A stretch of 35,698 bases of DNA from Treponema sp. GTDB taxonomy: Bacteria > Spirochaetota > Spirochaetia > Treponematales > Breznakiellaceae. Each line of letters starts with the position of its first letter. Positions within the stretch are counted from its first letter, which is position 1. Location: positions 1-35,698 of the forward strand of contig WRJO01000010.1 of the NCBI GenBank assembly GCA_009778545.1. The letters run 5' to 3'. Of the stretch, positions 1 to 35,698 are shown one piece after another. The notes below the pieces were generated by a model that saw nothing but the letters and a program-made list of their open reading frames with translations, did no database searches and was not told where the DNA came from. The position numbers and the translations under genes were made by a program.

Positions 1-94
1 AAGGGCGGGGAATTACACCCCAAGAGATTAAAAAAGAGAACAAGAATGAAACGGCAGCGACACCAGGTACGAAAAAGCCAGACACAAAAAGACC

Positions 95-1666
95 TCACTT
101 CAGCGGCCCCCGGTACTGAATCAGGCCAAGCCGATCCAGCCGTTTTCGGTGCACGGCAAGCCGCCTGGAAAAATCGTCAAAATCCTTGTCATCCCTTGGG
201 GTCCACAGGGCTTCCGAGAGGGCGCAGAGCCGGGGGAAGATCATGTACTCGGCGATTCTTGCTGCGGGGATTAGCTCGGACCACATGTTGCCCTGCCCTC
301 CCAGAATGAGGGAAGCCGCTTCCTCGCTCATTTCCGGCGTTACCGGGTCCATGGAATATGACGTGTACACCGAAATTGGCCCTGCGTACATCTGTCCCGG
401 CTCTTCCGGTTCGTCGGCGTGTTTGTAGTCAAGATAGCAGCCGCCTGTGTTAGGCGCCATAATAACGCGGTGCCCCAGGCTGCTTGCCCGTATTCCGCCC
501 TTGCTGCCCCGCCATGACATAACCACCGCCTCTTTGGGAAGCCTGAACTGCTCCGAATCCTCCAGCACCTCGTCCCAGCCGATAGCGGTCTTGCCCCGTT
601 CCGCCAGCATCCGCACGAGCCGCTGGATTATCCAGCTTTGCAGTTCGCCGGGTTTTTTGAGGCCAAGCTCGGCAAGCCTTTTTTGGCATTTGGGGCAGGC
701 CTCCCAGCGGACAAACGGCACCTCGTCCCCGCCGATATGCACGAATGACGAGGGGAAAAGACGCGCCAGGGTATCAAAGACCTTTGCGGCCAGATCGAAA
801 ATCCGGTCGTTTCCCGCGCAGAGCACGTCATCGAAAATGCCGAAGCGCTCCTCCACCTCGTAAGGCCCGCCGGTACAGCCCAGGTCGGGGTATGAGGCAA
901 GAATCGCACTGGCATGACCGGGGAGATCGACCTCCGGCACGACCTCGATATGGCGGCAGGCGGCGTAATGTACCAGTTCGCGGATTTCTTCCTCGCTGTA
1001 AAACAAGCTTTTGCTGGGTGTCGACCTCATCCTGCGATCCTTCTTGAGGGAGCCGACTTCCGTAAGCAGGGGGTATTCCCCCACCGGAAGCCGCCACCCC
1101 TGATCATCGGTCAGGTGCCAGTGGAAACGGTTGATGTGGTGCAGGGAGAGAACGTCAAGGAGACGCTTGATGAAGGGAATCGAGTAAAAATGCCGGGAAG
1201 AGTCCAGCATGAATCCCCGCCACGGAAAACGGGGATAATCGGTGATCTCCGCGCAGGGCAGAGTAAGTGCTCCGTCCCGAAAATGCGAAAGGACAAGCTG
1301 GCGCAGCGTCTGAAGCCCCTGATAGATACCGGCTCCCGTTGCGGCCCCAACTGTTATGCTTTCCCCGGTTATGCAAAGCCGGTACGATTCGTCCGCGTCG
1401 GGGAAGGCCGGTTTTGTCGAAGCCCGGCTGCTGTTACCGTCCTGGGCTGCCTCTTTCCGGCAGAGGATCGCTTTTCCCGCTTCCCCTCCAGCGTTGGCAC
1501 GGCCCATCCTCTCCATGTCCTGGCGCAGCTGCCCGGCGGCTGTTTCGATTTCCCCGCGAAAAGCATCGTCTCCTTTCAGAGGCGGCAAACCCGTTGACCG
1601 GAAAAAACCTTCCCCATAGCGGACAGACACGGGCCGGGGGATGATGGACAATTGTGTTTCTTTCAT
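95..1666 (-). CDS. Beta-N-acetylhexosaminidase, glycoside hydrolase family 20
   Basis: Predicted to release terminal N-acetylglucosamine or N-acetylgalactosamine from oligosaccharides by substrate-assisted catalysis. The 523 residues hold an N-terminal GH20b-like region (about 1-140) and a GH20 TIM barrel that begins near PRFPWRGFMLDSSRHF. The catalytic pair sits in HIGGDEVPF (D314, E315). Further family landmarks are FHWHLTDDQGWR, VPEVDLPGH, GWDEVLE and GGQGNMWSE. No signal peptide or lipobox is visible at the N-terminus, so it probably works in the cytoplasm on imported sugars or recycled wall fragments. The ATG lies only 17 bp after the dnaJ stop, so it may be read with the chaperone genes; its Shine-Dalgarno is weak (AAGAAG). 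Family call is secure; substrate is not known. Confidence 0.93.
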   Translation of the reverse strand: MKETQLSIIPRPVSVRYGEGFFRSTGLPPLKGDDAFRGEIETAAGQLRQDMERMGRANAGGEAGKAILCRKEAAQDGNSSRASTKPAFPDADESYRLCITGESITVGAATGAGIYQGLQTLRQLVLSHFRDGALTLPCAEITDYPRFPWRGFMLDSSRHFYSIPFIKRLLDVLSLHHINRFHWHLTDDQGWRLPVGEYPLLTEVGSLKKDRRMRSTPSKSLFYSEEEIRELVHYAACRHIEVVPEVDLPGHASAILASYPDLGCTGGPYEVEERFGIFDDVLCAGNDRIFDLAAKVFDTLARLFPSSFVHIGGDEVPFVRWEACPKCQKRLAELGLKKPGELQSWIIQRLVRMLAERGKTAIGWDEVLEDSEQFRLPKEAVVMSWRGSKGGIRASSLGHRVIMAPNTGGCYLDYKHADEPEEPGQMYAGPISVYTSYSMDPVTPEMSEEAASLILGGQGNMWSELIPAARIAEYMIFPRLCALSEALWTPRDDKDFDDFSRRLAVHRKRLDRLGLIQYRGPLK

Positions 1667-1683
1667 AATTGCTTCTTAAAAAT

Positions 1684-2808
1684 TTAATCGCCAAGCTGCG
1701 AAAGCGGGATGGGGCCGGGGCTGTCGTTTTGCGCCTCGACGCTGGCCAGCTCCTCGAGCAGCTCTTTGCCCCGACGGGACAGCTTTTCCGGCACACGGAC
1801 AATCAGCTTGATATAGAGGTCGCCCCGGCGGTTCCCCGAGGGAACACCTTCGTCGCGGATTCGGAGCATCTTGCCGTTTTGGGTTCCGGCGGGCACCTTC
1901 ACCTTTATTGTCTTATTGTCAAGCGTGCTTACATAGATTTCCGCACCAAGGCTTGCCTGAGTGATCGAGATTGGAACCGCGCAGTATAGGTCCAAATTCT
2001 GCCTCTCAAAATACTCGTGCGGTTTTATCCGTATCACCACGTACAGGTCGCCCGGAGGGCCGCCGTTGGGGCCGGCGTCACCCTGCCTGGGAATGACCAC
2101 GCGCTTGCCGTTTTCAGTGCCGGAGGGAATAGTCACCATTATCTTCTGACGCTTTTTCTGTGTGCCGGATCCGCCGCACTCCATGCATGGCTTCTCAATA
2201 ATATATCCTTCGCCCCTACAGGTATGGCAAGTTGTGGCTACCGAGAAAAAGCCTTGGCTGAGGCGTACCTGGCCGGATCCCTGGCAGGTGGGGCAGGTTT
2301 TTCTGCCAGCGCCGCTTGCCGCCCCGGAGCCTTTGCAGCCGGGGCAGGATTCACTGTGAGAAAACTGGATTTCAACCTTCGTACCGAAAACCGCATCTTT
2401 GAAGGGTATTTCGATGTCGTAACGGAGATTTGCCCCCTGCCGGACACCCCCCTGGCCGCCTCTGCGGAAACCGCCACCAAAGCCAAAGATGCTTTCAAAA
2501 ATGCTGCCGAAGTCGCTGCCGCCGAAAATGTCTTCAAAACCCCGGAAATTGCTCCAGTCGTGGGTCTGACCGCCGCCCATGCTGTCAACGCCCGCAAAGC
2601 CAAACTGGTCGTAGGCGGCTTTTTTCTTGTCGTCGGCAAGCACCTCGTAGGCTTCGGTGGCTTCCTTGAACTTTTCCTCAGCTTCCTTGTTGCCGGGATT
2701 TTTATCGGGGTGATTCTGTATGGCAAGTTTGCGGTATGCCTTTTTTATGTCGTCTTTTGAGGCAGATTTGTCTACTCCGAGAACTTCATAATAGTCGCGT
2801 TTTGCCAT
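1684..2808 (-). CDS. dnaJ: Chaperone DnaJ (Hsp40, type I)
   Basis: Co-chaperone that delivers unfolded proteins to DnaK and stimulates its ATPase. All type I DnaJ parts are present in 374 residues: the J domain with HPD at residues 33-35, a Gly/Phe-rich linker rich in GG and FGG, a zinc-binding domain with four CxxCxGxG repeats ([32 protein letters not shown]), and the C-terminal substrate-binding domains. Length is normal for the family. The ATG has an AAGGAT Shine-Dalgarno a few bases upstream. It lies downstream of grpE and dnaK on the same strand, but a 643-bp repeat-rich gap separates it from dnaK, so it may have its own promoter. The GH20 gene follows closely. Confidence 0.98.
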
Positions 2809-2854
2809 TACATATCCTTACCCAAAAGCGGGAAAACACCCGTAAATTATTTTT

Positions 2855-2976
2855 CTCAGAAATGTATGCTAGAACAATCATTTCGGGGCCCGTCGGAGGC
2901 CAAGTGCACTCGTGCTGATCGCACGGCACACTTGCCTCCGACACCCCCGTTACATTATCGGGCATACATTTCTGAG
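2855..2976. repeat. Nested inverted repeat (MITE- or REP-like)
   Basis: The outer arms are perfect 15-mers: CTCAGAAATGTATGC at 2855-2869 and its reverse complement at 2962-2976. Inside them are second arms, GTCGGAGGCCAAGTG at 2892-2906 against CACTTGCCTCCGAC at 2929-2942, matching except for one extra C. The outer arm sequence occurs a third time near 3149-3163 in the second tandem copy. Beyond the outer arms, GGGAAAACACCC on the left and GGGGGTATTTCC on the right are also partly complementary. The nested design resembles short palindromic mobile or structural elements. No transposase gene is nearby. Confidence 0.75.
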
Positions 2977-3228
2977 CATCTATTCGATGGGGGTATTTCC
3001 ACGCTCGCTAACAAGTATATGGCAAAACACCTCTGCGGGGGAAGGGGCCCGTCGTCGCCAACTTGTTGGCGCGGCCAACGCACCGTGCGGGGCACGGTAC
3101 GCGCGAACTTTAGTTCGATGCCTCCGACACCCCCATTACATTATCCGGCATACATTTCTGAGCATCTGTTCGCTGGGGGTGTTTTCTCACTTATACCAGT
3201 ATATGGTAAAACACCTCTGTGAGGGAAG
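2885..3228. repeat. Two-copy tandem repeat with different hairpin cores
   Basis: Both copies start with GGGGCCCGTCG (2885 and 3044). Both continue, after a variable core, with GCCTCCGACACCCCC (2934 and 3120), then ACATTATCSGGCATACATTT, TCTGAGCATCT and AARACACCTCTGYG. The offset is 159 bp at the left edge and 186 bp in the right part, so the second core is longer by about 27 bp. Copy 1 has the GTCGGAGGC hairpin in its core. Copy 2 instead has GCCAAC/GTTGGC (3057-3070), ACCGTGC/GCACGGT (3082-3098, GGG loop) and GAAC/GTTC. The flanks are conserved while the cores are not. Confidence 0.7.
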
Positions 3229-3318
3229 TTATCGGGTACTTCCCATATTAAACAGATGACAGTCACCATATTTCGCTGGCTCCCCCGTGAGGGGACATTT
3301 TCCGGCTCTCTCCCTATG

Positions 3319-3383
3319 GCGGTTTACGACGTTTCGCCGTAGGCGAAATGTAGGTGCGGGCGTGAGACCGCACCGTAAACCGC
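3319..3383. repeat. Cruciform or three-way-junction palindrome
   Basis: The outer stem is a perfect 10-bp pair, GCGGTTTACG (3319-3328) with CGTAAACCGC (3374-3383). It encloses two further hairpins. The first is ACGTTTCGCC (3329-3338) with GGCGAAATGT (3342-3351), nine of ten pairs plus a possible G-U. The second is GTGCGG (3354-3359) with CCGCAC (3368-3373). The parts abut almost without unpaired bases, as in a folded RNA or an extruded cruciform. It could be a small RNA, part of the dnaK 3' untranslated region, or a genomic palindromic element. Confidence 0.65.
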
Positions 3384-3385
3384 TG

Positions 3386-3415
3386 CGTTAAACGCCGTTT
3401 TAATGGCGGTTAACG
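3386..3415. repeat. Short hairpin downstream of dnaK
   Basis: CGTTAAACGCC (3386-3396) pairs with GGCGGTTAACG (3405-3415) at ten of eleven positions, around an 8-base loop rich in T on the plus strand (A on the dnaK transcript). It sits between the three-way junction and the long hairpin at the end of dnaK. No run of U follows on the minus-strand transcript, so it is not a standard intrinsic terminator. Confidence 0.55.
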
Positions 3416-3417
3416 TG

Positions 3418-3469
3418 GTTGTAGACGACGTGTGAGTTTGCTTCCGCAAACTCACTTGTCGTCTACAAC
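3418..3469 (-). repeat. Long hairpin overlapping the dnaK stop codon
   Basis: Arms of 24 nt (3418-3441 and 3446-3469) pair at 22 of 24 positions around a 4-nt loop. The outer half is GTTGTAGACGAC with GTCGTCTACAAC; the inner half is GTGAGTTTGC-type with GCAAACTCAC. The right arm includes the dnaK stop codon (3452-3454) and about its last five codons. In the dnaK transcript the stem is very stable, but no U-tract follows, so it may act as a 3'-end stabiliser, a processing site or a Rho-type stop rather than an intrinsic terminator. Confidence 0.8.
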
Positions 3470-5407
3470 TTCGTAGTCTGCGTCTTCGGCGCTTTTGGTG
3501 TTATCGTCTCCGCCGCTACCTTGGCCGGCGCCGCCCATGTTGGGGTTGAAGCCTCCGGCGCCCATGTCCGGGCCGGGGCCTTGTGCGCCTGCCGCGCCGG
3601 AGGCTGCTTGCGCCTTGTAAATTTCTTCGGCGATTTTGTACGAGGCCTGTTTCAAAGCCTCGGTCTTGTCCTTGATCGCCTGGATTTCGCCGCCTTCAAG
3701 GGCTTTGCGGAGATCGGCTATGGCTTCCTCGGCTTTTGCCTTGTCTTCCGCGCTGACCTTGTCGCCCAGATCCTTGATGTTCTTCTCGGTGCTGTAGATC
3801 ATCGAGTCCGCCTCGTTGCGGACCTCAGCCCTCTCCCGCTCCTTCTTGTCTTCCTCGGCGTGGAGTTCCGCCTCTTTTACCATGCGCTCAATTTCACTGT
3901 CGCTGATGCCGCTGGAACTTTCAATCCGTATCTTCTGTTCCTTGCCCGTGCCAAGGTCTTTCGCGCTGACGTGGACAATGCCGTTCGCGTCAATGTCGAA
4001 GGCGACCTCGATCTGCGGAACGCCTCGGGGCGCGGGCGGAATGCCCACCAGATCGAAGCGGCCAAGCACGCGGTTCTGGGTTGCCATCTCGCGCTCGCCC
4101 TGCAATACCTGGATGGAAACCGCAGTCTGCCCGTCGGCGGCGGTGGAGAATATCTGGCTCTTTTTGGTGGGGATGGTGGTGTTGCGGGTGATAAGCCGCG
4201 TCATCACGCCGCCCAGGGTTTCAATGCCCAGCGAGAGGGGGGTTACGTCCAGCAGCAGCACGTCTTTTACGTCGCCGCCGAGAATGCCGCCCTGAATCGC
4301 CGCGCCAACGGCGACCGCTTCGTCGGGGTTCACGCCCTTGTTCGGTTCTTTTTTGAACAGGTCCTTGACGATCTGCTGCACCGCCGGAATGCGGGTGGAG
4401 CCGCCGACAAGGATTACTTCGTCGATCTGATCGGCGTTCAGGCCGGCGTCTTTCAGCGCCTTGACGCAGGGCTCCTTCGACCGTTCAAGAAGATCGCCGA
4501 CCATCTGTTCGAACCTCGCCCGGGTGAGCGATTTTTGCAGATGCTTGGGGCCGCTCTGATCGGCGGTGACAAAGGGCAGGTTGATCTCGGTGGTCTGCAT
4601 GGCGGACAATTCGATCTTCGCCTTTTCCGACGCTTCGCGCAAACGCTGCAGGGCCATCCTGTCCTGCCCCAGGTCGATGCCCGTATCGTTCTTAAATTCG
4701 CTGATAAGCCATTCCAGAATTTTAAGGTCGAAATCGTCGCCGCCCAGGTGGGTATCCCCGTTGGTGGACTTTACCTCGAAAACGCCGTCGCCCAGTTCCA
4801 GGATGGAAATGTCGAAAGTGCCGCCGCCCAGGTCGTACACGGCGATGGTCTTTTCTTTTTTCTGATCCTTGTTAAAGCCGAAAGCAAGGGAGGCGGCGGT
4901 CGGCTCGTTGATGATCCGCTTTACCTCAAGGCCGGCGATCTTGCCCGCGTCCTTGGTCGCCTGCCGCTGGGCGTCGTTGAAGTACGCCGGCACGGTAATT
5001 ACCGCTTCGGTGACCGTTTCGCCCAGATAGTCCTCGGCGGTCTGCTTCATCTTCTGCAAAACAAAGGCGGAAATTTCCTGCGGGGAATATTTCTTTCCGA
5101 GAATGTCCACCCGCACGTCGTCGCCCTGCTCTACCACGTGGTAGGGTACCCGCCTCATCTCGTTGGAAACTTCCGAGTAGCGGCGTCCCACAAAACGTTT
5201 GATTGAGTAGACGGTATTTTCCGGGTTCGTAATCATCTGGTTTTTTGCCGGCTGGCCGGTTATACGGTCGCCTTTGCTGGTAAAGCCGACAATGGAGGGG
5301 GTAGTTCTGCCTCCCTCCGAATTCTGAATGACTACCGGCTCGCCGCCTTCCAGAACGGCCACGCAGGAATTGGTGGTTCCCAGGTCAATTCCAATAATCT
5401 TTCCCAT
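3452..5407 (-). CDS. dnaK: Chaperone DnaK (Hsp70)
   Basis: ATP-driven protein-folding chaperone of 651 residues. The N-terminal nucleotide-binding domain carries [13 protein letters not shown] (phosphate 1), [14 protein letters not shown] (phosphate 2) and [14 protein letters not shown] (adenosine). The linker [20 protein letters not shown] leads to the beta-sandwich substrate domain. An alpha-helical lid, a Gly/Ala/Gln-rich tail and an acidic [10 protein letters not shown] end follow. Length and domain order are normal. The ATG has an AAGGAG Shine-Dalgarno seven or so bases upstream. grpE is 165 bp upstream on the same strand, with a long inverted repeat between them. The last codons lie in the arm of a stable hairpin. 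Works with GrpE and DnaJ encoded alongside. Confidence 0.99.
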
Positions 5408-5462
5408 TTTTTGTTCTCCTTCTCTCTTCTGTTCTTTATATACGTAAATATACCGAATTAGT

Positions 5463-5581
5463 AGGGACTGGGGAATGGGGATCGGGGACTAGGGGTTATT
5501 GTACGTTGTCGTTGCATGAAAAAACACGCCATGTTTTCGAACGAAAACTCCCCAGTCCCTGATCCCCAGTCCCTAGTCCCT
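5463..5581. repeat. Long inverted repeat running into the grpE stop codon
   Basis: Left arm 5463-5495 begins AGGGACTGGGGAATGGGGAT and right arm 5549-5581 is its imperfect reverse complement, with about 29 of 33 positions pairing. The loop is about 53 bp and holds a smaller palindrome, GTTTTCG-AA-CGAAAAC. Each arm is itself made of two GGGACT-(A/G)-GGG-like blocks. The right arm contains the grpE stop codon (5573-5575) and its last two codons (Arg, Asp). Repeats of this GGGACTGGGG kind look like a dispersed genomic element rather than a terminator, since no U-tract follows. Confidence 0.8.
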
Positions 5582-6292
5582 CTCTTCCGGCATTAAAACC
5601 TTTACTTTCGCGGCGCGGATTACGCGGTCTTTCAGCATGTAGCCTTTGACAAAATCCTCCACAACGACCGGCTCCTCGATTTCGCCCGATTTTTCCATCA
5701 TCATCGCCTCGTGGATGTTGGGATCGAACAGCTCTCCGGCGGAATTGAAACGCTTAAGCCCCCACTTGGCCTCAAGCTGGCTTACCAGGCGCTTCTCGAT
5801 CATGGTGATGCCGTCGAGCATGGCCTTGCCTGTCGGCAGTTCTGCCAGCTCCTGCGAAGCCTCCGCCGACTGTATCGCCCGCTCAAAATCGTCAATCACG
5901 GGGATGATGTCCAAAAGCAGGCTCTGGTTGGCGTATTCGATGGCGTTCTGCTTCTCCTGGTTCATCCTTTTGCGGAAATTTTCAAATTCAGCGGCTTTTC
6001 GCAGGAGCTGGTCGCGGGATTCGGCAAGCTGTTCGGCCAATTCCGCCGTTTTTGCCTCCAGGGCAGCGGTTGAATCGTCAAAATCCGCTTCGTCCGGCTG
6101 ATCGCCTTCTTCGTTCACGGCATTTTCGGCGGATTCGATCCATTCGACGAGGGTTTCGTCGTCTGAATCCCCGTTTTCGGATGGGTTCTGCGCCCCTATT
6201 TGGGCATCATCTGTCGGCGAATCTATTGTCGCTCCCTCTTTGCGGGCAGTTTCTTCCATTTCGCCGTCGTTTTTTGAATCAGTGTGCTGCAT
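5573..6292 (-). CDS. grpE: Nucleotide exchange factor GrpE
   Basis: Releases ADP from DnaK and helps tune the heat-shock response. The 239 residues comprise an acidic, low-complexity N-terminal stretch of about 75 residues, a long coiled coil (ALEAKTAELAEQLAESRDQL), and the GrpE core with AAEFENFRKRMNQEK, IIPVIDDFERAI and the beta domain NSAGELFDPNIHEAM. The acidic extension makes it longer than the roughly 200 residues of many GrpE proteins. It is the first gene of the minus-strand chaperone set. No hrcA is found upstream in this window, where a divergent ABC transporter begins instead. The start at 6292 has a modest GGAAG upstream; ATG codon 12 is a weaker alternative. Confidence 0.97.
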   Translation of the reverse strand: MQHTDSKNDGEMEETARKEGATIDSPTDDAQIGAQNPSENGDSDDETLVEWIESAENAVNEEGDQPDEADFDDSTAALEAKTAELAEQLAESRDQLLRKAAEFENFRKRMNQEKQNAIEYANQSLLLDIIPVIDDFERAIQSAEASQELAELPTGKAMLDGITMIEKRLVSQLEAKWGLKRFNSAGELFDPNIHEAMMMEKSGEIEEPVVVEDFVKGYMLKDRVIRAAKVKVLMPEERD

Positions 6293-6418
6293 GGGTATTT
6301 ACTTCCATTCAAAAGTACTACATTATCCGGCGCGGGTCAATATGCCGTTTAGGCCTCTAGCCATGTTCAATTTCTGGTTCTATCATTTAAATACTAGGGC
6401 AACAAGGAGGAGAATAAG

Positions 6419-7399
6419 ATGAAGAAATTTTTTTGCTTCGCGGCGGCGCTGTTCCTGGCGGGAATGGCGATTTCATGCAAAAAGGCGGATAGCACAAGTG
6501 TAATCATTTACACGAGCACTGAGGATTTCCGCACCGAGCACATGCAGGAACTGCTCAAGGAACAATTCCCCAACTACGACATTACCCTGCAGGTGCTGTC
6601 CACCGGAAACCACGCGGCGAAACTCAAGGCGGAAGGGACGCAAACCGAGGCGGACATCATTCTGAATCTGGAAACCGGCTATCTGGAAGGCCTGCAGGAT
6701 ATTATGGCGGACCTTTCTGGATACAACATATCCGAATTTCTGCCGGAGATGATTCCTGCATCCAAACGTTTCCTGCCCTGGGACAAATCTTCCGGGGCCA
6801 TTGTGATCAACCAATCCAAACTGGAAATGCTGGGGCTTCCAATCCCCTATTCCTACCAGGATCTGCTGAGTCCCGTATATAAAGGACTCATCTCCATGCC
6901 GAATCCCAAAACATCCGGCACGGGCTATATGTTTCTGGTCAGCCTGATCAACGCCTGGGGCGAGGACGCGGCTTTTGAATACTTTGATCGCCTTGCGGAA
7001 AATATTCTGCAATTCACCACTTCCGGCTCCGGCCCGGTAAATGCGCTGATCCAGGGCGAAGTTGCCATCGGCCTGGGCATGACCCTGACCGCCGTCAACG
7101 CCATCAACACCCGAGGCGTTCCGCTGGAACTGCTGTACTTCGCCGAGGGAGCGCCGAGCATTACCACCAGCTTTGGAATCATCAAGGGGAAGGAAACCAG
7201 ACCGGTAGTGAAAGAAGTTTTTGAATTTGCCATGACAAAGCTGGTAAAGGACGACAAGGAACTGTACTGCCCGGAGCCGGTCATGGTGAACCAGATCAAT
7301 ACCATCGCCAACTATCCCAGGGACATCTCCTATGCCAACATGGACGGCGTGTACGATCTGCCCCTGAAAGAACGGCTTCTGGAAAAGTGGAGATATTGA
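6419..7399 (+). CDS. ABC transporter substrate-binding lipoprotein (Fe3+/aminoethylphosphonate type)
   Basis: Extracytoplasmic binding protein of 326 residues. A lipoprotein signal (MKKFFCFAAALFLAGMAISC, Cys20) is followed by a two-lobed periplasmic-binding fold that opens with SVIIYTSTEDFR. This is characteristic of the FbpA/PotD/PhnS group, which binds ferric iron, polyamines or 2-aminoethylphosphonate. The C-terminal lobe has NPKTSGTGYMFLVSLI and IGLGMTLTAVNA. The ATG is preceded by GGAGGAGA at ideal spacing. It is the first gene of a plus-strand set with the ATPase, permease, cytidylyltransferase and two polymer or lipid-modifying enzymes. The downstream CTP-dependent enzyme makes an amino-alcohol phosphate or phosphonate a reasonable guess for the substrate, but no ligand residues were assigned. 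Confidence 0.88.
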   Translation: MKKFFCFAAALFLAGMAISCKKADSTSVIIYTSTEDFRTEHMQELLKEQFPNYDITLQVLSTGNHAAKLKAEGTQTEADIILNLETGYLEGLQDIMADLSGYNISEFLPEMIPASKRFLPWDKSSGAIVINQSKLEMLGLPIPYSYQDLLSPVYKGLISMPNPKTSGTGYMFLVSLINAWGEDAAFEYFDRLAENILQFTTSGSGPVNALIQGEVAIGLGMTLTAVNAINTRGVPLELLYFAEGAPSITTSFGIIKGKETRPVVKEVFEFAMTKLVKDDKELYCPEPVMVNQINTIANYPRDISYANMDGVYDLPLKERLLEKWRY

Positions 7400-7488
7400 G
7401 GGAATCAACGAATGACACGAATGAACGCGAATAAACCAAGGATTAGCCTTCGTTGAGAAATATCCAAAAAATCAGGAGGGCGAGGGTA
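7400..7488. repeat. Spacer with short direct and inverted repeats
   Basis: Between the binding protein and the ATPase, CGAATGA-like units recur (ACGAATGACACGAATGAACG). The octamer TCAACGAA (7405-7412) is matched by its reverse complement at 7449-7456. The pair could form a weak stem around a 36-nt loop. It could set the ratio of binding protein to ATPase and permease by slowing transcription or stabilising the upstream RNA, which is common in ABC operons, but it is not strong enough for a firm call. Confidence 0.35.
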
Positions 7489-8259
7489 TTGGTCAAGCTG
7501 GAAATTCAGAATCTTACCCATGTCTATAACCGGCAGGAGGTGCTTCACGATCTGAACTTTGCCGTAAACGACGGGGAGTTTCTCTCGATTCTGGGCCCTT
7601 CCGGCTGCGGCAAAACGACGATTCTGCGGATTCTGATCGGCCTCTTGCCGCCAACGTCGGGGCGGATCATCAAAGACGGCATCGACATTACCGGCCTGCC
7701 TGCGTCAAAGCGCAACATGGGAATCGTCTTTCAGAACTACGCCCTGTTTCAGAATATGAGCGTGCTTGGCAATGTGCAATACGCGCTGAAATTCAACAGG
7801 GAGCTGAAGGACCGTTCGCGGGAAATCGCGGAAAACATTATTGGACATGTGGGCTTAAGCGAACACATCGGCAAAAAGCCCTGGAAGCTTTCCGGCGGCC
7901 AGCAGCAGCGGGTCGCCATCGCCCGGACGCTGGCCTGCAACCCGGAAATCATTCTCTTTGACGAGCCGATGTCCGCGCTGGATGCGGCGACGCGGCTGTC
8001 GCTGCGCAGCGAGATAAAACGCATACAGAAGCAGTTTCGTACCACCATGATCTACATAACCCACGACCAGGAAGAGGCATTTGCCCTTTCCGACCGCATC
8101 ATGGTGATGGATCACGGAATGATTCAGCAATTGGACTCGCCCGATGCGATTATTGCCAATCCTGCCAATGACTATATCCGTGAATTTGTTATCGAAAACC
8201 TCCGCATAAAAATCGATTCGCTGGCCAGATACATCCGGCCGGGGGCGGTGCCGCAATGA
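7489..8259 (+). CDS. ABC transporter ATP-binding protein
   Basis: Energises the importer encoded around it. Walker A is GPSGCGKTT (residues 36-44), the Q-loop lies in GIVFQNYALFQNMSV, the signature is LSGGQQQRVAIARTL, Walker B plus D-loop is IILFDEPMSALD, and the switch His is in YITHDQEEAFALSDR. The protein is 256 residues and lacks the long C-terminal TOBE domain of PotA/MalK. The start is chosen as TTG 7489, because AGGAGGG (7474-7480) lies eight bases before it and the protein then begins VKLEIQNLTHVYN as in the family; an upstream in-frame TTG at 7453 has no ribosome binding site. The stop overlaps the permease ATG (ATGA). Confidence 0.95.
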   Translation: MVKLEIQNLTHVYNRQEVLHDLNFAVNDGEFLSILGPSGCGKTTILRILIGLLPPTSGRIIKDGIDITGLPASKRNMGIVFQNYALFQNMSVLGNVQYALKFNRELKDRSREIAENIIGHVGLSEHIGKKPWKLSGGQQQRVAIARTLACNPEIILFDEPMSALDAATRLSLRSEIKRIQKQFRTTMIYITHDQEEAFALSDRIMVMDHGMIQQLDSPDAIIANPANDYIREFVIENLRIKIDSLARYIRPGAVPQ

Positions 8260-9872
8260 GCGCTGCGGCAGGAGTTATTCGGCATTATTCAGACAGCCGA
8301 TCGTACCTGATAAAGCTGATCCTGGGAATATTTCTCTTTATTGCCATAATTCTCCCGTTGGGAACAATGCTCCTGAACATGACCGTTTCGGACATTTCCG
8401 CCGTTTTGCGAATGCCGAGGTTCAGGGAATCGCTTTTCAATTCATTCTGCGCTGCAGCGGCGGCCACGGTCATTTCCATCGTTCTTGCGTGGGGCTTTGC
8501 CCTCTCTGTTTTCCGTTCCAATCTGCGCTTCCGGGAAATGTTTTCGGTTTTTGTCACCCTGCCCATGCTCATCCCGTCCATTTCCCACGGCATGGGACTC
8601 GTGCTGCTATTGGGGGCGAATGGAATAATTACCCGTATCTTCGGTTTGTCCGGCACGGTATATGGCTTTCACGGCATTGTATTGGGATCGATTTTTTATG
8701 CGTTTCCCGTGGCGTTCCTCATGCTTGCGGACATCCTAAAATACGAGGACGGTTCTCCGTACGAGGCCGCCGAAGTGCTGGGGATTCCCCGGAAGAACCA
8801 GTTCTTTTCAATTACTTTTCCCTATCTGCGAAAACCCCTCATCTCGGTGGTTTTTGCGGTGTTTACCCTGATCTTTACCGATTACGGCGTTCCTCTGATG
8901 GTCGGCGGAAGGTTCATAACCCTGCCGGTGCTGATGTACCAGGAGGTAATAGGCCTTTTGAATTTCAGCCGGGGCAGCGTGATCGGATCGTTCCTCCTTA
9001 TTCCGGCAGTTGTCGCATTTTTGTTTGATGTCCTTAACCGCGACCGGGCGAATCAGGGGTTTGTCACTCATGAAAGGGTTAGAACGGAGAACAGGCTGCG
9101 GGATGCTGCCGCAGGTGGTTATGTGCTATTGACATGCTTCATCACCGCCCTGCCGGTAGCGGTTTTTGCCCTCCTAACTTTTATCAACAGCTATCCGGTG
9201 GACATGACCCTGTCGTTCCGCAACGCCGCAAGAACGATGAACATGGGCGCGGGGCGCTACTTCGCCAATTCGATTATCATCGCCGTCTGGGTTTCGGTTT
9301 TGGGAACGATCGTTTCATGGTTCACCGCTTATTTTACCGCCCGAATACCGGGCAAGTCTTCGCGGGTACTGCACCTTATTTCAATTACATCGCTGGCAAT
9401 TCCGGGACTGGTTCTGGGGCTTTCCTACGTGCTTTTTTTCAAAGGATCATTCATCTACGGCAGCCTTGCCATGCTGATCCTCGTTAACACGATTCACTTT
9501 ATGGCCTCTCCCTATCTTATGGCGTATAACTCTCTGGGAAAACTCAATATCAACCTTGAAGACGTAGGCCGCACGCTGGGCGTTGGCCGCTTCCGCATTA
9601 TCCGCGACGTGCTGATCCCCCAGACCAGATTGACCATTCTGGAAATGCTCTCCTACTTTTTTGTCAATTCCATGATGACCATTTCCGCAGTATCTTTTTT
9701 AAGCACCGTGCGGAACCGGCCTGTTTCCCTGATGATCACCCAGTTCGAGGCGCAGCTTTTCCTTGAGGGGGCGGCGTTTGTTTCCATCATGATTCTTGGC
9801 TGCAACCTGATCGTAAAATTCGCCGTTTATGCTGTCACCAAAATATATAACAGAAAAGGCGGACTCCAGTGA
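8256..9872 (+). CDS. ABC transporter permease, two-domain FbpB-like
   Basis: Inner-membrane channel of 538 residues, with two fused binding-protein-dependent permease domains and about twelve membrane helices. Each half has an EAA-type coupling loop: EAAEVLGIPRKNQFFSITFP in the first, DVGRTLGVGRFRIIRDVLIP in the second. The two-in-one design is usual for the ferric iron and 2-aminoethylphosphonate importers. The ATG overlaps the ATPase stop (ATGA). Its own stop overlaps the GTG start of the next gene (GTGA), so the cytidylyltransferase is translationally tied to the transporter. That coupling is the main argument that the transported molecule feeds the enzyme. Confidence 0.93.
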   Translation: MSAAAGVIRHYSDSRSYLIKLILGIFLFIAIILPLGTMLLNMTVSDISAVLRMPRFRESLFNSFCAAAAATVISIVLAWGFALSVFRSNLRFREMFSVFVTLPMLIPSISHGMGLVLLLGANGIITRIFGLSGTVYGFHGIVLGSIFYAFPVAFLMLADILKYEDGSPYEAAEVLGIPRKNQFFSITFPYLRKPLISVVFAVFTLIFTDYGVPLMVGGRFITLPVLMYQEVIGLLNFSRGSVIGSFLLIPAVVAFLFDVLNRDRANQGFVTHERVRTENRLRDAAAGGYVLLTCFITALPVAVFALLTFINSYPVDMTLSFRNAARTMNMGAGRYFANSIIIAVWVSVLGTIVSWFTAYFTARIPGKSSRVLHLISITSLAIPGLVLGLSYVLFFKGSFIYGSLAMLILVNTIHFMASPYLMAYNSLGKLNINLEDVGRTLGVGRFRIIRDVLIPQTRLTILEMLSYFFVNSMMTISAVSFLSTVRNRPVSLMITQFEAQLFLEGAAFVSIMILGCNLIVKFAVYAVTKIYNRKGGLQ

Positions 9873-10762
9873 ATCTGACGCGAACCCAGTTTAACGTACT
9901 GGTACTTCTGGAACGGGAACAGAATAAAAACCTGACCCGGCGGGATATTGCCTGTGTGACAGGCCTTTCGCCCGGGACGGTAAATAAAACGCTTTCCCAT
10001 CTGAGCGAAAGCGGCCTGATAAAAAACAACGGCCTGAGCGCTGCGGGGTATAAAGCCCTGGAGCCGTACCGCGTCAGACGTGCGGTTTTCGTCGCCGCCG
10101 GTTTTGGATCGCGGCTGGTTCCCATTACGCTTAACACGCCCAAGCCGCTGGTTCGCGTAAAGGGAGTGCGTATTATCGACACGCTGCTTGATGCGGTATG
10201 CGCTGCCGGCATTGAAGAAATTTTTATTGTCCGGGGATATTTCGGCGAGCAGTTCGATCAATTAAAATACAAATACCCAAGGATTCAGTTTCTGGAAAAC
10301 CCCCTGTACAACGAATCCAACAACATCTCTTCGATGATGTGCGCCCGCTTTCTGCTGCAGAATGCATATGTGCTGGAATCGGACCTGCTGCTCAACAAGG
10401 GCAGCCTGATAAGCAAATACCAGTACGCAAGCAACTACCTGGGCGTTCCAACCGAACGAAGCGACGACTGGTGCTTTGAAACAAAAGGCGGGATCATAAC
10501 CAAGGTACAGGTCGGCGGGCGCAACTGCCATCACATGTTCGGCATTTCCTACTGGAACCAGGCCGACGGCGCGAAGCTCGCCGATCACATCAAGCAGGTG
10601 TACGAAATGCCCGGCGGCAAGGAACGCTACTGGGACCTGGTTCCGCTGGAATACTTTATCAGGCACTATGCCGTAGAGGTGCGGGAATGTTCCTTTGAAG
10701 ACATCATAGAAGTCGATACGTTTAACGAGCTGAAAAATCTGGATGATACCTACCGGGTATAG
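9869..10762 (+). CDS. Winged-helix domain fused to LicC-like cytidylyltransferase
   Basis: Residues about 1-65 form a winged helix-turn-helix (RDIACVTGLSPGTVNKTLSHLSESGLIKNNGL). From about residue 72 on there is a nucleotidyltransferase of the LicC kind: AAGFGSRLVPITLNTPKPL is the GxGxR...PK nucleotide signature, followed by NPLYNESNNISSMMCAR, ESDLLLN, GISYWN, YWDLVPLEYF and IIEVDTFNEL. These match the CTP:phosphocholine cytidylyltransferase of pneumococci block by block. The related PntC of treponemes activates 2-aminoethylphosphonate. Predicted product: a CDP-linked choline, ethanolamine or aminoethylphosphonate. GTG start overlaps the permease stop. The HTH could make it a substrate-sensing regulator of its own operon. 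Substrate unproven. Confidence 0.85.
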   Translation: MNLTRTQFNVLVLLEREQNKNLTRRDIACVTGLSPGTVNKTLSHLSESGLIKNNGLSAAGYKALEPYRVRRAVFVAAGFGSRLVPITLNTPKPLVRVKGVRIIDTLLDAVCAAGIEEIFIVRGYFGEQFDQLKYKYPRIQFLENPLYNESNNISSMMCARFLLQNAYVLESDLLLNKGSLISKYQYASNYLGVPTERSDDWCFETKGGIITKVQVGGRNCHHMFGISYWNQADGAKLADHIKQVYEMPGGKERYWDLVPLEYFIRHYAVEVRECSFEDIIEVDTFNELKNLDDTYRV

Positions 10763-10806
10763 CCGGGCACTTGACAACAGCTATTGTGACGGACAATACT
10801 GTCTGA

Positions 10807-12060
10807 ATGAATCTCCCGCCGCTCTATATCGATCCCGGTACGGGAAGCATGCTTTTCACCATTGTTATTGGAGCGACGGCGGCAGTTTTTTTTGTATTCC
10901 GTGCGCTGGTCATTAAGGCAAAGGTCTTTTTTTCCGGCGGCAGGGCAAAACAAGGAGTGCAAAATACATTTGTCATTTATGCCGAAGACAAGCGTTATTG
11001 GACTCTTTTTAAACCAATAGCAGAAGAATTTGAAAAACGCGCAATCGAACTGCTGTATTTAACATCTTCTCCCGACGATCCGGTTTTTGATGCCGGTTAT
11101 CAAAGCATTAAGGCGGAGTGTTTGGGCGAAGGCAACAAAGCCTTTGCCCGGATCAATTTTCTTTCCGCCGACTTTGTTCTGTCCACCACGCCGGGGCTCG
11201 ATGTGTATCAGTGGAAGCGATCAAAAACAGTCAGGCACTACAGCCACATTTTCCATTCCGCCGATGAACCGGTCAAGTACGAATTGTTCGGCATTGACTA
11301 CTACGATTCAATTCTGGTAACCGGCGGCGAGCATCAGAAAAACGACATACGGAAACTTGAACAGGCGCGCAGGCTGCCGGAAAAACAGGTTGTCACCGTC
11401 GGATGCCCGTATCTGGATGAATACGCCGGAAAAATAGCGCAGCTGCCGAAAGAGGAAAATCATATTTTCACCGTCCTTGTTTCGCCGTCATGGGGCGCAT
11501 CCGCCCTGTTGTCCCGCTACGGCGAAAAGCTGCTCGATCCCCTGGCGGAAACCGGCTGGCGAATCATCGTGCGTCCGCATCCGCAGTCGCTGTCGGCTGA
11601 AAAGGAAATGATTGATTGGCTTTCTGGCAAATACCGGGAAAATCCCAATCTGGAATGGGACTATAGCCGCGAAAATATTATTTCACTTAACAAAGCGGAT
11701 ATTATGATCTCCGATTTTTCAGGGATTATGCTTGATTACATGTTTCTGCGGAACAAGCCGGTTATCTATGTGTCGCAGAACATGGATTTGCGTCCCTATG
11801 ACGCCCATATACTCTATGCTGATCAGGAAAAAATGTGGACGTTCAGAACGTTGAGAAAAGCAGGAATTGAGCTGCGACCCGAGCTATTTGACGATTTGCC
11901 GGGGTTTATCGCCAAAATCTCGGACGATGCATCCCTGGAACAGGCAATAGATGCAGTAAAAGCCGAAGCCTGGCATTACCGTGGCGAAGCAGGAAAACGT
12001 GTTGCCGATTTTATGATAGAAACTGTTAATGCAATCCATAACGGAGAACCTTTGGCATGA
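10807..12060 (+). CDS. CDP-glycerol glycerophosphotransferase-like protein
   Basis: Likely moves a phospho-alcohol from a CDP donor onto a glycan or lipid at the inner face of the membrane. The 417 residues start with the motif YIDPGTGS and one membrane helix (about 14-37). A TagB/TagF-like (Glyphos_transf) domain follows, with HYSHIFHSAD, VTVGCPYLDEY, VLVSPSWGASAL, IIVRPHPQS and ISDFSGIMLDYMFLRNKPVIY. The last matches the conserved SD-S---DY block of teichoic acid polymerases. The ATG at 10807 has no clear Shine-Dalgarno, so it may depend on read-through from the gene 44 bp upstream. The stop overlaps the next ATG. With a CDP-producing enzyme upstream, donor and transferase would be made together; which CDP compound is used is unknown. 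Confidence 0.82.
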   Translation: MNLPPLYIDPGTGSMLFTIVIGATAAVFFVFRALVIKAKVFFSGGRAKQGVQNTFVIYAEDKRYWTLFKPIAEEFEKRAIELLYLTSSPDDPVFDAGYQSIKAECLGEGNKAFARINFLSADFVLSTTPGLDVYQWKRSKTVRHYSHIFHSADEPVKYELFGIDYYDSILVTGGEHQKNDIRKLEQARRLPEKQVVTVGCPYLDEYAGKIAQLPKEENHIFTVLVSPSWGASALLSRYGEKLLDPLAETGWRIIVRPHPQSLSAEKEMIDWLSGKYRENPNLEWDYSRENIISLNKADIMISDFSGIMLDYMFLRNKPVIYVSQNMDLRPYDAHILYADQEKMWTFRTLRKAGIELRPELFDDLPGFIAKISDDASLEQAIDAVKAEAWHYRGEAGKRVADFMIETVNAIHNGEPLA

Positions 12061-14693
12061 TGAATTTCCTGTACACTCTTGTTATTTTTCCTGTTGAGCA
12101 AATATTAAGTTTCTGTTATGTCCTGTTTTTCCGAATTTTCAGGAGCCATGGCATTTCAATCATCGGCGTAAGCGCCGCAGTAAGCACGCTTGTTTTACCG
12201 ATTTATCTGATGGCGGAAAAGCAGCAGCAGGCTGAACGGGAAAAGCAAAAACAGATGAAGGGGGAAGTTGACAACATAAAAGCCGTTTTTAGGGGCGATA
12301 AACGGTATATGCTGCTTTCGACCCTGTACCGGCAGCATAATTACCATCCGGTTTACGCCCTTCGCAACAGCATCGATCTTTTTATCCAAATCCCTTTCTT
12401 TATAGCCGCATATCATTTTCTTCATAACCTGCCGCTGCTTAACGGACGCTCTTTTTTCCTGATAAAAGACCTGGGCGCCCCGGACGGACTTCTCTATGGA
12501 TTAAATCTCCTTCCTGTTCTGATGACGTTCATCAACTGCATTTCCGGGGCAATATACACAAAAGGGTTTCCCCTTAAAGATAAAATCCAGCTTTATGGAA
12601 TGGCGGCAGTATTTCTGGTTTTGCTCTACAATTCTCCGGCAGCTCTGGTACTGTACTGGACCTGCAATAATATATACAACCTGGTAAAAAACATTTTTTT
12701 AAAAATAAAGAACGCCAAAAGAATCATTACTGCCGCAGCTGCAATTTCTGCGGCAATATTGGCCGTGTACCTGTTCTTTTTTTACAAAAGTTCCTTTATA
12801 AGGCGTCTGTTTTTGACATGCCTTCCTGTTACCGCCCTGTTGTTTCCGGTCTGGAAACGCATTTGGAATTTTATCACGCAAAAAATTTCTGTAAAAAACA
12901 CCGCCCTGGAATTGACCGGCAGAACATTCTTTTTATCATCGCTCTCACTCTTTTTATTAATCGGCTTCGTTATTCCGTCCAACCTTATTGTTTCCGATGT
13001 TGCGGAATTTTCATTTCTTGAACACGGTTCTCCGTTGTCTTTCGTTGGTACAACGGTACTGCAATCGGCAGGCATATTACTCTGGCTTATCTGTATTTAT
13101 TTTCTGTCCAACAGGCGTGTAAGGATTATAATAACCGCTGTCTTAACTGTTGCATTAAGCACCTTTTTATTAAATACATTCATTTTTACCGGAAACTACG
13201 GCACCATGTTTCCCGATTTGGCATTCGACGGATTTACCGATGTTTCGATGAAGTTAAAAATTATTAATATAATTTCAATATTTTTGATCTGCCTTTTTAT
13301 CGCCGGTCTTTTGCTGATAAAAAAGAGAATGGTCATTCTGTCCCTGCAGGGTATTGTTGCTGCATCGCTGCTTTGTTTTGGATTTATCAATGCGGTAAAA
13401 ATTCAGGTAGGGCACAGGAAAGAGCAGCTTATCTCGGTTGAATCTTCTACAAGTCTTGAAAAAATAATAACCCTGTCACAAACAGGCAAAAATGTCCTTG
13501 TTATCGTTCTGGACATGGCTGCGCCCCGTTTTTTGCCCTACATCTTTGAAGAAAAGCCGGAATTGATTAAAAACTTCGATGGATTTGTTTTCTACCCGAA
13601 TACCGTATCATTTGGCCCCCAAACCATAATCGGAATGCCCTGTATCTTTGGCGGCTATTATTACTCTCCCCTGGAAATCCAAAAGCGGACCGGTGAATTG
13701 TTTCTGGACAAGTATTACGAATCCATGATGGTTCTGCCAAGAATTATGGCAGATGCCAATTTCCGGGTTACGGTACAGGACCAATCGGACATGGATAATT
13801 CACTGTATGATAAATATGATAATATTGATGTGCAGAATACCAAGGGAAAATATACAAGATATTTTTTGGGAGAATTCGGCGATCTCAGGCTGATGGATTA
13901 CCAAAAACAGCTTTATGCAAATTTCCTGCGTTTTTCCCTATTTAAAATCTCTCCCATGTTTTTCCGCAGAATAATTTATAATAACGGCGATTACCGTTCG
14001 GTTTTTATTGACACTGCCTATTCGCGTGCAGCAATAGGCAACTACACTTCTCTGTATTACATGCCCGACATCACGGAAGTAACAGACAAAAACGAGAATC
14101 ATTCCATATTGTTTGTCAATAACATGACTCATGTACCCGCTTTCATGGAAGCACCGGATTATGTTCCTTCAAATAATATTACCAATAAAGGGCAAGGCCC
14201 GTTTGCAAATGATGAATATTACCATTCCAACATGGCATCTTATTTGCTTCTTGCCAAATGGTTCGATTTCCTCAAAGAAAACAATGTTTATGACAATACG
14301 CGGATTATTATTGTTTCCGATCACGGAAACAATACAGTGTTCCCTGAAAGGGTTAATCTGCCGAATGGGAGAGAATTGGGGAAGCATAGCGCATTGCTCA
14401 TGGTTAAGGATTTTAATGCGAATTCTGAATTTGAGACAAATGATAGTTTCATGACCAATGCGGATGTGCCGTATATCGCAGTATCCGGGTTTGCAGAAAA
14501 GGTGATAAATCCTTTTAACGGCAAAGAACTTCCGGCAAGAGAAACAAATGATGCTACAGTAACCACAGGCGGCGGCACATCAATATTCAGCCAGAATAAA
14601 TACACCCTAAAAATAGGAAAAAACGAATGGCTCCATGTTCGGGACAATATCTATGACCCGGCAAACTGGAGCTCACCTACCATGGAAAAATAG
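12057..14693 (+). CDS. YidC/Oxa1-like membrane domain fused to sulfatase/phosphotransferase domain
   Basis: A single 878-residue frame in three parts. Residues about 1-220 match the five-helix YidC/Oxa1 core: ISIIGVSAAVSTLVLPIYLM, a charged hairpin (MAEKQQQAEREKQKQ), LYRQHNYHPV, LFIQIPFFIAAY and SPAALVLYWTCNNIYNL. Residues about 225-455 add further membrane helices. Residues about 479-860 are an alkaline-phosphatase-superfamily domain with D486 (VIVLD), probable nucleophile T523 (PQTIIGMP), H692 (NMTHVP), D755-H756 (SDHGN) and H777 (GKHS). LtaS, OpgB and EptA of this superfamily transfer phosphoglycerol or phosphoethanolamine outside the membrane. The groove arginine essential in YidC is Ser here, so insertase work is doubtful. 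ATG overlaps the previous stop. Confidence 0.83.
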   Translation: MMNFLYTLVIFPVEQILSFCYVLFFRIFRSHGISIIGVSAAVSTLVLPIYLMAEKQQQAEREKQKQMKGEVDNIKAVFRGDKRYMLLSTLYRQHNYHPVYALRNSIDLFIQIPFFIAAYHFLHNLPLLNGRSFFLIKDLGAPDGLLYGLNLLPVLMTFINCISGAIYTKGFPLKDKIQLYGMAAVFLVLLYNSPAALVLYWTCNNIYNLVKNIFLKIKNAKRIITAAAAISAAILAVYLFFFYKSSFIRRLFLTCLPVTALLFPVWKRIWNFITQKISVKNTALELTGRTFFLSSLSLFLLIGFVIPSNLIVSDVAEFSFLEHGSPLSFVGTTVLQSAGILLWLICIYFLSNRRVRIIITAVLTVALSTFLLNTFIFTGNYGTMFPDLAFDGFTDVSMKLKIINIISIFLICLFIAGLLLIKKRMVILSLQGIVAASLLCFGFINAVKIQVGHRKEQLISVESSTSLEKIITLSQTGKNVLVIVLDMAAPRFLPYIFEEKPELIKNFDGFVFYPNTVSFGPQTIIGMPCIFGGYYYSPLEIQKRTGELFLDKYYESMMVLPRIMADANFRVTVQDQSDMDNSLYDKYDNIDVQNTKGKYTRYFLGEFGDLRLMDYQKQLYANFLRFSLFKISPMFFRRIIYNNGDYRSVFIDTAYSRAAIGNYTSLYYMPDITEVTDKNENHSILFVNNMTHVPAFMEAPDYVPSNNITNKGQGPFANDEYYHSNMASYLLLAKWFDFLKENNVYDNTRIIIVSDHGNNTVFPERVNLPNGRELGKHSALLMVKDFNANSEFETNDSFMTNADVPYIAVSGFAEKVINPFNGKELPARETNDATVTTGGGTSIFSQNKYTLKIGKNEWLHVRDNIYDPANWSSPTMEK

Positions 14694-14695
14694 CA

Positions 14696-15541
14696 TCACT
14701 TTAGAACCAGGCGCGTCCCAAACTGATCGATCAGCACCAGCAGGCCCAAAGCCCCGGTGTAGATCGCAAAGCCCCACAGCGATTTTTCCCGCACAATTTT
14801 CAGCATCAGGCGCACGGCGAAAAAGCCGGTGACGGCGGCGCTTGCCGTGCCCGCGACAATCGCCGCCATGCCGATGCCCCCGCCGACTGACGCGCCGCCG
14901 CCCTTTGCAAATTTCGCCAGCTCTAAAACCAAAGCGCCGAGTATCGCCGGGATCGACAGGATAAACGAAAAGCGGGCGGCAAAATCCCTGTCCAGCCTGC
15001 GGAACAGCGCGCCGGACAGCGTCGCGCCGGAACGGGACACGCCGGGTATTACGGCGACGGCCTGCAAAAAACCGATGACCAGCGCGTCCAGCCAGTTCAT
15101 GGTATTTGCGGTTTTTCCACCGGCATCATCGGCATTGCCAGCAGCATCAGAGGCGCGCCTTGCCCGCCGGGACAATAATTCGGCGGATGCCAGCAGCGCC
15201 GCTGTAGCTAAAAAGGCAAAGCCCAGGAACCTGCCCGATTCAAAAGCCGCCTCAATGTGCTTTTTTAATACAAGGGCAAAGATCACAGCCGGAACAGTGG
15301 CGATTATCAAATATGCGGTAAGGGGCTGGAACAATTTTTTCAGAATGGAGAGAACGTCCTTCCACAAGACCGCGAAAACGGCGGCAAGCGTCCCGATATG
15401 CAGCATGATGTCAAATAGCATCGTCGGTTCGGAAACCCCGAATATTTTTTGCAGAAGAACCAGATGCCCCGAACTGGAAACCGGCAGAAATTCAGTCAGC
15501 CCCTGAACCGCCCCCAATACTATTGCAGCAATTACGTCCAT
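14696..15541 (-). CDS. uppP: Undecaprenyl-diphosphatase UppP (BacA)
   Basis: Membrane phosphatase that recycles undecaprenyl pyrophosphate to the monophosphate lipid carrier for wall and surface glycan synthesis; also gives bacitracin tolerance. The 281 residues have the N-terminal motif GAVQGLTEFLPVSSSGHLVL and the second active-site motif PGVSRSGATLSGALFRR, with about eight membrane helices. An Ala-rich cytoplasmic segment (RRARRASDAAGNADDAGG) sits in the middle and is longer than usual. The gene faces the YidC-fusion gene, their stops being 2 bp apart with no visible terminator between. It is divergent from the gamma-glutamyl ligase gene. Confidence 0.96.
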   Translation of the reverse strand: MDVIAAIVLGAVQGLTEFLPVSSSGHLVLLQKIFGVSEPTMLFDIMLHIGTLAAVFAVLWKDVLSILKKLFQPLTAYLIIATVPAVIFALVLKKHIEAAFESGRFLGFAFLATAALLASAELLSRRARRASDAAGNADDAGGKTANTMNWLDALVIGFLQAVAVIPGVSRSGATLSGALFRRLDRDFAARFSFILSIPAILGALVLELAKFAKGGGASVGGGIGMAAIVAGTASAAVTGFFAVRLMLKIVREKSLWGFAIYTGALGLLVLIDQFGTRLVLK

Positions 15542-15614
15542 TGATTATACCTCATTTCTCATTTCTAATTCTGCTAGTCTATTCTTTTGAGCCTGATAAT
15601 GCTAGATTATAGCA

Positions 15615-16814
15615 ATGAGAGTTATCGGAACAAGGGCATTGGGCCTGCGGACGCCCATAATCCGCGAGTCTGACGATCTGGCGGCCATCATCTGCCAGTC
15701 CGTAAAAGACGCGATGGAGCATGAAAAAGTCCGCATCAACGACGGCGACATCATCGGCATTACCGAAGCCGTGCTGGCCCGCTCGCAGGGCAATTATGCT
15801 TCTGTTGACCATATCGCTGCCGATGTGCGCGAAAAATTTTCCGGCGGACACGTCGGCGTGGTTTTTCCGATTCTGAGCAGAAACCGATTCGCCATGCTGC
15901 TGCGGGGCATCGCGCGGGGCGCGGAAAAAGTAACCGTTCAATTAAGCTATCCGGCGGACGAAGTCGGCAACCAGCTTATTTCCTGGGAAGACGTGGACGA
16001 CAGAAACCTGAATCCGTATTCGGACTGTTTGAGCGAAGGCGAATACCGCCGCCTTTTCGGTGAAACAAAGCACCGGTTTACCGGCATCGACTATATTTCG
16101 TATTACAAATCTCTCGGCGGCAATATCGAAATAATCCTCTGCGCCGATCCGAAACGGATTCTTGAATATGCCGATCAGGTTATCGCTGCGGACATTCACA
16201 CGCGCGCGCGGACAAAACGGGCGCTCGCCGCCGCCAGGGCGAAGAAAGTCAGCGGCCTTGACGAACTGCTGACAAAACCCGTTAAAATCGATGAAGCGGA
16301 TCCCGGCAGCGGATATAACGAGCTGTACGGATTGCTTGGCTCAAACAAGGCTACGGAGGACCATGTGAAGCTGTTCCCCCGCGACTGCGACGCTTTTGTG
16401 CAGAAAATGCAGAACGCGCTGCGGGAACTGACCGGAAAAACCGTGGAAGTGCTGGTGTACGGAGACGGCGGATTTAAGGACCCTGTCGGCGGCATATGGG
16501 AACTGGCAGATCCGGTCATAGCCCCGGCGTTCACTGCGGGATTAAAGGGAACGCCCAACGAACTGAAACTTAAATTTCTCGCCGACAATGATTTTGCCGG
16601 TCTTTCCAGGGACGAGGCGCGGGAGGCAATCGAGCGGGCGATACGGGCGAAGGCGGGGCGCGACCAGATGGGAAAGATGGAATCCGAAGGAACCACGCCG
16701 AGGCAGCTTACCGATCTTCTCGGCAGCCTCTGCGATCTGGTCAGCGGCTCGGGCGACAAAGGCACCCCCGCCGTTCTGATTCAGGGCTACTTTGACAATT
16801 ACGCAATGAAGTAG
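15615..16814 (+). CDS. CofE-like gamma-glutamyl ligase (COG1478 family)
   Basis: Resembles coenzyme F420-0:L-glutamate ligase, which adds gamma-linked glutamate using GTP. Family blocks near the N-terminus are VRINDGDIIGITEAVLARSQGNY and, further on, VLVYGDGGFKDPVGGIWELADPV and AGLKGTPNELKLKFLADND. At 399 residues it is longer than archaeal CofE (about 250). Spirochaetes are not known to make F420. The chlamydial member of the same family (FolC2) is reported to act as a folylpolyglutamate synthase, so polyglutamylation of folate or another acceptor is more likely here. The ATG sits close to a possible -10 (TATAGC) with no Shine-Dalgarno, so it may have a very short leader. Confidence 0.72.
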   Translation: MRVIGTRALGLRTPIIRESDDLAAIICQSVKDAMEHEKVRINDGDIIGITEAVLARSQGNYASVDHIAADVREKFSGGHVGVVFPILSRNRFAMLLRGIARGAEKVTVQLSYPADEVGNQLISWEDVDDRNLNPYSDCLSEGEYRRLFGETKHRFTGIDYISYYKSLGGNIEIILCADPKRILEYADQVIAADIHTRARTKRALAAARAKKVSGLDELLTKPVKIDEADPGSGYNELYGLLGSNKATEDHVKLFPRDCDAFVQKMQNALRELTGKTVEVLVYGDGGFKDPVGGIWELADPVIAPAFTAGLKGTPNELKLKFLADNDFAGLSRDEAREAIERAIRAKAGRDQMGKMESEGTTPRQLTDLLGSLCDLVSGSGDKGTPAVLIQGYFDNYAMK

Positions 16815-16817
16815 CGG

Positions 16818-17366
16818 TTAGTCCAGCGTCTCAAAGACCTTTTTGAAATCTACCGTGCAGCCGGGAATAGAGGCGAGCGGAACCTCGTCGCTGCCTTCGT
16901 AGGTGTGGATTACATACCTGCCGTTGACCAATTCCAGAACGCTGATTATCTGCTCTTCGGGATCGATCATCCAGTATTCGGCAACCCCCGCCCGTTCATA
17001 GAGGTTCAGCTTTAAAACCATGTCATGGGACCGGTTAGAGGAGAGAATTTCGATGATGAATTTGGGCGCGCCGTTGTACCGGTTGTTTTGAAGGCGGGAA
17101 CGGTCGCATGCGGCAAAAATATCGGGCTGCACCAGGGTATATTCGTCGCCCTTGTCGTACAGGGGATACACGTCAAAGGGCGACACTATGGTCATACAGC
17201 CGTGCGCCTGTAATTTTTCCCGCAATTGGGCGCCTGTTGCCAAAAGTACGTTTTGATGCTTATACCCTGGCGAACTCATGGCATATACGGTCTTGCCGAT
17301 GCGTTCAAAACGAGGCTCTACCAAATCATCATACGTTTCTTCTGCCAGTTGTTCCGCTACTACCAT
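16818..17366 (-). CDS. Uma2-family protein (PD-(D/E)XK nuclease fold)
   Basis: A 182-residue member of the Uma2 (DUF820) family, proteins with a restriction-endonuclease-like fold that are common in multicopy sets and have no settled function. The fold landmarks are VQPDIFAACD, then PKFIIEILSSNRSHDMVLKLNLY (acidic residue plus downstream Lys) and GVAEYWMIDPEEQ. I chose ATG 17366 because AGGAGA lies just upstream at good spacing. The in-frame TTG at 17414 would add 16 residues without a ribosome binding site. It lies 48 bp downstream of the AAA_14 ATPase gene on the same strand and is convergent with the CofE-like gene, whose stop is 3 bp away. Confidence 0.85.
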   Translation of the reverse strand: MVVAEQLAEETYDDLVEPRFERIGKTVYAMSSPGYKHQNVLLATGAQLREKLQAHGCMTIVSPFDVYPLYDKGDEYTLVQPDIFAACDRSRLQNNRYNGAPKFIIEILSSNRSHDMVLKLNLYERAGVAEYWMIDPEEQIISVLELVNGRYVIHTYEGSDEVPLASIPGCTVDFKKVFETLD

Positions 17367-17414
17367 GGCTCGTTCTCCTGAAATTAATTGTACAGCATGA
17401 AACTGTTCTGTCAA

Positions 17415-18716
17415 TTACCGCTTCGTGTCCAAAAGCCAGTCGATCAGGTTCCGCTGCGTGATCCCGCCGCGGCTTGAGCGGAAGGGCGTTTCGTCCAGGC
17501 TGAGAATGTATTTCGGGTGGCTGTCCGGTATCTGCTCCAGCGGGGAAAGTTTTCCGGCAAGGACGGCGGAGTCGCGTACCGAGGCGGCGACCTGAAAATA
17601 CGCCTGCTTTTCGCCTTTTTCCGCTGGCGGGGCAAAGGCGACAAAACTCACCTCGTCGCCGCCGCATTTCCCGATGCACACCTCAAAGCCCCGCCGCAGC
17701 AGTTCCAGGCACACGACGTTTTCCAGTTGGCCGTTCAGATCCGGGGCGGCGCCGAGCAGCAGGTTCCGAATGCCGGTGTCGGCGATGTAGTACTTGCCCA
17801 GGGTTTTCAGGCGCTTTTCGGTTTTCAGGTCGTAACGTTCAACGTGGTAAAAAACAAACGCCGATACAAGGGCGCGCATATACGTTTCCACCGTGTTGGC
17901 AGAAATCTTCCTTCCCTTCGCGCTGATTGCCGCGCTTAACTTTTTCGAGTTGAGCGGGCTGCCGGCGGATTGGCTCATCATCTGCGCGATGCGTTCCAGA
18001 AGGGGAATGTCGTTTATCCCCGCCTGCCGCGCTACATCCTTCACCAAAATCGTGTTGTAAATGCCGTCCACGCACTGGCGGATCAGCGCCGCGTCGCCGC
18101 CCAGGGCTGCGGTAAACGGAAAGCCGCCAAAGCTCACATAGTTGTTGAAAGCCTCCCGCCGCAGGTGCTTCTCCAACTGCGCCCTGTGCCTTGGAAGCCG
18201 CCGTTCCGGCTTGGCCTCCTGTGCCGCCCCCCCGCCGACAGGAGGAGAAAAATCCCCCAACTGGCCAAGTATTTTCGCGCGGGAAAAAACCATATATTCT
18301 GAAAAAGACAGGGGCAGCATCCTGACTGCCGTATAGGGCATGCGGGAAAAAACGCCGCTGTTTGACGCGGTAACGTACAGGGCAATCTGCCGCTTGATTA
18401 AAAGCCCCTCCACGGCCTTTTCATAGTCCGCGCACCTCTGAATGTCGTCGATAAAAACATGGGTAAGCCTGCCCTCGCAGAGCCGTTTCTTGATATAGCC
18501 GTACAGCCCCTGGTAGTTGAGCAGGGATTCGCTTTCGGGATCATCCAGGCCGGCAAACACGATTTGGGCATCTTCCACGCCGGAACGCCTGAGCCATTCA
18601 ACATACATGGCAAGAAAAGTGGTCTTTCCGCAGCCCCGTATCCCGCAGAATGCCGTTATTTGTGGTTTTTCCCGCAATTCCGCAAGCCGGTCAAGGTATT
18701 CGATTCTTTGTATCAC
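17415..18716 (-). CDS. AAA_14 / DUF4143 ATPase
   Basis: A 433-residue P-loop ATPase of the group with an AAA_14 domain and a C-terminal DUF4143 domain that has a nuclease-like fold. Walker A is GIRGCGKTT, Walker B is VFIDDIQRC, and the sensor-like segment is LYVTASNSGVF. The DUF4143 part includes YNTILVKDVARQAGI, SANTVETYMRALVSAFVFY and YYIADTGIRNLLLG, then CLELLRRGFEVCIGK. Function of the group is unknown; many genomes carry several copies. About residues 145-170 (SPPVGGGAAQEAKPERRLP) look unlike the family and coincide with a GC-rich inverted repeat, suggesting an in-frame insertion. Confidence 0.88.
   Translation of the reverse strand: MIQRIEYLDRLAELREKPQITAFCGIRGCGKTTFLAMYVEWLRRSGVEDAQIVFAGLDDPESESLLNYQGLYGYIKKRLCEGRLTHVFIDDIQRCADYEKAVEGLLIKRQIALYVTASNSGVFSRMPYTAVRMLPLSFSEYMVFSRAKILGQLGDFSPPVGGGAAQEAKPERRLPRHRAQLEKHLRREAFNNYVSFGGFPFTAALGGDAALIRQCVDGIYNTILVKDVARQAGINDIPLLERIAQMMSQSAGSPLNSKKLSAAISAKGRKISANTVETYMRALVSAFVFYHVERYDLKTEKRLKTLGKYYIADTGIRNLLLGAAPDLNGQLENVVCLELLRRGFEVCIGKCGGDEVSFVAFAPPAEKGEKQAYFQVAASVRDSAVLAGKLSPLEQIPDSHPKYILSLDETPFRSSRGGITQRNLIDWLLDTKR
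18215..18245. repeat. Inverted repeat inside the AAA_14 gene
   Basis: CCTCCTGT (18215-18222) and ACAGGAGG (18238-18245) are perfect 8-bp arms around a C-rich loop. AAGCCG/CGGCTT arms lie just beside it near 18196-18213. The encoded stretch, rich in Gly, Pro and Arg, interrupts the link between the AAA_14 core and the conserved FNNYVSFGGFP segment. This is consistent with a small palindromic element that kept the frame. Confidence 0.45.
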
Positions 18717-18928
18717 TACTTTAGTATAGTTCAGGCCGGGGGGAAATAAAAGTTTTTCCCGTAATTATGCTTGTGAGAATACCCTCACGCGAAGGCGCGG
18801 AGGGAAGAGGAATGAGGAGTTAGGGAGCGGGGATAACGCCTTTCCTAACTCCTCCTAAGCGTAAATATGCTGCGCTATTTGCCGATCTTTGTTGCCGGAC
18901 GGCGCAGAGGCATGGGGCCTTTCACGCT
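18717..18928. other. Short gap with an inverted repeat
   Basis: No gene is supported here. GAGGAGTTAGGG (18814-18825) faces TCCTAACTCCTC (18843-18854) around a loop of about 17 bases, pairing at all but one position. The purine-rich arm resembles the GGGACTGGGG-type element between dnaK and grpE in style but not in exact sequence. It lies downstream of the lipoprotein gene and could end its transcript, though no T-run follows on that strand. Confidence 0.5.
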
Positions 18929-19684
18929 TCAGTCATCATTATCTCCATTAAGCACCCATCTTGTATTGCTGGGGTCGCCAACGGCTACTTCGATAGTTCT
19001 GGTGCTTGTACTGCCTGAAGCTGTTCTTGTCCCTGCTCCTGTACTTTTGGAATATACTGCGTTCCAGCCTTTTTTCAGATTCAGGCTGATGTTCCGATAA
19101 GTGTCATTCCACGAATATGTAAAACCTTCATCAACTTCGCTACCATTATCAGTGTAACCTTTTGCGGTTATTAGAATATCATCTGTGACATAGACATACC
19201 TTACATTAGTAAAAGTATAAGAGCCTGATGCTTCATTGCCACTCATTGAATAGTATTCCTTTGTCATGGAGTAATAATTGCTTGTGCCAGAAATTTCAAA
19301 TGCGTCAAGAGTAGCACATTTTACGGAGGTAGTGGCAGGTGTTATTTCTGTATAGCCCTGGTCATCAAGATCATCAAGCCAATTAGTCAAATCATTTAGA
19401 TAAGTAGCCGTCGGGGTTCCTTTTGTATAGGAGAGCTTGCCTCCTGTTGTGACGCTTCCTGTTCCGCCCATGTAATCAGTAAGATTCAGAGTGCCGTTAA
19501 ATGCCGTATAGGATAATTTAAAGGTTTCCTCGTTAAAATCCTCCGTGTATACCTGCTGTCCGGTAAAGTTCAGTTCCTCCATGCCGGTAGGGGGATCGCC
19601 GCCGCCGTCGTCGCAGGATGCCATTGAGAATCCGATTATCGCTGCAAGTGCGATAATACCCAAGAGCTTGATTGCGTTTTTCAT
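18929..19684 (-). CDS. Lipoprotein of unknown function
   Basis: A 251-residue protein I do not recognise. The signal peptide MKNAIKLLGIIALAAIIGFS ends in the lipobox MASC (about Cys24), followed by an acidic, Gly-rich linker (DDGGGDPPTG) that should keep it anchored at the membrane surface. The rest is rich in Thr, Ser, Tyr and Asn with short beta-type stretches. Signal peptides of nearly this sequence head large lipoprotein families in gut treponemes. ATG 19684 is chosen over an upstream in-frame start at 19759, because AAAGGAG precedes it and the lipobox falls in place. It stands alone, divergent from the efflux operon. Confidence 0.85.
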   Translation of the reverse strand: MKNAIKLLGIIALAAIIGFSMASCDDGGGDPPTGMEELNFTGQQVYTEDFNEETFKLSYTAFNGTLNLTDYMGGTGSVTTGGKLSYTKGTPTATYLNDLTNWLDDLDDQGYTEITPATTSVKCATLDAFEISGTSNYYSMTKEYYSMSGNEASGSYTFTNVRYVYVTDDILITAKGYTDNGSEVDEGFTYSWNDTYRNISLNLKKGWNAVYSKSTGAGTRTASGSTSTRTIEVAVGDPSNTRWVLNGDNDD

Positions 19685-19708
19685 ATCGAAAAACTCCTTT
19701 GTGCTGCC

Positions 19709-19782
19709 CCCCGTTTTCGGGTGGGCATATGCGTTATAGCCTGCGGCCAACGACCGCATATACTAAAGCCGGGTTTTCCGGC
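19709..19782 (-). promoter_or_regulatory. Structured leader upstream of the lipoprotein gene
   Basis: Three stems lie in the 100 bases before the lipoprotein start. They are CCCG/CGGG (19710-19713 with 19718-19721), ATATGCG/CGCATAT (19727-19733 with 19755-19761), and GCCGG/CCGGC (19768-19772 with 19778-19782). An alternative pairing GCGG/CCGC (19743-19746 with 19754-19757) excludes part of the middle stem. The layout could be a regulatory 5' untranslated region. It does not match a riboswitch class I can name; the c-di-GMP and SAM consensus motifs were not found. Confidence 0.35.
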
Positions 19783-19864
19783 CCTGTATCCTGTGAAAAT
19801 ATATTACAAAAACAGTCATCTTGTCCAGGGTTGGTTAATTGCACGTTATTTTATTTCAAAACAG

Positions 19865-19893
19865 TTGCCTTTTGTTCTGAATTTTGTTATATT
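19865..19893 (+). promoter_or_regulatory. Sigma70-type promoter of the tetR-efflux operon
   Basis: TTGCCT (19865-19870) as -35 and TATATT (19888-19893) as -10 are separated by exactly 17 bp. They match the consensus at four and five of six positions. The -10 touches the 20-bp palindrome that follows, so transcription would start inside the operator, about 14 nt before the ATG. This leaves no room for a Shine-Dalgarno and none is seen. Confidence 0.7.
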
Positions 19894-19913
19894 GTTAACG
19901 ACCGGTCGTTAAC
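19894..19913 (+). promoter_or_regulatory. Perfect 20-bp palindrome, probable TetR operator
   Basis: GTTAACGACC followed directly by its reverse complement GGTCGTTAAC, with no mismatch. It occupies the expected transcription start region and ends at the base before the tetR ATG. TetR-family repressors commonly bind palindromes of this size and centre (ACCGGT core) over their own promoters. Binding here would block both initiation and, in RNA, possibly translation. It is very probably the autoregulatory operator of the adjacent double-HTH regulator. Confidence 0.85.
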
Positions 19914-21122
19914 ATGACAAGCGCGGAAATCATTCAGGCAGCCTTTAGAGTATGGGGCCGCGAGTTTTATCTTGATACCAGTCTCAGCCAGGTAGCCCTC
20001 GAGTTGGGCGTGAGCAAATCGGCGCTGTTCCGGCATTTCCGGAACAAAGATGCCCTGCTCGACGCTATGATGGGCAATTTTTTCGATGATTTTGCCGGAT
20101 ATATCGGGAAAAAATATGAAAAATTCCGGAATGGAGGAGATATATTCACCCTTATCCGCATAATTGCCGAATATTATGCCCAAAATGTGTACGCTTTTAT
20201 TTTTTCATTGACAAAACTCTACGATCCCCGGTTTTGTAAGTTGAATTTGGGAGAAGAATTACGGTCAAGAGGGGTGGATATCGCCGGTTTTCATGGAATA
20301 ATCGGAAAAAATTACCAGCTTAACCCCATGATTATGTATATGGTCTTTACCACTATCACTTTTTACATGGCGATCTTCCATAAGCAATGCAAATCGTTCG
20401 AGAACCCGCCGTCGGAAGAAGCCAAATCGGAAGGAATCGACGCGATTGTTGCGATAGTTGAACGCGGCCTGGGCTATGCCGACGAACAGGCGGCGCTGGA
20501 CTACAGCGAACTGGAATACCGGCTCGCGGATACGCTCGACGATATCGAGGACGATCCCCTGCTCAGGGCCGTAGCTGGCGCCGTCGCCGATGCCGGCCCC
20601 TGGAAGGCGTCGATGGAGCAGGTTGCCCGCCGCTCCGGCCTTTCCAAAAGCAGCCTCTACGGGCATTTCAAGAACAAGCAGGACATGCTCCGCCAGCTTT
20701 TTATGACCGAATTTATGCGGATCATCGATTTTGCCCGGCAGGGGATGGATCATTCCTCCCTTCCCGTGGAACGGCTCTACCTGGGGATTTTTTCTATCGC
20801 CATGTACCTTCGCTCAAAGCCGGATATCCTGGTGGCCATGGACTGGGTGCGTACCCGCCGGCTCGACCTTAGAATGAACAAAGAGGAACTCATGGCGATA
20901 GGCGGGGGCGAAGGCGGGCCGCCGCGCGAGTTTAACCGGCTTTTTGAAGGTATTATCGACATTCCCGGTGACGAAAGGGACAGGCGGCGGGTTTCCCACT
21001 GGATCCTGTTCCTCATTATCAACATTTTGATGAGGCCGGGCGGAAAAGAACGCGTATGGAACGAAGATGTCAGGTCTTTGTACCGTTTCTTAATATTAGG
21101 CGTCAAAGGGTTTGCAACATGA
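19914..21122 (+). CDS. TetR-family regulator with two HTH domains
   Basis: A 402-residue protein, about twice the length of a standard TetR regulator. The N-terminal half has an HTH with LSQVALELGVSKSALFRHFR and KDALLDAM. The second HTH starts near residue 213 and has MEQVARRSGLSKSSLYGHFK and KQDMLRQL. Each is followed by a helical region that would be the ligand and dimer domain. So the gene looks like two TetR units in tandem. Both HTH units keep the SKSxLxxHF recognition signature. It is first in the efflux operon and its stop overlaps the tolC ATG (ATGA), so it most likely represses the pump genes and itself through the palindrome upstream. No Shine-Dalgarno at its ATG. Confidence 0.88.
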   Translation: MTSAEIIQAAFRVWGREFYLDTSLSQVALELGVSKSALFRHFRNKDALLDAMMGNFFDDFAGYIGKKYEKFRNGGDIFTLIRIIAEYYAQNVYAFIFSLTKLYDPRFCKLNLGEELRSRGVDIAGFHGIIGKNYQLNPMIMYMVFTTITFYMAIFHKQCKSFENPPSEEAKSEGIDAIVAIVERGLGYADEQAALDYSELEYRLADTLDDIEDDPLLRAVAGAVADAGPWKASMEQVARRSGLSKSSLYGHFKNKQDMLRQLFMTEFMRIIDFARQGMDHSSLPVERLYLGIFSIAMYLRSKPDILVAMDWVRTRRLDLRMNKEELMAIGGGEGGPPREFNRLFEGIIDIPGDERDRRRVSHWILFLIINILMRPGGKERVWNEDVRSLYRFLILGVKGFAT

Positions 21123-22537
21123 AAAGATTTATTCACTTATTGCCGGTATTTGCGCTGTGTGCGGCGATGTTTGCGCAGGAAGCCGGGCCGGGGGCGCCGC
21201 TGCGGTTGAGTCCCGATGAGGCGGTTGAGATGGCGATCAAAAACAACCTCAGCCTGGAATCGGCGCGGGTTTCGGCCGGCACGAAAAAACGCGCCTCGGA
21301 CCTGTCGTGGAACCAGTTTATCCCCAGCGTTACCGTCGCGGGGAGTTTTATCGCGGATAATGAAAGCAGCACGGTTAACGGGTTCCTGCCGCTGGACCTG
21401 TCCGAATTTACGCAGCTCGGCCTGTCGCAGTATGACGTGTGGGGCGTGGTTCCGTATTCCGTCAAGGCGCCCCGGACGCACATTGCCGGTTCGATTCAGG
21501 CTTCGATCGTATTAAGCGTCGCCATGATCGAAAGCATGAACCTGCTGAAGCTCGATTACCACGGCGGCCTGCTCAGCTACGAAAAGGCAAAGGCCCAGCT
21601 TGAGCGGGACATCCGCAAGGCGTACAACAACATGCTCCTCCTGCAGGAGAACATCAACCTGCTGAACGAAAGCTTTACCGCAGCCGGGCGGCGGGTGCAG
21701 ATGGCGCGGGCCAATTACAACGCCGGTCTCGCCCCGGAACTGACATTGCTGCAGGCCCAGGTCGCCATGGAAAACATGAAGCCGACTATCGACCAGGTGG
21801 AAAACGCTTACCGGCTTTCCATGGCGCAGTTTGCCATGTTCCTGGGGATGGGCTACGACACCCCCTTTGAACTGGTGCCCAATGACGGCAAGGCGGCCTT
21901 TATCCCCCTGGACGTGCGGGAGCTGATCTCCAAAGCCGCTTCCGGAAAGCCGGACATTCAGGAACTGCGGAACAGCATCCTTATGCTGCAGAGCGCCCGG
22001 AAGGCGCGGTTCAACTCCCTGCTGCCGTTTTTGAACCTGAGCTGGGGTTCTACCTCCGCTTTTATCGGCGATCCCTGGAAGGACAGGTGGAACAACAGCA
22101 GCCTTTGGCAAAAATCCGGCTCGCTGACCATTTCGCTGGGGCTGCGGCTGCACAGCCTTCTTCCGTTCGGCGAGGATTATCAGGGAATTAAAAACATGGA
22201 CGATCAGATCAGGGGCGCCAACATCGGCCTGGCCCAGATGATCCAGGGAACGGAAATTGAAATTTACAACACCGTCCTTTCGCTGGAGAAAACGCGGATC
22301 ACGTCGCAGGCCCAGACGCAGACGGTAAACCTTGCCGAGCGCGCCTACCGCCTTACCGAACAGGCGTACCGCGCCGGCCTGCAGGACCTTTTGCAGGTGC
22401 AGAACGCCGAGCTTGAACTGAAGCAGGCAAGGGTTTCCGTGCTTGAACAGCATTTCAACTACCTTAACGGTTTGATTGATCTTGAATATTCGATCGGAGT
22501 TCCCTTCGGGACTTTATCTCCCAATGGGAATAATTAA
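21119..22537 (+). CDS. TolC-like outer-membrane efflux protein
   Basis: Outer-membrane exit duct for the RND pumps that follow. The 472 residues begin with a Sec signal (MKRFIHLLPVFALCAAMFA, cleavage before QEAG). They then show the repeated outer-membrane-factor pattern: LSPDEAVEMAIKNNLSLESARV, DIRKAYNNMLLLQENINLL, ARANYNAGLAPELTLLQAQVA in the first half, and LAERAYRLTEQAYRAGLQDLLQVQNAELELKQAR in the second. The start chosen is ATG 21119, which overlaps the tetR stop and yields the signal peptide. A longer frame from 21056 would start inside tetR without a signal. Confidence 0.93.
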   Translation: MKRFIHLLPVFALCAAMFAQEAGPGAPLRLSPDEAVEMAIKNNLSLESARVSAGTKKRASDLSWNQFIPSVTVAGSFIADNESSTVNGFLPLDLSEFTQLGLSQYDVWGVVPYSVKAPRTHIAGSIQASIVLSVAMIESMNLLKLDYHGGLLSYEKAKAQLERDIRKAYNNMLLLQENINLLNESFTAAGRRVQMARANYNAGLAPELTLLQAQVAMENMKPTIDQVENAYRLSMAQFAMFLGMGYDTPFELVPNDGKAAFIPLDVRELISKAASGKPDIQELRNSILMLQSARKARFNSLLPFLNLSWGSTSAFIGDPWKDRWNNSSLWQKSGSLTISLGLRLHSLLPFGEDYQGIKNMDDQIRGANIGLAQMIQGTEIEIYNTVLSLEKTRITSQAQTQTVNLAERAYRLTEQAYRAGLQDLLQVQNAELELKQARVSVLEQHFNYLNGLIDLEYSIGVPFGTLSPNGNN

Positions 22538-22551
22538 AAGGAGAACGAATA

Positions 22552-23481
22552 ATGAAAAAAATTCTGATACTGCTGGCAGCCGTGCTTGTTTTGTCCGGCT
22601 GCGAAAGGGTGCGGGAAGCGCGGGAAAACCGGACGGCGGCATCCGTACCGCAGGCATCGATATTCGCGGTAAACACCACCACCGCCGTACAGGGGCAGAT
22701 CCAGGACTACATCGCCCTTTCGGGGGATATTATCGCCGGTTCGACGGTTGACGTATTTTCCGACGCGGCGGGGAGGATCGCCAACGTGCATGTCAATGTG
22801 GGGCAGCGGGTAAACAGAGGCGATCGAATCGCGTCGGTCGACCCTTCCCGTCCGGGCATGACGTTCCGCCTGAGCGTCGCCACCGCCCCTATCGCCGGAA
22901 CGGTAGTCGCCCTGCCCGGACAGGTGGGCATGACGGTTACGCAGGCGGTGCCGCTTGCCCGCATCGCCGGAGGCAGCGCCCTGCAGGTCCGGCTGTATGT
23001 GGCGGAACGCTTTATCTCAAAAATGGCGATGAACCTTCCCTGCGAGATTACCTTTGACGCATGGCCGGGAGAGGTGTTCCGGGGCAGCATCAGCGAGATA
23101 GCCCCCACGGTCGATCCCGCTTCCCGCACCATGGAACTGCGGGTAAACGTGCAGGACATCGGTTCAAGAATCAAAACGGGAATGTTCGCCAAGGTGCGGA
23201 TCATTACCGAGCGCAAGAACAGCATCGTAAAGATACCCGCGTCTGCGCTGCTGAACCGCTTCGGGGAACAGTATCTGTATGTCATAGAAGATGATCCCGA
23301 AGACCCAAGCCGGAACATCGTCCGCAAGCGGAATGTCGTGCCGGGGATCCTTATCGACGGGGTGCTGGAAATCCAGAGCGGGCTTTCGCCTTCCGAGGAG
23401 ATCGTCGTCCGCGGCCAGACCCTGCTGGAGGACGGGGCGCTGGTCAACATCATCGAGCGGGTGGCTCCTCTTTCCAACTAA
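22552..23481 (+). CDS. RND efflux adaptor (membrane fusion) lipoprotein
   Basis: Links the inner-membrane pump to TolC in the periplasm. The 309 residues start with a lipoprotein signal (MKKILILLAAVLVLSGC, Cys17). The lipoyl/barrel-sandwich halves, GRIANVHVNVGQRVNRGDRIASVD and TAPIAGTVVALPGQVGMTV, are almost adjacent, so the long alpha-hairpin of AcrA-type adaptors is missing or very short. A beta-barrel (YVAERFISKMAMNLPCEITF, DPASRTMELRVNVQD) and a membrane-proximal domain (KIPASALLNRFGEQYLYVIED) follow. A good Shine-Dalgarno AAGGAG precedes the ATG. It is the only adaptor gene present for two pump genes. Confidence 0.93.
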   Translation: MKKILILLAAVLVLSGCERVREARENRTAASVPQASIFAVNTTTAVQGQIQDYIALSGDIIAGSTVDVFSDAAGRIANVHVNVGQRVNRGDRIASVDPSRPGMTFRLSVATAPIAGTVVALPGQVGMTVTQAVPLARIAGGSALQVRLYVAERFISKMAMNLPCEITFDAWPGEVFRGSISEIAPTVDPASRTMELRVNVQDIGSRIKTGMFAKVRIITERKNSIVKIPASALLNRFGEQYLYVIEDDPEDPSRNIVRKRNVVPGILIDGVLEIQSGLSPSEEIVVRGQTLLEDGALVNIIERVAPLSN

Positions 23482-23502
23482 AGGGATATTAACAGGGGTT
23501 AT

Positions 23503-23580
23503 ATGAGACTTCGTTTCATCTTTGATTTTACATCCGGCTGTCTTTTTCGGGCGGCCGAACGAATTAAGAGGTTATCATGA
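23503..23580 (+). CDS. 25-codon small ORF coupled to first RND gene
   Basis: ATG 23503 to TGA 23578-23580 encodes 25 residues (MRLRFIFDFT... ending KRLS), one Cys at position 13, net basic. AGGGG lies four bases before the ATG, a modest ribosome site. Its stop overlaps the first RND gene's ATG (ATGA), the arrangement that favours re-initiation. A second small ORF of exactly the same length stands before the second RND gene. I do not recognise the peptide. It may be a leader that sets translation of the pump, or a small membrane or pump-associated peptide. Confidence 0.5.
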   Translation: MRLRFIFDFTSGCLFRAAERIKRLS

Positions 23581-26500
23581 GCGTTACCAAAACCATCGTT
23601 TCGAGGCCCGTTACTTTTTTGGTTATTTTTCTTCTGCTTATCGGGCTGGGTTTTTTCGCCCTTTCAAAGCTCCCCATTGATCTGTACCCCGAGATCAACC
23701 CGCCGTACCTGGTAGTTTACACGACCTATGCCGGCGCAGGGCCGGAAGAGGTGGAACGATCCCTGACCCGCCCACTGGAAGCGGTGCTGTCGGGCGTCTC
23801 GGGTCTGGATATGATAACCTCCACTTCGTACAAAGGCTCCAGCCAGGTGGTGCTGCAGTTTATTTACGGCACCGACCTCGTAGACGCTACCAATTCGATT
23901 CGGGACGTGCTGGAGCGGGTGCGCGCCTACATTCCTCCCGATGCGGACACGCCGATGATCTTCAGATACGATCCGGCGATGATCCCCATCATGAGCCTGA
24001 TGCTGACGGGAAAACGGACGCCGGAAGAGCTGCGGGAGATAGCCGAGGATATCATTGTCCCCCGCATTGAGCAGACGCCCGGAGTCGCCACCGCATCGAT
24101 AAACGGTGGCAGGGAAAAGATCATCCGCATCGAGATTCCCCAGAACCGGCTTGAAGCCTACGGTCTGACGATAATGCAGATTCAGCAGATGCTCATGGTG
24201 CAGAACATGCAGGTTGCCGCAGGAACCATCGTTGAAGAGGGAATGTCCTACATCATTACCACGATGGGGCAGTTCAGGTCGCTGGACGATATCAGGCATA
24301 CCGTAGTCTCGTACCGGGGCGGCGGCTTTACCGGTATGAGCATAGAGTACCCCCGGCAGGTGTACCTGCGCGACCTTGCCAACGTATCCGTAGGCTTCCG
24401 CGACGAGACCAGTACGGCCTTTGTAAACGGCCAGCCTGCGGTGATTATGACGGTGCAGAAACAGAGCGGCAAGAATTCCGTGCAGACGGCAAAGGACCTT
24501 AACGTGCGCCTCGAAAGGCTGAAGAGGGAAATTCCGCCGGACATCGAAATAACCGAATTGTATAACAATACCAACATTATTCAGAATTCGCTGAACCAGG
24601 TTGTAGCCGCTGCGTACTCGGGCGGCCTGCTCGCCGTGCTGATACTCTTTCTGTTCCTTCGTTCGCTCAAACCCACTTTGATCATCGGGATAAGCATTCC
24701 CGTTTCGATCATCATTACCATAATGGTAATGTACTTCTTCGGGCTTACCCTCAACCTGATGACGATGGCGGGGCTGGTGCTGGGAATAGGGATGCTGGTC
24801 GACAACTCAATCGTCATTCTGGAAAATATTTACCACTACCGGGAAAAGGGGGCAAAGCTCAAGACGGCGGCGGTGCTTGGCACATCCGAAATGATCATCG
24901 CCATTACCGCTTCAACCATTACCACCCTCTGCGTGTTCCTCCCGCTTATTATGTTCCAGGGCCTTCTGGAAATGATCGGCGAGCTGCTTGCCGGCCTTGC
25001 GTTTACCGTTTTCATTTCGATGGCAATCTCGCTGTTCACCGCCATTTTTCTCGTGCCGGTGCTTTCCAGCCGCTTTTTTCCCCTGGAGACCCGCAAACAA
25101 AAACCCCTTCGCGGCATTCTGGCAAAAATCGACGGTAAATTTGAAGGGTTCTTTGTCTGGCTGGAAAACAAGTACCGAAGGGGAGTGGCAAGGATACTCA
25201 GGCGCAAAGCCATTGTCATTATTTTCCTGCTGCTTTTATTTGTGGGGAGCATATACATGATCCCGATAATCGGCTGGCAGTTCATGCCCCAGCAGGAAGA
25301 CGACAATGTAATCATTACGGCGACCCTTCCGGTGGGAACGCCGCTGCAGGAAACCGAGGCAATATTGAAATCGCTGCAGACGCTGGTTGAAGGAGAAATA
25401 TACGGGTATGAGCGGCTGATTATTCGAACCGGCGGTGGCGATTTTATGGGACTGGGCGTGGGCAGCGCCAGCAACACCGGTTCCCTGCGGATCAACCTGG
25501 TCAAATACAAAGACCGGGTAATGACCGCCAACCAGATGAAGGACATACTGCGGCCCCATTTCAACAACTTCCCCGGTGTTTCCTTTTCGTTCGAGGGCGG
25601 CATGGTTGCAACCATGCTGGGCGGCGGCGACGCGGTAGACATTGTCCTGCGTACCGAAGACCTTGAGAAGGGCAAGGCAATGGGGGAAAAGATCGCCGCC
25701 CTGCTTCGGGAGCGGCTTTCTGATGCCGTTACCGAGCCGCAGGTCGATTTGAAAGACGGCCTGCCCCAGATCGAGATCGCCCTTGACCGCGAGAAGATGT
25801 ATGCGCTGGGGCTGAACACCTATGCCATCGGCAATGAAATAAAGGCCTCGGTTGACGGTGTTGTCGCCACCCGCTATAAATCAGGCAAAAGGGATTACGA
25901 CGTTGTTTTGATCCTTGCCGAAGCGGATCGCAGCACCCGGCCCGCGCTGGACAGCATCTTTATTACCAGCCAGATAGCCGGCAGGGTTCCCCTGTCCAGC
26001 TTTGTGTATTACGAGGAGGGAACCGGCCCGCTGACGATCCGCCGCGAAAACCAGAGCCGCGTCATCCACATTACCGCGGCGGCAAAGCCCGGCACCAAGG
26101 CCAACGTGATACAGGCCAGGGTGGAGGCGCTCATCCAGGCCGAGATCCCCATTGAAGACGACGTAATAATCGATTTTGCGGGCGACAATGCCGAGATGGA
26201 ACGAATGTCGTCGCGCTTTGTCCTGATATGCGCCGTGGCAATATTCCTGGTGTTCGGCGTAATGGCAAGCCTTTTTGAATCGTTCCGCGATCCGTTCATC
26301 ATCATCTTTACGGTTCCGCTCTCGGTAATCGGCATTGTGGCGATGTATCTGATCACCGGCGCGATTTTCAACATACTCACCATCGTGGGCCTTTTGGTGC
26401 TGATCGGCATCATCGTCAACAACGGCATCGTGCTGGTTGACTACACCAACCTTCTTCGCAAGCGGGGCTATTCCCTGAACGAAGCCTGCATCGAAGCCGC

Positions 26501-26726
26501 CGGCAGCCGGCTGCGCCCGATCCTGATGACCACCCTCACCTCAATCCTCGGCCTGGTGCCGATGGCGTTTTTCCCCGGCGAAGGGTCGGAGATGGTGGCA
26601 CCCATCGGCATGACCGTCCTCGGCGGCCTTTCCATCGGCACGCTGATGACCCTGTTCCTCATGCCGTCAATGTACGCCGCAATTAATAAACGTTCCGCAG
26701 AGCGGGAAGCGCCGCTTGAAGATTAA
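23577..26726 (+). CDS. RND efflux transporter, inner-membrane pump (first copy)
   Basis: Proton-driven pump of the AcrB/MdtB superfamily, 1049 residues. The layout is the usual one: a first membrane helix (FLVIFLLLIGLGFFALSKLPIDLYPEINPP), a large periplasmic domain, six helices, a second periplasmic domain and a second helix group. The helix 4 motif is GIGMLVDNSIVILENIYHYRE, so the first of the two proton-relay aspartates is kept and the second is Asn, as in many non-proteobacterial pumps. Other marks are PGVATASINGGREKIIRIEI and IIVNNGIVLVDYTNLLRKRG. Start ATG overlaps the small ORF stop. The next pump gene is a close paralogue. Confidence 0.95.
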   Translation: MSVTKTIVSRPVTFLVIFLLLIGLGFFALSKLPIDLYPEINPPYLVVYTTYAGAGPEEVERSLTRPLEAVLSGVSGLDMITSTSYKGSSQVVLQFIYGTDLVDATNSIRDVLERVRAYIPPDADTPMIFRYDPAMIPIMSLMLTGKRTPEELREIAEDIIVPRIEQTPGVATASINGGREKIIRIEIPQNRLEAYGLTIMQIQQMLMVQNMQVAAGTIVEEGMSYIITTMGQFRSLDDIRHTVVSYRGGGFTGMSIEYPRQVYLRDLANVSVGFRDETSTAFVNGQPAVIMTVQKQSGKNSVQTAKDLNVRLERLKREIPPDIEITELYNNTNIIQNSLNQVVAAAYSGGLLAVLILFLFLRSLKPTLIIGISIPVSIIITIMVMYFFGLTLNLMTMAGLVLGIGMLVDNSIVILENIYHYREKGAKLKTAAVLGTSEMIIAITASTITTLCVFLPLIMFQGLLEMIGELLAGLAFTVFISMAISLFTAIFLVPVLSSRFFPLETRKQKPLRGILAKIDGKFEGFFVWLENKYRRGVARILRRKAIVIIFLLLLFVGSIYMIPIIGWQFMPQQEDDNVIITATLPVGTPLQETEAILKSLQTLVEGEIYGYERLIIRTGGGDFMGLGVGSASNTGSLRINLVKYKDRVMTANQMKDILRPHFNNFPGVSFSFEGGMVATMLGGGDAVDIVLRTEDLEKGKAMGEKIAALLRERLSDAVTEPQVDLKDGLPQIEIALDREKMYALGLNTYAIGNEIKASVDGVVATRYKSGKRDYDVVLILAEADRSTRPALDSIFITSQIAGRVPLSSFVYYEEGTGPLTIRRENQSRVIHITAAAKPGTKANVIQARVEALIQAEIPIEDDVIIDFAGDNAEMERMSSRFVLICAVAIFLVFGVMASLFESFRDPFIIIFTVPLSVIGIVAMYLITGAIFNILTIVGLLVLIGIIVNNGIVLVDYTNLLRKRGYSLNEACIEAAGSRLRPILMTTLTSILGLVPMAFFPGEGSEMVAPIGMTVLGGLSIGTLMTLFLMPSMYAAINKRSAEREAPLED

Positions 26727-26736
26727 GGAGGTAAAA

Positions 26737-26814
26737 ATGGAGGTTTGTTTAGTGTTTGTTGCAGTGATCCGGCCGCCGGGCAGGGCGGCTGGATGTTCCG
26801 GGAGGCTGGCATGA
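26737..26814 (+). CDS. 25-codon small ORF coupled to second RND gene
   Basis: ATG 26737 to TGA 26812-26814 encodes 25 residues (MEVCLVFVAVIRPPG... ending GRLA) with Cys at 4 and 20. A full nine-base Shine-Dalgarno, TAAGGAGGT (26724-26732), whose TAA is the stop of the first pump gene, lies at ideal distance before its ATG. This is the strongest ribosome site in the operon. The TGA overlaps the ATG of the second RND gene at 26811 (ATGA). Length equals that of the small ORF before the first RND gene, with RAA at 16-18 and RL at 23-24 shared. Function unknown. Confidence 0.62.
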   Translation: MEVCLVFVAVIRPPGRAAGCSGRLA

Positions 26815-29800
26815 GTATGGCTAAAGCCGTCGTTTCGCGGCCAACCACGACATTCATCATTTTTGCCCTGCTTATCGGTCTTGGATTTTTTGCCATGGCA
26901 AACCTCCCCATCGATCTGTACCCCGAGATCAACCCGCCGTTCCTGGTGGTATTTACCTCCTACCCCGGCGCAGGGCCGGAAGAAGTTGAACGAAACGTAA
27001 CCCGCCGCCTGGAGGCGGTGCTGTCGGGCGCTTCGGGCATGGAAAAAATCACCTCCACATCGTCCAAAGGTTCCAGCATGGTGGTGCTGCAGTTTACCTT
27101 CGGCACCGACCTTGTGGACGCTACCAATTCCATCCGCGACTCGCTGGAACGCATCCGCAACTACCTTCCCACCGACGCCGACACGCCGCTGATTATCAGA
27201 TTCGATCCGGCGATGATGCCCATCATGAGCCTGATGATAACGGGCAACCGCACGCCCGAAGAATTGCGCGAAATTGCCGAAGACACGATCGTCCCCCGCA
27301 TTGAGCAGACGCCCGGAGTCGCCACCGCCTCGGTTAACGGGGGCAGGGAAAAAATTATCCGCATCGAGATTCCCCAGAGCCGGCTCGAAGCCTACGGCCT
27401 TACGGTTACGCAGATACAGCAGATGCTCATGGTGCAGAACATGCAGGTTTCTGCGGGAACCATCGTCGAAGAGGGGATGTCCTACATCCTTACCACGATG
27501 GGAGAGTATTCCTCGCTGGACGAAATCAGGAACACCGTTATCTCGTACAAGGGCGGCGGCTTTACCGGAGTGGAAATTGAATCTCCCATCCAGGTGAAAC
27601 TGCGCGATCTGGCAAGCGTTTTTGACGGCTACCGCGACGAGACCAGCACGGTGTACATAAACGGCCAGCCGGCGGTGATGATGATGGTCCAGAAGCAGAG
27701 CGGCAAAAATTCCGTGCAGACGGCAAAGGACCTCCGCGTGCGGCTCAAAAGGCTCACGACGGAAATTCCGCCGGATATTAAAATGACCGAGCTGTTCAAC
27801 ACCACCGACATTATCGAAAATTCGCTTAACCAGGTAATCTCCACTGCGTACTCGGGCGGTTTGCTTGCGATACTGATCCTGTTTATTTTCCTCCGATCCC
27901 TCAAGCCCACCCTGATCATCGGAATCAGCATCCCCGTGTCGATCATCATCACCATGATGCTGATGTACTTCTTCGGGCTTACCCTCAATCTAATGACGAT
28001 GGCGGGGCTTGTTTTGGGAATAGGGATGCTGGTCGACAACTCTATCGTCATCCTGGAAAATATTTACCACTATCGGGAAAAGGGGGCAAAGCTCACCACC
28101 GCGTCGGTGCTCGGCACGTCCGAAATGGTCGTCGCCATTGCCGCCTCTACCGTTACCACACTGTGCGTGTTCCTCCCGCTGGTGATGTTCAAGGGCCTTC
28201 TGGAAATGGCCGGGGAGCTTTTTGCCGGCCTTGCGTTTACCGTCGTCATATCGCTGGCGATCTCGCTGTTCACTGCCGTATTTCTCGTGCCGGTGCTTTC
28301 CAGCCACTACCTGCCCCTGGTAACGCGCAAACAAAAACCACTCGAAGGGCCCCTGAAAAATATCGACAGAAAATTTGAAGGTTTCTTTATCTGGCTGGAA
28401 AATAATTACCGGCGGGGGGTACGCTACGTGCTCAGGCACAAGGCTGCTGTAATCCTGATCCTGTTCCTCATGTTCGCCGGAAGCATTGTTCTGGTACCCA
28501 TAATCGGCTGGGAGTTTATGCCCCAGCAGGAAGACGACAATGTAAGCATATCGGCGACTCTTCCGGTGGGGACGCCCCTGCAGGAAACCGAGGCGGTTTT
28601 GAAACGGCTGCAGGTGCTGGTTGAAAAGGAAATTACCGAATACAAGCGGCTTGTCCTGCGTACCGGCGGCGGCGGCTTTATGGGCATGGGATCGGGCAGC
28701 GCCAGCAATTCGGGTTCGCTGCGGATCAACCTGGTCGACTATAAAGACCGGACGATGAGCGCCAATGAGATCAAGGATCTGCTGCGGCCCCACTTTAACG
28801 ACTTCCCCGGCGTTTCGTTTTCTTTCAGCAGCGGTTTTGGGGGCGCAATGATGGGCGGCGGCAACGCCGTAGACATAACCCTGCGTACCGAAGATCTGGG
28901 GAAGGGCAAGGTAATGGCGGAAAGGATCGCCGCCCTGCTGAAGGAAAAGCTTTCCGATGTCGTTACCGAGCCGCAGGTCGATTTGAAAGACGGCCTGCCC
29001 CAGATCGAGATCGTCCTTGACCGCGAAAGGATGTACGCGCTGGGGCTGAACACCTACACCGTGGGCAACGAGATAAAGGCGGCGGTAGACGGGATCACCG
29101 CCACCCGGTTCAAATCCGGCGGAAAGGATCACGACGTGATCCTTATCCTTGCCGAAGCGGATCGCAGCACGCGGCCCGCGCTGGATCATATCTTTCTGAA
29201 CAGCCAGATGTCCGGCAGGGTTCCCCTTTCCAGCTTTGTGCATTACCAGGAGGGAACCGGCCCGCTGACGATCAGCCGGGAAAACCAGAGCCGCGTCATC
29301 CACGTTACCGCCGGGGCAAAGCCCGGAACAAAAACCAACACGCTGCAGGCCCGGGTGGAGCATCTGGTCAAGGCGGAGATCCCCATCGAAGACGACGTGA
29401 TCATCGAATACGGCGGCGCAAATGCCGATATGCTGAAAATGTTCAGGCGTTTTGTTCTGATCTGCATCGTGGCGATCTTCCTCGTGTTCGGCGTAATGGC
29501 CAGCCTCTTTGAATCGTTCCGCGATCCGTTCATCATCATATTTACGATTCCGCTTTCGATGATCGGCATTGTGGCGATCTACCTGATAACCGGCACTATC
29601 TTTAACGTGCTCACCGCCGTCGGCCTGTTGGTGCTGATCGGCGTAATCGTCAACAACGGCATCGTGCTGGTTGACTATACGAACCTTTTGTGCAAGCGGG
29701 GCTATTCCCTGAACGAAGCCTGCGTCGAAGCCGCCGGAAACCGCCTGCGCCCGATCCTGATGACCACCCTTACCACGATTCTTGGGCTGGTGCCGATGGC

Positions 29801-30062
29801 GTTCTTCCCCGGCGAAGGGTCGGAACTGGTAGCGCCCATCGGCAAAACCGTCCTCGGCGGCCTTTCTTTCGGCACGCTGATGACCCTGTTCCTCATGCCG
29901 ACCGTGTATGCGATTTTCCACAGAAGGTCCGAGGCCCGCGCCGCCCGCGCCCATGCGCGGCGCGAAATGATTGCCGCCGGCGAGGGCGGCCGCGCCAGAC
30001 AGAAAAAACCCCAGAGCGATATTTTTGCGACACAATCAGGAGGAGACCATGATACGCATTGA
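26811..30062 (+). CDS. RND efflux transporter, inner-membrane pump (second copy)
   Basis: Paralogue of the preceding pump, 1083 residues, with long identical stretches (for example around LGIGMLVDNSIVILENIYHY and VNNGIVLVDYTNL) and highly similar DNA. Domain order is the same. It differs by a basic, Ala/Arg-rich C-terminal tail (about the last 40 residues: RSEARAARAHARREM...). The start is taken as ATG 26811, which follows GGGAGG and overlaps the small ORF stop; ATG 26817 is an alternative, and an upstream TTG at 26745 is not supported. One adaptor and one TolC serve two pumps, as in MdtBC, so a heterotrimer is plausible. Its 3' end overlaps the PII-like gene by 14 bp. Confidence 0.94.
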   Translation: MSMAKAVVSRPTTTFIIFALLIGLGFFAMANLPIDLYPEINPPFLVVFTSYPGAGPEEVERNVTRRLEAVLSGASGMEKITSTSSKGSSMVVLQFTFGTDLVDATNSIRDSLERIRNYLPTDADTPLIIRFDPAMMPIMSLMITGNRTPEELREIAEDTIVPRIEQTPGVATASVNGGREKIIRIEIPQSRLEAYGLTVTQIQQMLMVQNMQVSAGTIVEEGMSYILTTMGEYSSLDEIRNTVISYKGGGFTGVEIESPIQVKLRDLASVFDGYRDETSTVYINGQPAVMMMVQKQSGKNSVQTAKDLRVRLKRLTTEIPPDIKMTELFNTTDIIENSLNQVISTAYSGGLLAILILFIFLRSLKPTLIIGISIPVSIIITMMLMYFFGLTLNLMTMAGLVLGIGMLVDNSIVILENIYHYREKGAKLTTASVLGTSEMVVAIAASTVTTLCVFLPLVMFKGLLEMAGELFAGLAFTVVISLAISLFTAVFLVPVLSSHYLPLVTRKQKPLEGPLKNIDRKFEGFFIWLENNYRRGVRYVLRHKAAVILILFLMFAGSIVLVPIIGWEFMPQQEDDNVSISATLPVGTPLQETEAVLKRLQVLVEKEITEYKRLVLRTGGGGFMGMGSGSASNSGSLRINLVDYKDRTMSANEIKDLLRPHFNDFPGVSFSFSSGFGGAMMGGGNAVDITLRTEDLGKGKVMAERIAALLKEKLSDVVTEPQVDLKDGLPQIEIVLDRERMYALGLNTYTVGNEIKAAVDGITATRFKSGGKDHDVILILAEADRSTRPALDHIFLNSQMSGRVPLSSFVHYQEGTGPLTISRENQSRVIHVTAGAKPGTKTNTLQARVEHLVKAEIPIEDDVIIEYGGANADMLKMFRRFVLICIVAIFLVFGVMASLFESFRDPFIIIFTIPLSMIGIVAIYLITGTIFNVLTAVGLLVLIGVIVNNGIVLVDYTNLLCKRGYSLNEACVEAAGNRLRPILMTTLTTILGLVPMAFFPGEGSELVAPIGKTVLGGLSFGTLMTLFLMPTVYAIFHRRSEARAARAHARREMIAAGEGGRARQKKPQSDIFATQSGGDHDTH

Positions 30063-30411
30063 AATAATTGCCAACCACTCGGTTGAAGAAAACATCCTGG
30101 AGGCGCTTGCCAAAGAAAACGCCGGAAAGTATTACACCAAATATCCCGGCATCCTGGGAGTCGGTTCTGCCGGCCCACGCATGGGCGACGCCATATGGCC
30201 GGAAGAAAATTTCGCCCTGGTGATCTGGTGCGAGAGGGACGAGGCGGTTGCCGTCAAGCGGGCTGTCGCAAAAGTGAAGGAAAAATTTCCCGGCGAGGGG
30301 ATCAAAATGTTCATCCTGTCGTCCGCATCGTCGTCAGCGCCCGCTGCTTCACCGGGCGGGGAACACAAGCCGCCTCCGGTACACCTTGGCCCTGTGGGAG
30401 AAAATATCTGA
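30049..30411 (+). CDS. Small PII-like protein associated with the RND pump
   Basis: A 120-residue protein starting at ATG 30049 after AGGAGGAG. About 90 residues look like a ferredoxin-like PII-type fold (MIRIEIIANHSVEENILEAL, GSAGPRMGDAIWPEENFALVIWC, AVAKVKEKFPGEGIKMFIL). A Ser/Pro-rich tail follows. Similar small PII-like proteins sit at the end of RND gene sets in other phyla; I recall the name PG0541 family transporter-associated protein, and DUF3240 next to CzcA is a parallel. It starts inside the end of the second pump gene, so translation is tied to it. Likely a sensor or regulator of pump activity; ligand unknown. Confidence 0.72.
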   Translation: MIRIEIIANHSVEENILEALAKENAGKYYTKYPGILGVGSAGPRMGDAIWPEENFALVIWCERDEAVAVKRAVAKVKEKFPGEGIKMFILSSASSSAPAASPGGEHKPPPVHLGPVGENI

Positions 30412-30425
30412 GCGGGGGATGTTTC

Positions 30426-31202
30426 CTACCGTAGCTCGGAATCCATCTTGCCCTGCAGGTTCTGCTGGATGTATTTGCGGATTCTGGTGCGGACATCGGG
30501 GTCGATCCGCTGGGTAAAGAGAACGACGTAAATTTTTTCCTTGCCGTCCATGCGCGAGCCGATGACGATGCCTTCTACTTTTAGCAGGTTGCTCTGAAGC
30601 TTTACCTGTATGTCCTTGAACAGGCTGTTCCTTTCTATATCGGGATTGCCGCTCAGGGTGCAGGAAACGCCGACGACGCTGATATCCTTAATCTGACCGT
30701 TTACGAACATTCCGTTCAGCGGCAGGTTTACCGTGGCATTGGTTTCGTGTTCGGTAGTGGCGCGGATGTATTTTCGACGGCCTTTTGCGTCCACCGTTTT
30801 CAGAACTTCCATGATGTGGGTAACGGCTTTGTCCAGATCGGACTTGAGCACGGTATAGCCGCAGGGAATCTTGTTTGCCATAAGGTATTTGCGCTTGACC
30901 AGTTCGTCGTCGTTGGCGGTGACTATGCCGAGGGAAACTCCTTTGGTTTCCTGCGCGTTCATAATTTCGGTAATCCAGGAATCCCATTCTTTTTCGGTCA
31001 TATGCTCGTTGATATCCACAAAAACCACAGAATCGGGGTATTTTCTCAGCACCCGCCGGAGCGTATCCTTGTCTTTGGCGATGTACACCTCGAATTCCTG
31101 CTGCGTCAGCTCCGATACAACCCGGTTTTGGACGACGGCAGTGGGGTACAGGAAGAAGATTTTTTTCCCCAGAATGTCTGAAGCGATGCCAGCGTTACTC
31201 AT
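30426..31202 (-). CDS. CheY-like pseudo-receiver with PilZ (c-di-GMP-binding) domain
   Basis: A 258-residue protein. The first 120 residues look like a receiver fold (KKIFFLYPTAVVQNRVVSEL, DSVVFVDINEHMTEKEW, SLGIVTAND). The C-terminal part is a PilZ domain with RRKYIRA (RxxxR) and DISVVG (DxSxxG), the two motifs that hold cyclic di-GMP. In spirochaetes such proteins are linked to motility and surface behaviour. The ATG at 31202 gives the natural start. A longer reading from 31541 runs antisense through the MBL gene with an unnatural Arg/Pro/His-rich sequence and is rejected. It converges on the PII-like gene with a 14-bp gap. Confidence 0.85.
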   Translation of the reverse strand: MSNAGIASDILGKKIFFLYPTAVVQNRVVSELTQQEFEVYIAKDKDTLRRVLRKYPDSVVFVDINEHMTEKEWDSWITEIMNAQETKGVSLGIVTANDDELVKRKYLMANKIPCGYTVLKSDLDKAVTHIMEVLKTVDAKGRRKYIRATTEHETNATVNLPLNGMFVNGQIKDISVVGVSCTLSGNPDIERNSLFKDIQVKLQSNLLKVEGIVIGSRMDGKEKIYVVLFTQRIDPDVRTRIRKYIQQNLQGKMDSELR

Positions 31203-31228
31203 AGTTTCATTATAATCAAACTGCCTGT

Positions 31229-31903
31229 TTAGGGCAACATTCCGCGGGCGGCTTCCTGGGCGATGGTGGTGGCGGGGCCGTGGCCGGGGCATACCTGGAT
31301 GCTGCCGTCCATCGCAAAGAGCCGCTTCAGGCTGGCGAAGAGCTCTTCCTCGCTGCCGCCGGGAAGGTCGGTGCGGCCGTAGTCGCCGCAGAACAGGGTG
31401 TCCCCGCTGAACAGAATCCCCGCCGCCTTGTCCCATAGGCCGATGCTGCCGGGGGTGTGGCCGCTCAGGTGCAGCACGGTAAAGGGGCCGATGCTGTCGC
31501 CTTCGGCAAGGGTCTTGTCCGGCGGCGGCATCTCTTCCCACAGCGAGTCGAGGTACGCCGTGGTGCCGGCGGCGATCTTCATGCTGGCAGAATGGGCATT
31601 GTAGGAATCCCGCCCCAGGTATTGGGCATCGGCGGCGTGGATGGCAAGCTCGGGGCCTGCGCCGCCTTCCGCCCGTTTGCGGTATTCGGCGGCAAGGGTT
31701 GGCACTGCGGCGATATGGTCAAAATGCCCGTGGGTAAGTAGAATGTACGCAGGGACAAGCTGGAGCTTGTCGAGGGAGGCGATGATGCGGCCGCCTTCCT
31801 CGCCCGGGTCGATCACCGCGCAATAGCCGGGACGCCCTTCCAGCGGGTATATCCAGCAGTTGGTGGCAATATCCCCGACTGTGATACTGTAAATTTTCTG
31901 CAT
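31229..31903 (-). CDS. MBL-fold metallo-hydrolase (glyoxalase II-like)
   Basis: A 224-residue metallo-beta-lactamase-fold hydrolase of the YcbL/GloB-like group, cytoplasmic, probably acting on thioesters. Metal ligands are visible in LLTHGHFDHIA (HxHxDH), HLSGHTPGSIGLW, LFSGDTLFCGDYGRTDLPGG and CPGHGPATTI. It lacks the C-terminal domain of true hydroxyacylglutathione hydrolases. The ATG has no Shine-Dalgarno: the bases before it read CCTCC, because the opposite strand there carries the ribosome site of the divergent gene. The PilZ gene follows 26 bp downstream on the same strand, so the two may be one transcript. Confidence 0.92.
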   Translation of the reverse strand: MQKIYSITVGDIATNCWIYPLEGRPGYCAVIDPGEEGGRIIASLDKLQLVPAYILLTHGHFDHIAAVPTLAAEYRKRAEGGAGPELAIHAADAQYLGRDSYNAHSASMKIAAGTTAYLDSLWEEMPPPDKTLAEGDSIGPFTVLHLSGHTPGSIGLWDKAAGILFSGDTLFCGDYGRTDLPGGSEEELFASLKRLFAMDGSIQVCPGHGPATTIAQEAARGMLP

Positions 31904-31917
31904 GGAGGAATAATACC

Positions 31918-33093
31918 CTGAGACTGATTGATTTTCTAGTGATTATCGGCATGGTTGTCCTCTGGTACGTCCTCGTTCCCATGATCGGCGCGCTGGGCAG
32001 GCGAAACAAATGGCGGATGCTCAGAAAACGCTTTAACGAACTGCGGCTGCGCCCCATCCTGGACTACCGCCGGTACCGGCAGAAAGAGGCGGACGGACCC
32101 GGATCAAATACCTTCCGCTTTGTCGGCGGTTTTGAATCGGTGACGGATGGGCAGACCCTGTGGATACGCACCGACGATCTGACCGTTCCCATTTCCCTGA
32201 AAAACGCCAGAACCTACCTGCTGCCGATGCAGAAAAACGAAGGCGCGGCGGAAATATTCTATCCGGAAGACGAAGCGCCGGAAAAAATTAAATGGGAACG
32301 GGTTTCCTCGCTAACCGAGGGTGCCGGTGTTTTTGTCGGCGGCGAATTGGCAAACCGGGACGGGCGGCGGAGTTTTGTGTCAACAAAGGAAAATCCCCTT
32401 ATCGTGATTTTTTTCGACGGCCCCGGCGAAGCCCTCCCGTCCCTGGTGATGAGGGCGGGACGCTGCCGGGGAGATTACTGGAATTCCATCACCCCGTATT
32501 CGCTTATCATCGGGGCGCTCTGCCAGATACTCATGGCCGTTACGCATCTTTCCCGCCCTGCGTACCGGCTGACGGTCATCGTCTCGTTTATTGCGCTGTT
32601 TGTCCCGCTGTATCCGATTATTCCGCCGGGGCTGCTGTTCTCCTTCCTGTACCGCCGCCTGGCATGGCGGGCAAGGCTCATGCGGGTGTATGCCGATATT
32701 GCCCTGCTGCCGCTCTGCTACCTTGTCCCCAGGGGAGGCAGGGATGTTGCCGAAAAATGCGTCCTTCCCGGCGGCGAGCTATACGGCTTTGTACGCATAG
32801 CGGAACTGCCGCCGCAGGCGCATGAGGGAAATATTCCCATGCTGCTGCCGGAATACGCCAGGGCTAAAACTGGCGGCTGGCTTGTCTTTGGCAGCCTGCG
32901 TATCGGCAATAGCCTGCCCTGCAAAAGCGACGACCCTTTCGCCACGTTCGGGATACTTCCGAACGAGCCGCAGGCATTAGCCAGACGGTATTTTACCGCC
33001 GCCAATTTGTTGGAAGCGCTGGCCTGGCTTGCACTGATTGGCGGAGTTGCTTTAAATACCTTCTTTCTCAGCCTGGTCCTGTCGCTGCTCTGA
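31918..33093 (+). CDS. Membrane protein of unknown function
   Basis: About 391 residues that I do not recognise. The N-terminus is a membrane helix (LIDFLVIIGMVVLWYVLVPMIGAL). A soluble beta-rich part of about 170 residues follows. Two or three helices come next around residue 200 (SLIIGALCQILMAVTHL, LTVIVSFIALFVPLYPII), then a further soluble stretch and a C-terminal helix (LLEALAWLALIGGVALNTFF). The start is uncertain: GGAGG (31904-31908) points to CTG 31918, while GTG 31939 and ATG 31951 have no ribosome site. The first bases overlap the promoter region of the divergent MBL gene. The 3' end overlaps the convergent DbpA-domain gene by 42 bp. Confidence 0.7.
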   Translation: MRLIDFLVIIGMVVLWYVLVPMIGALGRRNKWRMLRKRFNELRLRPILDYRRYRQKEADGPGSNTFRFVGGFESVTDGQTLWIRTDDLTVPISLKNARTYLLPMQKNEGAAEIFYPEDEAPEKIKWERVSSLTEGAGVFVGGELANRDGRRSFVSTKENPLIVIFFDGPGEALPSLVMRAGRCRGDYWNSITPYSLIIGALCQILMAVTHLSRPAYRLTVIVSFIALFVPLYPIIPPGLLFSFLYRRLAWRARLMRVYADIALLPLCYLVPRGGRDVAEKCVLPGGELYGFVRIAELPPQAHEGNIPMLLPEYARAKTGGWLVFGSLRIGNSLPCKSDDPFATFGILPNEPQALARRYFTAANLLEALAWLALIGGVALNTFFLSLVLSLL

Positions 33094-33828
33094 ATCAGAA
33101 TCCCCGTCCGGCATATCGTCTTCCCCGTCTGATTCTTCCTGGCTTTCGCTTTCGGCGTATTCGTCAAGGCCCGCTGACGCATCCCAGGCATCGTCGGCAT
33201 CGCCGGTGTCGGCAACAGCATCAGCGCTGGCATAGGTATCGGCGGCATCTGCATCTGCATCGGCGCCGTTTTCGTTTGCGTCATCGCCGTCCCTGCGGGA
33301 CTTGGCGTAATTTACCGTGAGCGGCCTGCCCCGGAACATAATTCCGTTCAGCGCCTCGATGATCTGTTCCGCGACGGTATCCCGCACCTGCACAAACGAA
33401 TAATTTTCGAGAATGCGGATTGCGCCGATGTCTTCCCTGGGGATGGCGGTTTTGGTATTGATAAGCCCGAGAATCTCGCGGGGAAAGACGCGGCGGCTGC
33501 GGCCCGCGCTGAAAAAAAGCCGCCTGGATTCTTCTTCTGCCAGCAGCGTCCTTCGCCGGGGCAGTTCCGAATCTTCGGGGCGTTTGTCCGTCCTGCGGGG
33601 CAAGGTTTCCGCTCCCTGGGAATTGCCCCGTGCGGCGCGGGGGGCCTTCCCCTGATCGAAAAGCATTAATAGGTACGCCGCCGCCGCCGACCGGTGGAAC
33701 AACGAAACTTCTTTTTTGAAAATACGGATATATTCCTCAAGCAGATCCGCGTCTGCTTCTGTCCTTATATTCTCAAGGATAAGCGCGATAGTTCTTTTTG
33801 TTTTTTCCTGGTTGATGTTCGATGCCAT
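33052..33828 (-). CDS. Stand-alone DbpA-type RNA-binding protein
   Basis: A 258-residue protein. Residues about 1-60 are helical (ALILENIRTEADADLLEEYIRIFKKEVSLF). The middle is a basic linker. About residues 110-180 form the RNA-binding domain found at the C-terminus of DEAD-box helicase DbpA (FPREILGLINTKTAIPREDI, GAIRILENYSFVQV, FRGRPLTVNYAK). No helicase domain is present. The last 70 residues are acidic and low in complexity (Asp/Ala repeats such as DADADAADTYASADAVADTG, then Glu/Ser/Asp). It probably binds structured RNA or a helicase partner; a ribosome role is possible. It overlaps the upstream membrane-protein gene tail-to-tail. Confidence 0.78.
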   Translation of the reverse strand: MASNINQEKTKRTIALILENIRTEADADLLEEYIRIFKKEVSLFHRSAAAAYLLMLFDQGKAPRAARGNSQGAETLPRRTDKRPEDSELPRRRTLLAEEESRRLFFSAGRSRRVFPREILGLINTKTAIPREDIGAIRILENYSFVQVRDTVAEQIIEALNGIMFRGRPLTVNYAKSRRDGDDANENGADADADAADTYASADAVADTGDADDAWDASAGLDEYAESESQEESDGEDDMPDGDSDSEQRQDQAEKEGI

Positions 33829-33846
33829 GTTTCCAGAATGGCATAA
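33823..33846. repeat. Short inverted repeat between divergent genes
   Basis: ATGCCAT and ATGGCAT lie about eight bases apart over the start of the DbpA-domain gene, in the 37-bp gap before the thioesterase gene. TATTAT follows near 33854 and could be a -10 for the thioesterase, but no good -35 is found. The repeat may be an operator shared by the divergent genes; evidence is thin. Confidence 0.3.
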
Positions 33847-33865
33847 TTTCTGTTATTATTCAATC

Positions 33866-34618
33866 ATGGAAAGAGTCGATGTCTGGACGGAAAGCTGCAT
33901 GGTGCGCTTTGGGGCTGTTGATAAATCGAATACGATGACGCTGGATGCGGCGATGAATTTTTTCCAGGAGGCGGCGATCAGCCACGCGGAAAACCTGGGG
34001 GTAGGGCGCGAGGCAATGGCGCGGACAAACCAGGTGTGGCTGCTCTCGCGGATGTCGGTAGCGGTGGACCGCCGGCCGGAATTCGGAGAAACCGTCACGG
34101 TACGCACATGGCCCCGGGGCGGCGAAAAGCTCTTTGCCCTGCGCGATTACGACATACGCGATGCCAATGACGTTCCGGCGGTCCGCGCCCGAAGCTGCTG
34201 GATAATAATCGACATGGAAAAGCGCCGCCCCATGCGCCCCCAGTCCATTATGGACACCATGCCCAAAAACGAAGGGATGGATTCGCTGTCCGCCGCCGCC
34301 GCCCTTGAACAGCGCCCCTCCCTGCTAAAGGCCCTGGAACGCCGGGCGCTGTACAGCTATGTAGACTACAACGGCCATGTGAACAATGTCAGCTACATAC
34401 GGTGGATAGAAGACGCCGTCGAACCGGCGCTTTTGGAACAGGCAAAACAAATGCGGCTGGACATCAACTTTATTAACGAAGTTTTGCCGGGCGAACTTAC
34501 AACCGTATGGGCGGCCCAGATTGAGGAAAGCGGCGGCAGCGCCTTTGCTTTTGAGGGAAGAAAGCCCGAAGGCCAGCCGGCGTTCCGGGCGGAATTGCGC
34601 CTATATTCCCATCTTTAG
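33866..34618 (+). CDS. Acyl-ACP thioesterase (FatA/TesA-like hot-dog fold)
   Basis: A 250-residue double hot-dog protein of the bacterial acyl-ACP thioesterase family, expected to release fatty acids from acyl carrier protein in the cytoplasm. Marks are VRFGAVDKSNTMTLDAAMNFFQEAAISHAE, NQVWLLSRMSVAV, FGETVTVRTWPRG and, in the second half, SYVDYNGHVNNVSYIRWIED, which holds the Asn-His active-site segment of plant FatA. The start is ATG 33866. A longer frame to 33716 runs antisense through the DbpA gene. The 3' end overlaps the convergent outer-membrane gene by 18 bp. Confidence 0.9.
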   Translation: MERVDVWTESCMVRFGAVDKSNTMTLDAAMNFFQEAAISHAENLGVGREAMARTNQVWLLSRMSVAVDRRPEFGETVTVRTWPRGGEKLFALRDYDIRDANDVPAVRARSCWIIIDMEKRRPMRPQSIMDTMPKNEGMDSLSAAAALEQRPSLLKALERRALYSYVDYNGHVNNVSYIRWIEDAVEPALLEQAKQMRLDINFINEVLPGELTTVWAAQIEESGGSAFAFEGRKPEGQPAFRAELRLYSHL

Positions 34619-35698
34619 GCAGAAATTAACGCCCGCACCCGCGCCCCGAAAGCTCTTGGCAAAATCCGGCGACTGCACCGATACGCCAAGATCAATTTCA
34701 AAGACCCTGAAGTTAAAAATAAAATCGAGGCTGTGCTTCCAGTTGCGATCGAGATAGCCCGTGCCGAGCGTGGTAACAAATACATTGCCAAGGTCCAGGC
34801 GGGCGCTAAGGCCGGCTTCAATAGAACCCTGTTCCGGATACAGCCTGTTAATTGAAAAGCCCAACTGGGGGCGCAGGGTGAGAAGGTTCGAATCGAAGAA
34901 GCGGTAGTTGGCGTAGAACAGCATCTTGAACGGGCGGTACACCGATTTGCCGCTGGAATTGGTGTAGTAGCCGGGAGTAAAATCTTCGGGGTAATGATAT
35001 GCTTCTTTGGGAAATTCCCCGCCGTTAATCAGGTCGAGGATATCAATCAGCTCGGTGTCAACATACACCTCGTCTTTCAACTGCAGGTAGTGGTAAAGCT
35101 TCGCCTGAATGAAGGGAATATTGACAATGTCCACCCCCAGGTCGAGCCACGGGTACAGGGGATATTCCACGCACAGCCCCAGATCAAAACCAAGATTATC
35201 GTTCAGAATGCCGGGAATGTCATTGAGGTCAAAATTATCCTGCAGGACGTTCATGCCGTCGTCGGCGATTCCCTCCATGCTGATGAGGCTGTACACCTTC
35301 AAGTCGTATTCTAGCGACAGGCGCTCGCGGTTAAAGCTGTACCATACGCGCGGCTCGGCATACACCACCGGCAAATACGCCGACGGCCGTATTTTTACCT
35401 TGAAATTATTGGCATGAAAGAAAATGGGAACGCCGACAACGTTGACAAAGACCGCAGCCCCTGCGCCGGTTTTCAGTCTTTTCTCAATTTCCAGGCTGAG
35501 TATGCTGCCCGAAAGCGAAACATTCCCGAATACATCAACACGGGCAAGGTCCAGCCCCATGCCCCACTTGTCCCTCCAGTTAAAATTAAGCGAAAGGGGC
35601 GTAATGGATGCGCCGAAATCGAGCCGGATGCCGCTCAGGACATCGTCAATGTTAAAAACAGCCGTTTCTTTTAGAATATCCATTGCCGCGACAACATC
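34601..35698 (-). CDS. Probable outer-membrane beta-barrel protein, 5' end missing
   Basis: At least 360 residues, and the frame stays open to the window edge (codons for D-V-V-A-A precede the first Met at 35683), so the start and any signal peptide lie outside. The sequence alternates hydrophobic and polar residues in many short strands (LDFGASITPLSLNFNWRD, VDVFGNVSLSGSILSLEIEK, KMLFYANYRFFDSNLLTLRP, RLDLGNVFVTTLGTGYLDRN) and ends on a strand with a hydrophobic tail. This is typical of a beta-barrel. It resembles DUF5723-type proteins of spirochaetes and Bacteroidetes, though I am not certain of the family. Function unknown. Confidence 0.65.
   Translation of the reverse strand, partial: DVVAAMDILKETAVFNIDDVLSGIRLDFGASITPLSLNFNWRDKWGMGLDLARVDVFGNVSLSGSILSLEIEKRLKTGAGAAVFVNVVGVPIFFHANNFKVKIRPSAYLPVVYAEPRVWYSFNRERLSLEYDLKVYSLISMEGIADDGMNVLQDNFDLNDIPGILNDNLGFDLGLCVEYPLYPWLDLGVDIVNIPFIQAKLYHYLQLKDEVYVDTELIDILDLINGGEFPKEAYHYPEDFTPGYYTNSSGKSVYRPFKMLFYANYRFFDSNLLTLRPQLGFSINRLYPEQGSIEAGLSARLDLGNVFVTTLGTGYLDRNWKHSLDFIFNFRVFEIDLGVSVQSPDFAKSFRGAGAGVNFCLKMGI

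Follow-up and report, generated by a model that had tools for sequence, protein, structure and literature searches.

Related systems

Insertases of the YidC/Oxa1/Alb3 family, such as B. halodurans YidC (3wo7), E. coli YidC and SpoIIIJ, are built on a five-TM core with a cytoplasmic CH1-CH2 hairpin, with LP in the first core helix and LYW..N in the last; all of these are shared by the fusion protein described here. It was reported that E. coli YidC scrambles lipids in vitro, and simulations showed that Oxa1-family proteins do so via the insertion groove (PMC10491306). Another group of membrane proteins, which includes LtaS, EptA, MCR-1, PptA and PbgA, combines a multi-TM segment with an outward alkaline phosphatase (AP)-superfamily domain carrying a Thr nucleophile and metal ligands. 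PbgA/YejM has lost phosphotransfer. TagB/TagF-type CDP-glycerol polymerases (Cps3D, 8qoy; Bcs3-type, 8a0c) contain a PF04464 GT-B domain with RPHP and SDFSG...FDY motifs. In the Pnt pathway, CMP-AEP is formed from 2-aminoethylphosphonate (AEP) by PntC; the later steps were described as unknown by Rice et al. (2019), who mentioned LicD-like transferases, and the terms YidC, sulfatase and alkaline phosphatase are absent from the text of that paper (PMC6697681).

The operon and the fusion protein

The window, i.e. the whole stretch of 35,698 nucleotides that was analysed, holds an operon in the order AEP-type ABC importer, LicC/PntC-like cytidylyltransferase, TagF-like protein and fusion:

6419..7399, + strand: ABC transporter substrate-binding protein (nearest NCBIfam PhnS2, under cut-off)
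7453..8259, + strand: ABC transporter ATPase (nearest NCBIfam PhnT2, under cut-off)
8256..9872, + strand: ABC transporter permease (nearest NCBIfam PhnU2 (AEP), under equivalog cut-off)
9869..10762, + strand: winged-helix plus LicC/PntC-like CTP:phosphocholine/AEP cytidylyltransferase (1jyk and 6pd1 matches)
10807..12060, + strand: TagB/TagF-like (PF04464) GT-B transferase with N-terminal helix motif YIDPGTGSMLF, the conserved partner of the fusion
12057..14693, + strand: YidC-like/AP-superfamily fusion protein, 878 aa (ORF, Pfam, relatives, AlphaFold)

Genes overlap by 4 bp at 8256/8259, 9869/9872 and 12057/12060, the last being the junction of the TagF-like gene and the fusion. The best solved match of the cytidylyltransferase is the phosphocholine LicC 1jyk (E 5e-25), and T. 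denticola PntC 6pd1 also matches (E 6e-14); like the transporter, the protein scores under the NCBIfam equivalog cut-offs. Its VLESDL motif contains Glu, as T. denticola PntC does at E104, in place of the Asp found in S. pneumoniae LicC; at the second specificity position, by contrast, Asp (YWD) is retained as in phosphocholine LicC. The operon unites a LicC-type enzyme with an AP-type transferase. For bacterial species, no evidence of Lic-1 and AP-type (PptA) pathways occurring together was reported (PMC10434233).

It had been proposed from the sequence that one frame joins a YidC-type core to an AP-superfamily domain, and indeed the ORF is unbroken and both Pfam domains match. 60KD_IMP gives 80.9 bits on residues 32-215 (gathering score 35) and Sulfatase (PF00884) 26.2 bits on residues 479-759 (gathering score 25); TIGR03592 (yidC_oxa1_cterm) reaches 74.1 bits, under its 84.3 cut-off. 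The following features lie within the protein:

12150..12701, + strand: YidC/Oxa1-fold core, residues 32-215 (Pfam 60KD_IMP; Foldseek 3wo7_A)
12183-12185, + strand: groove residue Ser43, replacing Arg/Lys (alignment columns)
12363-12365, + strand: always-basic R103 in the YidC-like core (alignment columns)
12714..13436, + strand: membrane segment, residues 220-460, with some seven additional helices (AlphaFold helices; loop charges)
13467..14690, + strand: AP-superfamily domain, residues 471-878, predicted extracytoplasmic (Pfam, alignment, Foldseek, VIA-align)
13623-13625, + strand: T523, putative nucleophile of the AP domain (by analogy with LtaS/EptA)

An AlphaFold model made with a 106-row alignment (pLDDT 93.1, pTM 0.89) confirmed an Oxa1-type fold for the N-terminal core, which in Foldseek matched B. 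halodurans YidC 3wo7_A (target TM 0.72; rmsd 3.4 over 215 columns). Residues 476-878 matched AP-superfamily enzymes in VIA-align with Z ~20; the matches listed there are AP-domain enzymes only, and the absence of YidC chains among them does not count against the Foldseek match. By the positive-inside rule the AP domain is predicted to lie outside, behind the TM helices, although loop 242-250 is basic despite its outside placement in this topology.

Relatives and the TagF-like partner

Full-length relatives (query 1-873) were found in scores of genomes, closed ones included, which rules out an assembly chimera. They occur in about half of the genomes of the host's order, in other spirochaetes and in a few Bacillota; examples are T. 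denticola ATCC 35405, a cultivated model, T. bryantii and Schwartzia. The search for the same fusion and its neighbours also returned the TagF-like partner repeatedly: at 52 of 69 loci its gene lies no more than two genes from the fusion on the same strand. The partner carries the RPHP and SDFSG...FDY motifs in its PF04464 GT-B domain; unlike the described polymerases, it is short, has an invariant YIDPGTGSMLF membrane helix and is tied to the YidC-like fusion. Its first helix has 10 invariant columns in 55. Split copies in one genome (G064) were considered as natural unfused genes and rejected: at both junctions read, the open frame goes on in another phase, one of them at an A8 tract, so these copies look frameshifted or phase-variable. 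The fusion is a large enzyme carried by many treponemes and related gut bacteria; no description of such a fusion was found in a search confined to the open-access literature.

Conserved residues were counted in an alignment of 106 full-length relatives. D486, T523, H692, D755 and H756 are invariant in all 106, as are K784, D785 and D803, which were absent from the list given in the sequence-only reading. That list had been taken to contain every expected ligand; its sixth member, H777, is not conserved (Tyr in 47, Phe in 32 and His in only three of the 106) and is ruled out as a metal ligand. By analogy with LtaS/EptA, D486, D755 and H756 are probably metal ligands and T523 the nucleophile. 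A sulfatase with formylglycine is disfavoured, the nucleophile position being Thr in 106/106 and not the sulfatase Cys/Ser. The fusion differs from the LtaS/EptA/MCR-1/PptA/PbgA group in its extra N-terminal YidC-like core, in the number of TM helices (about seven) after that core, in having Asp rather than Glu as first ligand, and in its genetic partner, which is TagF-like and accompanied by nucleotide-activated donor genes.

The YidC-like core

Ser43, five residues ahead of P48, occupies the position of the groove Arg of B. halodurans YidC; a Ser there had been suggested from the sequence. The replacement is family-wide: the position is S in 51, T in 32 and N in 23 of the 106 relatives and basic in none. 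The canonical YidC of the host genome has Lys there, and three canonical YidCs from Lachnospiraceae have N or Y. The loss of Arg had been read as evidence of lost insertase function, but this argument does not hold. In E. coli YidC, neutralisation of R366 does not prevent complementation when position 517 holds W, F, S or N, although S. mutans YidC2 has W at the equivalent place and yet its Arg is essential (PMC8920935). Since the neutralised E. coli protein complements and the Lachnospiraceae YidCs lack the Arg, its loss is no proof of a non-insertase.

The fusion family further departs from the insertases ahead of TM3, where it has three additional residues and a position 103 that is always basic (R/K), and in its invariant YWT-N motif, its own invariant polar residues in the core and the attached TM and AP enzyme. 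Conserved polar residues of the core are R103, N150, T157, N160 and N204; W201 is invariant. In the tree the family was separated from the sampled canonical YidCs by a split of 100/100 and a branch of 2.69 changes per column. The host genome has a canonical YidC in addition to the fusion, and one was found in 13 of 13 genomes checked, ruling out the fusion as a substitute for the housekeeping protein. The earlier proposal that the fold was reused rather than inserting proteins is upheld in part, by the fold, the family-wide charge loss, the canonical YidC and the gene context, and not by the Arg argument. The context, with its TagF-like transferase, AEP importer, CMP-AEP/LicC-type activation and glycosyltransferases, is in keeping with reuse in phospho-/phosphonyl-transfer rather than general protein insertion.

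Phosphonate genes and unfused cassettes

CMP-AEP-forming genes adjoin the fusion in several relatives. In genomes with a fusion among the matches listed, 21 of 49 pntC genes lie within 15 kb of a fusion and 26 of 49 on the same contig, some at distances of only 42-88 bp. In T. denticola, whose PntC is identical to PDB 6PD1, some 20 kb separate pntC from the fusion and a TagF-like gene, all on one strand. At three loci (L044, L062, L099) a homologous LicC gene is found together with those for PEP mutase and Ppd. Counted against the proposed pathway are many genomes with pntC and without a fusion. Phosphonate, LicC or Phn genes were seen at only 23 of 69 loci, within the DNA examined around each. 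Linkage to Ppm, Ppd and PntC was seen in a subset of relatives and in both unfused cassettes; the window itself has only the LicC/PntC-like and AEP-type importer genes, and no PEP mutase was found in the host genome (68% complete). LicD, IspD and heptose genes occur at other fusion loci; heptose-pathway genes are present at 30 of 69, so that not every locus need transfer the same group.

Two other spirochaetes (L120, L126), the clean unfused cases, encode the YidC-like domain by itself next to a TagF-like gene, in cassettes with a complete set of AEP-synthesis/CMP-AEP genes (PEP mutase, Ppd, PntC-AEPT) and a separate AP-superfamily gene, whose product belongs to another subfamily and has its own TM region. 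The stand-alone YidC-like proteins share 74% identity between the two genomes. In the tree they branch from within the fused clade, and separation of the genes may therefore be secondary.

Proposed function and alternatives

Assignment of the fusion to surface decoration is well supported. More specifically, we give roughly even odds (about 0.5) to its being a membrane phospho-/phosphonyl-transferase that decorates or helps to build a cell-surface glycoconjugate, with the YidC-like domain handling a lipid-linked donor. In the proposed sequence, the importer would take up AEP or a similar phospho-amine, and the LicC/PntC-like enzyme would use CTP to convert it to CMP-AEP (or a corresponding CDP-compound). 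From its anchor at the inner leaflet, the TagF-like GT-B protein would move the group onto a lipid acceptor, whose polar head the hydrophilic groove of the YidC-like domain may carry across the membrane or present. The outward AP domain, with Thr523 as nucleophile and metal at D486, D755 and H756, would take the group covalently and hand it to a glycan. The results above establish the architecture, the fold, the conservation of catalytic residues, the partner gene, the operon, the distinct YidC-like clade, the clustering with AEP/CMP-AEP genes and a natural unfused version, whereas we infer the substrate in this host, the acceptor, the linkage of the donor to a lipid and its flipping; as canonical YidC scrambles lipids too, the fold does not prove a lipid-moving role. 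That an Oxa1-superfamily domain has turned from insertion to a lipid flippase or presenter, linking cytosolic CMP-AEP (or CDP-alcohol) chemistry to an AP-type transferase, is put forward tentatively.

The enzyme might be of the same type while the host's group is phosphocholine, phosphoethanolamine or glycerol/alditol phosphate rather than a phosphonate. The LicC best match and the LicD, IspD and heptose genes at other loci are in keeping with this, and lipids are the probable donors from which the AP-superfamily enzyme PptA transfers phosphocholine/PE (PMC10434233). It is nevertheless somewhat unlikely, given that no choline-kinase-family match was found in the host genome (68% complete), that the adjoining transporter is AEP-type by nearest family and that LicC homologues accompany PEP mutase and Ppd at the three loci named above.

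Alternatively, the YidC-like domain may still handle proteins, as an insertase dedicated to partner membrane proteins or a dock for their assembly; a client could be the YIDPGTGSMLF helix, which would keep the cytosolic transferase beside the outward AP domain. That helix is conserved far beyond what an anchor needs, the two genes are neighbours at most loci and in the unfused cassettes, and the invariant W201 recalls the W517 with which R366-less E. coli YidC works. This reading is judged unlikely, as canonical YidC is present in every genome checked and the very long branch and private polar residues exceed what a general insertase would need.

It is improbable that the AP domain is a hydrolase or phosphate sensor through which the fusion regulates envelope synthesis. 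PbgA/YejM is indeed the first Foldseek match of the model, and phosphonate monoester hydrolases align with Z 19-21, but the full Thr/Asp/Asp-His set is invariant in 106 sequences and the gene clusters with activating enzymes and the TagF-like transferase. An earlier alternative, that the YidC-like part merely folds or anchors its own C-terminal domain in cis, would suit the fused state of nearly every relative, but is largely refuted and very improbable because in L120 and L126 that part is a conserved separate gene beside a phosphatase gene of a different subfamily.

Significance

The occurrence of the fusion beside genes for making or importing surface phosphonates suggests that an insertion machine has been reused for building the cell surface, and the family offers a concrete candidate for the post-CMP-AEP enzymes of bacterial surface phosphonate tailoring. 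If the proposal is true, it would fill in the export and transfer steps that are missing from phosphonyl tailoring, with a system encoded as a fusion in some genomes and as separate genes in others. The insertase fold would then also have a version specialised in lipid-linked chemistry, a point of interest in view of the recently reported scrambling of lipids by insertases.

Structure of the fusion protein

12057-14693, + strand: YidC-like/AP fusion gene, 878 aa, frame unbroken

The Pfam family 60KD_IMP was matched to residues 32-215 of the fusion (80.9 bits against a cut-off of 35) and Sulfatase to residues 479-759 (26.2 bits against a cut-off of 25), and a phmmer search of the PDB matched the first part to YidC chains (3wo7, E 3e-8). 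An AlphaFold model computed from an alignment of 106 relatives had a pLDDT of 93.1 and a pTM of 0.89. Its N-terminal core was paired by Foldseek with 3wo7_A, the YidC of B. halodurans (TM 0.72 on target, rmsd 3.4), and the Oxa1-like fold that the sequence-only reading had proposed for the first 220 residues is thereby supported. The C-terminal part matched EptA, MCR-1, PbgA, LtaS and phosphonate monoester hydrolases in Foldseek, and VIA-align gave a Z of about 20 for residues 476-878. Alignment-averaged loop charges agree with a cytoplasmic C1 hairpin and an outward-facing AP domain, though loop 242-250 is basic on the predicted outer side. The G+C content of the gene (window 12000-14000) is 39-42% against 49-55% in the surroundings, which may reflect later acquisition or membrane-protein codons.

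Eight residues are invariant in 106 full-length relatives, namely D486, T523, H692, D755, H756, K784, D785 and D803. The first five had been proposed as ligand positions from the sequence; H777, proposed with them, is variable (Tyr 47, Phe 32, His 3). R103, which is Arg or Lys in all 106, sits directly before the third core helix, inside a three-residue insertion relative to YidC. The nucleophile position of the fusion is occupied by Thr, as in LtaS/EptA and unlike in formylglycine sulfatases, which have Cys or Ser there. The AP domain probably performs phospho- or phosphonyl transfer at the cell surface (probability about 0.75).

The operon and its surroundings

The fusion gene ends a single-strand operon (6419-14693) with 4-bp overlaps at three junctions, in the order substrate-binding protein, ATPase, permease, LicC/PntC-like enzyme, TagF-like protein and fusion. 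The NCBIfam models nearest to the importer genes are the 2-aminoethylphosphonate (AEP) transporters PhnS2/T2/U2, all below the equivalog cut-offs. The LicC/PntC-like cytidylyltransferase (1jyk, E 5e-25; 6pd1, E 6e-14) carries an N-terminal MarR-type winged helix (window 9869-10762) that recurs in relatives such as that of Schwartzia succinivorans (L099), and may act as a pathway activator that regulates itself. The TagF-like protein was modelled as a GT-B fold (pLDDT 91), near the capsule polymerase 8a0c. It starts with an invariant membrane motif, YIDPGTGSMLF (window 10807-10860 and relatives), conserved far beyond an anchor's needs.

A convergent uppP/bacA (undecaprenyl-diphosphatase) gene at 14696-15541 (-) ends 3 bp past the fusion gene. 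A coenzyme F420-0:gamma-glutamyl ligase-family gene (PF01996) is present at 15615-16814, although F420 is not expected in a treponeme-type genome. Two tandem RND-efflux pump genes (23577-26726 and 26745-30062; 1049 and 1105 aa), closely similar in sequence, are preceded by TolC- and membrane-fusion-like genes.

Distribution and phylogeny

Matches at E 1e-15 were found in 222 of 394 genomes of the order, a few of them being ordinary YidC, and full-length copies are often tandem, two to four per locus. At E 1e-25, the family occurs in 68 of 296 genomes drawn from Spirochaetota; only two of 299 from Bacillota carry it, one being the draw's centre genome. Named carriers include T. bryantii B25, Schwartzia succinivorans DSM 10502 and Lachnospiraceae XBD2001, together with a genome encoding a PntC identical to that of PDB 6PD1 (T. 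denticola); no member was found in a 1.1-Mb genome (G013) from the T. denticola family. A genome of the T. denticola group holds a tandem array (L118:10709-13413 and L118:14718-17580) in which two copies read as split genes, the frame resuming in another phase, in one case at an A8 tract; phase variation, as known for pptA, is possible.

In a 46-core tree, canonical YidC was split from all YidC-like sequences, whether fused or stand-alone, by a 100/100 branch of length 2.69. A canonical YidC was also present in the window's own genome and in 12 of 12 genomes checked through loci.

Gene neighbourhoods

Of 69 loci with five or more genes, 52 have a TagF-like gene on the same strand within two genes of the fusion, 23 carry phosphonate, LicC or Phn genes and 30 carry heptose-activation genes. 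At one locus (L074), a PntC-AEP transaminase gene stops 7 bp ahead of the fusion start. Genomes with listed fusions hold 49 pntC genes, of which 26 are on the contig of a fusion gene and 21 are no more than 15 kb from one, some at 42-88 bp; the remaining pntC genes belong mostly to fragmented drafts. The fusion is absent from many pntC-bearing genomes. In T. denticola, about 20 kb separate pntC from the TagF-like gene and fusion (L116 10890-14851); the stretch is rich in glycosyltransferase genes and the strand is the same. Whole-cell 31P NMR signals of this species have been cited as consistent with phosphonates (in PMC6697681). AEP is rather likely to be the group transferred in the window genome.

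The strongest functional evidence for the family is provided by two unfused cassettes, because there the unfused YidC-like protein travels with CMP-AEP synthesis, a TagF-like transferase and an AP-type enzyme. The first (L120) reads PEP mutase, Ppd, PntC-AEPT, YidC-like (238 aa, groove Asn), TagF-like and a separate Sulfatase-family gene (607 aa, different subfamily). The second (L126) has the same six genes in two divergent blocks, with 74% identity to the first cassette in the YidC-like and 55% in the phosphatase-family protein; YLDPGSGSM replaces YIDPGTGSMLF in it. Since stand-alone sequences are nested inside the fused clade of the tree, the unfused state may be derived.

The groove arginine

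The reported loss of the groove arginine holds across homologues, residue 43 being Ser (51), Thr (32) or Asn (23) and never basic in 106 relatives. Lys occupies this position in the window genome's own canonical YidC, and every other spirochaete canonical YidC that was examined carries Lys or Arg. The position has been reported as strictly basic in YidC, yet it is Asn or Tyr in the canonical YidCs of three Lachnospiraceae (L139, L140, L141). The groove Arg of E. coli YidC is dispensable with a hydrophilic or aromatic residue 517, Trp included, whereas S. mutans YidC2, which has Trp at the corresponding site, requires the Arg but can do without it once Asn or Ser stands there (PMC8920935). The corresponding residue of the fusion family, in an LYW motif, is an invariant Trp (Trp201). 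Loss of the Arg thus leaves the insertase question undecided, and the earlier argument for a lost insertase role leaned on it too hard.

Proposed function

LicC/PntC enzymes work in the cytosol and produce nucleotide-activated donors (PMC10434233; PMC6697681), whereas PptA and other AP-type transferases are thought to use lipid donors (PMC10434233). Both types occur in one operon, and therefore a nucleotide-to-lipid step and a membrane-crossing step are needed. Transfer from nucleotide to lipid would fall to the TagF-like protein, and passage across the membrane to the YidC-like domain. The domain fits the latter step, since lipid scrambling by E. coli YidC has been observed in vitro and simulations place it in the insertion groove (PMC10491306); lipid handling is nonetheless proposed tentatively. 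The main competing reading makes the YidC-like domain a dock for the invariant YIDPGTGSMLF helix with which the TagF-like protein begins.

No description of the fusion, its TagF-like link or its phosphonate-tailoring link was found in the literature searched. Each of the two parts, AP-type transferase and YidC fold, is of a known kind; on a further possible reading, the Oxa1 fold would have been put to a use of a wholly new category.
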